A DNA stretch of 47,396 nucleotides from Chloroflexota bacterium (GTDB lineage Bacteria; Chloroflexota; Dehalococcoidia; CAUJGQ01): positions 1 through 47,396 of the forward strand of contig CAUJGQ010000161.1 of NCBI GenBank assembly GCA_963170165.1, given 5' to 3'. The stretch's first letter is position 1. Each line of letters starts with the position of its first letter. Made by a program: the position numbers and the translations under genes. The notes under the pieces were generated by a model. That model saw only the letters and a program-made list of their open reading frames with translations. It ran no database searches and had not been told where the DNA came from. Shown here piece by piece: positions 1 to 47,396 of this stretch.

Positions 1-33
1 CTGGGTTGTTGTGTTGGGTGACCGGCTGCGGCG

Positions 34-168
34 CTAGAAGCCGCGATAGCCGTAGGGGTAGCCGTAGACGACCGGGGTGAACACCACCGGCACGAACACC
101 TGCACCAACTGCAGCTGGTAGACGCCGAAGTAGGGGTTGAACACCCAGCGGTACTGCCACTGCCACAT
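34..168 (-). CDS. Small aromatic-rich protein of unknown function (44 aa)
   Basis: A 44-codon frame with ATG at 166-168 and TAG at 34-36. AGGAGG at 175-180 (minus strand) precedes the start by 6 nt, the best ribosome binding site in this part of the window. The product starts MWQWQYRW and ends YGYPYGYRGF. Trp, Tyr, Phe, Val and Gln dominate; it has no Cys, almost no charge, and a Val/Phe-rich centre with prolines. I do not recognise the family. It could lie in or on a membrane or in the cell envelope, but it has no clear hydrophobic helix of normal length. A CRP-like palindrome lies about 107 nt upstream, so it may be a regulated single gene. Confidence 0.55.
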   Translation of the reverse strand: MWQWQYRWVFNPYFGVYQLQLVQVFVPVVFTPVVYGYPYGYRGF

Positions 169-274
169 GCTGTGCCTCCTCGGCTTGGTGCGCGTGCTGC
201 GCGGTGCTCATCTCTGGTGAGTTGATGATGCCACCGCCCCACCCCCGCCGAAGTCTCCGCCGTCACACCACCGC

Positions 275-290
275 TGTAACCTAGATCACA
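275..290. promoter_or_regulatory. CRP/FNR-like operator candidate
   Basis: The minus strand reads TGTGATCTAGGTTACA, that is TGTGA-N6-TTACA. It differs in one position from the symmetric CRP-family consensus TGTGA-N6-TCACA. It lies upstream of the small gene at 34-168, at a distance suited to activation. No CRP-like regulator is encoded in the window, so this is a motif match only. Confidence 0.35.
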
Positions 291-327
291 CTCCACAGGC
301 ACGCCGGACTCCCCACCCGCGCAAACA

Positions 328-358
328 GGCCTGCCGGGGAACAGTTCCCCAGCAGGCC
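328..358 (-). terminator. Rho-independent terminator of the solute-binding protein gene
   Basis: A 14-bp inverted repeat with one mismatch (GGCCTGCYGGGGAA arms) and a 3-nt loop lies 33 nt beyond the stop codon of the gene at 391-2136. On the minus strand it is followed by TGTTTG. Stem length, small loop and position fit an intrinsic terminator. Confidence 0.7.
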
Positions 359-390
359 CTTGGAACGTAGCAGGCGCGAATACCGCGGAC

Positions 391-2136
391 TTAGTTGCCC
401 TTGTCGATCCACACCTTGAGGTAGGTTTCACCGCCGGGACCGAAGCCGTTGGTGCGCTGGTAGTTCTTCAGCCACTCCTGCACGCCGGTGTAGGCGGCGC
501 CGACGACAGTGTGGGCGTAGTACATCTTGTCGCCGTTGTACACCTGCAACTCGCGAATCAGCTTGCGCCGCTCGTCGTCGTTGGAGGTGGCCTCTTCCTT
601 CTGAATGAGGGCGTCGAACTGCGGGTCATTGACGCCGGAGGTGTTGCGGGTGCCCTTGGAGAAGTACTGGGTCAGGAAGTACTGGTGCGAGTCCGAGTAC
701 TGCGCGCCGTTACCAAACACCACGCCCTCATAGTTGCCGAACAGTGTGCCGGTGACGGGCACGATGTACTGGCGCAGATAGTCCTGCGGGTCCAGCGTCA
801 CCTGGAAGCCGCCGTCCTTGAACATGGTGGCAACCGCCTCGGCGGTGCGGTTGAAGGTCTCGCCGTAGATGTTGTTGGAGTAGTTGAATTTGAGCGGGTA
901 GCCCTGCGGGTAGCCGGCGGCGGCGACCAGCTTCTTGGCCTCGGCCGGGTTGTACTTGTAGTACTGCTGGCCGGCGCCCATATCGGCGCTCTTGGGGTCC
1001 ACCCGCCAGGCGCCGAAGTTGGCCGGGATGGCGCTGGACCACGCCCCCTTGCCCTTCCAGTTGAGCGACAGCAGCGCGTCGCGGTCGATGGACATCGACA
1101 ACGCCCGACGCAACCGTTCGTCGCGCAGGGGGCTGCCCTCCCGCTGCTGGATGGCGATGTAGTAGTGGGTCTGGGGAATGTACTCGAGATACTCAGCCTT
1201 GGGGTTGCTGCGCTTGATCTCGTCCAGCCGCTCGGTGGGGATGCCGTTCACCTCCAGCTTGCCCGCCTGGAACTGAGCGATGGCCTGCACCTCCTCCAGG
1301 ATGATGGGGAAATTGACGGCATCGAGGTACGGCTGGCCCTGGAGGAAGTAGTTCGGGTTCTTCTTCACCCGGTAGGCGATATCCGGCTGGGTGGACTCCA
1401 GCATGAACGGGCCGGTGCCGATCGCCGACTTGAGCGGGTCCCAGCCGCCGGCCGCCAGCTCCTTGGGCATGATCCACAGGTAGTTGGCGTCGGCGATCAG
1501 GCGGGTGAAGGGCCCGTACGGCCGCGCCAGTTTGAAGACAGCGGTGCGCGCATCCGGCGTCTCCACCGTGTCCACCAGCGGGTTATCGGCAGCGCCAAAG
1601 GCGGCACGGTTGTTGTTCTTGGGCTCGTTGCGAAACCGCTCCAAGGAGAACTTGACATCCTCGCTGGTGACGGTGCGGCCGCTCACCGGGGCGATGTCAT
1701 GGAACTTGGCGTTGGCCCGCAGCTTGAAGGTGACGGTGCGACCATCGCCGGAGGTCTCGTAGCTCTCCGCCAGGTCGGGGTCGAGTTCGAAGTTATTGGC
1801 AAAGGCCGGGTCCGGTCCGGTCTTGATCTTGAGCAGCCGCGAAAACAGATAGCTCGCCAGCACCTGGGTGGTATAGGTGGCGTTGGTGTACGGGTCCAGC
1901 GGCGCGTTGGCCGCCTGTTGCAGATTGATCGCTCCGCCCGGCTTGGGCTGCTTGGCCTCGGCCGCCCGCGTCGAGGTGGCGACGACAATGTTGCCGGGGG
2001 TGGCGGCGCTTTGCTGCGCTCCTCCGGACGAGTCCTTGTCATCGGAGCCGCCGCAGGCCGCGACGAAGGCGGCTGCTCCCGCTGCCATGCCGGCGCCCAG
2101 CAGCCGCCGCCGGCTGATGTTGTTCATCCGCGCCAT
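391..2136 (-). CDS. ABC transporter substrate-binding lipoprotein, family 5 (peptide/nickel type)
   Basis: This extracytoplasmic binding protein of 581 aa captures a solute (oligopeptides, nickel or other small molecules in this family) for an ABC importer. The N-terminus has a twin-arginine motif (SRRRLLGAG), a hydrophobic stretch and a lipobox ending in AAC followed by GGS, so it is probably Tat-exported and lipid-anchored. The SBP_bac_5 fold is recognisable from the FKLRANAKFHDIAPVSGRTV region and the late RRALSMSIDRDALL motif. The frame is open to 2193, but the ATG at 2136 follows AGGAGG closely and puts the Tat motif near the N-terminus. No permease or ATPase gene is adjacent. It follows the CitE gene on the same strand after 168 nt, so it may import the substrate of that locus, but this is inferred from position only. 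Confidence 0.9.
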   Translation of the reverse strand: MARMNNISRRRLLGAGMAAGAAAFVAACGGSDDKDSSGGAQQSAATPGNIVVATSTRAAEAKQPKPGGAINLQQAANAPLDPYTNATYTTQVLASYLFSRLLKIKTGPDPAFANNFELDPDLAESYETSGDGRTVTFKLRANAKFHDIAPVSGRTVTSEDVKFSLERFRNEPKNNNRAAFGAADNPLVDTVETPDARTAVFKLARPYGPFTRLIADANYLWIMPKELAAGGWDPLKSAIGTGPFMLESTQPDIAYRVKKNPNYFLQGQPYLDAVNFPIILEEVQAIAQFQAGKLEVNGIPTERLDEIKRSNPKAEYLEYIPQTHYYIAIQQREGSPLRDERLRRALSMSIDRDALLSLNWKGKGAWSSAIPANFGAWRVDPKSADMGAGQQYYKYNPAEAKKLVAAAGYPQGYPLKFNYSNNIYGETFNRTAEAVATMFKDGGFQVTLDPQDYLRQYIVPVTGTLFGNYEGVVFGNGAQYSDSHQYFLTQYFSKGTRNTSGVNDPQFDALIQKEEATSNDDERRKLIRELQVYNGDKMYYAHTVVGAAYTGVQEWLKNYQRTNGFGPGGETYLKVWIDKGN

Positions 2137-2304
2137 GGTCCTCCTGCCCTCCTCGTGCACTACGCGCGCCATCCGACGTCCGGTGTCCGGCATGCTGGGG
2201 CGGAGAGATCTCCCTCACTGCCTCCCCGCGAGGCGGGCACGTGGGCCACGAGATGAGGGGCCGTCCCCCATTCCCTCGTCTGCCTATCTGCCCAGTTCCC
2301 CGGC

Positions 2305-3225
2305 TTATGCCCTTCCTGTCTGTTGCGCGCGGCGGAGAATCGTCTCGAAGATGCGCGCGGTGGCAGCATCGATCATGGTGCCACCGGCGCTGGCCGCGCC
2401 CAGCCCCTGCGCCTCGGCGGCGCGCACCTGCTCGATCATGCTCTTCGCCCGGTTCACCTCCTGCTCCGTTGGCGAATACACGTCGTTGGCGATCTCGATC
2501 TGGCTGGGGTGGATAGCCCACTTGCCCACCGCGCCCAACACGGCGGACCAGGTCGCCTCGCGCCGGTAGCCCTCGGCGTCACGGTAGTCACCGAAGGGTC
2601 CATCAATCGCGTCCAGGCCATTGGCACGGGCAGCGACGATCATGCGCGTGCGGGCGAAATGCCACACGTCGCCGGGGTAGCGGCTTTCTTTGGTGGCGCC
2701 GATATTGCCCATGCGCATTCCCTGGCTGGCAGAGAGGTCGCCCACCCCCAGAATCAGCGCCTCCACTCGCGGGCAGCAAGCGGCGATATCCTCCACCCGG
2801 GCCAGCGCCTCCGTCTCCTCGATCAGCAACTCCAGGCCAATGCCGCCCTCCGGCAGCCCCAGCTTGATCTCGAGTTGGGTGAGCAGCGAATCGACAAACC
2901 ACACATCGCGCGGGGCCTTCACCTTGGGCACGATGATGACATCGAGGAACCGGCCCGCGCCGGTGACGACTTCAATCAGGTCGTCGTGGCACCAGATGGT
3001 CTGCACGCCGTTGATACGGACGGCGCGGGTCTTCTTGCCCCAATCCAGCGTGGTCAGCGCCTCGACGATGCAGGCACGCGAGCCGGGCTTCTCGGCCGGA
3101 GCAACCGCGTCTTCCAGGTCCAGGAACACCAGATCGGCGTCGGAAGTGGCGGCCTTGGCCATCATCTTGGGGTTACTGCCGGGCGTAGACAGCTCGGAGC
3201 GGCGCAGGCGAAACGGGCGCGTCAT
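2305..3225 (-). CDS. CitE/HpcH-family CoA-ester lyase (citramalyl-CoA or malyl-CoA lyase-like)
   Basis: The 306-aa protein is a CitE-type TIM barrel, which cleaves 3-hydroxyacyl-CoA esters such as malyl-CoA, methylmalyl-CoA or citramalyl-CoA with Mg2+. Visible signatures are the N-terminal RRSELSTPGSNPKMMAKA block, LVFLDLEDAV near 32-41, Arg70 in VRIN, Glu136/137 in LLIEETEAL and Asp163 in GVGDLSAS. These match the usual substrate Arg and metal-binding Glu and Asp. Its ATG overlaps the stop of the CoA-transferase gene by 4 nt, so the two are translationally coupled. Next to CaiB, MaoC, acyl-CoA dehydrogenase and MmgE/PrpD genes, (S)-citramalyl-CoA lyase of itaconate breakdown is the preferred reading. 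A malyl-CoA lyase of a 3-hydroxypropionate-type route is the alternative. Confidence 0.88.
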   Translation of the reverse strand: MTRPFRLRRSELSTPGSNPKMMAKAATSDADLVFLDLEDAVAPAEKPGSRACIVEALTTLDWGKKTRAVRINGVQTIWCHDDLIEVVTGAGRFLDVIIVPKVKAPRDVWFVDSLLTQLEIKLGLPEGGIGLELLIEETEALARVEDIAACCPRVEALILGVGDLSASQGMRMGNIGATKESRYPGDVWHFARTRMIVAARANGLDAIDGPFGDYRDAEGYRREATWSAVLGAVGKWAIHPSQIEIANDVYSPTEQEVNRAKSMIEQVRAAEAQGLGAASAGGTMIDAATARIFETILRRAQQTGRA

Positions 3226-4466
3226 GTCGCTTCCTTCTCTGTGGCCTCAAGCTCGGCCAGGATTTCGGCGGTGTGCTCGCCCAGGCGCGGCGGGCGGCGG
3301 TACACCCCGCCAGGGGTGGCGGTGAACTTCATGGCGGTGTTGGGCAACACCGCGGGCCGGTCGCTGCCGGGGTGATCCACAGCCACCAGCATCTGCCGGG
3401 CGCGGATGTGGGCATCACTGAACAGGTCGGCGGCGTTGTTGACGGGGGCGACGGGCACCTTGCCGCCCAGCGTCTCCACCACCTCGGCAGTCGTGCGCGC
3501 CGAGGTCCACGCGGAAACCAGACCGCGCACTAGTGCTGCATTCTTTACCCGCTCGCGGCTGCTGAGGGTACGCTCGTCGTGGATCAGGTCTGTGCGGTCC
3601 ATGGCGGCGCACAGCAGCGCCCAGTGTGCCGGCCCCGGCGCGGCGATGGCGCAGTGGCCATCTGCCGTAGGGTAAATGTCAAATGGCGACAGTTGCGGGT
3701 GGCTGTTGCCCATCGGCCTAGTGACGATGCCCTGATACGAGTAGCGGTAGATCGCCGCCTCTGCCAGGTGCATCACCGCGTCGCACATACCCACATCCAC
3801 AAACTGTCCCTGCCCCGTGGCACGGGCGTGGAACAGCGCCGAGACAACGGCCAGCGCCGCTAGCGTGCCAGGGTACAGGTCGCCAACGCTGGGGCCGATC
3901 TTCAGCACCTGGCCGTCTGCGGTGCCGGTCATGCTGATGGCGCCGCTCCAGGCCTGGGCGACCGGGTCGTAGGCCGGCCAGTCCACATAGGGGCTGGCGC
4001 CGGTACGCGGATCGCCGAAGCCGCGGATGGCGGCGTACACCAGGCGGGGATTGCGGGCCGCGAAGGTCTCGTACGGCAGACCCAACCGCTCCATCACCCC
4101 GGCGCGAAAGTTCTCCACCAGCGCGTCGGCGCCATCCACCAGCCGCAGCAGCGTCTGCCGGTCTTCCTCCTGCTTGAGGTCAAGGACGATGCTGCGCTTG
4201 TTGCGGTTAATGGAGGCGAAGTAGCCGCCAAAGGCCCGCTCGCTGTCCTCGGGGAAGAAGGGCTCAGAGCCGCGGGTTGGGTCACCCTCGGGCGGCTCGA
4301 CCTTGATCACATCCGCGCCCATATCGGCCAGGAACATCGTGCCGTAGGGGCCGGCCAGCGCCCGCGTCAGGTCGATGATGCGCACCCCAGCCAGCGGGCC
4401 GGTAGCGGCAGGCTGCATCGGCGCAGCCCGCTCGTGTGCCGTGCGGTGGTCGTTCGGCGCGGTCAT
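3222..4466 (-). CDS. Class III CoA-transferase (CaiB/BaiF family)
   Basis: This 414-aa enzyme belongs to the family that moves CoA between carboxylic acids (formyl-CoA, succinyl-CoA:itaconate, mesaconyl-CoA transferases). The N-terminal LAGVRIIDLTRALAGPYGT, the block ADVIKVEPPEGD and the VENFRAG segment are typical. The catalytic aspartate should be Asp196 in GPSVGDLYPG, matching the GDSNTG aspartate of formyl-CoA transferase. It overlaps the MaoC gene upstream and the CitE gene downstream by 4 nt each (ATGA type), so the given start is favoured over Met17. In this operon it probably activates a C4-C5 dicarboxylate with a CoA donor. Substrate identity cannot be read from the sequence. Confidence 0.9.
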   Translation of the reverse strand: MTAPNDHRTAHERAAPMQPAATGPLAGVRIIDLTRALAGPYGTMFLADMGADVIKVEPPEGDPTRGSEPFFPEDSERAFGGYFASINRNKRSIVLDLKQEEDRQTLLRLVDGADALVENFRAGVMERLGLPYETFAARNPRLVYAAIRGFGDPRTGASPYVDWPAYDPVAQAWSGAISMTGTADGQVLKIGPSVGDLYPGTLAALAVVSALFHARATGQGQFVDVGMCDAVMHLAEAAIYRYSYQGIVTRPMGNSHPQLSPFDIYPTADGHCAIAAPGPAHWALLCAAMDRTDLIHDERTLSSRERVKNAALVRGLVSAWTSARTTAEVVETLGGKVPVAPVNNAADLFSDAHIRARQMLVAVDHPGSDRPAVLPNTAMKFTATPGGVYRRPPRLGEHTAEILAELEATEKEAT

Positions 4467-4954
4467 CGCTCTGCCCAGTGGCTACGCTTCTTCAGGAGCA
4501 CGGTACGCTCTCCCTCAAAGACTACCCGCCCCTCGTGCGTCACCCCCCAGTGCTTGAAGGTGACCAGGCCGGCATCCTCTCGGTCCGGCGCATCGCGGGC
4601 CTCCAGCACTTCGCTGTAGGCATAGAGGGTATCACCGTGGTGGACGGGGGAGACGAAGCGGAGCTTGTCCAATCCCACCTCGGCCAAGGCGTTTTCGGCC
4701 GTGTCCTGGCTGGCGAGGCCCACCACCATCGAGCCGGTGATCAGCCCGAACACCACCCGACCGCTGCCCAGCGGACCGCCACGGACGGCATGCTCGTTCC
4801 AGTGCGCCTGGGCAGTGTTGTCCACCGCTTTGGAGAGATAGTTATTCTCGACTTCGTCGATGGTCGCCCCGCGCGCGTGCCGCAGCCGGCGCCCGGCGGG
4901 AAAATCCTCGAAGTACGTATCTGCGCCCGTCAGGCGGGAGAGCGGTAAGGTCAT
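4463..4954 (-). CDS. MaoC-like (R)-hydratase subunit, Asp/His retained
   Basis: A single hot-dog domain of 163 aa. It contains TYFEDFPAGRR near the N-terminus and the segment KAVDNTAQAHWNEHAV. There an Asp and a His are spaced as in the catalytic D-x4-H pattern of MaoC hydratases, although the usual N-P is replaced by A-Q. The frame opens further upstream, but ATG at 4954 follows GAGGAG with good spacing and begins where the domain begins. It is the second of two adjacent MaoC genes (53-nt gap) and overlaps the CoA-transferase start by 4 nt. It probably hydrates an enoyl-CoA such as itaconyl-CoA or mesaconyl-CoA, perhaps as a heteromer with the 5008-5493 product. Confidence 0.82.
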   Translation of the reverse strand: MTLPLSRLTGADTYFEDFPAGRRLRHARGATIDEVENNYLSKAVDNTAQAHWNEHAVRGGPLGSGRVVFGLITGSMVVGLASQDTAENALAEVGLDKLRFVSPVHHGDTLYAYSEVLEARDAPDREDAGLVTFKHWGVTHEGRVVFEGERTVLLKKRSHWAER

Positions 4955-5007
4955 GAGTGCGCTCCTCGGGAACAGGCAATTGGGGGAGGGCGGGTTTGTT
5001 CTTCCCC

Positions 5008-5493
5008 TCATCCTTTCCGCATCGCCACCAGGTTCGTCCGGCGATAGTCGAGCACCAGTTCACCGCGCTGGTTATGCGCTTCGGTGTGCCAGGTGATGAT
5101 GCCGCTGTCCGGGCGGCTGGCGGAGGTACGCATTTCCTCCACGGTGGAACGGGCGGTGATGGTGTCGCCCGCGTACACCGGCTGATGAAAAGTGCACTGG
5201 TTGACGCCGAGAAACGGCCCGCCGCCCTCGCTCAGATCCTCGACCGACATGCCAACGACGGTGCAGAGCACCAGCATCGGGTTGACGACGGGGGAGGGAT
5301 GGCCGTGGGCACGGGCGTACTCGGCGTTGAGGTGCATGGGGTTCCAGTTGCATGTCGCCGTGGAGAAGATGACGTTATCGCCCTCGGTGATGGTGCGGCC
5401 CCAGTGATGCTGCCACACCTGCCCGACGGCGAAGTCCTGATACTGATTGCCCCGCTTGACCGGGGTGAACTGTGCCGGGTCGAAGTCAGCCAT
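5008..5493 (-). CDS. MaoC-like hydratase subunit with altered active site
   Basis: A single-domain MaoC-like protein of 161 aa. The hydratase-2 region reads ATCNWNPMHLNAEYA: N-P-x-H is kept, but the catalytic Asp of the G-D-x-N-P-x-H motif is replaced by Asn. The start ATG follows GGGAG. It sits directly upstream of the second MaoC gene on the same strand, and the two proteins together have about the length of a fused double-hot-dog hydratase. A heteromer with one active and one substrate-binding half is plausible. It is separated from the upstream acyl-CoA dehydrogenase gene by 148 nt that contain a 12-bp inverted repeat. Confidence 0.82.
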   Translation of the reverse strand: MADFDPAQFTPVKRGNQYQDFAVGQVWQHHWGRTITEGDNVIFSTATCNWNPMHLNAEYARAHGHPSPVVNPMLVLCTVVGMSVEDLSEGGGPFLGVNQCTFHQPVYAGDTITARSTVEEMRTSASRPDSGIITWHTEAHNQRGELVLDYRRTNLVAMRKG

Positions 5494-5641
5494 GGATGCT
5501 CCCTGCGGTCGCGTGGTCCGGCATCCGGCACCGAGCGGGCGGGCAACAGGTGACGATGAGCCCGTGCCGCTCCTGGCACGTCATTGCCCATCGGTCCGCG
5601 TGCAGCGCGCTCCCCGGATGCCGGAGCACGCCGCCACTGCG

Positions 5642-6793
5642 TCACTTGCCCTCCATCAGCCGGTCGGAGATGATGCGCAGCTGGATCTCGGAGGTACCTT
5701 CGAAGATCTTGGTCAGGCGAGCATCGCGCCAGTAGCGTTCGATGGGCAGGTCGGTGGTGTAGCCGTAACCGCCGTGGATCTGCAGCGCCTCGCTGGTGAC
5801 GCGCTCGGCCATCTCGCTGGCAAACCATTTGGCCATCCCGGCCTCTTTGTCGCAGCGGCGGTGACTGTCCACCTCGGTGGCAACGAAGTACATCAGTTGG
5901 CGGGCCGCCTCGATCTCCGCTGCCATCTGCGCGAGCTTGAAGCGGATCGCCTGGAACTCGCCGATGGGCTTGCCGAACTGCTGGCGGATCTTGGCGTAGG
6001 CGATGCTGTCTTCCAGCGCGCCGCGAGCCAGGCCGATGGCGCGGGCGGCCGTGTGCACGCGGGCCGTCTCCAGCCCGGAAACGGCGTTGTGGAAGCCGGT
6101 GCCGGGGTTGCCGATCTGGATCGCCTCCGTGCCGTCAAACTGTAGCGCCCAGGTCTTCCAGCCGTGATAGCCGATCTTGTTCACCGGCGAGCCCGTGCAG
6201 CCGGGGGGCAACGTCCCTCGCTCCTTCTCGATGAAGAACTGCGAGGTGCCGCGATGGCGGTGACGGAAGTCGGTGATCGGCTCGGTGCGGGCCAGCACCG
6301 TCAGGTAGTCGGAACCGTCGGCGAAGGTACACCACATCTTCGAGCCGTACAGCCGGTAGGTGCGGCCGTCGCCCGTTGGCTCGGCGCGGCAGCTGACGGA
6401 GCCCAGATCCGAGCCGGCGTCCGGCTCCGACAGCGCCGTCGCGCCAATGTATTCGCCCTTGAGCACCCGCTCCAGCCGTTTCTGCCGCTCTTCGCCGGAG
6501 AACACACCGGCGCCGGTGTAGCCCGCGCGGGCGATGATACTGGCGACGCTCATCCAGCCACGCGCCAGCTCCTCGGTGATCAGCGCGTACTCGAACACGC
6601 CCAGGCCAAGGCCGCCATCCTCCTGAGAGATGCGGATACCGAAGTAGCCCATATCCGCCATCTTGTGGCGCAGCTCCATCGGGATCTCGCCCTTGATCGG
6701 GTCCAGCTGGTTGGCGACGGGCAGCACCTCCTTGACAGAGAACTCCCGCGCCACCTGCTGGATCATGCGCCGTTCTTCGGTCAGGTACGTCAT
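5642..6793 (-). CDS. Acyl-CoA dehydrogenase
   Basis: A 383-aa FAD enzyme that introduces an alpha,beta double bond into an acyl-CoA and passes electrons to ETF. Domain signatures are present in order: the N-terminal helical region, ALSEPDAGSDLGS near 140, the beta domain, RQQFGKPIGEFQAIRFKLA, LQIHGGYGYTTDLPIERYWRD and IFEGTSEIQ with the catalytic Glu365. The ATG at 6793 follows AGGA. It is the first gene of the minus-strand catabolic run and is divergent from the IclR gene, with a palindrome between them. Similar dehydrogenases accompany CoA-transferase, MaoC and CitE genes in itaconate loci, where their exact role is unsettled. A methylsuccinyl-CoA or glutaryl-CoA-like substrate is also possible. 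Confidence 0.9.
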   Translation of the reverse strand: MTYLTEERRMIQQVAREFSVKEVLPVANQLDPIKGEIPMELRHKMADMGYFGIRISQEDGGLGLGVFEYALITEELARGWMSVASIIARAGYTGAGVFSGEERQKRLERVLKGEYIGATALSEPDAGSDLGSVSCRAEPTGDGRTYRLYGSKMWCTFADGSDYLTVLARTEPITDFRHRHRGTSQFFIEKERGTLPPGCTGSPVNKIGYHGWKTWALQFDGTEAIQIGNPGTGFHNAVSGLETARVHTAARAIGLARGALEDSIAYAKIRQQFGKPIGEFQAIRFKLAQMAAEIEAARQLMYFVATEVDSHRRCDKEAGMAKWFASEMAERVTSEALQIHGGYGYTTDLPIERYWRDARLTKIFEGTSEIQLRIISDRLMEGK

Positions 6794-6826
6794 CGGTCAA
6801 TTCCTACCGTTGCGCCTGCACATTGA

Positions 6827-6841
6827 TTGCGTAATGCGCAA
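6827..6841. promoter_or_regulatory. Palindromic operator candidate between acyl-CoA dehydrogenase and IclR genes
   Basis: TTGCGTAATGCGCAA is symmetric at 6 of 7 base pairs around its central A. It lies 34 nt upstream of the acyl-CoA dehydrogenase start and 127 nt upstream of the iclR-type start. IclR-family proteins usually bind such a dyad in the divergent intergenic region and control both directions. Binding is inferred from place and symmetry. Confidence 0.45.
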
Positions 6842-6967
6842 CATGCTTGCGTTTTTCCGCCCGGGAGTATAGAACGGCAGCGTGCGGCGCAGTGTCAAGC
6901 CCGCGCGCCAGGCGAGGAGCAGAGCGCAGGACCGGCCGTCCCCCGGGGTGGCACGAACAGAGGTGGC

Positions 6968-7777
6968 ATGGCTGAGGCAGCGCCCAGACCGGACGGCAGC
7001 GGGCAGACAATCAAGTCGCTGCGCAAGGGCATCGATATTCTGGAGACGCTGGCCGCCTCCCGCACCCCCCTGCGCATGGCGGATCTGGCGGCCCGCCTGA
7101 GCATGACTCCCTCCTCCGTTTCCCGGCTGGTGGCGACGCTGCGCGAGCACGGCCTGGTGGAGAGCGAGCCGGGCACCGGACGGCTGTACATCGGCCTGGG
7201 AGCGATGGTGCTCGGCAACGCTTCCCTGGGCCGTCAGCAGCTTGACCAGCTTGCCCGCCCGTGGATCATGGAGCTGTCTTCGCAGTTCGAGGAGCACATC
7301 AATCTCAGCCGCCTGTACCGAGGGCAGGTGATCTACCAGCGCGGCGCCTGGCAGGACGCCATGGTGCGGGCCGGCATCCAGCTTGGCGGCATCATCCCGC
7401 TGCACTGCACCGCTCCCGGCAAGGTACTGATCGCCTGGCTACCGCCGGTGGAAGCGGAGACGGCGCTGCGCGTACGCGGCCTGCCCGGCTTCACGGCCAG
7501 CACCATCACCACCATGGCGGCCATGCATGAGGAACTGGCCCGCATCCGCGAAACGGAGCTCGCCTACGACAACGAAGAACTGGCGTACGGATTGCGCGGC
7601 GCCGGGGTGCCAATCCGCGGCGCGGATGGCCGTGTGGTCGCCGCCCTCTCCATCGGCGCCGCCACCGACCGCCTCCAGGGGGAGAAGCTCGTCGCCGTCG
7701 AGCGCGCCCTGCGCTTCGCCGCCGGCCAGATCTCCCGCGAGCTTGGGTATGCCGGAGGGCTGAACGACAACGGCTGA
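6968..7777 (+). CDS. IclR-family transcriptional regulator
   Basis: A 269-aa regulator. The N-terminal winged helix-turn-helix spans about residues 14-75 (SLRKGIDILETLA, then MADLAARLSMTPSSVSRLVATL). The C-terminal IclR effector domain includes GIIPLHCTAPGKVLIAWLP and YGLRGAGVPIRGADGRVVAALSI. The frame is open from 6827, but ATG at 6968 follows AGAGGTGG and gives a normal family length. It faces the catabolic operon and precedes the MmgE/PrpD gene by 50 nt, so it probably senses a pathway acid or CoA ester and controls both. The dyad at 6827-6841 is its likely site. Confidence 0.92.
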   Translation: MAEAAPRPDGSGQTIKSLRKGIDILETLAASRTPLRMADLAARLSMTPSSVSRLVATLREHGLVESEPGTGRLYIGLGAMVLGNASLGRQQLDQLARPWIMELSSQFEEHINLSRLYRGQVIYQRGAWQDAMVRAGIQLGGIIPLHCTAPGKVLIAWLPPVEAETALRVRGLPGFTASTITTMAAMHEELARIRETELAYDNEELAYGLRGAGVPIRGADGRVVAALSIGAATDRLQGEKLVAVERALRFAAGQISRELGYAGGLNDNG

Positions 7778-7827
7778 AGCGGGGAGCGGGACCCTGCGGA
7801 CACACTGATCTGCTGAGGTGCGAGGAA

Positions 7828-9249
7828 ATGGATATCACGCGACGGCTGGCACAATTCGTGGTGGAGACGTCGTACGACGACCTGCCCGCAGAAGCCGTGA
7901 CGCAGGCCAAGCGCGCCATCCTCGATACGTTGGGGGTGGCGCTGGCCGGGGTGAGCGAACCGTGCGCACGTATCGCCGCGGAGCTGGCGCGGGAGGAGGG
8001 TGGCCGGCCGGCCGCCACCGTTATTGGCTTCGGCTTTGCTGCTCCGGCGCGGGCCGCCGCGCTGGTCAACGGTACCAGTACCCACGCGCTGGACTACGAC
8101 GATGTCAACGCCTCGATGCGCGGCCACCCCAGCCCACCGCTGCTGCCCGCCGTGCTGGCCGCCGGTGAGGAGATGAACGCCTCCGGCCGGGCGCTAATCG
8201 AAGCGTTCGTGCTCGGCTTTGAGGTCGAATGCAAGGTAGGGCGCGGGCTCGGCGCCAGCCACTACCCCCACGGCTGGCACGCAACATCAACGTTGGGCAC
8301 GCTGGGCGCGGCGGCGGCAGCAGGCAAGCTTTATGGACTGAGTGTGGAGCAGATGGTGATGGCGCTGGGCATCGCTGCCTCGCTCGCCTCCGGCTCCCGC
8401 CAGAACTTCGGCACGATGACCAAGCCGCTGCACCCCGGCCACGCCGCCGCCTCGGGGCTGCTGGCCGCCCAGCTTGCCCGCCGCGGCTTCACCGCCGACG
8501 AGACGATCCTTGAGGCGCCGCTCGGCTTCATCCAGCTGTTCTCCCCGGCCAAAGACGCCACGCCCGAACGGGTACTGGAAGCACTGGGCGCCCCGTGGGA
8601 TATCGTTTCGCCCGGTATCAGCGTCAAGAAATACCCTTGCTGCTTCGTCACCCACACGGCGCTCGATGCGCTGCTAGCGCTGCGCGAGCAGCACGGCTTC
8701 GCCGCAGATGACATCGCGCGGGTGACGGTGACGATGCCGGGCGGAGGTGTGGTGCCGGCCAGCGTCAGCACCGCTACCGCCGAAGGGGAGGAAGCGCCGC
8801 CTGCCACCTACGGTCCGCTGATTCACGCCCGCCCCACCACCGGGCTGGAGGGAAAGTTCTCTATGCAATACTGCCTGGCGGCGGCAGCGCTGGAGGGCAG
8901 CCCGCGGCTGGACACCTTCGAGGACGCCGCCGTTCAGCGGCGGGAGGCGCAGTCGCTGCTGCGGCGAGTCGCGTTCGACCCCCAACCGGGTGTGGCCGGC
9001 ACACGGGTGACGGTGACGCTCGCCGGTGGCGCCACGCTCGAGGGCTCCTGCCGCGAGCCGCGCGGCGGCCCGGAGTCGCCGTTGAGTTGGGATGAGCTGG
9101 TGGCCAAGTACCGCGACTGTGCCGGCCGGGCGCTGCCCCCCGCGGCCGTGGAAGCCTCGCTGGCGCTGATTACCGGCCTGGAGCAGATGGCCGCCACCAG
9201 CGACCTCATGCGGCAGGTCGCCGGCCAGCCCGCCGCTGCCGCCGTCTGA
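7828..9249 (+). CDS. MmgE/PrpD family protein (2-methylcitrate dehydratase / cis-aconitate decarboxylase superfamily)
   Basis: A full-length 473-aa MmgE/PrpD protein. The N-terminal LAQFVVETSYDDLPAEAV and AILDTLGVALAG, the HALDYDDVNASMRGHPS block, the GWHATSTLGTLGAAAAAGKL block and KPLHPGHAAASGLLAAQLA are the conserved active-site regions. The family includes 2-methylcitrate dehydratase, cis-aconitate decarboxylase (which makes itaconate) and uncharacterised members in itaconate-degradation loci. It is cotranscribed with the IclR gene in all likelihood (50 nt apart, same strand). No prpB or prpC is nearby, which argues against a plain methylcitrate cycle. Confidence 0.88.
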   Translation: MDITRRLAQFVVETSYDDLPAEAVTQAKRAILDTLGVALAGVSEPCARIAAELAREEGGRPAATVIGFGFAAPARAAALVNGTSTHALDYDDVNASMRGHPSPPLLPAVLAAGEEMNASGRALIEAFVLGFEVECKVGRGLGASHYPHGWHATSTLGTLGAAAAAGKLYGLSVEQMVMALGIAASLASGSRQNFGTMTKPLHPGHAAASGLLAAQLARRGFTADETILEAPLGFIQLFSPAKDATPERVLEALGAPWDIVSPGISVKKYPCCFVTHTALDALLALREQHGFAADDIARVTVTMPGGGVVPASVSTATAEGEEAPPATYGPLIHARPTTGLEGKFSMQYCLAAAALEGSPRLDTFEDAAVQRREAQSLLRRVAFDPQPGVAGTRVTVTLAGGATLEGSCREPRGGPESPLSWDELVAKYRDCAGRALPPAAVEASLALITGLEQMAATSDLMRQVAGQPAAAAV

Positions 9250-9263
9250 CCCGCGGCTCCGCT

Positions 9264-9289
9264 TGGGGGCGTACCATGCTGCGCCCCCA
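9264..9289 (+). terminator. Hairpin after the MmgE/PrpD gene
   Basis: A perfect 8-bp stem (TGGGGGCG/CGCCCCCA) with a 10-nt loop starts 15 nt after the stop codon of the MmgE/PrpD gene. There is no T-run, so it may be a Rho-assisted terminator or an mRNA 3'-end protector. The rest of the 226-nt gap up to 9438 shows no gene. Confidence 0.45.
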
Positions 9290-9437
9290 GCGCCGCGCCC
9301 GCTCCGTCGTCTGGAAGGCGGCGCCTCCCACCGCGGCAAGCTGTCCGGCGCAGGCCGGCCTGGCCAACGAGCGTCCCGCCGGCGACCGCTGTCGCCCGGC
9401 CGCCTGAGCGACAGCCCCGGCCGCGTACGCTCGGACT

Positions 9438-9630
9438 GTACAATGCGGGCAGTGCGCCGGTGTGAGGAGGTCAGGATGGACGGCATGCCGCCCGGGCTCC
9501 CGCCCCTGCTGCGCGAAAAGCGCGAGGAGATCCTGCGCATCGCGGCGGCGCACGGGGCGCGGGACGTGCGCGTCTTCGGCTCGATGGCCCGCGGTGATGC
9601 CCGCCCCGATAGTGATGTGGACCTGCTGGT
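9438..9630 (+). repeat. Direct repeat copy 1: promoter, RBS and 5' half of the MNT gene
   Basis: These 193 bp match 10233-10425 at a constant offset of 795 bp with only about six mismatches by eye. They run from the putative -10 element through the catalytic half of the nucleotidyltransferase. Immediately after CTGCTGGT the two copies stop aligning. Confidence 0.9.
9439..9444 (+). promoter_or_regulatory. Putative -10 element (TACAAT) of the first MNT/HEPN module
   Basis: TACAAT lies 32 nt before the MNT start and is repeated exactly at 10234-10239 before the second module. No convincing -35 hexamer is visible in either copy, so this is a weak assignment. Confidence 0.3.
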
Positions 9631-9781
9631 GCAGATGGAGCGTGGCCGGTCACTGTTTGACCTGGTAGAGCTGTGCGACGCGCTTGAAGAGACGCTGGGG
9701 CGGGCGGTCGATGTCCTTACGGACGAAGGAATCAGCCCCTATCTGCGCGATGTGATCACCGCCGAGGCGCGGCCGTTGTGA
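9476..9781 (+). CDS. MNT-domain nucleotidyltransferase antitoxin, module 1 (MntA-like)
   Basis: A 101-aa minimal nucleotidyltransferase. The catalytic signature is GSMARGDARPDSDVDLLV, with Gly35-Ser36, ten residues, then Asp47-x-Asp49. In MntA/HepT systems such a protein modifies and neutralises the HEPN toxin by transferring AMP to a Tyr near its active site. ATG at 9476 follows GAGGAGGT; the longer frame upstream is not coding. The stop overlaps the GTG start of the HEPN gene (GTGA), as usual for these pairs. The 5' half is nearly identical to the second module but the C-terminal half differs. Confidence 0.88.
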   Translation: MDGMPPGLPPLLREKREEILRIAAAHGARDVRVFGSMARGDARPDSDVDLLVQMERGRSLFDLVELCDALEETLGRAVDVLTDEGISPYLRDVITAEARPL

Positions 9782-10119
9782 GCGGCGACCGTTTGTACCT
9801 CTGGCATATCGTCGAAGCCGGCCGCCGCATCGCCGAAGATGTTGCGGACGGCTATGACAGCTATTGCCGGGACCGCCGGCGCCAAGATGCCGTGATCCGC
9901 AACCTGGAGGTGATCGGCGAGGCAGCCAAACGCGTTTCCCCTGCACTGCGCGAGGCGCATCCCGCGATTCCGTGGCGGGCAATGACCGGCATGCGGGACC
10001 GGTTGATTCACCAGTACTTCGGCGTGAATCTGGACCTGGTGTGGGAAGCAGCGGCAGTGCGTCTGCCGGAGATCCTCCTGCACCTGGGGCCCCTGGTGGA
10101 GCAGGATCCTCCGCCGTAG
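9778..10119 (+). CDS. HEPN-domain toxin, module 1 (HepT-like)
   Basis: A 113-aa HEPN protein starting with GTG inside the MNT stop (GTGA overlap). The catalytic RNase motif R-x4-H-x-Y is intact: Arg73, His78, Tyr80 in MRDRLIHQYFGVN. The IRNLEVIGEAAKRV helix is typical of the DUF86/HepT group. In characterised homologues the HEPN protein cleaves RNA and the Tyr of this motif is AMPylated by the partner. The module is probably an active toxin-antitoxin pair. Identity with the second HEPN is only around 40% by eye, far below that of the adjoining MNT 5' halves. Confidence 0.88.
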   Translation: MSGDRLYLWHIVEAGRRIAEDVADGYDSYCRDRRRQDAVIRNLEVIGEAAKRVSPALREAHPAIPWRAMTGMRDRLIHQYFGVNLDLVWEAAAVRLPEILLHLGPLVEQDPPP

Positions 10120-10128
10120 ACGGAACTC

Positions 10129-10201
10129 TCAGCCCGCCCGCACGGGCTCAATCACCAGATCGCCCCAGCTGCTGATCGATGCCGTCAGTGGCGTAGACGA
10201 G
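10129..10201 (-). pseudogene. Remnant of the 3' end of dnaE
   Basis: On the minus strand this stretch reads into GDLVIEPVRAG and a stop, and further upstream ATDGIDQQLG. The genuine dnaE ends with ATDGIDQRLGP and GELVIEPVRAG. About 35 nt are almost identical to 10924-10960, followed by a deletion of about 20 nt and a second aligned block. It sits between the two MNT/HEPN modules in the same relation to the first HEPN stop as dnaE has to the second. Confidence 0.8.
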
Positions 10202-10232
10202 ACCGCCGTCCACCGAGCGGCGCCGCCGCACC

Positions 10233-10425
10233 GTACAATGCGGGCAGTGCGCCGGTGCGAGGAGGTCAGGATGGACGGCATGCCGCCCGGGCTCCCGCCC
10301 TTGCTGCGCGAAAAGCGCGAAGAGATCCTGCGCATCGCGGCGGCGCACGGGGCGCGGGACGTGCGCGTCTTCGGCTCGATGGCCCGCGGCGACGCCCGCC
10401 CCGATAGCGATGTGGACCTGCTGGT
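10233..10425 (+). repeat. Direct repeat copy 2: promoter, RBS and 5' half of the second MNT gene
   Basis: Second copy of the 193-bp unit at 9438-9630, about 97% identical by eye, with the TACAAT element at 10234-10239. Confidence 0.9.
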
Positions 10426-10576
10426 CGGCGTAGAACCGGTCCACTCGGCATGGTTCCCTGCCGGGTTGGTGCTGGAGCTAGAAGATCTCTTGGGGCGCAG
10501 CGTAGACGTGGTTACTGATGGGTCGCTGCACCACGCCGTGCGCGAGCAGATATTAGCTGAGGCGCGGCTACTGTGA
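10271..10576 (+). CDS. MNT-domain nucleotidyltransferase antitoxin, module 2 (MntA-like)
   Basis: A 101-aa paralogue of the module 1 protein with the same start context (GAGGAGGT, then ATG) and the same GS-x10-D-x-D site (Gly35-Ser36, Asp47, Asp49). Residues 1-51 are identical between the two proteins as far as I can see. From residue 52 on they diverge (GVEPVHSAWFPAG against QMERGRSLFDLV) and share only scattered positions such as LGR-VDV-TD. The C-terminal half probably contacts the cognate HEPN partner. The stop overlaps the following GTG start. Confidence 0.88.
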   Translation: MDGMPPGLPPLLREKREEILRIAAAHGARDVRVFGSMARGDARPDSDVDLLVGVEPVHSAWFPAGLVLELEDLLGRSVDVVTDGSLHHAVREQILAEARLL

Positions 10577-10911
10577 CGGGCGACCGCCTGTATCTCCTCC
10601 ACATCAGCGAGTGCATCAGGCGAGTTACACGCCATGCCGCCTCCGGGCGAGATGCCTTCCTCGCGGAGGAGGTCAGGCAGGATGCCGTTCTGCGCAATCT
10701 CCAGGTAATGTCAGAATCCACCCAGCGGCTCTCCACCGCGCTCAAGGCAGCACACCCGGCAATTGACTGGCGGCGCATCGCCGCTTTCCGCAACCTACTG
10801 GCGCATGACTACCTCGGTGTGGATATGCGCCTGATATGGGATGTGATGGAGCAGGATATCCCGCCACTCGCCGAGACCATCGCTGCCATGTTGGAGGCGA
10901 CAGACCGCTAA
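10573..10911 (+). CDS. HEPN-domain toxin, module 2 (HepT-like)
   Basis: A 112-aa HEPN protein with GTG start and GTGA overlap with its MNT gene. Arg73, His78 and Tyr80 form R-x4-H-x-Y in FRNLLAHDYLGVD, so the RNase site and the Tyr target are intact. It keeps the frame of module 1 (GDRLYLLH start, VRQDAVLRNLQVM) but has diverged strongly. It converges on dnaE, whose stop lies only about 10 nt beyond its own. Confidence 0.88.
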   Translation: MTGDRLYLLHISECIRRVTRHAASGRDAFLAEEVRQDAVLRNLQVMSESTQRLSTALKAAHPAIDWRRIAAFRNLLAHDYLGVDMRLIWDVMEQDIPPLAETIAAMLEATDR

Positions 10912-10920
10912 CCCAGGCGC

Positions 10921-13900
10921 CTATCCCGCCCGCACGGGCTCAATCACCAGCTCGCCCCAGCCCTCCAGGATCGGCCCAAGCCGCTGGTCGATACCGTCGG
11001 TGGCGAGCGTGGTACCCATGCTCACGTGATGCACGTTGTACGGTGTCTGCACCACCAACCGCACCTCATCCGGACCGGGGAGCGAACGCAATACCTGCAC
11101 CAGCTCATTCAGGCGGCGGCGGTCGGCAGGCTCGTCGTCGGTCTCACGCAGGGTGATGCGCAGCCGCCGCCGCTCCCGATCCTCGGTGGTGATGGGCTTC
11201 GGCTCCGGCCGGGCATGGGGATGCCTCTTGCCGTTGCTGATCGGCGCGCGCGGCGCCGGGACGGCCACATGGACATCGCCGGAGTGCCGGCGCTCCGGCG
11301 CGGTCACCGGCGCCGTGGTGCCGGCGCCCTGCTCGTTCACGCCCGGGGCGGAGCGGCCGCCGCGTTGCGCCTCATCGGGTTCCCAGCCACTGTCCTCGTC
11401 GGTGAGATAGCCGTCATCGCCCGGCGGCGCGCCCCGATCACCGCTCCGGACGAGCGGGGCGACGGCGGCCAGCAGGGTGCTGCCCCGCACTGAGCCGGTG
11501 GCCTCATCCCACTCGCCGGCGTCGTCCACGGTGACATCTAGCCGGTCGTTGCGCATCCGCACCTTTGCCGACAGCAGCAGGATCTTGCCCTCCTGCCACA
11601 GGTCGCGGGACTTCTCGTAGGTATCCGGCCAGACCACCACCTCGACCTTGCCGGATAGGTCCTCGATCTGTGCAATGACGAAGCTCTTGCCTGCCTTGGT
11701 CAGCAATGTGCGCGTGCCTGCCACCATTCCGGCAATCATCAGGTCGCGCCCCGCCATCTCTTCGTTGATCTCGGCAGCCACGGCAGTGATCTTCGCCGCC
11801 AGCGACGTATGCGCCCGTTTGAAGGGGTGGTCAGAGACGTAGACACCGAGCAGATCCTTTTCCCAGGCCAGGACCTCTCCCGGGTGCTCCTGGACAGGGT
11901 CCAGCTCCAGCGCCGGCAGCGGCGTCTGCACCTGGTCACCGAACAGGTCGAACATCGTTGTTTGCCCGCTGTCGCGCAGCTTCTGCTCCCGCGCGATCAG
12001 GGAGGCGATCCGGTCAACATTCGTCGCCAGCGTGGTGCGGTTTGGGCCGAAACCGTCCAGCGCGCCTGCCTTGATCAGGCTTTCCAGGGCCCGCTTGTTG
12101 AAACCTTTGACCTGAATCCGGCGGCAGAAGTCCTCGAGTGAAGCGAACGGTCCCTTCTCCTCCCGCTCAGCAACGATACCGGCAATCGCTCCCTCACCGA
12201 CGTTTTTGATGCACGAGAGGCCAAAGCGGATGGATTCGGATGGGGCATCCGAGGAGAGCGGAATAGCGGCCGGTGTCTCAGTGGTGGCGCCTTCGGGTAC
12301 CACCGCAGCAGTGGCCGTGCTTGCGCCGGTCTGCCGCTCGATGGTGAAGTTGACCGCGCTGGCGTTGACGTGAGGAGGGAGAACGGGGATACCGAGCTTG
12401 ATACATTCGGCCACGGCCGCGCCCACTCGACCGCCGAAGCCGGCGGGATGCGTGTTTGCCAGCATCATGACGGCCGTCAGATACTCGGCCGGATAGTTGG
12501 CCACGAGATAGGCGGTCTGATAGGAGAGGGTGGCGTAGCAGACCGAGTGCGCCTTGTTGAAGGCGTAGCCGGCAAACGGCTCGATCAGGTCAAAGACGGC
12601 GCTGGCATCCTCGGCGGTGTAGCCCTGGCCCTTGGCGCCCTTGACGAACTTCTCGCGCTGCTCCGCCATCATCGAGGCGATCTTCTTACCCATCGCCTTA
12701 CGCACCTTGTCCGCCTCACCCATGGTGTAGCCGGCGAACTGGCGCAAGATGAACAACACCTGATCCTGGTAGACGATCACGCCGTAAGTCTCGTCCAGGA
12801 TGTTGGCCAGGGCGGGATGGGGATACTCAATCGGCGCCTTGCCGTGCTTGGCGGCGCAGAAGCGGGGGATGTGCTGCATCGGCCCGGGGCGGTACAGCGC
12901 CACCATCGCGGACAGGTCGGCGATGCTGCTCGGCTTCAGCTCCTGGATGTAGCGGCGCATCCCCGCCGACTCAAGCTGAAAGACGCCGAAGGTCTCGCCG
13001 CGGCCCAGCATCTCGTACGTCTTGGCGTCGCCGTCCGCCAGCGTGCGCAGGTCCAGGTCGATGCCGCGTTGCTGCTTGATCAGCTCGACCGCCCGGGCCA
13101 GGATGGTGAGGTTGCCCAGGCCGAGGAAGTCCATCTTCAGCAGGCCGGCCTCGGCGACGGTGTTCATCTCCCATTGTGTGAGCGGCAATGCCTGTTCACC
13201 GCCGCGCACCGGCCGCTGCAGCGGCACCACATCGATCAGCGGATCGCGCGAGATCAACACTCCGGCGGCGTGGGTGCTGACATGGCGCGCCACCCCCTCC
13301 AACGGCCGGGCGGCGTCCACCAGCCGCTTGACCTGCGGGTCGGCCTCGTACACCTGCCGCAGCTCCGCGTTCTCAGCGAAGGCCCGTTCCATGGTCATGT
13401 TGGGCGCGTCAGGCACCATCCGCGCCACCCGGTCCGTCTCGGCCACGGTGTAACCCAGTGCCCGCCCGACATCTTTGATCGCGGCCTTCGGCTTGAGCGT
13501 GCCGAAGCTGCAAATCTGTGCCACGCGGTCGTGGCCGTACCGCTCCGCCGCCCAGCGGATCATCTCCTCACGCCGGTCGTCTGCGAAGTCCATGTCAACA
13601 TCCGGCATCTCGCGCCGCTCGACGTTGAGGAAGCGCTCGAAGACGAGGCGGGTACGGATCGGGCAGATATCGGTGACATCGAGCGTATACAGGATGATGC
13701 TGGCCGCCGCCGAGCCGCGCACGCCCATGGCGATGCCGCGCTGCGCCGCCGCCCGCGCGATCTCGGCCACAATCAGCATGTAGGCCGCGAAACCGGTCAC
13801 CTCCACAACGTGCAGCTCGTACTCCAGCCGGCGACGCACCTCATCGGCCGCGCCGGGGACAGGCGGCTCCGGGTTGGGGTGCAGTGGCCACGGCCCGGCA

Positions 13901-14859
13901 GCGGCGTCGCCATAGCGGCGCTTGAGCCCCTCATGACACACCTGGGTCAGGTATTGCTGTGGGGTCATGCCCGCTGGCAGCTCTGGGTCGGGCAGCATCA
14001 CCCGGCCGAACTCCAGCGTCAGGTCACACATCTCGGCGACGCGCTGCGTGTTGTCGATGGCGTCCGGCCGCTCGCGGAACAGGGGAATGCGCCGGATCTC
14101 CTCTTCGCCGATCAGGTAATAGCTGTCGCCTTCCAGCCGGAAGCGCTTCGGGTCATCGACAGTGGAGTTGCTGCCGATGCACAGCAACAGCTCGTGCGAG
14201 CGGGCATCCTCCGGCGCGGTGTAATGCGAGTCGTTGGTGCCGGCCAATGGCATCCCGGTCGCATCGGCGAAGGCCAGCAGCCGCGGATTCACCCGGTCGA
14301 GCATTCCACGCAGCTCGCCGGCGGCATCCGGATGGTCCTGGATCTCGACGAACACCGCGTCGAACACATCCTTGTAGAACCCGGTGGCAGCGCGGGCGTC
14401 TTCATCACGCCCGTCCTGTAGCGCCTTGAATAGCTCCGCGGAGGGACAGCCGGTGAGGGCGATGATGCCCTTGCCGTACTTGGCCAGCAGCTCGCGATCC
14501 ATACGCGGCTTGTAGTAAAAGCCTTCGAGGTTGGCCAGGGTAGTAAGCGCCATCAGGTTCTTGTAGCCCTGCGCGTCACGGGCCAGCAACGTCAGGTGAT
14601 GGTAGCCACTCTTGTCGCGGCTCTCGCGGTTGAAGCGGGAGCCGGGGGCGACATACGCCTCCACACCGATGATCGGCTTGATGTCCCGCGCCCGCGCTTC
14701 CCGGTAAAACTCGATCACGCCATGCATGGCGCCGTGGTCGGTGATGGCCAGCGCCTCCTGCCCCAGCGCCTTAGCGCGGTCCAGCAGCGCCGGAATGCGG
14801 GCAAGTCCATCGAGCAAGGAGTACTCGGTGTGGGTGTGCAAATTCGTGAACATCGGCAT
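10921..14859 (-). CDS. dnaE: DNA polymerase III subunit alpha
   Basis: The replicative polymerase catalytic subunit, about 1,312 aa. An N-terminal PHP domain starts with FTNLHTHTEYSLLDGLARIP and ITDHGAMHGVIEFY. The palm carries PDVDMDFADD near residue 418 with two catalytic aspartates. HhH repeats follow (the KGFNKRALESLIKAGALDGF segment), then an OB domain (GRDLMIAGMVAGTRTLL to DRLDVTVDDA). An unusual low-complexity, charged stretch of about 120 residues separates the OB domain from the C-terminal part. ATG at 14859 or 14853 fits best; the frame upstream to 14970 lacks similarity. Fragments of this gene recur at 10129-10201 and 21155-21391, so the locus has been duplicated in pieces on both sides. 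Confidence 0.96.
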   Translation of the reverse strand: MPMFTNLHTHTEYSLLDGLARIPALLDRAKALGQEALAITDHGAMHGVIEFYREARARDIKPIIGVEAYVAPGSRFNRESRDKSGYHHLTLLARDAQGYKNLMALTTLANLEGFYYKPRMDRELLAKYGKGIIALTGCPSAELFKALQDGRDEDARAATGFYKDVFDAVFVEIQDHPDAAGELRGMLDRVNPRLLAFADATGMPLAGTNDSHYTAPEDARSHELLLCIGSNSTVDDPKRFRLEGDSYYLIGEEEIRRIPLFRERPDAIDNTQRVAEMCDLTLEFGRVMLPDPELPAGMTPQQYLTQVCHEGLKRRYGDAAAGPWPLHPNPEPPVPGAADEVRRRLEYELHVVEVTGFAAYMLIVAEIARAAAQRGIAMGVRGSAAASIILYTLDVTDICPIRTRLVFERFLNVERREMPDVDMDFADDRREEMIRWAAERYGHDRVAQICSFGTLKPKAAIKDVGRALGYTVAETDRVARMVPDAPNMTMERAFAENAELRQVYEADPQVKRLVDAARPLEGVARHVSTHAAGVLISRDPLIDVVPLQRPVRGGEQALPLTQWEMNTVAEAGLLKMDFLGLGNLTILARAVELIKQQRGIDLDLRTLADGDAKTYEMLGRGETFGVFQLESAGMRRYIQELKPSSIADLSAMVALYRPGPMQHIPRFCAAKHGKAPIEYPHPALANILDETYGVIVYQDQVLFILRQFAGYTMGEADKVRKAMGKKIASMMAEQREKFVKGAKGQGYTAEDASAVFDLIEPFAGYAFNKAHSVCYATLSYQTAYLVANYPAEYLTAVMMLANTHPAGFGGRVGAAVAECIKLGIPVLPPHVNASAVNFTIERQTGASTATAAVVPEGATTETPAAIPLSSDAPSESIRFGLSCIKNVGEGAIAGIVAEREEKGPFASLEDFCRRIQVKGFNKRALESLIKAGALDGFGPNRTTLATNVDRIASLIAREQKLRDSGQTTMFDLFGDQVQTPLPALELDPVQEHPGEVLAWEKDLLGVYVSDHPFKRAHTSLAAKITAVAAEINEEMAGRDLMIAGMVAGTRTLLTKAGKSFVIAQIEDLSGKVEVVVWPDTYEKSRDLWQEGKILLLSAKVRMRNDRLDVTVDDAGEWDEATGSVRGSTLLAAVAPLVRSGDRGAPPGDDGYLTDEDSGWEPDEAQRGGRSAPGVNEQGAGTTAPVTAPERRHSGDVHVAVPAPRAPISNGKRHPHARPEPKPITTEDRERRRLRITLRETDDEPADRRRLNELVQVLRSLPGPDEVRLVVQTPYNVHHVSMGTTLATDGIDQRLGPILEGWGELVIEPVRAG
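14567..14803 (-). repeat. dnaE 5' segment duplicated at 21155-21391
   Basis: 237 bp inside the PHP-domain coding region, matched at a constant offset of 6,588 bp with about three mismatches by eye. The copies are in the same orientation and flank the helicase/endonuclease gene. Confidence 0.93.
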
Positions 14860-15007
14860 CCGGCATCCGCCGTTCGCCGTCCAGGGGCGATGGCCCCCGA
14901 TCCAGCGCGCGGCGAGAGATACCGCCAGCGTACGCCAGGGCGGGGGAGTCGAGCATCTGGCAGGCGGCATTTGGAAGCGAAAGATAGACTCGCTATGCGA
15001 AAGCGGA

Positions 15008-15032
15008 TATTCTTGAAGTGGCTATTCTTGAA
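15008..15032. repeat. 10-bp direct repeat upstream of dnaE
   Basis: TATTCTTGAA occurs at 15008-15017 and 15023-15032, 15 bp apart, in the 189-nt gap between dnaE and the helicase gene. It lies upstream of dnaE and just past the helicase stop. It may be a regulator binding site; otherwise the gap shows nothing. Confidence 0.4.
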
Positions 15033-15048
15033 TTAGACAGCGTGCTCG

Positions 15049-18000
15049 CTACAGTAGTGGTGTGATAGTCTGGTAGATCGCCTTCAGGACACCCGACCCG
15101 GAATCTTGATGCCCTAACCAGCACGCAGTCGCGTAAGCGAGACGGTCTCGTCGCAGGTCAGGATTCTCAGTGAGTACGCGCTGTGCTGCGGCGAGAATCT
15201 CCTCCGGACAAATCTCGGCGAGAGGGCGGGCCTTGTCGCTTGGGAGCGGCCGCCGAGGGATGGCCTGTACCATATCTGCTGGCCACAAGAAATGTCGTTC
15301 GCGCCGGATTTGACCGCGCCGAATCGCCTCTGTGATGCCTGTTTTGACTGTGGCGGACTGTTGCGTACTCACCTGGGAAACGCCGTACATTCCCGCGATG
15401 AGCCTAATGAGTCGAGTACCCAGGATGGGGCCTTCCGCCTCAACGACTCGCACGACTTCGACCGCCATGCGATCGGGCAATTGGAGAAGCAAAGCGTCAG
15501 GAAGATGCTCGATCTCCGGAATAAAGGGCCGAAAGTAGATGGCATCCTCACTGCTGCCGGCAATCGGTTCATCAGTCGCCGAACTGGGAACGACCTCCGC
15601 TGCCGGCCGCGGATCATGTGACTGCGCTTTGGCCGAACTAGGTGGGTGGTTGATATCACCAGTGCGAGTAACGATCCGTTCTGACCGTGGTAGCGAAGGC
15701 GTTCCAGCGTTTACCTTCAGGCTGGAATGCTCACCCTCCAGAGGTGAAAGGGGAAGATCCATCTCACCAAGAGAAAATCCCGCGGGTTGAGGTGGCGCTG
15801 GCTGCGGCGCACCAACGCTCATGGCAGCGTCAATGGCATCCAGCACACGCATTGTCTCGGTGTCCGGATCGCGCGCCCAATCAGCCGACCAGATGCGATG
15901 AATTCGCCAGCCCAGCCCTTCCAGCACTTGCTGCCGCAGCCGGTCACGGTCGCGGGCGGTGCGCGCACGATGATACGTCGCGCCATCACACTCAACGCCG
16001 AGAATATAGCGGTCGTGACTCGATGGATGGCGGATCCCGATGTCAATACGGAACCCTGAGCAGCCGACCTGGGGAACGACGTCCAGTCCCCTGGCACGCA
16101 ATGCCTCAATCACCGCTTCTTCGAACGGCGACTCCGGATCACGCCCCGATGGTTCGGAAACGGCTGGGAGCCTGCCATCTCGCACAAAGTAAAGATACTG
16201 CTGAAGGAGTTCCACACCCCTATTTGGATTCGTCAGCTGCGATAGCTGAATCCGCTCCGGCTGCATCGAAGTGGCGAGCGTTAGCCGCCTGCGCGCGCGC
16301 GTCACCGCTACGTTGAGGCGCCGCTCACCCCCCGTGCGGTTGATCGGTCCGAAATTCAGCGCCACGACTCCGTTCGCGTCGGGCCCGTACCCAAGCGAAA
16401 AGATGATGGAGTCGCGCTCATCGCCCTGCACGTTCTCCAGCGCCTTGACGAAGAACGGCTCGTGGCGCTCCTCAGCGAATAATGGCTCCAGCCGCGGATC
16501 CGCCCGGCAGAGCGTTTGCACTTCATCATAGATGCGATCTGCTTGTGCCTGATTCAGCGTGATGACGCCTAGCGAACTCCCATAGCCCCATCTGCTAAAG
16601 TGCTCGAATACCAACCGCGCGACCCGTCGAGCCTCTGGCACATTGGTCCGTGACTTGCCCCTATCCCATACGCCGTCCGACACGTACTCGTAATACACAC
16701 CAGTGTCAATCTTGGAGGCAGTGACCGCAGGAAATGTAATGAGTTCGTTATCATAGTAGTGCGCGTTCGAGAAGGTGATCAGCGTTTCGTCGTGACTCCG
16801 ATAGTGCCATTTCAGGCGCGTGTGTTGAAACTGACGCAGCGCAGCACACTCATCAAGATTACTCTCAAGTGAGTCCAGCATCCCATCTTCATCATCATCA
16901 GTATCTGGATCTTCCGCGACAAAGAATGCGGTGGGCGGGAGCTGGCGATCGTCGCCAGCCACGATAACCTGGCGCGCACGCGCAATAGATCCGATAGCAT
17001 CTTCTGGCATGATCTGTGATGCTTCATCGAAGATCACGACATCGAACGCAAAGTGCTCCTTTGGTAGATAGTGGGCAACCGAAAGGGGACTCATAAGCAG
17101 GCAAGGCTTGAGCTCGAGCAATAGGTGGGGTATACGGGAAAACAGCCGCCTCAGCGGAATGTGCCGCAGCTTCTTCTTGGTTTCATGCGTAAGAACCTTG
17201 AGTTCGCCCCTAAAAGGATGATTGATATTCCCATGAATCCACGAACGAGACTTGTGCAGGAGCCAGGCGATTTCCTCCGCTCTGGCGCGGCCAAGTCGGC
17301 TATCAAGCGCGCGGAACTGGGATATGACATCCTCGTGTTCCCTTCTACGGAAACTCCCCAATGCCTGCATTGAGTTATGTGCTTCATCCAGCCAACGCGT
17401 CACAATCCAGCGTTCGAAGACCTCCTCGATGTGTTCGAGAGGCACGCCTCCCTGCAGCACGACACGCAGGAAGTCCTGTAGTCCAAGACGAGTACATGCC
17501 TCCTGCAAGTTACCGAAGTCCTCCCACTCCTGCAGCCGCGGGACCGCTTGCTCTCGTTGTCTGAGCCACGAAGCGAGATCGTTGAGCGAGGCTTCATGAA
17601 CCGGGAGACCACTGATCAGGTGGGAGTGAGCCGGGAAGATGTCGTATAGCCGCTTGCTTCCCTCTGGGAGTCGAGCGTGCAGGGCTTCAAGCGCGGGCAA
17701 CGCCACGCGCAGCGCCTCCGGCACCGCACTGCCATCGGACACCGCCACGATGAATTCCGCAGGAGGTGGATGACCGCCGAAGTGTTCTCGTACCTTCCCC
17801 GTCCACCCCAGCGCCTGGATCACCTGATCCCATGACGTGGCCATATCGGCAAAGTAAGAGCCGTACGTGTGGGCGAGTTCCTCGTGACGCGCGGTCACGT
17901 CGCTCTGCAGCGCCTGCATCCGCGCTGCACGTTGCACATCCTCGATTAGCTCGATGGTCGAACGCGACGTATCGGGCTGGAGAGTGCGCTTAGCTGTATC

Positions 18001-18705
18001 GTGCGCCGTCCAAAACGAATGGAACTCCTCTGCCAGCCGTGCGAGCGCCGAGTTGAGTTCCTGGAGAGGCGCATGCTCATATGCTGGATGGCCAGCCACT
18101 ACGCCGCTCAAACTGAGCGCGCTTCCAAGATGCAACATCGATTGTTTGAGTACTTGCAGGGTCGAGGCCGCCACCTGTGCCCGAATGTGCAGCACCTGCA
18201 CACCTTCACCCGAAGCGCTCATCACCTGCGCCAACCGAGCCGGCATTTGACCGTTGTAGATCGCCAGCAGCTGCCGAACTGAGGAGGTTGCCTGGAGAAC
18301 GACATCCCAGTCGGTGTTGTCGCCAAGGAAGTGGAGTCCAAACGCTTGAATTTGCACGGGCCTGCGTTGCTCCTCACTGGCAACCATCGATTGGTACTCC
18401 GTGAGGCGCTGCAGATGAGCGATCGCTGCCTCTCTCTTGAGCCTCCCCGGTGCTCGCAGCAGGCCCTCCAGCGCGGCCCGATCACGGCGCCAACCACCTT
18501 TGAGCAAGCCGAGCAGACCGCGGTAATCACTGGTGAACCGCTGTAGCAATTCGTTCCCATCAACATCAAAGATGCCCGGATGAAATACCTGCTCGATTTC
18601 AGCCCGAGCCCTGGCGCTCCCTGGCCCCGCGCGCTTCTGATTCCGCACTGAGCAGGCTGTCCCATGACAGCCATGATGCGGCGGGCCGGGGGTCGGAGCC
18701 GGCAA
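15049..18705 (-). CDS. DUF4011-type helicase/endonuclease, C-terminal part (after frameshift)
   Basis: Carries the second half of a large SF1-type helicase: Walker B and motif III region (VVIFDEASQIMPEDA, VIVAGDDRQLPPTAFF) and the late motif VAVTRARRRLTL. It is followed by a Vsr/MTES_1575-like nuclease domain (GFRIDIGI and LGVECDGATYHRARTARDRDRL). The C-terminal region, with MAVEVVRVVEAEGP and RRERHFLWP, resembles DUF3320-type tails. The reading frame opens at 18705, but its first 25 or so codons overlap the upstream frame. The protein-like sequence begins around RARAEIEQVFHPG, exactly where the upstream frame ends. I therefore read it as the continuation of 18599-20773 after a 1-nt frameshift. 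Proteins of this architecture are common in anti-phage defence islands. Base composition is lower in G+C than the flanks. Confidence 0.85.
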   Translation of the reverse strand: MPAPTPGPPHHGCHGTACSVRNQKRAGPGSARARAEIEQVFHPGIFDVDGNELLQRFTSDYRGLLGLLKGGWRRDRAALEGLLRAPGRLKREAAIAHLQRLTEYQSMVASEEQRRPVQIQAFGLHFLGDNTDWDVVLQATSSVRQLLAIYNGQMPARLAQVMSASGEGVQVLHIRAQVAASTLQVLKQSMLHLGSALSLSGVVAGHPAYEHAPLQELNSALARLAEEFHSFWTAHDTAKRTLQPDTSRSTIELIEDVQRAARMQALQSDVTARHEELAHTYGSYFADMATSWDQVIQALGWTGKVREHFGGHPPPAEFIVAVSDGSAVPEALRVALPALEALHARLPEGSKRLYDIFPAHSHLISGLPVHEASLNDLASWLRQREQAVPRLQEWEDFGNLQEACTRLGLQDFLRVVLQGGVPLEHIEEVFERWIVTRWLDEAHNSMQALGSFRRREHEDVISQFRALDSRLGRARAEEIAWLLHKSRSWIHGNINHPFRGELKVLTHETKKKLRHIPLRRLFSRIPHLLLELKPCLLMSPLSVAHYLPKEHFAFDVVIFDEASQIMPEDAIGSIARARQVIVAGDDRQLPPTAFFVAEDPDTDDDEDGMLDSLESNLDECAALRQFQHTRLKWHYRSHDETLITFSNAHYYDNELITFPAVTASKIDTGVYYEYVSDGVWDRGKSRTNVPEARRVARLVFEHFSRWGYGSSLGVITLNQAQADRIYDEVQTLCRADPRLEPLFAEERHEPFFVKALENVQGDERDSIIFSLGYGPDANGVVALNFGPINRTGGERRLNVAVTRARRRLTLATSMQPERIQLSQLTNPNRGVELLQQYLYFVRDGRLPAVSEPSGRDPESPFEEAVIEALRARGLDVVPQVGCSGFRIDIGIRHPSSHDRYILGVECDGATYHRARTARDRDRLRQQVLEGLGWRIHRIWSADWARDPDTETMRVLDAIDAAMSVGAPQPAPPQPAGFSLGEMDLPLSPLEGEHSSLKVNAGTPSLPRSERIVTRTGDINHPPSSAKAQSHDPRPAAEVVPSSATDEPIAGSSEDAIYFRPFIPEIEHLPDALLLQLPDRMAVEVVRVVEAEGPILGTRLIRLIAGMYGVSQVSTQQSATVKTGITEAIRRGQIRRERHFLWPADMVQAIPRRPLPSDKARPLAEICPEEILAAAQRVLTENPDLRRDRLAYATACWLGHQDSGSGVLKAIYQTITPLL

Positions 18706-20773
18706 GCAGACCCGCCTGGATCAGCCGTTCTGCGCCGGCGACAGTGTCCGGCTCGGGCTGACCAACGATGGCCGCCAGTGCAGCAAGTTCCGAGGGAAGG
18801 GTTGACAGCGCCTCTTGTGCCTTGGCAAGACCTTCGTGAATGACTGCACGCAATTCCACCGCCCGCGGCACAGCCGCCTGCCCGCGATCGATGAGAGTGA
18901 GTGCAGCCGTGTGCGCTGGTCCAAGCCTCTGTGCGAGCCGCGCGCAGTTCAACTCGATCAGCGCCGGTGTGTACAGGTGCATGAGTTCCTGCCGCTCAGC
19001 GTGCCACTTGTCGAAGCGCTCGCGGTACGCCGTCGCGGACTGCACCAATGGCAGCAGCGATTCCTCGGTGAACCAGCCAGCAGGCGGATAGGGTGACTGT
19101 GCGGCGAGGCGGGCCACCGTGATCATCCGCTCAATAGTCTCCAGCGTATGGGGTGCCGGCAGGCCGCACAGACGTGCCACATCTCCTGATGCCGCTGCGG
19201 TTTCATCGACGAGTTGCGCAAACGAGCGGAATTGCATCCGCAGTTGGTCCTGAAGCCCAAGTGAGAACGTCGTGATCGTGGAACCACGCCAGGGATGCTC
19301 GTGGTAGTCCCGCAGGAGGCCGGTCATGCTGGCCATGCGCCGAACCGCGCCATTCATTGCCTCCCACTGGTCCACGGTCAGGTGAAGCAAGTTCACCGGC
19401 AGCTGGACATCGAACGGCAGGTCAGGTAGCGCGGTGAGCTTGGCCAACTTCCCGTGCATGGCGAACGTGGTACGCCCGTACTGGTCGCGGGGCTCATGTA
19501 GTGCCGCGACATAGCCGTTCAGTTGGTCGCGCCGTTGGCGTAGCTCGGCAAAACGCTGTGGAATCTCCTGGTCAGGCTTCTGGAATGCATTCTGGCTCTT
19601 CAGCGAACGGGCGAGCTGCGCGATTACCTCGCGCTTGTTGGCACGGTGGCTGTGCGCTTCCAGGCAGAACGCGCCCAAGCCTGCGTCGTCGAGCCGTTTC
19701 TTGACCACCTCAAGCGCGGCCATCTTTTCGCTCACAAACAGCACCTTCTTCCCGTTTGCGAGGAGCGCAGCGATGATGTTCGCGATGGTCTGGCTCTTTC
19801 CAGTGCCGGGAGGCCCATCGATGATCAGGTTGTGGCCGGCAACCGAATGTGACAATGCGTCCATCTGGCTTGAATCGGCATCGAGAACCGGAAACAGCTC
19901 GGCTGGCTTCGGGGAGCGATCTAATTCCTCTGCGCTGGGCGCGACATTGGCTGCCATTGGGAGGTCATGCGCTCCGGCCAGCGCACCTGCTACTGGATGC
20001 AGCACAATCTGATCGCGGTACGCGTCGAGATCGCGGACCATCGCCATCTTGAGGAAGGAGAACTGGCCAAGCCACGACTCCTCCAGTATCTTCCAGCCGT
20101 GAGGGCGCACGAGTTGTCTTACGTCCGCAATCCACCGTGTGAATGTGTCCGGAACTGGTTCTTCGGGCAGCGGCGGCAGCTCAATACCGAAGTCTCGCTT
20201 CAGGAGAAAGGCGAGTGTTGGGTTGATCGTGATGTCATCGTCAAAGGGAGCGAGCGGAAACGTTCGATCCTTGTCAAGCTGTTCGATCTGGACCGGAATG
20301 AGAATGAGTGGTGACTTCACGGTCTCCGATGCGCTGTCCGATTCCCTCCATTCGAGCATGCCTGTTGTGACGAACAACGTGTTGACGCCGCGTTCCTCCA
20401 AGGCTGAACGCGCTTGAAGTCGAGTCTTGTAGAGGATTCTGGCCAGAGTAGGTGCCGCAAGACTGGTGGCAAGGTATCCCGGACGCAGGGGCGCCTGTAC
20501 GCTAGCTTCGGCCTTAGGTGGATTTAACTGAAGCGTAGTTGCGTTGTTACCACCTGTCTCATCGGAGAGGGTCAAGTCCTCGTCTCGGACATGCACCGGG
20601 AATTTGAGCGCACGCTCCTTGACGACGAGATGCAAGAACAGGTCGGCGCAAGCCGGTGCATTAATCTGCACGGTCTGCCGCGTTGGCTTGAAGTAAAGCA
20701 GACGATTACGGCGGGACAGGTCAAGCAATCGTTGCCGCCATCGCTCGACCTTCGCCTCAGCCTGTCCGGGCAT
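18599..20773 (-). CDS. DUF4011-type helicase/endonuclease, N-terminal part (before frameshift)
   Basis: Starts with the DUF4011 signature (KVERWRQRLLDLSRRNRLLYFK, region 1-25 of this frame) and TRLQARSALEERGVNTLFV. It reaches the Walker A motif IIDGPPGTGKSQTIANI and SEKMAALEVVKKRL of an SF1 helicase. The frame is open from 20809, but ATG at 20773 has a GGAGAG site and starts just before the domain. It ends prematurely at 18599 in ARERQGSG, while family members continue without a break into the sequence found in the next frame. As one gene (15049-20773) it would encode about 1,900 aa, the normal family size. As it stands it is either inactivated or affected by a one-base sequencing error. Confidence 0.85.
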   Translation of the reverse strand: MPGQAEAKVERWRQRLLDLSRRNRLLYFKPTRQTVQINAPACADLFLHLVVKERALKFPVHVRDEDLTLSDETGGNNATTLQLNPPKAEASVQAPLRPGYLATSLAAPTLARILYKTRLQARSALEERGVNTLFVTTGMLEWRESDSASETVKSPLILIPVQIEQLDKDRTFPLAPFDDDITINPTLAFLLKRDFGIELPPLPEEPVPDTFTRWIADVRQLVRPHGWKILEESWLGQFSFLKMAMVRDLDAYRDQIVLHPVAGALAGAHDLPMAANVAPSAEELDRSPKPAELFPVLDADSSQMDALSHSVAGHNLIIDGPPGTGKSQTIANIIAALLANGKKVLFVSEKMAALEVVKKRLDDAGLGAFCLEAHSHRANKREVIAQLARSLKSQNAFQKPDQEIPQRFAELRQRRDQLNGYVAALHEPRDQYGRTTFAMHGKLAKLTALPDLPFDVQLPVNLLHLTVDQWEAMNGAVRRMASMTGLLRDYHEHPWRGSTITTFSLGLQDQLRMQFRSFAQLVDETAAASGDVARLCGLPAPHTLETIERMITVARLAAQSPYPPAGWFTEESLLPLVQSATAYRERFDKWHAERQELMHLYTPALIELNCARLAQRLGPAHTAALTLIDRGQAAVPRAVELRAVIHEGLAKAQEALSTLPSELAALAAIVGQPEPDTVAGAERLIQAGLLAGSDPRPAASWLSWDSLLSAESEARGARERQGSG

Positions 20774-21154
20774 ATCTCTCCACACAGAGCGCGCTGGCAC
20801 CACTGTCATTGCGCGGTATGTACAGTGTGTCTCATGTTATGACAGATCGCTGCCGGATGCAGCCCCGATGTGACCACCCGTGCGGCCAGCCATGGGTCAT
20901 CCCATCGTGGGTACACGGTAGGGGAGCGAACGTCGCTTAGCCTACTGAAGGGGCCATTGTTCGACGGTCGTGCCGTCACTGTTTGGCAGAGTCAACCGGC
21001 CCAGACAGAAAGTACAAAGGCACCCGTGATCTGAGCGAGTGGCGGTCGGACCGGTGACGCTCAGTCGAGCGATCAACAGCCCATCTGATGCTTCGGACCC
21101 ACTTCTCGCGGTCCTTGCTAAGGGGTCTCTCTCACCTAGCAGTGTCATGTACAA
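20774..21154. other. Intergenic stretch, no supported gene
   Basis: About 380 nt upstream of the helicase gene. A 70-codon minus-strand frame (20942-21154) has a CLCTFC segment but no ribosome binding site or recognisable domain. The promoter of the helicase gene should lie near 20775-20850, where the sequence is relatively A/T-rich, but no clear -35/-10 pair was found. Confidence 0.4.
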
Positions 21155-21391
21155 CCCTGCGCATCACGGGCCAGCAACGTCAGGTGATGGTAGCCACTCT
21201 TGTCGCGGCTCTCGCGGTTGAAGCGGGAGCCGGGGGCGACATACGCCTCCACACCGATGATCGGCTTGATGTCCCGCGCCCGCGCTTCCCGGTAGAACTC
21301 GATCACGCCATGCATGGCGCCGTGGTCGGTGATGGCCAGCGCCTCCTGCCCCAGCGCCTTAGCGCGGTCCAGCAGCGCCGGAATGTGGGCA
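21155..21391 (-). pseudogene. Copy of the dnaE 5' region (PHP domain fragment)
   Basis: Near-exact duplicate of 14567-14803 in the same orientation. It would encode IPALLDRAKALGQEAL through LTLLARDAQG. It lacks the true N-terminus with the first metal-binding histidines (HTHTEYSLLDG) and everything after the first 110 codons, so it cannot make a polymerase. The high identity shows the duplication is recent or kept by recombination. Confidence 0.92.
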
Positions 21392-21526
21392 GAAGGATCA
21401 GCCTCGTGCCGGTCAGCGTGCCATCCGCTTCGGTGCCACAATTCCAGCAGGCGCCGTAGACATCATCCACCTGCTCATGACCGTGCTGAAAGCCACATTA
21501 CCGTGGCTCCAATCACAGTGACATCG

Positions 21527-21650
21527 CGGATCTGCGCGGAGCCGCTGCCCCTGGAGTTCTGAATCCAGCCGAACGCGGTGAGCATGTCCTGACGGTGAGT
21601 ACGCGGTAGATCACCTGTTCAGCGGCTCGGTGGCCAGCAGCAGCGCTGAC
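21527..21650 (-). pseudogene. Frameshifted 3' remnant of an SDR gene
   Basis: Minus-strand reading gives LSALLLATEPLN, then after a frame change RQDMLTAFGWIQN and RGSGSAQI. The intact SDR at 22536-23402 ends with KSALLLATEPLDK, SQEILGEFGWIDN and KGSGYSQI. It is thus the decayed C-terminus of a close SDR paralogue. It sits next to the dnaE fragment, and both are gene-end debris. The 135 nt between them (21392-21526) are unassigned. Confidence 0.7.
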
Positions 21651-21701
21651 AGACCGGCTGCCCGGCGGTCAATGTGGGTGCTCAAGGTATGCTACCGGCG
21701 C

Positions 21702-22115
21702 CTACGGCTCATCGCGCGTCAGCCCTGGCACCCGGTCGAAACCCTGATCAAAGGAAAGCACGGTAGCGGGAGGAGTCTCTTCGGCATAGGTGGCGAGCAG
21801 GGCATCGACGAACGGCAGGCGCGGGTGCGCTTCATAGAGTTCAAGCGCCCGTAGGTAACGCCCCTTGCGAGGGAGCTTGACACCTCTGAGCAGGATGATG
21901 CTCGAGAGATGACGCCGCGTTTCGCTCCGGGGGAATCTGTACAACACCTTGGAACTCACCACCTGGACGAGCTCGACCAGCACCGTCTCGGTGGGGATTC
22001 CGGTGCGCATGCCAGTGTGCAACTCCTACAGGGCGCGTTGCGCTCGGGGTGAGTGGCTGGCATGGTCGCCGGTCCGGTGGCGGATGATGATGTTGGTGTC
22101 AAGCAGGGGAGCCAT
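21702..22115 (-). pseudogene. vapC: vapC-like PIN-domain toxin gene with premature stop
   Basis: Read from ATG at 22115, the frame starts MAPLLDTNIIIRHRTGDHA, the classic PIN N-terminus with Asp6. It reaches TAG at codon 30 (22026-22028), then continues in the same frame through IPTETVLVELVQVV, LPFVDALLATYAEE and VLSFDQGFDRVPG, which hold the remaining acidic residues. A single nonsense change therefore splits an otherwise complete toxin of about 137 aa. It lies 6 nt after the antitoxin gene. Translation could restart at a TTG at 22022, but that product would lack Asp6, so RNase activity is unlikely. Confidence 0.82.
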
Positions 22116-22121
22116 CGGTGC

Positions 22122-22382
22122 TTACCGTCCGTCCCGGATGATGTCCTGTGCATGCTCCTCGGCAGCGATCTCCGTCATCTCCTCCACACTGATTCGCCGC
22201 GAAAGCTGAGGCAGTACACCATAGCTCTCATCCACTGGTGAACGAACCGGCATGATCGTCACCCTCTCCCCTTCCACGTGGATCGCGACCCGATCCTTGG
22301 CTTTGATTCCCCAGCGCCGGCGCACTTCGAGCGGCAGCGTGATCTGACCTTTGGGGCTGACACTGCTTTCGAAGACCTTCAT
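22122..22382 (-). CDS. vapB: AbrB/MazE-type antitoxin (VapB-like)
   Basis: An 86-aa protein with an N-terminal swapped-hairpin AbrB DNA-binding domain (SPKGQITLPLEVRRRWGIKA and DRVAIHVEGERVTIMP) and a C-terminal tail that would bind the toxin (SRRISVEEMTEIAAEEHA). ATG at 22382 follows GAGGGAG; the open frame to 22460 is not supported. It would neutralise the PIN toxin and repress the operon. Because vapC carries a stop codon, this is probably an orphan antitoxin that still regulates its own promoter. Confidence 0.85.
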   Translation of the reverse strand: MKVFESSVSPKGQITLPLEVRRRWGIKAKDRVAIHVEGERVTIMPVRSPVDESYGVLPQLSRRISVEEMTEIAAEEHAQDIIRDGR

Positions 22383-22535
22383 GGCCGGCTCCCTCTGGTG
22401 GTACGACTCACTGATCTTGGTTGGACCACCGCGACGCAACCACGCCAGCCGGCGTGTCAAGCGATGGCCCAGCAGAAAGCCGCCATTCTCTGTGAGAGCG
22501 ATGGCGGCTCTGCCGGTTGCTGTCAGGCGGACCCG

Positions 22536-23402
22536 CTAGATCTGCGAGTAGCCGCTGCCCTTGCGGTCGACACCGGTGCCCTTGGCGTTGTCGATCCAGC
22601 CAAACTCGCCCAGGATCTCCTGGCTATAGGTGACGCGGCCGGTCACCTTGTCCAGCGGCTCGGTGGCGAGCAGCAGGGCGCTCTTGGCCATCAGGATGGG
22701 CGGCTCGCCACGCGGGTCGTCCATACCGGTCACCAGGTGGTGATGCACGGTGCCGGGGGTGGGCACGACCTGCGAGGGGGAGACGCAGGTGACGGAGATG
22801 CCGTGCTGGTACACCTCCTGGGCAAGCCCCTGGGTAAAGCGCTCCATCGCCGCCTTTTCGGCGCCGTAGCAGGTGCCACCGCTGCTGGCGGGGGCGTTCG
22901 GGTAGGGACCGCGGCCCGGGCCGATGGCGGCGCCGGAGGAGATGTTGACGATGCTGCCGCCCCCACGCGCCACCATGCCGGGGTCGTTATCGCCGGCGTT
23001 GAGCACCATGTGACTAAGAATGAACATCGCGTGGAAGTTCACCGCCCACGAGCGCATCCAGCGGTTGAGCGGGTAGTCCTTGATCGGGATGAAGTACGTC
23101 AGCGCCGCGTTGTTCACGAGCACGTCAATCGGTCCGTACTTGGCCCGCGTCTGCTCAATCAGGTTCTGGCAATCCTCCGGCTTGGAGATGTCCGCCGCGA
23201 TCGCGGTCGCCTCGCCGCCGGCCTTCGTGATCGTGTCCACCGTCGTCTGCAGCGAGCCCTCCAGCGGGTGTTCGCCCTCGTGCAGCGTGCGTGCCGCACA
23301 GACAACCTTGGCCCCTTCCTCCGCAAACAGCCGGGCGATCTCCGCGCCGATGCCGCGGCTTGCGCCCGTTACCACGGCCACTTTGCCGTCTAGCTTGCCC
23401 AT
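22536..23402 (-). CDS. Short-chain dehydrogenase/reductase
   Basis: A 288-aa classical SDR. The NAD(P)-binding motif is VVTGASRGIGAEIARLF, followed by VNNAA, the catalytic Ser in NISSGAA and the YGAEK motif (Tyr and Lys). The Arg in AARTLHEG just after strand 2 suggests NADP(H). An insertion of about 15 residues (GPGRGPYPNAPASSGG) separates Ser and Tyr. ATG at 23402 follows GGGAGGAA. The substrate is unknown. Its 3' end has a decayed paralogue at 21527-21650. Confidence 0.9.
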   Translation of the reverse strand: MGKLDGKVAVVTGASRGIGAEIARLFAEEGAKVVCAARTLHEGEHPLEGSLQTTVDTITKAGGEATAIAADISKPEDCQNLIEQTRAKYGPIDVLVNNAALTYFIPIKDYPLNRWMRSWAVNFHAMFILSHMVLNAGDNDPGMVARGGGSIVNISSGAAIGPGRGPYPNAPASSGGTCYGAEKAAMERFTQGLAQEVYQHGISVTCVSPSQVVPTPGTVHHHLVTGMDDPRGEPPILMAKSALLLATEPLDKVTGRVTYSQEILGEFGWIDNAKGTGVDRKGSGYSQI

Positions 23403-23498
23403 CGTGTTTCCTCCCTTTGGGGGCCAGGCACAGGGCGCCGCGCCCTGCATCCCGCCCCGGCATGGCAGAGCTTACGCCGGACACCGCTAGAGGCAAGC

Positions 23499-25235
23499 TC
23501 AGTCCTGCTCACTCACGGGCAGGGTCACGGTTACGGTGGTCCCCTGTCCTTCGGTGCTGCCGATGGTCAAACGGCCGTCGTGCTGCTCCACGATCTGGCG
23601 GACGCCGGCCAGGCCGATGCCGGTACCGTTGAACCGGCCGGTGACATTGGAGGCGCGGTAAAAGCGCTCGGTGATCCGTGCCAGCTCCGCCGCGGGAATG
23701 CCGACACCCTGGTCTGCCACACGCAGGGCTACGTGACCATCGGTCTGTGTGACGTTGACCGTTACCGTTCCACCGTCCGGGCTGTACTTGATGGCGTTGC
23801 TGAGCAGGTTATCCAGCACGCGCCCCAGGCGGACTTCGTCCCACCAGCCCATGATCTCCGCCGGCGTGGCGCTGGCGTGGAACGTGTGCGTGGAGACGGT
23901 CCGCTGTCGATCCTCCACCGCCTGGCGCACCTGAGCGGCGAGATCATACCGGTGGCGACGCAGGTCTAATGGACGGCCGGATTGCAGCCGCGCCGTATCT
24001 ACCACCTCATCAAACAGCGCCTCCATGCGTGCGCAGGAACTGTCGATCCGAGCCAGTCCCTCAGATGCCCGCGCGTTGCTGCCACCCAGCTGACGGCTCA
24101 GCAACTGGGCGTAACCCTTGATGGTCGTGAGCGGAGAGCGCAGATCGTGTGACAGGGTGGAGACGACCTCATCGCGCAGCTGCAGCGCCTGCACAACCTC
24201 CGCGCGTGCCGCGCGCTCCCGCTCCAGCAGGTGAACGACCTCCGCTTCGGCAGCGCGACGGGCGGCCGCGTCACGGTCCAGGCGACGCCCCGCCCAGACG
24301 GCGCCCGCCACCCCGGCGCAGGCCGCCCCTGCCAGCGCTGCCAGCGTGCCCAGCAGCGTCCGCCAGGACGGCCCAAATGCACTGCTTGCCGGCTCAACCA
24401 GGAACAGGGTCCAGCCGCCGGCCGGTGCGCTGGACCAGGCCACCAGCTGGCCGGAGCGGCCCAGCGGCCCGGCGACACCATCGGCCACGCCGGCCGGCTC
24501 GCGCCGGGCCCGCTGCACCACCGGCACTTCGGCGGCGGGGAGCACCATCCCGCGCGGTGCGCCGGTCAACACCTGGCCGGCGCGATCCACCACCACCAAG
24601 TTAGCGTGTTGCTCCCGAAATGCGACCAGTTGCTCACCGAGCCGGGCAGCGGTGATGCGCGCCGCAATCGCGCCGGCAGGCTGGTCCTGACCATCTGTGG
24701 CGGGTACGGCGATGGTGATGCTGGGCGAGCCCCCGGGACCGGTTGCCGCCGCACTGATGTACGGCACGCTGTTGTCCCCCGCGCTCTGGAGCGCCACGCG
24801 GTCGAGGGCGACGCCGGCAGGCGGGCTGTCTGCGGCGGTCGTGACCCGCACGTTGCCGGCGCGATCAATGAGGCTGATATCGGCAAAGCTGGTGCGCGCC
24901 GCCATCACGCGCAGAAAGTACTCACGGATTGCCGTGTCCTCACCGGCGCGCACGGCACGGCTGGCGGAGACAGCCTGAAGCGAGCTGATCTGCTCCTGCA
25001 GAAAGCGCTCGGCATCGGCGGCGGAGGCGCTGGCCGCAAGCGCCAGTTCGTTGCGGACACGGCTGCGATCCTGCTGGTACCCGCGCCAGGCGGTCACCGC
25101 GCCCAGCAGCAGGAACAGCACCACGATGCCGGCGGTAACCATCACCAGCCGCCGGCCGGGCCGCAACATGCCCGCACGCATGCGGGACAAACGGCGCGGC
25201 GCCGTATCGCCTGCAGGTCCGGCATCGCCCGCCAT
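23499..25235 (-). CDS. Membrane sensor histidine kinase with extracytoplasmic Cache-like domain
   Basis: A 578-aa kinase. TM1 lies at about 31-50 and TM2 at about 290-312, enclosing an extracytoplasmic sensor of some 240 residues that resembles dCache (FADISLIDRAGNVRV and ANLVVVDRAGQVLT). A coiled region leads to the H-box LSHDLRSPLTTIKGYAQLL, then the N-box NLLSNAIKYS, G1 VADQGVGIP, F-box ITERFYRASN and G2 GTGIGLAGV. All kinase boxes are intact. No response regulator is adjacent, so it is an orphan in this window. The start is uncertain; Met19 or Met23 are alternatives. Confidence 0.93.
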   Translation of the reverse strand: MAGDAGPAGDTAPRRLSRMRAGMLRPGRRLVMVTAGIVVLFLLLGAVTAWRGYQQDRSRVRNELALAASASAADAERFLQEQISSLQAVSASRAVRAGEDTAIREYFLRVMAARTSFADISLIDRAGNVRVTTAADSPPAGVALDRVALQSAGDNSVPYISAAATGPGGSPSITIAVPATDGQDQPAGAIAARITAARLGEQLVAFREQHANLVVVDRAGQVLTGAPRGMVLPAAEVPVVQRARREPAGVADGVAGPLGRSGQLVAWSSAPAGGWTLFLVEPASSAFGPSWRTLLGTLAALAGAACAGVAGAVWAGRRLDRDAAARRAAEAEVVHLLERERAARAEVVQALQLRDEVVSTLSHDLRSPLTTIKGYAQLLSRQLGGSNARASEGLARIDSSCARMEALFDEVVDTARLQSGRPLDLRRHRYDLAAQVRQAVEDRQRTVSTHTFHASATPAEIMGWWDEVRLGRVLDNLLSNAIKYSPDGGTVTVNVTQTDGHVALRVADQGVGIPAAELARITERFYRASNVTGRFNGTGIGLAGVRQIVEQHDGRLTIGSTEGQGTTVTVTLPVSEQD

Positions 25236-25340
25236 AGCAGGGTGTCAACTCCTTGCCACCATGGTACGCGAGCAATTGGCGGTTTTGGGTACGGGGGTTG
25301 CGTTTTCAGTAACGCGCCGGCGCCGTCCCATACGGTGCGG

Positions 25341-26000
25341 TTACGTCAGGATGGCTGCCAGCTCTCCGAGCGTACCGGTGTGGAGGTCCGGCGCCGGCGT
25401 TCGGACCGGCTCCTGTTTACGGTTGACCCAGGCAATGGGGATGCCGAGCGCGGCGGCGGGTGTCACGTCGTGGAAATGGCTCTGCGCCGCGTGCAGCCAG
25501 CGGGCATCGGCGGCGCGTGCGCGGGCGGCCAGGAAGTGCGCGGGCGCCGGCTTGTAGCTCCCCACCTGCTGGGCCGTGATCGTGAACGCAAAGGGAACCG
25601 TCAGCATGGCCCGGGTCCCCGCGAGCAGGTCATCATCGACATTGGAGAGGATGGCGAGCCGGTAGCCCGCACCGTGCAGATGCTCCAGCGCCGCAATGGT
25701 GTCGGGAAACGGCGGCCACCGCGGCACACCCGCGGCGAAGCGAGCGGCATCAGCGGCGGCGAGCGCCCATCCAACCGACAGGGCGGCGCGACGTGCGCTC
25801 TCCGCCAGCACCTCGCGGTACGGCCGAAACGGCCCGGCCTCCACTTCCGGTTCTGCCACATGGTACGCGGCCAGCAGCGCGTCGAGATCCACGGCGCGCG
25901 CGCCGGCCAGATCCCGGAAGGCGCCGCGAATACCGGCATCCCAGTCGATCAACGTACCGTAACAGTCGAAGGTGATGAGGTCGTACGGGCGGGCGGGCAT
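25341..26000 (-). CDS. HAD-superfamily hydrolase (haloacid dehalogenase type II-like)
   Basis: A 219-aa HAD protein. Motif I is LITFDCYGTLIDWDAG with nucleophile Asp12, motif II ILSNVDDDLL, motif III SYKPAPAHF with Lys, and the end of the domain is IPIAWVNRK. The FDxYGTLxD form and the cap position fit L-2-haloacid dehalogenase type II, but many such proteins are phosphatases. ATG at 26000 follows GAGGGG; the open frame to 26147 overlaps the next gene. It starts 13 nt after the TrpF-like gene and is probably cotranscribed with it. Confidence 0.85.
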   Translation of the reverse strand: MPARPYDLITFDCYGTLIDWDAGIRGAFRDLAGARAVDLDALLAAYHVAEPEVEAGPFRPYREVLAESARRAALSVGWALAAADAARFAAGVPRWPPFPDTIAALEHLHGAGYRLAILSNVDDDLLAGTRAMLTVPFAFTITAQQVGSYKPAPAHFLAARARAADARWLHAAQSHFHDVTPAAALGIPIAWVNRKQEPVRTPAPDLHTGTLGELAAILT

Positions 26001-26013
26001 CGCTGCCCCTCTC

Positions 26014-26679
26014 TTAGGCTGTGGCCACGGCAGCGAAGAAGGCCGCAAGCTTCGCCGGGTCCAGCGCGCCATCGCTGCGGACGCCGCTACAGAGATCCAG
26101 CCCGTACGGTCCGACCTGACGGATCGCTTCGGCGACGTTGCCGGCATGCAGCCCGCCGGCGAGAAACACCGGCACCGCTACCGCCGCTCGGATGGCACGG
26201 CTCACCTGCCAGTCATGCACACGGCCGGTACCGCCCAGTTCCTTGACGGCCAGCGCAGGATTGCCGGAATCGAGCAGCAGCGCATCGACGTGCGGGGCAA
26301 GATGCACCGCCTCGGCCAGCGACTCTGGCCCAACCACGTGGATGACCTGGACCAACGAGATACCCGGCAGCGCCTCGCGCAGGTCATCGTAGGTACCGTC
26401 TGCCAGCATGTCCACGATTTGCAGCGTGTCCACCCGCAGCCGCCGTTGCTGGGCGATGATGGTGGCGGTGTCCCGCGCGCTGGTGAGCAGGAACGAGGCG
26501 ACACCCGGCGGCACCCGCCGGGCAATGGCGGCGATCTGCTGCTCCGCGATCACGCCTGGCCCGCTGGGCATCGCGGACACCAGCCCCAACGCCGACGCCC
26601 CGGCACGGATGGCCACCCATGCCTCCTCTACCGAGGCGATGCAACAGACCTTGACCCGCGGCCGCAGGGTAGGCTCCAT
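26014..26679 (-). CDS. Phosphoribosylanthranilate isomerase-like (TrpF-like) protein
   Basis: A 221-aa TIM barrel. VKVCCIAS at the N-terminus matches VKICGIT of TrpF and keeps the catalytic Cys. The aspartate in ALLLDSGN matches the general acid. FLAGGLHAGNV and GLDLCSGVR match the phosphate-binding loops. However, the SKRYI loop is replaced by SAMPSGPGVI and the QLHG motif by LQIVD. It may therefore isomerise a different substrate. There is no other trp gene in the window. Met at 26679 is chosen; the upstream TTG frame adds only eight residues. Confidence 0.75.
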   Translation of the reverse strand: MEPTLRPRVKVCCIASVEEAWVAIRAGASALGLVSAMPSGPGVIAEQQIAAIARRVPPGVASFLLTSARDTATIIAQQRRLRVDTLQIVDMLADGTYDDLREALPGISLVQVIHVVGPESLAEAVHLAPHVDALLLDSGNPALAVKELGGTGRVHDWQVSRAIRAAVAVPVFLAGGLHAGNVAEAIRQVGPYGLDLCSGVRSDGALDPAKLAAFFAAVATA

Positions 26680-26912
26680 GCAACGCAGGGTAGCACGAGA
26701 CAACGGGACGGCCCTACCTTGCGGTCATCTCCCTGCCAGGGGATGACGAGGGTTGCGGCTACTCGCTAGACCCCGTAGCAGAGGGAGCACAATGCAGCGC
26801 GCAGCGGCGTAGATCTTGACAGGCTGCCGATGCGCCACTGCCCACCAATCCGACCGTGCTATCATTCCGGAGATGCGCCGGTGGCGCACGGCTGGTGATT
26901 GGGGTGGCGCTC

Positions 26913-28070
26913 ATGCTTGCGGACCGCACGCAGATCTTCACGGAATCGGTCATCCGCGAGATGACCCGCCTGGCGATGCAGCACGGGGCGATCAATCTCG
27001 CCCAGGGGTTCCCGGATTTTCCCGCGCCAGACGAGATTAAAGAAGCAGCGGTGGCGGCAATCCGCGCTGACCACAATCAGTACGCCATCACCTGGGGCGC
27101 CAAGAGCCTGCGCGATGCCATCTCCGCCAAGACGTTGCGCTTCTCCGGCTACGCGCCCGATCCCGAGCGAGAGATCACGGTCGCCTGCGGCGCGACCGAG
27201 GCGATGATGGCGGCAATGCTGGCGGTAGTCAACCCCGGCGATGAGGTGATCGTCTTTGAGCCGTTCTACGAGAACTACGTCCCCGATGCCGCCATCTCCG
27301 GCGCCAAGCTGGTGTTTGTACCACTGCTAGAGCCGGACTTTCACTTCGACCGCGAGCAACTGCGGGCCGCCTTCACCACCAAGACCAAGGCGATCGTGAT
27401 CAACACGCCCAACAACCCCTCGGGCAAGGTATTCTCGCGCGAGGAACTGGCGTACATCGGCGCGCTGGCACAAGAATTCGACACGCTCGTCATCACCGAT
27501 GAGATCTACGAGCACATCCTGTACGACGGCAATACGCATATCTCGCCTGCTACCCTGCCGGGGATGCGTGACCGCACGATCACGATCTCCGGGCTGTCCA
27601 AGACCTTCTCGGTGACGGGTTGGCGCATCGGCTATCTCATCGCTCCGTCCCACCTGACCAACGCGATTCGCAAAGTGCACGACTTCCTGACGGTGGGCGC
27701 GCCCGCGCCGTTGCAGGAGGCGGCCGCCATCGCCCTTGGCTTCCCGGACAGCTTCTATAACAGCCTGGGAGAGATGTATCGCGGCAAGCGCGAGGTCCTG
27801 CTCTCAGCGCTTACCGAGGCGGGCTTCCCCGTCTTCCGGCCGCAGGGGGCGTACTACATCATGGCGGATATCCGGCCCTTCGGCTGGGGGGATGATACCG
27901 ATTTCGCTCGCCACCTCACCGCCGAGATCGGCGTCGCGCCGGTGCCCGGTAGCAGCTTCTACAGCCACCAGGAGTTAGGCCGCACCAAAGTGCGCTTCAC
28001 CTTCAGTAAGAAAGAAGAGACGCTGCGCGCCGCGGCGGAGCGGCTGCTGAAGCTGCGCGTAGGGGTCTAG
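26913..28070 (+). CDS. PLP-dependent aminotransferase, class I/II
   Basis: A 385-aa fold-type I aminotransferase. Seen in order: INLAQGFPDFPAPDEI, the NQYAITWGAKSLRDAI region, VACGATEAMMAAM, INTPNNPSGKVFS, the TDEIYEHILYDG block, the PLP lysine in SGLSKTFSVTGWRIGY, and the carboxylate-binding Arg in KVRFTFSK. The GFPDFP start and these blocks resemble the kynurenine/methionine aminotransferase group. ATG at 26913 with GGGGTGG upstream is preferred over the longer frame from 26856. The substrate cannot be fixed from sequence. Confidence 0.93.
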   Translation: MLADRTQIFTESVIREMTRLAMQHGAINLAQGFPDFPAPDEIKEAAVAAIRADHNQYAITWGAKSLRDAISAKTLRFSGYAPDPEREITVACGATEAMMAAMLAVVNPGDEVIVFEPFYENYVPDAAISGAKLVFVPLLEPDFHFDREQLRAAFTTKTKAIVINTPNNPSGKVFSREELAYIGALAQEFDTLVITDEIYEHILYDGNTHISPATLPGMRDRTITISGLSKTFSVTGWRIGYLIAPSHLTNAIRKVHDFLTVGAPAPLQEAAAIALGFPDSFYNSLGEMYRGKREVLLSALTEAGFPVFRPQGAYYIMADIRPFGWGDDTDFARHLTAEIGVAPVPGSSFYSHQELGRTKVRFTFSKKEETLRAAAERLLKLRVGV

Positions 28071-28081
28071 CATCCACCGCG

Positions 28082-28102
28082 GCCGGCGTTGCAGCCGCCG
28101 GC
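28082..28102. terminator. Bidirectional hairpin between convergent genes
   Basis: A 7-bp perfect stem GCCGGCG/CGCCGGC with a 7-nt loop lies in the 38-nt gap between the stops of the aminotransferase and Uma2 genes. It could end transcription from both sides, but no T-run is present. Confidence 0.4.
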
Positions 28103-28108
28103 GCTGCG

Positions 28109-28663
28109 CTAGCTGAAGACCTCCGCAAGACGGAGGGAGAAGCCAGGGATCACATCCTCGCCAGAGAGCGTGCCGCCTGCCGGGATAAGCGTGTGGCTGC
28201 CGTCCGGGCGGTAGACTGCCGCGGTCTCGGTCTCGGGCAGCAGCACCCAGACCAGGCGCGTGCCCGCCGCCAGGTATTCTTGCACCTTGCGCAGCAGGCT
28301 GAGATAGCGGTCAGACGGCGAGGCGATCTCCACTGCCAGATCCGGCGCCCCCTCGTAGAAGCGGCGGGCTGCGGCCGCGTCGGGCAATCGCTCCTTGCGC
28401 AGGAACCACACATCCGGTTCGCGTACGGTGTCCGGGTCACGGCCGAGGAGGAAGCCTGACTCCGGTACGCCACAGTCACCGAGATCGTGCGAGCGCACAA
28501 ATGCCATCATCGGGGCATATACGCGGCCGGCGAACCGGCCCGAGTTCCAGGCGGCGGGAGCCATCTCGATCAGCGCTCCTTGCGACAGCTCGTACTTCGT
28601 TCGTTCACGCGGCATCTCCCACAGTTCCTCGGCGGTGACGAGCCGGGTTGGCGTGGCTGTCAT
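28109..28663 (-). CDS. Uma2-family (DUF820) putative endonuclease
   Basis: A 184-aa PD-(D/E)xK-fold protein. LVTAEELWEMP at the start, KYELSQGALIEMAPA, the acidic EPDVWFL and DLAVEIASPSDRYLSLLRKVQEYL (split by the conserved SP-S-R) are typical of Uma2. ATG at 28663 follows a GGGGGAA stretch. The family is abundant in cyanobacteria and Chloroflexota. Its cellular role is not established. Confidence 0.9.
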   Translation of the reverse strand: MTATPTRLVTAEELWEMPRERTKYELSQGALIEMAPAAWNSGRFAGRVYAPMMAFVRSHDLGDCGVPESGFLLGRDPDTVREPDVWFLRKERLPDAAAARRFYEGAPDLAVEIASPSDRYLSLLRKVQEYLAAGTRLVWVLLPETETAAVYRPDGSHTLIPAGGTLSGEDVIPGFSLRLAEVFS

Positions 28664-28838
28664 AGCGTTTCCCCCGAGTGGTTGATGAGGATAGCGTACC
28701 TCAGTGACAGGAGCACGTGGCGTGTCAGCCAATGCCCCACGCCTGTGTCCGGCTTTCCGTCTTGTTGGCCGCCTGAGCGCTTCCTAAACTTGAGATGGGG
28801 TGGGACCCGCAGTTGGGCGCCCGCCCCAGGGTACTGCT

Positions 28839-29285
28839 ATGGGTATCGCGCTGGTCCTGCCCCTGCGCACCCTCCCAGCCCGCACGCTGTACGAGGGCAC
28901 GCTATTGGCGCTCGCCCTGGCGGTGCTCCTGACGGCGTGCTTTGGCCGCGCCGGCGTGCAGCAAGTCGATGGGGCCACTGTCGCCCGGCTGGCGCTGCTC
29001 CACCTGCACGGCGTCCCCGGCGAAGCCGCCTACGTGCATGAGCACCGCGCCCCAGCTCCCTTCGTGCAGGACCACTGCCACGCTCCGGCGCAGGAACCCG
29101 TGCCCCAACCCGGGCCGTATGACACGCTCGCCGCTGCATCGCTGGCAGGCGCGGTGCTGTGTACGGCCCCAGGTGCGCTGCCCGTGGCGCCCGCCACGCT
29201 GTCCGCTACCGCGCTCGCTCAGCCGCTGCCGCCGGCCGGCGCGCTCGCCCTTCCTGCCACACCTCCTCCCCGCGCCGGCGCCTAA
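28839..29285 (+). CDS. Hypothetical protein with hydrophobic segment
   Basis: A 148-aa frame with strong G/C preference in third codon positions (nearly every codon between 28860 and 28960 ends in G or C), which supports coding on this strand. Near residue 25 it has a hydrophobic segment, LLALALAVLLTACFG, that could be a signal anchor or a lipobox-like site. The rest is Ala/Pro-rich with several His (HLHGVPG and YVHEHRAP). No family is recognised. The start is uncertain: ATG 28839 has only a weak AGGG, and the frame is open from a GTG at 28800. The next gene starts 152 nt on. Confidence 0.45.
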   Translation: MGIALVLPLRTLPARTLYEGTLLALALAVLLTACFGRAGVQQVDGATVARLALLHLHGVPGEAAYVHEHRAPAPFVQDHCHAPAQEPVPQPGPYDTLAAASLAGAVLCTAPGALPVAPATLSATALAQPLPPAGALALPATPPPRAGA

Positions 29286-29437
29286 CGGACACCCGGCCGC
29301 TCGGTCCTTGCCGTGTGCCTTCAGGGCTGCGTGCTGCTGTCGCTTTGCACGCCAGCCGGATTACGGCAACCGCCGGCCCCCCATCCGTCAGGTGCAACCA
29401 GCCGCCACTACCGCAGCGGTGTTGAGGAGGGATCCCG

Positions 29438-30319
29438 ATGACTGCTCCAACCCTGCCCGCACTCACGTGCGCGATGTGCCATGACAACCTGAACGCCGTC
29501 CGCTTCGAGGCGCCAGATGGCCAGACCTACTGCTCCGAATGGTGTTACCGCACCCGCGACCCGGAAGACGCCGTCACCATGGCGCCGCGCGAGGTGATGC
29601 CGCTGTGGCGGGCGATGATGGCGCGCGGCTGCCCCAGTTGCCCGATCCCCCAGAAGCAGCGCTGCCTTGGCCGCGAACGGCACTTGCAGTACATCGGCAT
29701 CGAGCAGCTGCGTCCCTGGCAGACGATGGAGTGGGACATGAAGGCCGAGCACGTCTTCGGCGGCGGCCTGGGCGACGGCACCATCCCGGCGGCCGGTGCG
29801 CACGCCGTGGCCGCAACGGCGGAGAGACTGGCCCGCGGGGCCAATCACCCGCTGGTCACCACCCAGGATGTTGTCTCAGCGCTGGCACGGATGACGCCTT
29901 CCTACCGCTATCGCGAGCCGGTAGAGGCAGACTCGCAGTTCGCCGCCCTGCTTGACGCCGCGCCGCCCGCGCCAAAGGTGGTGGGCGCCGGCCGCAAAGC
30001 GGACAAGGAGCAGCAGGAACGCCAGCGCAGCGATCCGGCGAAGGCGATGCTACAAGTGCAGGGAATCCTCGACTCCATTCCCGGTCAGCATTGCGCTCAC
30101 CGGCTGCTAGCAGACCGGCCCGTGCACTGGTGCAGCCATGCCCCCTTCCTGCTCGCCCGCTTCTTCCAGGAGCCGGGCTTCGGCGACGCGGAGGCGCGGA
30201 CGCTGATCGAGGCGGCCGAGGCGACGGGCCAGGAGCACGGACACAGCTGGGTGCAGCCGCGCGACCTGGAGACGGCACTGTTCCGCGCCGCCACCGCTGG
30301 TTTCGCGGAGGAGGCGTAG
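29438..30319 (+). CDS. Cys-rich protein with N-terminal TRASH-like zinc ribbon
   Basis: A 293-aa protein, not recognised as a whole. Residues 11-36 hold C-x2-C-x17-C-x3-C with the end YCSEWCYR, like TRASH/MYM-type metal-binding modules. A second cluster, Cys65, Cys68 and Cys76, lies in CPSCPIPQKQRC. A helical part (AERLARGANHPLVTTQDVVSAL) resembles degenerate Clp-N-type repeats, and a similar helix pair appears near the C-terminus. HCAH and HWCSH add further possible ligands. It has no signal peptide or membrane segment. GAGGAGGGA precedes the ATG. The gene ends 2 nt before the solute-binding protein gene, so it belongs to the transporter operon. A metal sensor or chaperone role is an inference. 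Confidence 0.75.
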   Translation: MTAPTLPALTCAMCHDNLNAVRFEAPDGQTYCSEWCYRTRDPEDAVTMAPREVMPLWRAMMARGCPSCPIPQKQRCLGRERHLQYIGIEQLRPWQTMEWDMKAEHVFGGGLGDGTIPAAGAHAVAATAERLARGANHPLVTTQDVVSALARMTPSYRYREPVEADSQFAALLDAAPPAPKVVGAGRKADKEQQERQRSDPAKAMLQVQGILDSIPGQHCAHRLLADRPVHWCSHAPFLLARFFQEPGFGDAEARTLIEAAEATGQEHGHSWVQPRDLETALFRAATAGFAEEA

Positions 30320-30321
30320 CC

Positions 30322-31938
30322 ATGACAAGGCAGAGGTTAGGACGGCGTCGATTCCTGAGCGGCACGGCGGCGCTGGGCGCGGCGGCGCTGGCGGCCTCAT
30401 GCGGCGGCGGTGACAAGGAGACACCGGCGGCGGAGACGAGCAACTCCGCGCCGGCGGCCACCGGCGCAGCGACCGTCACGCCACGCAGGGGAGGCACGCT
30501 GCGCGCCGGGCAAACGAGCGATATCAGCCTGAACGCCGGCTATCCGGTGATCTCCGGCCCGCAAAACCGCCTGCTCGGCTTCGCCACCGCCGAAGGGTTG
30601 GTGCGCTACAGCACCAGCGTTGAGCCGGAACTGCTGCTGGCGGAGCGGTTTGAGTACAACGCCGAGCGCACGAGCCTGACGGTGACGCTCAAGCCAGGAC
30701 TCCAGTTCGGCAACGGCGCATCGGTCACCATCGATGACGTCTTCTTCGCGCTGGACCTGCTCAAGGAGCCGCGCCGCTTCGGGCTGGCGATCCCACCGCC
30801 CGGCGGCCCGGTTACCGGCATCACTGAGCGCCGCAAGATCGATGACCGCACGGCTACCTTCACCTTCGACCGGCCGCGCTACGACATGACCGGCCTGTTT
30901 ACCGACCTGATGCTCACCCATGCCCCCTCCTTCGAGAAGCTGAAGACGGGTGAGGTGGTGGCGACGACCGGCCCCTACCAGCTCACCAAGTGGACACCGG
31001 GACAACTCTACCGGCTGGAGCCTAACCGCTACTGGCACGGCGCCGCCAACGACGGCGGTCCGTATCTGGACGCCATCGAGGTGCGCATCTTCCGCGACGA
31101 GGAGGCGATGGCGCTTGCCTTCGAGGCAGGCGAGCTGGAGCTGGTGCTACGGGCGCTGGCTACCTCCGGCAGCCGGTTCAAAGCGGCGGGCAAAGTGAAG
31201 ACGGCCCCCGCCATCGGCCTGTACTACCTGGGCATGAACGTCACCAACCCGCTGCTGGTAGACCCGCGTGTGCGCCGAGCCCTGTTCCTGGGCATCGACC
31301 GTCAGCGCATCGCGGACGAGGTGGGAGAAGGCTTCCTCAAGCCCACCGTCCAGGCATGGCCCGCCTACTCCCCGGCATATGACAAGACGCTCGATGCGCC
31401 GTTCTACGACCCGGCGCAGTCCAAGGCATTGCTCAAAGAAGCGGGCTTCTCCCAGAGCCGCCCGCTGATCCTGGAGTACCCGCCGGCGAGCTTCAGCACG
31501 ACCGCACCGATCGTCAAAGAGAACTGGGAGGCGATTGGCGTCAAGCTGGATCTCGTCCCCACCGAGACCAACGTCATCGTCACCAAGTCGCGCAACCGTC
31601 AGTTCACCGATCTGTGGGCTGGGGGCACAAACCTGAGCGACCCGGTACCAGCCTCGGCGCTGGCCACCAACACGGCGTTTAGCATCCCCAATCCCAGTCA
31701 CAACGAGCATCCCATCCTGGCCGGCGTCATCCAGCAGCTGCAAACCCTGGACCCGCAGAGCGTGGAGGCCAAGGCCCAGTACGCCCGTTTCAACCGCCTG
31801 TATGTGGAGGAACCCTGGCACATCCCCCTGCAGCCCACCGGCGCCATCGACCTGGTGTCGCCCAAGCTCCAGGGCTTCGACAGCTACTTCATCCGTCCCG
31901 TCCAGTCGCCCAACTTCGGCCGGATGTGGCTGAAGTGA
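30322..31938 (+). CDS. ABC transporter substrate-binding lipoprotein, family 5
   Basis: A 538-aa SBP_bac_5 protein with Tat motif GRRRFLSG and lipobox AASC followed by GGG, so it is exported and lipid-anchored. Core signatures are VTLKPGLQFGNGASVTIDDV, TGPYQLTKWTPG and VRRALFLGIDRQRIADE. ATG at 30322 starts just before the Tat motif. It is the binding partner of the two permeases that follow. The ligand could be a peptide, nickel chelate or other small molecule. A 12-bp inverted repeat follows its stop, which would favour a higher level of this subunit than of the permeases. Confidence 0.93.
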   Translation: MTRQRLGRRRFLSGTAALGAAALAASCGGGDKETPAAETSNSAPAATGAATVTPRRGGTLRAGQTSDISLNAGYPVISGPQNRLLGFATAEGLVRYSTSVEPELLLAERFEYNAERTSLTVTLKPGLQFGNGASVTIDDVFFALDLLKEPRRFGLAIPPPGGPVTGITERRKIDDRTATFTFDRPRYDMTGLFTDLMLTHAPSFEKLKTGEVVATTGPYQLTKWTPGQLYRLEPNRYWHGAANDGGPYLDAIEVRIFRDEEAMALAFEAGELELVLRALATSGSRFKAAGKVKTAPAIGLYYLGMNVTNPLLVDPRVRRALFLGIDRQRIADEVGEGFLKPTVQAWPAYSPAYDKTLDAPFYDPAQSKALLKEAGFSQSRPLILEYPPASFSTTAPIVKENWEAIGVKLDLVPTETNVIVTKSRNRQFTDLWAGGTNLSDPVPASALATNTAFSIPNPSHNEHPILAGVIQQLQTLDPQSVEAKAQYARFNRLYVEEPWHIPLQPTGAIDLVSPKLQGFDSYFIRPVQSPNFGRMWLK

Positions 31939-31950
31939 GCCGTCAGCGAT

Positions 31951-31997
31951 CAGCGGTCAGCCTGCAGCAAGTGCGACCAAGCCCCGGCTGACCGCTG
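31951..31997 (+). other. Intercistronic stem-loop after the solute-binding protein gene
   Basis: Perfect 12-bp inverted repeat CAGCGGTCAGCC/GGCTGACCGCTG with a 23-nt loop, between the solute-binding protein and permease genes. Without a T-run it more likely stabilises the upstream mRNA or partly attenuates, as known between malE and malF in enterobacteria, than ends transcription. Confidence 0.6.
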
Positions 31998-32019
31998 GTT
32001 ACCTATCAAGGAGTCCATC

Positions 32020-32964
32020 ATGCTGGGCTTTGTCATCCGGCGGCTGACGCAGGCGGTACCGGTGCTGCTGCTGACCTCGACAGCGGTATTCCTGCTGCTG
32101 CGGCTGATTCCGGGGGATCCGGTGGCGGACCTAGCCGGGGAGAATGCCTCGCCCGAGCGGGTGGAGGAGATCCGCCGGCAACTGGGGATGGATGGCTCGA
32201 TCTTCGCGCAGTACGGGCGCTGGCTGAGCGACGTGCTGCATGGCGACCTGGGCCGGTCAGTGCAAAACGGGGTGAGCGTCGGGCGGCTGCTCCGGCTCGC
32301 CGGGCCGCCCACGGTCGAACTGGCGCTGGTGGCATATCCGCTGGCGCTGCTGCTCGGCATTCCGCTGGGAGTGCTGGCCGGGGCGCGGCCGCGCTCGCGC
32401 TGGGACTGGGCGTTGTCTGGCTATACCGCCTTCGCCGTGGCGCTGCCGAGCTTTGTGCTGGGCGTCGCGCTGCTGTGGTTGTTCTCCGTGCGCCTGGGCT
32501 GGCTGCCTGCCTCAGGCCACGTCTCGCTGTTTGACCATCCGGGTGAGGGCTTGCGGCGCATCATCCTGCCGGCGCTGTCGGTAGCGCTGGTGATGGCCTC
32601 GGCGCTGGCGCGCTACACGCGCACGGCGCTGGCGGAGGTGATGCGTCAGGACTACGTGCGTACTGCCTGGGCCAAGGGCGCCGGTGACCGCCGTGTCGTG
32701 CTGCGTCACGCCCTGCCTAACGCCCTGGTACCGGTGATCACCATCGCTGCGCTTCAGTTCGGCCACCTGCTCACCGGCGCGGTGGTGGCAGAACGCATCT
32801 TCACCCGGCCGGGGTTGGGTGACCTGGTGGTACGTAGCATCCAGACCCGCGATTACCCGGTGGTGCAGGGGGCGCTGCTGATGCTGGTGGCCGTGTTTGT
32901 CGCGGTCAACCTGCTGGCCGATCTCGCCTATGGTATCGCTGACCCGAGGATTCGACGATCATGA
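32020..32964 (+). CDS. ABC transporter permease (DppB/OppB/NikB type)
   Basis: A 314-aa inner-membrane permease. It starts LGFVIRRLTQAVPVLLL, has the family block LRLIPGDPVADL, about six membrane helices, and the cytoplasmic loop DYVRTAWAKGAGDRRVVLRHALPNAL that docks the ATPase. AAGGAG precedes the ATG. Its stop overlaps the next permease start by 4 nt (ATGA). Confidence 0.95.
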   Translation: MLGFVIRRLTQAVPVLLLTSTAVFLLLRLIPGDPVADLAGENASPERVEEIRRQLGMDGSIFAQYGRWLSDVLHGDLGRSVQNGVSVGRLLRLAGPPTVELALVAYPLALLLGIPLGVLAGARPRSRWDWALSGYTAFAVALPSFVLGVALLWLFSVRLGWLPASGHVSLFDHPGEGLRRIILPALSVALVMASALARYTRTALAEVMRQDYVRTAWAKGAGDRRVVLRHALPNALVPVITIAALQFGHLLTGAVVAERIFTRPGLGDLVVRSIQTRDYPVVQGALLMLVAVFVAVNLLADLAYGIADPRIRRS

Positions 32965-33860
32965 CACAGCTTTCACTCGGCTCCCGCCGCAGCCTGCGCA
33001 GCCCTGCCCCGCGGGCGAAGGGACCGCCTCGCTTCGCTACGCTGCGGCGCATACTGGCCAATCCCCAGGGGCTGATCGGCGCGGGCGGGCTGGCGCTGCT
33101 GGTGCTGCTGGCGCTCGGCGCCGAGCTTGTGGCGGCACACGATCCCGCCGCCCAGGACGCGGGCCGCCGTCTGCTCTCCCCATCGGTCGCGCACCCGTTC
33201 GGCGTGGACGAGCTGCGGCGTGACCTGCTGGCGCGGACGCTGTTCGGGCTGCGCATCTCGCTGCTGGCCAGCTTCCCGGCGGTGGCGGCAGGGGCGCTGG
33301 CCGGGACGGCACTCGGCTTTGTTGCCGGGTATGCCGGTGGCTGGGTGGAGGCGGTGGTGATGCGCTGCGTCGATGCCATGCTGGCGATGCCGGGGCTGCT
33401 CTCAGCGATTGCCGTGCTGACGGTACTGGGACCGGGCAGCATAAGCGTGGGCGTGGCGATCGCGCTCTTCAACGTGCCGCTGTTCACCCGGCTGGCGCGG
33501 GGGCAGATGCTGGCGGAGCGGGGCAAAGAGTACGTGCGCGCCGCGGAGGCGACCGGCGCGGGACCAGCGCGGATCATCTTTATCCACATCGCCCGCAACG
33601 CCGCGCCACCTCTGCTCACCCAGGTGGCGATGAGCGCGGTGGCCGCGGTGATGCTGGCGGCGGCGCTCAGCTTCCTCGGACTGGGTGAACGGCCGCCGGA
33701 GCCATCGCTAGGCGGGTTGATCAACGCCTCACGGCCCTACCTGCGTACCGCGTGGTGGTACCCGCTGTTCCCGGGGCTCACCCTGGCCGTACTGCTCGTC
33801 AGCCTCAACCTGCTGGCCGACGCCATTGCCGAGGCAACGGGGCCCTACCGGCGGCGCTAG
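32961..33860 (+). CDS. ABC transporter permease (DppC/OppC/NikC type)
   Basis: A 299-aa permease with the DppC features HPFGVDELRRDLLARTLFG, about six membrane helices and the ATPase-docking loop EYVRAAEATGAGPARIIFIHIARNAAPPL (the EAA motif region). It is translationally coupled to the preceding permease. It is the last gene of the operon here: neither DppD- nor DppF-type ATPases follow, and the next gene is on the opposite strand. Confidence 0.94.
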   Translation: MTQLSLGSRRSLRSPAPRAKGPPRFATLRRILANPQGLIGAGGLALLVLLALGAELVAAHDPAAQDAGRRLLSPSVAHPFGVDELRRDLLARTLFGLRISLLASFPAVAAGALAGTALGFVAGYAGGWVEAVVMRCVDAMLAMPGLLSAIAVLTVLGPGSISVGVAIALFNVPLFTRLARGQMLAERGKEYVRAAEATGAGPARIIFIHIARNAAPPLLTQVAMSAVAAVMLAAALSFLGLGERPPEPSLGGLINASRPYLRTAWWYPLFPGLTLAVLLVSLNLLADAIAEATGPYRRR

Positions 33861-33901
33861 ACGAACCGATCGTTAGCGGTAGCGGGCGGCGCCGGTGTGC
33901 C

Positions 33902-34138
33902 TCACCCGCCACCCGCCAGCGCCGCCCGCGCCTGCGCCAGGGTAAACGGCCAGGCCAGCTCGTTCCCGGCGATCAGCACCACAGGAATGCGCTCACCGTA
34001 GCGGGCGCTCAGCTCTGGATCGCTGTCGATATTGATGGTCTCGATGTGCAGCGCCAACCGGCGGCCTGCCTGGTGCAGGAGGACGGCAGCTTCTTCACAC
34101 AGGTGACATCCGGGCCGGGAATACAGGATGACGGTCAT
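33902..34138 (-). CDS. Glutaredoxin-like thiol protein
   Basis: A 78-aa thioredoxin-fold protein with the redox pair Cys11-x2-Cys14 in YSRPGCHLCEEA and the cis-Pro region ERIPVVLIAG. Such short DUF836-type glutaredoxins reduce disulfides in the cytoplasm. It is divergent from glpX, with a perfect palindrome in the shared upstream region. Confidence 0.88.
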   Translation of the reverse strand: MTVILYSRPGCHLCEEAAVLLHQAGRRLALHIETINIDSDPELSARYGERIPVVLIAGNELAWPFTLAQARAALAGGG

Positions 34139-34195
34139 GGTGGACCTGCTCGCGGGCTCCCGCGGGAGTTTGGTCTTTCATGGCAGGCTACTTGC

Positions 34196-34210
34196 ATAGG
34201 CAGTGCCTAT
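34196..34210. promoter_or_regulatory. Perfect 15-bp palindrome upstream of glpX
   Basis: ATAGGCAGTGCCTAT has 7-bp perfect arms around one base. It lies in the divergent region between the glutaredoxin and glpX genes, 30 nt before a -10-like TATACT at 34240-34245. It is a good operator candidate for control of glpX; the regulator is unknown. Confidence 0.5.
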
Positions 34211-34239
34211 TCAGCACCGGCATGGTGTCCCGCTGCTGG

Positions 34240-34245
34240 TATACT
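34240..34245 (+). promoter_or_regulatory. Putative -10 element of glpX
   Basis: TATACT matches the sigma-70-type -10 consensus in five of six positions and lies 49 nt before the glpX ATG. No good -35 hexamer is seen at the right distance, so an activator or an extended element may be needed. Confidence 0.35.
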
Positions 34246-34294
34246 GTCGCCACTTTGCCCCGCACGCAAATATCGATGGGAGGCGCGGATCGTC

Positions 34295-35338
34295 ATGGCG
34301 GCACCAGAGACTCCAATGGAACGCAACCTCGCCCTGGAGCTCGTCCGGGTCACGGAGCAGGCGGCGATGGCGGCAGCGCGCTGGATGGGCCGCGGCGACA
34401 AGATCGCGGCGGACAAGGCCGCCACCGATGCCATGCGCTTTGCCCTGGCATCAGTGGACATGGAAGGTATCGTCGTCATCGGTGAAGGAGAAAAAGACGA
34501 AGCACCCATGCTCTACAACGGCGAGCGTATCGGCAATGGCAACCCGCCCTCGGTTGACATCGGTGTCGATCCGCTGGAGGGCACCACCCTCACTTCGCTC
34601 GGCCGCCCCAATGCGCTGTCGGTCATCGCCCTCACTGAGCGCGGCCAGATGCAGTGCCCGAAGGAAATCGTCTACATGAACAAGATCGCCGTCGGGCCTG
34701 AGGCGGCGGGTTCAATTGACATCACGGCATCACCCACCCAGAACCTGCGCTGGATCGCGAAGGCTAAGCGTGCCGAGATCCCGGACCTGACCGTCGTCAT
34801 CCTCGAACGCGATCGCCATGCCGATCTCATCCGCGAGGTGCGGGAGTCGGGAGCGCGGGTGAAGCTGATCACCGACGGCGACGTCTCCGCCGCCATTAGC
34901 ACGGCGATGCCGGAGACGGGCGTCGATGTGTTGATGGGTGTCGGTGGCGCCCCGGAGGCGGTGATCTCAGCGGCGGCGCTCAAGTGCATGGGTGGCGAGA
35001 TTCAGTGCCAGCTGTGGCCGCGCAACGACAAGGAGCGGCAGGCCTGTGTCGACGCCGGGCTGGACCTCAGCGAGGTCTGGGACATCCCGCGCCTGGTGGG
35101 CAACGGTGACACCTTCTTTGCCGCCACCGGCGTGACCGACGGCGAGATGCTCCAGGGCGTCCATTACTTCGGCGGCGGCGCCACCACCGAGTCATTGGTC
35201 ATGCGCTCCTACTCCGGCACCGTGCGCTGGATTCGCGCCCGTCACAACTTCGACCAGCTCAACAAGCTGGCCGCCGAGTCACACCGGCCGTCCTACGAGG
35301 GCGTGCCCTACAGCGCCGGTCGCGCACGCGTGCGGTAA
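34295..35338 (+). CDS. glpX: Class II fructose-1,6-bisphosphatase
   Basis: A 347-aa GlpX. It hydrolyses fructose-1,6-bisphosphate to fructose-6-phosphate in gluconeogenesis, and in some members also sedoheptulose-1,7-bisphosphate. Signatures are KIAADKAATDAMR, the metal site VIGEGEKDEAPML, VDPLEGT, LITDGDVSAAI, GVGGAPEAVISAAALKCMGG and TFFAATGVTDGEML. ATG at 34295 follows GGGAGG; the frame is open upstream from 33752, but that part is antisense to the glutaredoxin gene. Confidence 0.96.
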   Translation: MAAPETPMERNLALELVRVTEQAAMAAARWMGRGDKIAADKAATDAMRFALASVDMEGIVVIGEGEKDEAPMLYNGERIGNGNPPSVDIGVDPLEGTTLTSLGRPNALSVIALTERGQMQCPKEIVYMNKIAVGPEAAGSIDITASPTQNLRWIAKAKRAEIPDLTVVILERDRHADLIREVRESGARVKLITDGDVSAAISTAMPETGVDVLMGVGGAPEAVISAAALKCMGGEIQCQLWPRNDKERQACVDAGLDLSEVWDIPRLVGNGDTFFAATGVTDGEMLQGVHYFGGGATTESLVMRSYSGTVRWIRARHNFDQLNKLAAESHRPSYEGVPYSAGRARVR

Positions 35339-35444
35339 ACAGGAACAGGGGAGCGGCAGGCGCGCAGGGGATGGTGCGGTCCGCAGCAATGGGAGACGCA
35401 CCGTTCGATGCTGGGCGCCCCGCTCCCCACTTCCGGAGGTGCTC

Positions 35445-36416
35445 GTGAAGGTGATCGTTTCGGAGGCCGTGGCCGCCCAGTTTCGGGCAGAGCTCGAAGC
35501 CGCGGCGCCCGGGGTGCAGATTGTCACGCTGCGGGCGGATGGTTCGTGGAGCGGTGAGCCAGCTGAGGCACAGGCGGCCTATATCTCGGTTGATACGCTC
35601 GTCACCGGCGCGGTCGACCGCCTGGCGCGCGATCTACCCGCGCTCGCGGCGCTGCGCTGGGTACACACCTTCAGCATCGGGCTGGACCATCCGCACTATC
35701 AGCGGATCGTGGACCGCGGCCTCACCCTCACCAACGGCGCCGGCACCCAGAGCGCTCCCATCAGCCAGTATGTGCTGCTGATGATGCTGTACCACGTCAA
35801 GAACATGCGCGGCTGGCAGGAGGCTCAGGCCAAGCACGAGTGGCGGCGCGGCCCCTCCGATGAGCTGACCGGCAAGACCGTATGCCTGTTCGGCGTCGGC
35901 GGTATTGGTGGCGAGGTGGCGCGGCTGGCCAAGGCGCTGGGAATGCGCGTGGTCGGGCTACGCCGCTCACAGGCCCCCACCGCGTACGTGGATGAGCTGC
36001 TGCCGCCGGAGCGCACCGGCGACCTCTGCGCCCAGGCGGACTACCTGGTGATCTGCGCGCCGCTGACCCGCGCCACCAGGGGAGCAATCGGCGCGGCCGA
36101 GCTGGCGCGGATGCAGCCCTCTGCCTTCCTGATCAACGTCGCCCGCGGCCCGCTGGTGGATGAAGCGGCACTGGTAACCGCGCTGCGGGAACGGCGCATC
36201 GCCGGGGCCGCGCTGGATGTGTTCAACGAGGAACCGCTGCCCGCCGGCCACCCCTTATGGGACCTGCCCAACGTCATCATCACACCACATATGTCGCCGG
36301 CCTCGCCGCTCCACATCGTGCGCGGCACGCGGCTGTTCATCGACAACCTCGGCCGCTACGTCCGCGGCGAGCCGCTGCGCAACATCGTCAGCGCCGAAGA
36401 CGTAGGCTACGAGTAG
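35445..36416 (+). CDS. D-isomer-specific 2-hydroxyacid dehydrogenase
   Basis: A 323-aa NAD(P)-dependent dehydrogenase. The dinucleotide motif is GVGGIGGEVARLAKALGMRV. The catalytic Arg is in INVARGPLVDE, the Glu in FNEEPLPAGH and the His in IITPHMS. GTG at 35445 lies 5 nt after GGAGG, better than the in-frame GTG at 35439. The RR pair after the second strand (GLRRSQAP) suggests NADP(H), so a glyoxylate/hydroxypyruvate reductase role is possible. Confidence 0.93.
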   Translation: MKVIVSEAVAAQFRAELEAAAPGVQIVTLRADGSWSGEPAEAQAAYISVDTLVTGAVDRLARDLPALAALRWVHTFSIGLDHPHYQRIVDRGLTLTNGAGTQSAPISQYVLLMMLYHVKNMRGWQEAQAKHEWRRGPSDELTGKTVCLFGVGGIGGEVARLAKALGMRVVGLRRSQAPTAYVDELLPPERTGDLCAQADYLVICAPLTRATRGAIGAAELARMQPSAFLINVARGPLVDEAALVTALRERRIAGAALDVFNEEPLPAGHPLWDLPNVIITPHMSPASPLHIVRGTRLFIDNLGRYVRGEPLRNIVSAEDVGYE

Positions 36417-36589
36417 CCTTCGCTGGCGCTGCCGGCGCCGGCCGCTCCGGCCGTCCGCTGCGCGCGCCACGGTATCGCCAGGCTCGCGGACCGTCCTCCC
36501 CAAGGCGGATATTGCGGGTGTGGTCGCTGCCGGGGAGGAGGCCAGACCGCTGTCGCCGGCAGCGTCTGGAACGGGAACGACATCCGCTG
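36417..36589. other. Intergenic stretch, no gene seen
   Basis: G+C-rich sequence with short self-complementary stretches after the dehydrogenase stop. It leads into the decayed MNT/HEPN remnant. Confidence 0.4.
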
Positions 36590-36882
36590 TTCGGTAGCTG
36601 GGCGGTAGATCTCTTCGCCTGCCGGAGTCAGCCCGTATCCCCGCGATCAGGTCCGGGTACGGGCGAAGATGTGGTATTCAGCATGATGATCGGGTCCGGC
36701 TGCTTGATATGCTGGAGGTAGCGCGAGATTCGGGCCGTTTGCTCCTGGGTCATACCCGGGAAGACCTCGATACGGATCTCGCGCCTGCGCGCGGACCGCG
36801 GTACACCCTGATGATCATCGGTGAGGCGGCGTCACGGGTTACTCCGGATCCACGTGCCCGTTTCCGAATGAGAAGCAGATAG
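36590..36882 (+). pseudogene. Decayed MNT/HEPN module (third copy in window)
   Basis: The frame from 36679 to TAG at 36880-36882 reads DDRVRLLDMLEVARDSGRLL, then TREDLDTDL and LMIIGEAASRVTPDPRAR. This is the N-terminal two thirds of a DUF86/HepT-type HEPN protein. It then stops before the R-x4-H-x-Y active site. Upstream, at about 36590-36605, HPLFGSWAV resembles the LFGSWARG core of an MNT protein, but the rest of that domain is gone. It is not closely related in sequence to the modules at 9476-10911. The GltD-like gene starts 3 nt later. Confidence 0.65.
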
Positions 36883-36885
36883 CGC

Positions 36886-38436
36886 ATGAAGAACACGGTT
36901 CATGCCCGGCTGGGCATTTCGGCGCAGACACCGGAGAAGCAGTCCCCTGAGGAGCGGGTGCACAACTGGGAAGAGGTCTACCAGGGCTTTGATCTCTCCC
37001 AGGCGATGATCGAGGCGGCGCGCTGTATCCACTGTCCCACCGCGCCCTGCGTCACCGCCTGCCCCACCCACAACGATATCCCTACCGCGCTTGGCCTGCT
37101 GGAGCAGGGTGACGTGCTGGGCGCAGCGACCGTGTTCCGCCAAAGCAGCACCATGCCGGAGATGTGCGGCCGGCTATGCCCGCAGGAGCGGCTGTGCGAA
37201 GGTGATTGTCCGGTCGGCTTTGCCCTGCGCGGCGACGGCCGCCAGCAGCCGCCGGTGCATATCGGCAAGCTGGAGGCGTTCGTAGCCGACAGCCAGCGGG
37301 CGCACCTGGGTGGGTTCCCCCTGCCTGTAGAACTCGTGGCGCCCACCGGCCGGCGGGTGGCGGTGGCAGGCTCGGGGCCCTCGGGCCTCACCGTGGCGGA
37401 GGAGCTCGCGGCACGCGGTCACGACGTGACGGTTTATGACCAGTGGCCAGAGCCGGGCGGCGCCTTGCGATTTGGCATTCCCAACTTCAAGCTGGCGCGC
37501 GAGATCCTCGGCCAGAAGCTACGCCACCTCACCTTGCTCGGGGTGGAGTTCGTCTGCGATACGCGCGTAGGGCGCGATGTCACCATCGACGCACTGCTCG
37601 AGGAGTACGACGCCGTCTATCTCGGCACCGGCGCCGGACATGACGCCCCAGCCGGGCTCCCCGGCGAGGCGGACTACCGGGGCATCGTCTCCGCTACGGA
37701 CTTTCTGGTACGCGCCAACGCCTCCGCGGGCCGGCTGCTGCCCGACCCCAGCCGGCCACGCGCCGCCGGCGGCACGGCCATCGGCCCGGCAGCCGCGGGC
37801 CCGCGGGTGGTCGTGCTGGGCGGCACCGACGCGGCGATGGATGCAATGCGCGCGGCACTGCGACTGGGCGCCACCTCAGTCACCTGCGTCTTTCCCGGCG
37901 CCGAAGCGGAGATGCACGGCCGCCGGGAGGAGCACCATCACGCCCGCGAGGAGGGCATCACCTTCCGCTACGGCGTGGCGCCGGTGGCATTCGAGGGCGA
38001 CGCGCTGGGGCGGCTGACGGGGATACGCTGCCGGCGGCTGGGCTGGCACGCGGCCGAACGGCCGGGCCGGGGCCGCGCCTTCGGCATGGGCGGCGAGGCG
38101 GCCGAGTTCACGCTTGCGGCCGATCTCGCCATCGTCGCCGCCGGCTATATACCGGACCCGCTCCTCATCGATGCCACCCCCGGGCTGGCCGCCACCGACA
38201 GCCGCCGCCTGGAGGTGGACAGCCGGACAGGCCGCACCTCCCGCCCGGGGGTGTGGGCGGGTGGCGATGGCGTCCACGGCCCGGACCTGGTGGTCACCGC
38301 CATGGCCGCCGGCCGCCGCACCGCTGCAGATATCGACACCTACCTGCGCGGCGCCTTGCCGTCCCGCCGTCACAGCCGCCGGCTCGGCCCGGCAAATGGT
38401 CCGCGCCCTACCGATCCGGACGGGCGGGCTGGCTGA
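36886..38436 (+). CDS. GltD-like NAD(P)H-dependent oxidoreductase (glutamate synthase small-subunit family)
   Basis: A 516-aa iron-sulfur flavoprotein. Two [4Fe-4S]-type Cys clusters lie in CIHCPTAPCVTACP (about 47-60) and CGRLCPQERLCEGDCP (about 94-109). The FAD site is VAVAGSGPSGLTVAEELAARG and VYDQWPEPGGALRFGIPNFK. The second nucleotide-binding site is VVVLGGTDAAMDAMRAALRLGA, with T-D-A where GltD has N-T. No glutamate synthase large subunit is present, so it is a stand-alone electron-transfer member like PreT or NfnB-type proteins. The 3' end overlaps the convergent CBS gene by 29 nt. Confidence 0.9.
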   Translation: MKNTVHARLGISAQTPEKQSPEERVHNWEEVYQGFDLSQAMIEAARCIHCPTAPCVTACPTHNDIPTALGLLEQGDVLGAATVFRQSSTMPEMCGRLCPQERLCEGDCPVGFALRGDGRQQPPVHIGKLEAFVADSQRAHLGGFPLPVELVAPTGRRVAVAGSGPSGLTVAEELAARGHDVTVYDQWPEPGGALRFGIPNFKLAREILGQKLRHLTLLGVEFVCDTRVGRDVTIDALLEEYDAVYLGTGAGHDAPAGLPGEADYRGIVSATDFLVRANASAGRLLPDPSRPRAAGGTAIGPAAAGPRVVVLGGTDAAMDAMRAALRLGATSVTCVFPGAEAEMHGRREEHHHAREEGITFRYGVAPVAFEGDALGRLTGIRCRRLGWHAAERPGRGRAFGMGGEAAEFTLAADLAIVAAGYIPDPLLIDATPGLAATDSRRLEVDSRTGRTSRPGVWAGGDGVHGPDLVVTAMAAGRRTAADIDTYLRGALPSRRHSRRLGPANGPRPTDPDGRAG

Positions 38437-39469
38437 TGTCCTCCAGCGCGTCGCCGGCCACCCGGTTCGGCGACTCCTCGGCGATGTCACCCAGGGCGAT
38501 GATGCCGACCAGCCGCGTGCCCTCCACCACCGGCAGCCGCCGCACCTGGTGATCGGCCATCAGCCGCGCCGCCTCTTCCACTGACACATGCGGGGAGATG
38601 GTGACGGGCACATCCGTCATCAGGTCGCCGGCCTTCATCGCGGCCCGATCCCGGCTGGTGTCTGCCAGACCAAGGGTGATATCGCGGTCGGTCAGGACCC
38701 CGGCCAGCTTGCCGCCGGCCATCACCGGCACAAAGCCGACATTGAGATCGCGCATCAGCCGCGCGGCCTCCTCCAGCGAGTCATCGTGATTGACACACCG
38801 CGGGTTCTCGGTCATCACGTCGCGCACGAGCTGGTTCGGGCGGCGGGGCGCCGAGGGGGAGGGGTTGCCGCCGGTGGTGGTGCGCGTTGCACCGGTGTCC
38901 GTTGCCATGGCGGTCCGCTGCATGTGCGGCTCGGGGGCAGAGGCGTTGCCGGAAACGGCCGGGCGTACCGCAGGTGGCGCCAGCGGCGTGACCGTGGCGG
39001 TGCGGCCGCGGCCATTGCCGTGGTCGGGATCGTGATCGTGCCGCGCGCTCTCCGTCTCCCGCTGCCGGCCGTCCGCACGGTCCTCACCGTTGTCACGCAG
39101 CCGCCGGACCAGCGCGAACGCGGCGCCACCCGCCAGCGCGATGGCGGCCGGCACGAGCAGCCAGCGGCGCATCCCGCCATGCGGGATCTCGGCCGCCTTC
39201 CAGGCTACAAAGCCGCGGCCGCCGTCCGTGTGTTCCACGTGGCCGGCCAAGTTCTCCTCACGCTTGCGCGCGTCGTCACTGGTGTGATACGCCAGCAGCT
39301 TTTCTGCCGCATTCCACAGGCTGACACTGTAGGTCGTGCGTGGGTCCGTCTCATCCTGGAACAGATAGGCGTCTACCATGCCTTCGGGGCTGCTGCCGCC
39401 TGCCCATGCCGAGCGGAAGTCCTCTTCACTCCCCGCCTTCAGCCGGCGGGCGGTGATCCATGCCTTCAC
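38408..39469 (-). CDS. Membrane protein: ABM-like domain, one TM segment, tandem CBS domains
   Basis: A 353-aa fusion. Residues 1-75 look like a ferredoxin-fold ABM-type domain (MKAWITARRLKAGSEEDFRS and YSVSLWNAAEKLLAY). Residues 103-121 form one membrane segment (LLVPAAIALAGGAAFAL), and 125-212 a long disordered Asp/His/Pro-rich linker. Residues 214-345 hold two CBS domains (VRDVMTENPRCVNHDDSLEE and AGDLMTDVPVTISPHVSVEE), each ending in a GVLTDRD- or GIIALGD-type motif. CBS pairs bind adenosine nucleotides. GTG at 39469 follows AGGGAG and starts the domain exactly; the upstream frame is not supported. Confidence 0.85.
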   Translation of the reverse strand: MKAWITARRLKAGSEEDFRSAWAGGSSPEGMVDAYLFQDETDPRTTYSVSLWNAAEKLLAYHTSDDARKREENLAGHVEHTDGGRGFVAWKAAEIPHGGMRRWLLVPAAIALAGGAAFALVRRLRDNGEDRADGRQRETESARHDHDPDHGNGRGRTATVTPLAPPAVRPAVSGNASAPEPHMQRTAMATDTGATRTTTGGNPSPSAPRRPNQLVRDVMTENPRCVNHDDSLEEAARLMRDLNVGFVPVMAGGKLAGVLTDRDITLGLADTSRDRAAMKAGDLMTDVPVTISPHVSVEEAARLMADHQVRRLPVVEGTRLVGIIALGDIAEESPNRVAGDALEDISQPARPDR

Positions 39470-39760
39470 CGTCGTTGCTCCCTTCTCCCGTGCGGGACTC
39501 CATAGCCGTACTGGAGCCACCGTAGCGAGAGTGCGGGCGCCGTCGCATCCCCCGTTGGGAGTGGAAGACTGATCACCCGCATCTGGCCAGCCGGCGGCGA
39601 GGCCGCAGGAGCAGCGTTGACAAAGATTAGGCCGTGGTAGGCGCCAGGGTGGTTGCCGGACTCGCGGGGGTGATGGGTGATACCGGCAGCGGACACGCCG
39701 GCACACCCTGCATGGGGCATACGGCGCCGCGGCGCGCGCAGGAGGAGCGCCGTCAGACTG

Positions 39761-40024
39761 CTACCGGCCGATGTCCTGGATGACGCGCTGCTGGCTGTCC
39801 GCAAACGACTGCAAGAGCGAGGTGAATACCTGCCCCACCCACGCCCCCTGTCCCCCTGCCGGCGCGGCCATCAGGCCGCGGGTGTCATCCCCTTCAAACA
39901 TCTCATCCAGCGCCGCTTGAACGTCCTCGGGGACGCGGGCCTCGGCCCACTGCTCGGGGGTAAACGCATAGAACCGGCCCTCACCGTCCCGCACGATGAT
40001 CAGGTCGTCGATGTGCTCGGCCAT
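39761..40024 (-). CDS. Hypothetical protein (87 aa)
   Basis: A small acidic protein with DDLIIVRDGEGRFYAFTPEQ at the N-terminus, an AALDEMFEGDD segment and a helical C-terminus (FTSLLQSFADSQQRVIQDIG). AGAGGCGG precedes the ATG. There is no membrane segment or Cys. The family is not recognised. The 291 nt upstream of the CBS gene start and beyond this gene's stop (39470-39760) show no other gene. Confidence 0.6.
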   Translation of the reverse strand: MAEHIDDLIIVRDGEGRFYAFTPEQWAEARVPEDVQAALDEMFEGDDTRGLMAAPAGGQGAWVGQVFTSLLQSFADSQQRVIQDIGR

Positions 40025-40120
40025 CGCCCGCCTCTTTCTAGGATAGTCCGCGTTCGTATCAACCATACTACGCGTCATCACGGCGGAGCTGTCTGTCTCA
40101 CACACGACGGGATGCATCGT

Positions 40121-40723
40121 TCAGTGGACCGCCGCGGCGATCATGCGGGCGGCAACCCGGGGGCTGAGGTGATCGGTGTTGACCACCAGGTCATAGTGCA
40201 CGGGCAGCTCGGCATCCAGGCCGAAGAATCGCCGGAAGTACGCTGCCCGCTCGGCGTCGCCGGCGGAGACCTGCTGCTCTGCCGCGGCCGGCGCCATGCC
40301 GGAGGCTGCCAGCCGGGCAGCCCGCGTCCCGGGCGAGGCGGTGACGAGCACGCGCAGCACGCCGGGGGCGCCGGCCAGCAGCATACCGGCGCCGTGGGCG
40401 ATGATCACGATGTTGCCGCGCTCGGCAGCGGCGCGAATCACCGCCTGGATCAGCCGGCGGTAGGCAGGAGAGGGGTCCTCAGCAGTGGCGGGGCGGCGGT
40501 CACCCGTATCCGGTTCCGCCATTGCCGAGACGATGCGGTCCACCAGCGGCCCGGAGTGCTCGAGGCTCTCCAGCACATCGCGGGAGACGCCGGCGTACTC
40601 GGCTGCCCACTCGATGATCTCGTCGTTGATGGCATGGAAGCCCAGTTCTTCAGCCACCAGCCGCCCCGTCTCCTCGGAGAACGCGCCGGTGACGGTGGCA
40701 ATGGTGACCACCCGATACGTCAT
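40121..40723 (-). CDS. Cytidylate kinase-like family protein with degenerate P-loop
   Basis: A 200-aa protein of the cytidylate kinase-like group. After RVVTIATVTGAFSEETGRLV, where normal members have a GSGG-type P-loop, come EELGFHAINDEIIEWAAEYAGV, NIVIIAHGAGMLL, RVLVTASPGTRAARL, the lid-like AERAAYFRRFFG and YDLVVNTDHLSPRVAARMI. The overall order is that of the family, but the phosphate-binding glycines are lost, so kinase activity is doubtful. ATG at 40723 follows a GGGGGGG stretch. Confidence 0.78.
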   Translation of the reverse strand: MTYRVVTIATVTGAFSEETGRLVAEELGFHAINDEIIEWAAEYAGVSRDVLESLEHSGPLVDRIVSAMAEPDTGDRRPATAEDPSPAYRRLIQAVIRAAAERGNIVIIAHGAGMLLAGAPGVLRVLVTASPGTRAARLAASGMAPAAAEQQVSAGDAERAAYFRRFFGLDAELPVHYDLVVNTDHLSPRVAARMIAAAVH

Positions 40724-40812
40724 CGCTTGCCCCCCCGGATGCGGCTGCCCCGCCGCGCCCGCAGGATTGCAGTATCGCGGTGGGGCGGATCGCACGCAAC
40801 AACCCGAAGCGG

Positions 40813-43800
40813 CTAGCGCGGCGGCGGTCCCGCCGGCGGCCGCCCGCCCGGCAGCGGCGCGTCTGCCGGTGGCGACGGTAGTGCCGCCTCTGTTCGCCCG
40901 GAGCGCGCCACCACCTCCGCTGGTGTCAGTGGCGGCGCCGGAATCACGTGCTCGCGGCCCAGGGGCGGATTGACGGGCGGCAGGGCGCCGGTGCGCGCTG
41001 CCGGCGCCTGGGCTGCCTGCAGTCCGGCGGCGGGCGGCTTCTGGGCCGGCGCCGCGGCACCCTGGTACGGCGCCGGAGAGATATCAGTCAGTACATTGAC
41101 ATCCGTAATGGCGCCGCTGCTGTTCAGGCGGAACACATCCCACCATTGCCCGACACCGCTGGCCGGGACCGTGTAGGTACGCTGCAGCGTCGCGCCGCGG
41201 TAGAGCTTCACCACTGCGCTCGATCCTGCGAGTACCGGCGTCCCTGTGAAGTTGTAGACGGCAAACGTGTACGTCCCGCTATAAAGATTCGTGATCGTGA
41301 TGACCTCGGGTCCCCAACCCGCATAGGAATCCTGCGCCAGCCAGGCATGCGGGAACGCCGTGAGCGAGCCGCGGTTACCGTAGTGGATATAGCTCGGCTG
41401 CGTCGTGGGCAGCCAGAGACGCGCATCAAGGTCCCCCAATGGGGGGCCCCACCGCACCTCAACAATCCAATCGGTGGTCGCGCGGGTGGCAACGTTTTCC
41501 AGCACTGCCCAGTTCGAGCAGCTCAGCCCGGCGCAGGCCTGCACGTAAAAGTGATAGGCGCGATTCGCCGTTAGCCCGGTCAGCAACGCTGACGTTATGT
41601 CCGCAGCCCGGTTGACGAACTGATAGTTGATCGGGCTGGCCGCCGTCCAGGCAACGCGATAGCCGGTCTCGCCGCTGATGTCATCCCACAGAATCTCGAT
41701 GGTGTCAGCGGTGATGAGGCCGGTACGCAGGTTGGTGGGAACCGGCGGCGGGGTCCGCGCCTCGCCCACCACACCACCGGACCAGCCGGAGCAGTTCAGC
41801 CCGGCGCAGGCGGCGACGTGGAAGTAGTAGATGCCGCCGGTCACCAGATTCGACGCGGTCCAGGTAGAGACGCCAGCCGCCAGCCCGGGGAACTGATAGC
41901 CGATCGGCGATGAGCGCGTCCAGGCGATGAGATAGCGTGTCTCGTTGGCGACATCGTTCCACAGCACCTGGATCGCTGTGTCGGTCACCGTGCCCAGCCG
42001 CAGGCCGGATGGTGTCGCCGGGAACGGCAGCGCCGATGCGCCGATGCCGGAGGACCAGCCGGAGCAGTTGACGCCGTTACAGGCGCGCACGTGGTAGTAG
42101 TTGCTCTGCCCGGAGGGCAGGGGGTCATGGGTCCAGCTGGTCACGTCTGCTGGGACGGTGACGAACTGATAGCTGATCGGGCTGGTGCGCGTCCAGGCGA
42201 TCTGCAACAGCGATTCACCGCTGACGCTGTCCCATAGGATCTGGATACTTCGGTCATCCGTGCTCCCAACCCGCAGGTTGGGCGGCACGGGCGGGGTACC
42301 ACCGGCGGTGCCCGCTGCCGCGCCGCTCAGCTCCGAGCAGCCGGCGCCGTTGCAGGCGGCCAGATGGAAGTACCAGATATCGCCGGGCGCGGCATTCAGC
42401 AGCGTCCACATGGTGCCGGTCACCTCGGCCCACTGGTAGGAGATGGGCGAGGAGCGGGTGTAGGCAATGCGGTAGGAGGTAGCGCCGGAAACCGCGGTCC
42501 AGACCAGCGTGATGCTGGTTGGGCCAGGTGTGACGAGCGGCGGCGGCGGCTTGGCAGGTGGCGACCCAACCGTGAACTGGGCGGTCCGCGTCACCGGTGT
42601 GCCGTTGTAGGTCATCGTGAATGCGAACGTATAGAGCCCCAGCGCTAAGTTGGCGGGCAGGTTCTGGGGTGCTGTGGCTTGAAGGGAGGAGCCACCCGGC
42701 ACCGCCATGGCGGGCTCATCCAGGGAGAAGATCACGCCGCCCGGGCCGCTCACGTGCCACTGAAACCCCACGGTCACGGGGCCGCCACTCTGGTTGCGAA
42801 TCCGCGCCACATAGCGAATGCTCTGCCCGAGTCCAAACACAGACTTGTGCACGTTCCAGTCGTTGCCGCCGTCGCTGGTCCACACGTCATCGCTGGTGAC
42901 GGACCCGGCCTCGATGGTGAATGTGCTGGAACTGGTCGACGTCGTACCGTTGTACGTGACGGTGAAGACAAAGGTATACGCGCCTGGGGCGGCGTCGCGC
43001 GGGACGGATAGCGGTACCGCACCAGTCGGACGCACCAGCGCTGGCCCGCGCGCTCCCACCGGCCGGTTCTCCGGCACAATCGTGCCAAGTCCCCAGACAC
43101 GTACCCCAGATGGGGTCACCCCGGCCCACGGGCCATAATGATAGATGACGTTGCCGTTGCTGCCGGTGACCTTCCAGTCAAACTCGATATTCGCGTCCGC
43201 GCCGGTCTGATTCTCGACGACCGATACGTAGCGAATGGGGTCGCCCGGCTTGAAGACCGTCTTGTGCAGGTTCCAATCAGGACCGTCGTCATTCGTCCAG
43301 GCATCGGTCGCCCGCACGGCGGAGGGGAGCGCTGCGCTGTACTGATAGTCCGTGTACTGCCACCCGCTGGGGAGGCCCGTCCACAGCCGCACCCAAACCG
43401 TGCTGCCATCGACCGGGAGACCGGTAGCGGTGACTGAAAGGTCCCCGATCCAGAGCGTGCCGAAGTACCCATGACTGCCCTGGGCTGGCCCCACCCACTG
43501 CAAATACGCTTGGGCTGCCTGCCCCGGTGACCAGACGAAGGTCTGCGACACGCCGGCCAGGCGGCTACCGGGCGTCGGGCTGATCATGCTCGCCTTGCTC
43601 TCCGTGACGACCCGGAAGCTGCGCACGCTCCACGGTGAACCCGGCGGCGCATTGGCAGCGCGCACGCCCCAGTACAGGTCCTGGTTGTCCCACGAAGTAG
43701 CAAAGCTGTGAGTGTGCTCCGTCGCGGCGGTGGTGACATCAACCAGCGTCGTGCCGCCCGCATCCATACCGGCAACCGTTTTGACCCGGAAGTGATAGCC

Positions 43801-45366
43801 ACTAAACGCGCAGCCCGTCAGCGCGGACCAGCGGAAGGTGACATCATGATTGGCGAGGACGGCCGCCGCTGCCGGCTCAGTGAGCGTGGGCGCAGCGCAG
43901 GGCACTACGCCAATGGTAAACGTCGCTTGCTGCGACATACTGCCGCCGCTGTGGGTGAGGGTATAGGTGAACGTGTAGGTCCCAGCGGCGATATCCCGCG
44001 GAATCGTTAGCACGGCCACCTCACGAGGGCGCTCACCGAAGTGCGCCGCCAGCGGGCGAGCGGGCAGATCATCGATGTAGGACCACAGTTGTACACCGGT
44101 GCTGATGGTCGAGCTGAATGTCTGGTCGAGGATCGTTCCTCCGGGTCCGGAGGCGTGCCAGCGGCGTGTCACGGATTGCGGCGCGTTGGTGTTGTTGTTG
44201 AGCCGGACGACATACCGAATTACGTCCCCAGGGGCAAAGGCGGACTTGCGGATGTTCCAATCGCCCCCGCCATCGCTCGTCCACGCCTCATCAACCGTCA
44301 CCATCAGACCGACGGTGAATTGCCAGGTGCGGCTGGTGCTCTGGCTGTTATGAATGGCCGTCAGGCTGTATGTGTATGTGCCTGGGGCAAGACTGGCCGC
44401 CAGCGTTTGTGGCGCTGACGGCCGCAGAGACTGGCCGGCTGCCACCGAGACCGTCTCGTCGCGCGTGTATAGGGTGCCGCCCGGGCCGGTGACACTCCAC
44501 AGCAAGCGGGCATCTTCGGCCCGCGGGTTGGGGTTATACAGTGATGCCACGTAGCGGATGGTGCTGCCCTGGTAATACTCGGACTGCCGCACCGTTTGGT
44601 CCGCGCCGCCATCACTGGTCCAGGCATCGAGCACGACAACCGTGCCCACCACAGCGGCGCTGTACTGATAGGCGCTGCTTTGCTCGCCGCCGGCGAAGAT
44701 GGTCGTCAGTGTCACATGCACCGTCGAGCCGTCCTGCGGCAGCCCGGTCACCGTCACGGACGTGGCCGTGACCGTGCCGCTGGTGAAGTAGCTGGCCGTC
44801 CCCGGGAGCAAACCGGCCACCATCCGGTAGCCGGTGGCGCCGATGCCACTGGTCCATTGGAAGGGAACGGCACTACCGGACAGCCGCGAGCCGGGCGCTG
44901 GGCTGATGACTTCGGCCTTCGCCTGGTTGGTCATACGAAACCGGCGGCTAGGCGCCCAGGTAGCGCCCGCCGGCGCCTGGCTGGCGCGCACGCTCCAATA
45001 CAGGTCGATGTTGTCCCACTGCGCGTCAAACGTGTGCATGCTCCCCGACAGAACCGAGGAGACTGACAACACCGTCTGGCCGCCGGTGTCCATGGAAGCC
45101 ACCGTGCGCACCATCAGGTCATAGTTGGTGAACGTGCAGCCGCTGATGCTGTTCCACGAAAACGTGATGGTGCGGCTGCCCAACACCGCGCCGTCCACAG
45201 GCGCGATCAATACCGGCGCAGGGCAGGCCGGCGGCGGCGGGTCTCGCCCCGGCGGCGGTGGGTCCGCGTTCTCCCGCGTGATAGCCGCGGTTTCGCCATG
45301 CACCAGCTGCGCCGCCGCGCGGGACGGCGCAGATCCGGTGGTCATGAGCAGTGCCAGCAGCACCAC
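40813..45366 (-). CDS. Large secreted multidomain protein with Ig-like, FN3 and YfaP-like domains
   Basis: A 1,517-aa surface or secreted protein. After a signal-like start (VVLLALLMTTGSAPSRAAAQ) residues 48-489 form block A-B-C-C: an Ig-like unit with WDNIDLYWSVRAS, a unit with ISPAPGSRLSG, and two DAWTSDGG-type units. Residues 490-935 repeat the same block. Four fibronectin type III units follow at about 943-1296, each with SPI-YQF and a C-x4-C pair (ACNGVNCSGW). A YfaP/DUF2135-like domain occupies about 1297-1437 (DLDARLWLPTTQPSYIHYGN and GWGPEVITI), and the tail is Pro/Ala-rich. There is no catalytic domain, so adhesion or surface scaffolding is likely. GTG at 45366 is the first start after an in-frame TAA; the natural start seems to be ATG at 45414, interrupted at codon 13. 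Confidence 0.85.
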   Translation of the reverse strand: MVLLALLMTTGSAPSRAAAQLVHGETAAITRENADPPPPGRDPPPPACPAPVLIAPVDGAVLGSRTITFSWNSISGCTFTNYDLMVRTVASMDTGGQTVLSVSSVLSGSMHTFDAQWDNIDLYWSVRASQAPAGATWAPSRRFRMTNQAKAEVISPAPGSRLSGSAVPFQWTSGIGATGYRMVAGLLPGTASYFTSGTVTATSVTVTGLPQDGSTVHVTLTTIFAGGEQSSAYQYSAAVVGTVVVLDAWTSDGGADQTVRQSEYYQGSTIRYVASLYNPNPRAEDARLLWSVTGPGGTLYTRDETVSVAAGQSLRPSAPQTLAASLAPGTYTYSLTAIHNSQSTSRTWQFTVGLMVTVDEAWTSDGGGDWNIRKSAFAPGDVIRYVVRLNNNTNAPQSVTRRWHASGPGGTILDQTFSSTISTGVQLWSYIDDLPARPLAAHFGERPREVAVLTIPRDIAAGTYTFTYTLTHSGGSMSQQATFTIGVVPCAAPTLTEPAAAAVLANHDVTFRWSALTGCAFSGYHFRVKTVAGMDAGGTTLVDVTTAATEHTHSFATSWDNQDLYWGVRAANAPPGSPWSVRSFRVVTESKASMISPTPGSRLAGVSQTFVWSPGQAAQAYLQWVGPAQGSHGYFGTLWIGDLSVTATGLPVDGSTVWVRLWTGLPSGWQYTDYQYSAALPSAVRATDAWTNDDGPDWNLHKTVFKPGDPIRYVSVVENQTGADANIEFDWKVTGSNGNVIYHYGPWAGVTPSGVRVWGLGTIVPENRPVGARGPALVRPTGAVPLSVPRDAAPGAYTFVFTVTYNGTTSTSSSTFTIEAGSVTSDDVWTSDGGNDWNVHKSVFGLGQSIRYVARIRNQSGGPVTVGFQWHVSGPGGVIFSLDEPAMAVPGGSSLQATAPQNLPANLALGLYTFAFTMTYNGTPVTRTAQFTVGSPPAKPPPPLVTPGPTSITLVWTAVSGATSYRIAYTRSSPISYQWAEVTGTMWTLLNAAPGDIWYFHLAACNGAGCSELSGAAAGTAGGTPPVPPNLRVGSTDDRSIQILWDSVSGESLLQIAWTRTSPISYQFVTVPADVTSWTHDPLPSGQSNYYHVRACNGVNCSGWSSGIGASALPFPATPSGLRLGTVTDTAIQVLWNDVANETRYLIAWTRSSPIGYQFPGLAAGVSTWTASNLVTGGIYYFHVAACAGLNCSGWSGGVVGEARTPPPVPTNLRTGLITADTIEILWDDISGETGYRVAWTAASPINYQFVNRAADITSALLTGLTANRAYHFYVQACAGLSCSNWAVLENVATRATTDWIVEVRWGPPLGDLDARLWLPTTQPSYIHYGNRGSLTAFPHAWLAQDSYAGWGPEVITITNLYSGTYTFAVYNFTGTPVLAGSSAVVKLYRGATLQRTYTVPASGVGQWWDVFRLNSSGAITDVNVLTDISPAPYQGAAAPAQKPPAAGLQAAQAPAARTGALPPVNPPLGREHVIPAPPLTPAEVVARSGRTEAALPSPPADAPLPGGRPPAGPPPR

Positions 45367-45414
45367 TACCCCTGTTTATGGCCAGCCACGTGCCCGCCGC
45401 TGCACCGCGCGCAT
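45367..45414 (-). pseudogene. Interrupted n-region of the signal peptide of the large secreted protein
   Basis: ATG at 45414 with GGAAGG 7 nt upstream opens MRAVQRRARGWP, then TAA (45376-45378), and the same frame continues TGVVVLLALLMTTGSAPSRAAAQ without shift. Joined, this is a normal Sec signal peptide (positive n-region, hydrophobic core, AAAQ cleavage site). The stop is either a real nonsense mutation or a sequence error. Confidence 0.6.
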
Positions 45415-45448
45415 CGCCACACCTTCCGCTGCAATTAGCGCCATGCTT

Positions 45449-45482
45449 CATCATGTGCGTACATCAGCGACAGCACATGATG
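45449..45482. promoter_or_regulatory. 10-bp inverted repeat between purA and the large secreted protein gene
   Basis: CATCATGTGC and GCACATGATG are perfect inverted copies separated by 14 nt. They lie 114 nt after the purA stop and 35 nt before the ATG at 45414 on the same strand. It could be an operator of the downstream gene or a weak transcription stop after purA; the absence of a T-run favours an operator. Confidence 0.4.
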
Positions 45483-45595
45483 GCCAGAGCTTGCAGTGGG
45501 CCGGAGTAACGGTCAAGTAGCGGAGCGGACGGCGTGGTGCTACCGGAACAACCCATAACGTGCCGGCGGCAGCTGGAAGGATCGTCAGGCAGCGG

Positions 45596-46885
45596 TTACA
45601 CTACCGGCCGCACCTGGATGCACTGGTCGCGCTCGGGGCCGACAGAGATGATGTCCACCGGCGCACCGAGTAGCTCGCCCAGACGGCGCAGATATGCCTG
45701 CGCGTTCGCGGGGAGATCGGCGAAACGGCGGACGTCGCTGGTGGGCGTCTCCCAGCCGGGGAAGTCCTCATACACCGGCGTGCAGCGGGCCAGCACGGTG
45801 GTGTTAGCCGGGAAGGAACGCAACTCGGCGCCGTCTACCTGGTAGGCCGTGCACACCCGGATCACGGGAAAGGCATCCAGCACGTCCAGGCGGGTGACGA
45901 CGGCGCTGGTGACGCCATTCAGCCGGGCGGTAAAGCGTGCAGCAACGGCGTCGAACCAACCGCAGCGCCGCGGCCGGCCGGTGACGGTGCCGTATTCGCG
46001 CCCCACGTTGCGCAGCCGCTCCCCCTCCTCGTCGAACAGTTCCGTCGGCATCGGGCCATTGCCGACACGGGTGGTGTACGCCTTGTACACCCCGGCCACG
46101 CGGTTGATGCGGTTGGGCCCGATGCCGACCCCCACGGCGGCGCCGGCGGCGGTGGATGACGGCACGGAGGAGGTCACAAATTCGTAGGTGCCGAAGTCCA
46201 GATCCAGCAGTGCCCCCTGCGCCCCTTCCAACAACACCTCGTCACCGCGGTCTAGCGCCTCTTGCACCAGCAGCGAGGTGTCGGTGACGTACGGCAGCAG
46301 CCGTTCTCCTGCCTCGCGGTATTCGTTGTAAACGGCGTCGAACGACAGCGGCTCCAGGCCGTACAGCTTCTCCAGCACGGCGTTCTTGTATTCGAGGATA
46401 ATGCGCAGCCGCTCGCGGAAGCCGGCGCCGTCGATCAGGTCGCACATGCGGATACCGGCGCGCCCAGCCTTATCGACGAACGCCGGGCCGATGCCGCGGC
46501 CGGTGGTACCAATGGCGAAGGGGCCGCGCAGCCGTTCGTCGGCAGCGTCAATCAGCGGGTGCCAGGGCATGACAACGTGGGCGCGATCGGAGATATGCAG
46601 CCGCTCGGCAGAAACACCACGCGCCTTCAACCCCTCGATCTCCTCCCACAGGGCGATGGGGTTGATGGCGCAGCCGTTGCCGATAACGCAATCCTTATCG
46701 TCATAGAAGATACCGGCCGGCACCAGCCGGAGGGCAAAGGTGCCGCGGTCGTTGATTACGGTATGCCCGGCGTTGTTGCCGGCGGAGTAGCGGGCGATGA
46801 CGGAGCAGTACTGGGAGTGGAAGTCGACGACGCGGCCTTTGCCCTCGTCGCCCCACTGTCCGCCGATGACGACCACTGCAGGCAT
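45596..46885 (-). CDS. purA: Adenylosuccinate synthetase
   Basis: A 429-aa enzyme joining IMP and aspartate with GTP in AMP synthesis. Signatures are VVVIGGQWGDEGKGRVVD with the catalytic Asp, NNAGHTV with the catalytic His, GTTGRGIGPAF, LLEGAQGALLDLDFGTYEFVTS (split by the conserved GT-P region) and GRPRRCGWFDAVAAR. Length and all motifs are normal. ATG at 46885 begins the conserved domain; the open frame further upstream is antisense to the divergent lipoprotein gene. Confidence 0.97.
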   Translation of the reverse strand: MPAVVVIGGQWGDEGKGRVVDFHSQYCSVIARYSAGNNAGHTVINDRGTFALRLVPAGIFYDDKDCVIGNGCAINPIALWEEIEGLKARGVSAERLHISDRAHVVMPWHPLIDAADERLRGPFAIGTTGRGIGPAFVDKAGRAGIRMCDLIDGAGFRERLRIILEYKNAVLEKLYGLEPLSFDAVYNEYREAGERLLPYVTDTSLLVQEALDRGDEVLLEGAQGALLDLDFGTYEFVTSSVPSSTAAGAAVGVGIGPNRINRVAGVYKAYTTRVGNGPMPTELFDEEGERLRNVGREYGTVTGRPRRCGWFDAVAARFTARLNGVTSAVVTRLDVLDAFPVIRVCTAYQVDGAELRSFPANTTVLARCTPVYEDFPGWETPTSDVRRFADLPANAQAYLRRLGELLGAPVDIISVGPERDQCIQVRPVV

Positions 46886-47000
46886 GCGGAACTCCGGTAG
46901 GCGCTCGGTCGTCAGGTAGGTTGGGGAAGCCGCGTCCTCTGCCGAACTGCGCGCGCTCCCGATGGATGATACTCGCCGCCCACCCAACGAGGGAGCCCGG

Positions 47001-47396
47001 ATGTTCCTGCGCGTGATCACAATGCCGCTATTTCGACTGATGGTGGTGCTGGTGGCGGCGGTCCTCGGCGCGTCGTGCGCTGCCTCCGACCCGCCTCCCA
47101 CGAGCCCGCTCGGCGAGGACACAGCGACGGCCCCCGCGACCACGGAGACTCCCGCGCCGCTGCCCACGTTCCCCGCGACGGAGTCTCCGACGCCCGGGAC
47201 GGGCACGCCCGAGCCGCCGGCGCCCGCCGACCAGGAGCAGATCATCGGCGCTGCCATCGACGCGCTCGCCGAGTGGACGGGTATCCCCGCCACAGAGATC
47301 ACGTTCGTGCGCATCGAGGCGGTCGACTGGCCGTCCTCGTGCATGGGTGTCATCGTGCCAGACAAGGCGGCGTGCGCCGACGTCATCACGCCGGGC
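47001..47396 (+). CDS. Lipoprotein, 3' end outside the window
   Basis: The first 132 codons of a gene that runs off the window. GAGGGAG precedes the ATG. A signal peptide (LFRLMVVLVAAVLGASC) ends in a lipobox with Cys after LGAS. Then comes a Thr/Pro/Ser-rich spacer of about 45 residues, then a compact domain with ALAEWTGIPATEITFVRIEA, DWPSSCMGV and ACADVITPG. The W-P-x-x-C-x-G with a later C-A-x-V-I-T-P-G pattern occurs in small exported Chloroflexota proteins of unknown role. It is divergent from purA with a 115-nt gap. Confidence 0.82.
   Translation, partial: MFLRVITMPLFRLMVVLVAAVLGASCAASDPPPTSPLGEDTATAPATTETPAPLPTFPATESPTPGTGTPEPPAPADQEQIIGAAIDALAEWTGIPATEITFVRIEAVDWPSSCMGVIVPDKAACADVITPG

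Follow-up and report, generated by a model that had tools for sequence, protein, structure and literature searches.

Direct partial duplications of dnaE and of other gene ends around cargo genes in the genome of an uncultured Dehalococcoidia lineage

A 237-bp segment from the 5′ part of dnaE is present in direct orientation on both sides of a Hhe-like gene. No integrase gene is located between the two copies, and comparable gene-end duplications around cargo genes recur elsewhere in the same genome. The reading that we favor, with moderate confidence, is an insertion-duplication: foreign DNA with the hhe-like gene would have integrated upstream of dnaE and left an inert dnaE relic at its far end. 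Known recombination routes explain such a footprint in outline; its most interesting part is the recurrence within one genome.

Results

A 5′ segment of dnaE flanks a Hhe-like gene on both sides

The window analyzed (47,396 nucleotides) is the complete contig C161 of a 4.41-Mb assembly that consists of 213 contigs and has an estimated contamination of 3.5%. Its relevant features are listed in Table 1. The start codon of dnaE is likely at position 14853 (residue 1, MFTNLHTHTEYSLLDG), and the open frame reaches 14970. Numbered from this start, the duplicated segment encodes residues 17 to 95, the beginning of the PHP domain. The two copies lie on the same strand at an offset of 6,588 bp and differ by three mismatches and no gaps (98.7% identity; BLAST E ∼1e-118). 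The initial annotation had described this repeat, and on recheck its coordinates, spacing and near-identity were reproduced exactly. The far copy is in frame, but it lacks a start codon, codons 1 to 16 and anything beyond about codon 95, shortly after which a stop codon is reached. It is best read as a dead relic. The sequence TGCCC, a candidate for short microhomology, is found close to where the relic ends on the right, next to the last mismatch, and the position of the illegitimate junction is ambiguous.

Table 1. Positions of features in the window
Feature	Coordinates	Strand	Basis or remark
203-bp direct repeat, copy 1 (mntA-A upstream region and N-terminus)	9428..9630	+	95.6% vs copy 2
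MntA-like nucleotidyltransferase antitoxin A	9476..9781	+	profile match
HepT-like RNase toxin A	9778..10119	+	profile match
dnaE 3′-tail relic with 20-bp deletion, between the MntA-HepT modules	10133..10193	-	local alignment
203-bp direct repeat, copy 2 (mntA-B)	10224..10425	+	95.6% vs copy 1
MntA-like antitoxin B, first part repeats module A	10271..10576	+	profile match
HepT-like toxin B	10573..10911	+	profile match; 9 nt from dnaE stop
dnaE, DNA polymerase III alpha subunit	10921..14853	-	Pfam and NCBIfam polc matches; residue 1 = MFTNLHTHTEYSLLDG
Native repeat copy, dnaE codons 17-95	14567..14803	-	pairwise comparison and translation
Hhe/PDC-S37/ProA-like gene (ORFs 18599-20809 and 15049-18705)	15049..20809	-	profile searches, GC
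Frameshift region	18599..18640	-	intact homologue: one frame to 18632, another from 18612
Non-coding stretch, hhe-like gene to dnaE relic	20810..21154		no second copy in genome
dnaE relic, codons 17-95 only	21155..21391	-	234/237 vs native copy
SDR-type gene 3′-end relic	21542..21643	-	∼76% vs 22573-22676; score 106 vs 41 in shuffles
vapC (PIN) pseudogene, one internal stop	21702..22115	-	translation; missed by intact-PIN search
vapB/MazE-type antitoxin gene	22122..22390	-	profile match
Intact SDR-family oxidoreductase, tail duplicated past vapBC	22536..23450	-	profile match

An assembly-wide search revealed no third copy of the 237-bp segment, the remaining match being 30 bp long; matches of 30 and 57 bp on contigs C90 and C158 were judged to be due to chance. 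The genome does not contain a second, near-identical dnaE from which the repeat could stem, its other dnaE being only 34% identical. A 53-base piece of the fragment had no exact match in IMG/VR, and we rejected a phage or virus origin. When dnaE residues 1 to 100 were used as query against 294 genomes, no comparable short fragment was present among the best matches listed, which argues against a class-wide pattern. The best dnaE relatives carry the labels Chloroflexi or Dehalococcoidia.

Apart from the hhe-like gene, the interval between the dnaE copies has no substantial coding sequence, and neither an integrase nor a transposase gene was found there. According to Pfam and profile matches it encodes, in this order, a DUF4011 domain, an AAA_11/AAA_12 helicase and an MTES_1575 nuclease, as do the single-gene anti-phage proteins Hhe, PDC-S37 and ProA. 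The profile of PDC-S37, a PADLOC candidate, is covered end to end (positions 6-622 and 621-1530 of 1550), although over two overlapping ORFs. The present gene differs from these proteins by this split and by scores below the curated cut-off of both NCBIfam equivalogs, NF042953 and NF058533 (Hhe/ProA); the two ORFs score 638 and 309 bits against a cut-off of 2000, and 862 and 473 bits against a cut-off of 1500. Most homologues consist of one ORF of ∼1,640-2,050 aa, whereas here the homologue alignments change frame at about 18612-18632. The sequence is therefore read either as a pseudogene or as containing a sequencing or assembly indel. Thus, what had been annotated as a large defence-like gene does correspond to one DUF4011/helicase/nuclease gene, but one split in two by a frameshift. 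The GC content of the gene and insert is 0.595, compared to 0.663 for dnaE. The hhe-like gene is probably foreign, of anti-phage type, and broken.

It had been proposed that loss of the island would damage dnaE, and this holds: recombination between the repeats would remove 6,588 bp, and with them not only the helicase gene but also the upstream region of dnaE, its start codon and codons 1 to 16. One could envisage that the repeat is a functional device by which the island is held hostage under selection, since recombining out destroys dnaE. We regard such a device as extremely improbable. The cargo gene appears frameshifted, which argues against present selection for it, and other deletions could take it out. 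The loss cost is moreover not general to the footprint, because excision at the citrate synthase locus described below would leave an intact gene. Finally, no spanning repeats were found at 20 loci (326 kb) in other genomes that contain homologues of the hhe-like gene. The latter result also indicates that the pattern follows this genome and not the hhe-like gene.

A second dnaE relic separates two tandem MntA-HepT modules

On the other side of dnaE, the window contains two tandem modules, each with adjacent NTP_transf_2 and HepT-like genes. They resemble the MntA-HepT (type VII) toxin-antitoxin systems in this neighboring arrangement of a nucleotidyltransferase and a HepT-like RNase gene; they differ in that two modules stand in tandem with a dnaE-tail relic between them, and in NCBIfam scores under the equivalog cut-off. 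No other HepT matches exist in the assembly. A copy of the dnaE tail had been annotated at 10129, and this relic is real though short: it consists of 37 bp at 97% identity and ∼23 bp of lower identity, and spans a 20-bp deletion. Its local alignment score is 78, whereas none of 200 shuffles scored above 40. Hence dnaE fragments are indeed present on both sides of the gene, as the initial annotation had it.

HepT-A is separated by 9 nt from the dnaE stop of the relic, and HepT-B by 9 nt from the real dnaE stop. A tandem placement of two alleles of the same locus would produce such equal spacings, and the order module A, dnaE tail, module B, dnaE looks like a single locus duplicated in two allelic forms. 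The two HepT proteins share 43% of their amino acids. The mntA upstream regions and 5′ parts are 96% alike at the DNA level and then diverge sharply, which resembles the outcome of gene conversion or of an exchange of modules.

This arrangement resembles an allelic tandem duplication, as would arise by unequal crossing-over between chromosomes with different alleles of the dnaE neighborhood, followed by decay. As an explanation for the whole region we consider this decidedly unlikely: the 6.3 kb enclosed on the right are not copied from neighboring sequence, so that pure unequal exchange cannot supply the hhe-like gene. The idea of repeated unequal exchange, put forward in the initial annotation, therefore fits best on the MntA-HepT side, but the hhe side needs one insertion-duplication and a later deletion.

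Outward of the right dnaE relic, a vapBC pair with a broken vapC is located between the SDR gene and a relic of the SDR tail that is 76% identical to it. Elsewhere in the window, three repeats spaced by 273 bp (41506-42198) lie inside a 1,517-aa ORF (40813-45366, minus strand), which probably encodes a repeat-domain protein.

The repeats are expected to be resolvable in this assembly

An assembly artefact or a strain chimera has to be considered for a metagenome-assembled genome in 213 contigs with 3.5% estimated contamination. Contig C19 (3,293 bases) has identical ends of 141 bases (1-141 and 3153-3293), which suggests that the assembly k was 141; the contig itself represents a small circle of DNA or, alternatively, a loop that arose from a repetitive gene. 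The longest exact run common to both dnaE copies is 131 bp, and the repeats on contigs C155, C195 and C4, presented below, likewise have longest exact runs below 141. At the probable k of 141, the dnaE repeat and the others should therefore be resolvable. In addition, the dnaE relic is flanked on either side by sequence that is not dnaE and shows three differences from the native copy, and comparable structures exist on further contigs. Taken together, these data make an artefact highly improbable. Conversely, contigs would be interrupted at younger, identical repeats that exceed k. Short-read assemblies therefore probably miss a part of these insertions, and our footprint count is probably a lower bound.

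Gene-end duplications around cargo genes recur in the genome

For the rest of the genome we sampled 81 stretches by contig number, two of them from C195 and 1.17 Mb in all, for direct repeats of at least 100 bp and at least 95% identity with spacings over kilobases. The C195 locus was picked for its PIN gene, the only other one above the cut-off in the genome, and not by contig number. There (8046-9103), a 742-bp insert with a PIN toxin-antitoxin module lies between two copies of a citrate synthase 3′ end (158 bp, 98.7% identical), a clear case of the footprint. Beyond C195, repeats of this kind were found at two loci in the sample. On C155 (5247-7799), an amidase 3′ end is present in two copies (114 bp, 97.4%) with rhodanese, methyltransferase and ArsR genes between them, and each copy has its own stop codon (TPVEPGVS* and TPFDPRVA*). 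On C4 (11021-15983), nested near-identical copies of 90, 316 and 400 bp surround the tail of a regulator-like gene; this locus also holds large proteins without Pfam matches. The first 539 kb of the sample contained no such repeat, and the weaker repeats in the sample were mostly intragenic.

The C195 and C155 loci, and in nested form C4, share one architecture, namely the end of a gene, cargo, a copy of that gene end, and the original neighbor. The duplications vary in length (114, 158 and 237 bp) and their ends are arbitrary. Among the inserts compared, no terminal words or motifs were shared beyond chance.

The initial annotation had seen in the structure something particular to an essential gene. 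This could not be upheld, as equal footprints occur at the citrate synthase, the amidase and the regulator-like gene. Given this recurrence, duplication of a gene end around cargo looks like the usual route by which this lineage acquires DNA, and not like a special trick of dnaE.

Discussion

Insertion by duplication had been offered before as a possible origin of the dnaE repeats, and the direct copies that bracket the insert agree with it. We envisage that the incoming DNA carried the hhe-like cargo plus part of a dnaE gene, which would have paired with the resident dnaE. If the incoming DNA was circularised, one crossover could have integrated it; alternatively, one of its ends could have recombined homologously while the other was joined illegitimately. 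The cargo would thereby have come to lie between two dnaE copies, one forming the working 5′ end and the other a leftover fragment. The relic lacks codons 1 to 16 and the dnaE upstream region, which indicates that a single step is insufficient for the right junction and that a second deletion is needed; this later deletion would have taken codons 1 to 16 and the start region off the relic. The same process may have produced the dnaE-tail relic between the MntA-HepT modules and the footprints on C195 and C155. What we infer is how the DNA recombined, from which donor it came, and the order, direction and age of the events.

This insertion-duplication reading is supported by partial direct target duplications around the inserts at dnaE, C195 and C155 and, in nested form, at C4, by the lower GC content of the insert, and by the equal 9-nt spacings on the left of dnaE. 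The genome contains ComEC, and a genome search for Ku found none, on which ground we rejected Ku-dependent end joining. Both observations are compatible with, though weak support for, DNA uptake and recombination over such joining. Counting against insertion-duplication, neither a donor sequence nor an empty site was found. The only family member compared has a dnaE that is 62% identical and no neighborhood in common, and relatives show no conserved dnaE gene order that could serve as empty site. The three differences between the dnaE copies fit a donor allele and drift of one copy equally well.

The main rival is a one-step process, in which foreign DNA would have been acquired by template switching during replication or captured at a staggered break. 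In template switching, replication would exit dnaE, copy foreign DNA and re-enter dnaE upstream, so that a stretch is copied twice without any need for homology in the donor. A single step of this kind accounts for C195 and C155 and agrees with the variable lengths, the arbitrary ends and the absence of a common terminal motif. We nevertheless judge it unlikely. The 203-bp homology of MntA-HepT module B to module A and the equal 9-nt spacings to dnaE point to an allelic donor, Ku is absent, and the copies differ by 1-4%. It is very unlikely, in our opinion, that a dedicated, undescribed system inserts small cargo (toxin-antitoxin, defence, or ArsR/methyltransferase genes) at gene ends with target duplications of ∼100-400 bp and no integrase in the cargo; the inserts have no terminal sequence in common beyond chance.

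Insertion-duplication as proposed here has described counterparts. During E. coli conjugation, single-crossover integration duplicated 109-950 bp of the lacZ end (PMC3240628). There too, foreign DNA adjoins a direct copy of part of the target gene end, and no integrase is involved; the present footprints, in contrast, are natural and older, one copy has decayed, and the route is one that we infer. For arrays of displaced gene ends at Vibrio T6SS loci, homology-facilitated illegitimate recombination has been proposed (PMC5361080). As in those T6SS/Rhs loci, a module is added at a gene end and the old end persists as a relic, but here the targets are the housekeeping genes for DnaE, citrate synthase and amidase, and the cargo consists of toxin-antitoxin, defence or metabolic genes.

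To our knowledge, insertion-duplication footprints have rarely been described in series. The several footprints in this genome, with copies that are 96-99% alike, would record the uptake of defence and toxin-antitoxin genes by an uncultured lineage, and the relics would be usable for ordering the insertion events.

Follow-up and report, generated by a model that had tools for sequence, protein, structure and literature searches.

A family 5 importer without its own ATPases recurs with an orphan Cys-rich protein and may handle a metal, possibly copper

Within the 47,396-nucleotide stretch of Chloroflexota DNA analyzed here (hereafter, the window), a gene block encodes a family 5 ABC importer that lacks ATPase genes, preceded by a Cys-rich protein that appears from its sequence to represent an orphan, previously unclassified family. 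The same association recurs in members of another family of the same class. Our preferred reading, a tentative one, is that of a metal-linked importer, most likely of a copper chelate, that would run on shared ATPases.

All genes of the block lie on the forward (+) strand. The Cys-protein gene (29438-30319; 293 aa; no Pfam or NCBIfam family above cut-off) ends 2 nt before the start of the gene for a family 5 solute-binding lipoprotein, SBP (30322-31938; 538 aa), which matches SBP_bac_5 with 202.2 bits (Pfam cut-off 32.4) and has a lipobox recognized by eye. These two genes are followed by those for an OppB/DppB/NikB-type permease (32020-32964; BPD_transp_1, 142.7 bits; BPD_transp_1_N, 59.3 bits) and an OppC/DppC/NikC-type permease (32961-33860; BPD_transp_1, 105 bits; OppC_N, 26.9 bits). 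Both permeases score over the BPD_transp_1 cut-off of 26.4, and their N-terminal domains are also over the respective Pfam cut-offs. The ORFs and their spacing confirm the preliminary description of this DNA, which placed the Cys gene 2 nt upstream of an SBP and two permeases. A 12-bp perfect inverted repeat (hairpin; 31951-31997, no strand) is located between the SBP and permease genes.

Across the four homologues of the Cys protein, C65, C68, C76, C232 and five His residues are invariant. The four Cys residues fall within two motifs conserved in all homologues, CxxCPxxQxxxC (residues 65-76; 29630-29665), with candidate metal or Fe-S ligands, and HWCSH (residues 230-234; 30125-30139), a candidate ligand motif. 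The former corresponds to the second Cys cluster previously noted in this protein. The initial assignment as TRASH-like, made from a C-x2-C-x17-C-x3-C motif (residues 11-36; 29468-29545), fared differently. TRASH modules are defined by C-x(19-22)-C-x3-C spacing, and the window protein agrees with this definition in its C-x20-C-x3-C spacing from C11; unlike in TRASH proteins, this spacing is missing in all three other homologues and there is no domain model match. We consider the label unsupported because only the window member has the four-Cys motif (1 of 4 homologues) and LIM, the sole Pfam entry at E <= 1 (E 0.007), remains under its cut-off (17 bits against 22.9); no TRASH-type Pfam model was among the matches at that threshold. 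Metal proteins with a TRASH domain mentioned in parts of the literature include MerH and CopT (PMC3600143).

Profile alignment, together with the helices in the structural model, delineates two putative helical repeats in the Cys protein, in residues 83-156 (29684-29905) and 211-293 (30068-30316), which match each other with an hhalign probability of 94.8 and E 5e-8 (one comparison). This internal duplication appears to be a conserved feature of the Cys proteins, along with the CxxCPxxQxxxC and HWCSH motifs. The duplicated repeat weakly resembles AAA-lid or PCP_red modules: PCP_red matches of 14.2 and 11.3 bits, below the gathering cut-off of 32.5, were obtained in two of the three other homologues and were not among the Pfam matches of the window protein, and the comparison of the model with histone-fold/AAA-lid structures gave Z of at most 6.1 over 80 residues. 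The single-sequence structure (mean pLDDT 40.6) was set aside and a second model was used for the fold search, in which the best Foldseek E value against known folds was 0.11, with nothing significant. Searching the PDB by sequence gave no match at E <= 1, and the best E value with the profile was 0.058. The protein is predicted to be cytosolic, the largest 19-residue hydropathy mean being 1.2 across the four members.

Among 393 genomes of the class, the window's own included, homologues of the Cys protein were detected in three others (E 1e-45 to 1e-47), all from another family. The gene order is identical in all four genomes that were found to hold the Cys gene, across two families, so that the conserved linkage of this gene with the importer, which the preliminary description had proposed as a check, is borne out. 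Short and scattered matches in 50 further genomes (E 3.8e-4 to 0.1) were set aside as chance, and a search of the phylum yielded, beyond the protein itself, one match to an argininosuccinate-lyase-like ORF (named by eye), which was rejected. Two pattern scans of 84,980 species, which require near-exact peptide words so that distant kin would escape them, gave no Cys-protein locus in the first round and, in the second, two loci consistent with G140 and G282, two of the three relatives.

In genus g56, G140 and G151 carry a 5.4-kb block containing these genes. The two genes that flank this block also occur in G059, G183 and G128, but the block is cleanly missing from between them; the breakpoints are near the gene for a His-rich membrane protein (see below) and near the end of the permease C gene. 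The cassette thus behaves as one block, a self-contained unit. In each of the two g56 cassettes, a promoter-like TTGACA-17-CAGAAT sequence is found 5' of the His-rich gene. In G140 and G151, the block exceeds its flanks by 1.0-1.5 points in GC content, and the window operon exceeds the rest of the window by 2.9 points; we take no sign of origin from this difference.

The window SBP and the three SBPs of the relatives' cassettes form one clade (support 100/100) in a tree of these 4 and 8 SBPs from fetched regions, others having been lost to the filter. SBP relatives with 39-49% identity are encoded in 12 further genomes (E <= 1e-70). We examined the 878 ORFs of 70+ aa in 12 regions, which came from 9 of these genomes: matches to the Cys protein or the His-rich protein had E values of 0.058 at best, and those to ATPases all fell short of 1e-20. 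The cassette-type SBP was rejected as a general marker of the cassette, as neither protein was detected in these 12 regions.

The absence of DppD/DppF-type ATPases, pointed out in the preliminary description, holds for the window contig, on which no oligo_HPY ATPase was detected, and no ATPase match was found in the 19-kb loci L031-L033. The suggested search for unlinked ATPases recovered D/F-type genes at distant loci: in the relatives, the nearest ATPase lies at a distance of 44 kb in G282 and of >190 kb in G151, and in G140 it is on a different contig. In G151, which is a single contig, none of the 14 SBP_bac_5 matches is within 10 kb of the three oligo_HPY ATPase genes (one D/F pair and one solo gene). 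Counted as match rows, ATPase-linked SBP_bac_5 matches amount to 0/14 in G151, 0/15 in G140, 1/37 in G000 and 6/34 in G282. ATPase-free importers are the norm in these genomes and not a peculiarity of the window operon. Each of the four genomes also encodes one solo D-type ATPase besides the D/F pairs, and these four form a clade (support 100/99) in a tree that included 20 of the 26 ATPases, six having been lost to the gene caller or the filter. The solo ATPase was rejected as a dedicated partner because it also occurs in genomes without the cassette (it was detected in 41 of the 393 class genomes at E <= 1e-115).

The cassettes of the relatives open with a His/Cys-rich two-TM membrane protein, a member of a family defined in the present analysis. 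Among the 23 members of this family besides the window candidate (see below), the HCH motif is present in 22 and a C-terminal PPR/PPK tail in all 23. Genes for SCO1 and for PCuAC each adjoin the His-rich paralogues in 15 of 20 loci, and those for CopC/CopD in 2 of 20; at least one of these copper genes is present in 17 of the 20 paralogue loci vs none of 31 control loci, the controls being non-random genome samples. In the four cassette loci themselves, no homologues of SCO1, PCuAC or CopC/CopD were detected (0/4). A further His-rich copy (L216) is the first gene of an operon that also encodes a Peripla_BP_2 binding protein.

In the window, the position of this cassette-opening protein is occupied by an ORF of 148 aa (28839-29285, + strand) which putatively encodes its His-rich two-TM counterpart. 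The ORF contains HCH and a C-terminal PPR, with a hydrophobic segment on either side of HCH (the computation of transmembrane segments covered this ORF and the cassette members of the three relatives). Of the window ORFs of at least 40 aa (427; hits were counted below 260 aa), no other has both motifs, which occurred together in 29 of 300000 shuffles. Neither profile detects the ORF: the 23-member family profile gave 0.9 bits, with 250 of 1998 scored shuffles as good, and the 3-member cassette profile gave -3.2 bits, with 1928 of 1989 shuffles as good.

It is a serious possibility, although we would not bet on it, that the block encodes a conventional importer whose cargo is peptides or some other organic nutrient. 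The Cys protein would then be a regulator or enzyme of the pathway with structural zinc or Fe-S, and the His-rich protein an envelope accessory unrelated to the cargo. Among solved structures, the nearest relatives of the SBP are mostly peptide-type by name (8upi, DppA, AppA) or plain ABC binding proteins, with a heme-binding protein in both searches and nickel-binding 3t66 (E 6.9e-11) in one. Sister SBPs elsewhere adjoin sulfatase, FGE and TauE genes or CoA transferases, which suggests organic cargo, and a gene for a PNPOx-type enzyme is part of two of the four cassettes. Furthermore, the cassette SBPs contain no invariant His or Cys that the relatives lack, with only M305 standing out, so that a bare ion is unlikely as the ligand. 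Against a purely organic importer, two non-transport proteins with conserved metal-ligand motifs move with the transporter as one block, and the family of one of them is tied to copper genes at most of its other loci. In an alternative that we regard as improbable, the Cys protein would serve chiefly to sense redox state or metal stress and would regulate the importer from inside the cell, without taking part in transport; the protein is predicted to be cytosolic, is encoded early in the operon and carries the duplicated repeat with AAA-lid or PCP_red resemblance, but no DNA-binding domain over cut-off was detected in it with Pfam or NCBIfam.

We regard it as highly improbable that the block encodes a NikABCDE/Opp1-like importer of nickel or cobalt for which the Cys protein acts as a metal chaperone. 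His-rich segments are able to bind nickel, and the best NCBIfam models for the permeases are named nickel transporter permease (Opp2B and Opp2C). However, every nickel model is under its cut-off: the permeases reach 294.8 bits of 350 (Opp2B), 211.1 of 300 (Opp2C), 232.9 of 447 (nickel_nikB) and 199.2 of 358.45 (nickel_nikC), and the window SBP 63.1 of 393 with TIGR02294 (nickel_nikA) and 70.3 of 600 with NF045468 (Opp5A_nikA). Moreover, the His-rich family adjoins copper genes. Of the metal-linked import initially proposed with nickel in view, the metal connection stands by gene context, but the metal to which this context points is copper.

Copper is inferred from the surroundings of the His-rich paralogues, not from the cassette members. 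That the Cys protein binds metal is likewise a prediction, as are the topology, the transport direction and the choice of ATPase. In the copper-chelate importer that we tentatively propose, the lipid-anchored SBP would capture the ligand outside the membrane, the two OppB/OppC-type permeases would bring it in, and the power would come from OppD/OppF-type ATPases that many importers share and whose genes lie at other loci. The cargo would most likely be a metal complex, probably copper on a small peptide or chelator. The His/Cys-rich two-TM protein may offer further metal ligands, probably on the outer face, and the Cys protein could be a dedicated cytosolic partner, with a single conserved Cys/His site (CxxCPxxQxxxC plus HWCSH) on a duplicated helical scaffold, that accepts or senses the metal after entry. 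The stronger version, in which the block is exchangeable and provides a new type of importer dedicated to copper chelates, driven by shared Opp-type ATPases, with a new His/Cys protein passing on copper at the outer face and a cytosolic Cys/His receptor that is also new, seems unlikely as a whole.

An importer with such a Cys protein and a membrane protein of copper context may represent unrecognized uptake of copper or copper complexes. If so, it would be a candidate further route for copper into the cell, with one new membrane and one new cytosolic protein family; apart from copper, an orphan protein family is tied to one importer type. Our literature search on copper with ABC importers, SBPs and chalkophores returned only work on copper stress. 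MbnE, which acts in methanobactin uptake, is a family 5 SBP, and the proposed role of the cassette SBP, as a copper-chelate binding protein, is similar; MbnE (5icq) is outside the 16 solved sequences that match the window SBP at E <= 1e-20, a result compatible with kinship. In one paper, MbnE is presented as the periplasmic binding protein for the copper chelate, with the inner-membrane step described as unknown (PMC7558416). Bacterial copper entry has been analyzed in only a few cases, according to two sources that list YcnJ/CopCD and CcoA as copper importers (PMC7558416; PMC13344008). The proposed purpose of the cassette, copper entry to the cytosol, is the same as that of YcnJ/CopCD and CcoA, whereas the proteins are different, with no CopC/CopD homologue among the cassette genes.

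Like the Opp, Dpp and Nik importers of family 5, the cassette encodes a binding protein and both permeases that pass the Pfam cut-offs. Unlike these systems, it is devoid of oligo_HPY ATPase genes in all four genomes (such a gene is usual, not obligatory, in the family) and has an orphan Cys protein built in, accompanied in the relatives by the His-rich membrane protein. Multitask (orphan) ATPases, MsmX and MsmK, are described in part of the literature as serving type I sugar importers (PMC7658222). Those systems resemble the genomes analyzed here in that several importers are without ATPase genes of their own and a few ATPase genes are located at distant loci, but our case concerns family 5 (peptide/nickel) importers and candidate ATPases that are OppD/OppF-like. 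To judge from these genomes, the importers that Opp-type ATPases potentially serve can far exceed the ATPases in number, as in the one genome with three ATPase genes and 14 SBP matches.

In the window, four co-directional forward-strand genes make up the operon: a gene for a Cys-rich protein (Cys protein; 29438-30319, 293 aa), a gene for a family 5 solute-binding protein (SBP; 30322-31938, 538 aa) that starts 2 nt after it, and two permease genes (32020-32964 and 32961-33860) that overlap by 4 nt. The SBP, with a lipobox-like start as judged by eye, scores over cut-off for SBP_bac_5; both permeases do so for BPD_transp_1 and for an N-terminal domain, of OppB type in the first and OppC type in the second. 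No oligo_HPY ATPase was found on the window contig. The gap between the SBP and permease genes contains a perfect 12-bp inverted repeat (31951-31997, arms 23 nt apart), a hairpin region that could set the SBP:permease ratio. Directly beyond the operon lies a glutaredoxin-like (DUF836) gene on the opposite strand (33905-34138, - strand).

Full-length homologues of the Cys protein were detected in three relatives' genomes, G151, G140 and G282 (34-36% identity, E 1e-45 to 1e-47; 393 class genomes searched, the window's own included). Within the family of these relatives, 3 of 38 genomes encode the protein; the only accepted match among 400 genomes of the phylum was in the window's own genome, and the one other genome searched in its order lacks it. 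Given so few matches, the Cys protein is rare and patchy in the genomes searched. All three relatives repeat the window's order of Cys gene, SBP gene and two permease genes, except that G140 and G151, but not G282, have an additional PNPOx-type gene between the Cys gene and SBP. By tblastn, the SBP is 50-54% identical to that of the window, the first permease 49-57% and the second 54-63%. No oligo_HPY ATPase gene lies within the relatives' block, and the four cassette SBPs form one clade (support 100/100, tree of 12 SBPs). Thus, the preliminary description of a Cys gene joined to a family 5 importer without ATPases stands, and the conserved linkage that it predicted is confirmed.

Neither Pfam nor NCBIfam has a family that the Cys protein matches above cut-off, and the matches of its homologous group to PCP_red and MCM_lid stay below cut-off. 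None of the four members contains a segment hydrophobic enough for a membrane helix (top 19-residue mean 1.2). The TRASH-like C-x2-C-x17-C-x3-C pattern is present in one member, that of the window; CxxCPxxQxxxC and HWCSH are kept in all four. An internal duplication is suggested by the likeness of residues 83-156 to residues 211-293 (hhalign, with a probability of 94.8 and an E of 5e-8 for one comparison, using half profiles drawn from the same four proteins). The structural model built from the four sequences is chiefly helical (mean pLDDT 72.7, pTM 0.74; residues 1-32 unreliable), and its weak likeness to AAA-lid or histone folds (best Foldseek E 0.11, Z 6.1) is below the level that signifies kinship.

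In the three relatives, the block begins with a 139-164 aa protein (His-rich protein) in which a His-rich stretch separates two hydrophobic segments; it also has HCH and one more Cys. Five genomes of one genus show the block present or absent at the same site: in G140 and G151 it is flanked by a LigD-type primase gene on one side and a YCII gene on the other, and in G059, G183 and G128 these two genes are adjacent. In the DNA comparison of G140 with G128, the match ends at position 8157 of L032, the G140 cassette region, and restarts at 13586, with the G128 ends 1 bp apart; the ends are about 10 bp apart in G183 against G140, and about 85 bp apart in the comparison of G151 with G059. The breakpoints fall just upstream of the His-rich gene (start 8243) and within the final 30 bp of permease C (end 13614). 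G352, which belongs to the same genus and is 72% complete, yielded no match to the block flanks. Upstream of the His-rich gene, G140 and G151 both carry TTGACA-17-CAGAAT, the sole promoter-like site per region scanned (shuffle means 0.2 and 0.1); the same scan found none in the window.

The expected position of the His-rich gene in the window is occupied by ORF 28839-29285, which, judging by sequence features, is probably a strongly diverged member of this family. Its two hydrophobic segments are arranged as in the relatives' proteins, and it has both signature motifs, HCH and a C-terminal PPR, a combination found in 29 of 300000 shuffles and in no other of the 427 window ORFs. Its tree branch is very long, and two profiles failed to detect it: that of the 23 other members gave 0.9 bits, a score that 250 of 1998 scored shuffles reached, and that of the three cassette proteins gave -3.2 bits, reached by 1928 of 1989.

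At E <= 0.01, 35 of 314 class genomes gave matches to a profile of the three relatives' proteins and the window ORF, whose own score is therefore not independent. Among 20 regions fetched from the 41 non-cassette match rows, all from the 25 strongest, 15 contain both SCO1 and PCuAC genes, two a CopC/CopD gene, and 17 at least one of these, as detected with query proteins taken from the His-rich loci themselves; Pfam confirmed SCO1-SenC in three submitted proteins, PCuAC in three and CopC/CopD in one. None was found in 31 control regions (506 kb), which are surroundings of ATPase and SBP genes plus empty sites and not random samples, nor in the four cassette loci. Of the three regions outside the 17, L216 has the His-rich gene as the first of an operon that also encodes a Peripla_BP_2 binding protein, L228 carries a small helical lipoprotein that accompanies SCO1 at other loci, and L230, a short contig, has the gene content of L231 as far as it reaches. 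This lipoprotein, without a Pfam match, occurs together with SCO1 and PCuAC in nine loci (L217-L223, L226, L227), and counting L228 it is present in 10 of the 20 regions.

NikA-type models scored far under cut-off on the SBP. The cassette SBPs share 41 residues, each present in at most one of eight sister SBPs, so they probably have a ligand of their own. These residues include no His, no Cys and one Met; a bare metal ion is therefore disfavoured, and the candidates left are an organic ligand and a chelated metal. Import of a copper chelate is, tentatively, the best single reading of the cassette, and an ordinary importer of an organic ligand follows close behind. The proposed metal link survives in altered form, pointing to copper instead of nickel and supported by the His-rich protein instead of the Cys protein. 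Sister SBPs adjoin sulfatase, FGE and TauE genes or CoA transferases (one protein per kind confirmed by Pfam, the rest by eye). Six sister importers (L166, L168, L169, L171-L173), in whose regions no ATPase was matched, have a sulfatase gene as neighbour and in some cases FGE or TauE as well; import of sulfated compounds is possible for them.

An ATPase lies within 10 kb of 1 of 37 SBP_bac_5 match rows in the window's genome, 0 of 14 in G151, 0 of 15 in G140 and 6 of 34 in G282; the rows include fragments, and short contigs may conceal linkage except in G151, a single contig. All four genomes have a D/F pair in a 15-18 kb region whose called genes include no permease, and each also encodes one solo D-type ATPase. 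The latter occurs in 41 of 393 class genomes, both those that carry the cassette and those that lack it, and is thus a shared rather than dedicated candidate; multitask ATPases serving sugar importers are already known (PMC7658222). At the loci L064-L067, the neighbours of the solo OppD-type gene include lexA (assigned by Pfam in L064 and by eye in L067) and, in L064 and L066, a gene that by eye is DNA polymerase III delta-like.

Elsewhere, the window encodes a second family 5 binding protein (391-2193, - strand), with CitE-, CaiB-type CoA transferase-, MaoC- and acyl-CoA dehydrogenase-like neighbours by eye. Also by eye, two adjacent copies of nucleotidyltransferase/HEPN-type gene pairs lie at 9778-10911, followed by a DNA polymerase III alpha-like gene (10921-14970, - strand), the N-terminal part of which is repeated 6 kb off by a short ORF (21145-21441, - strand).
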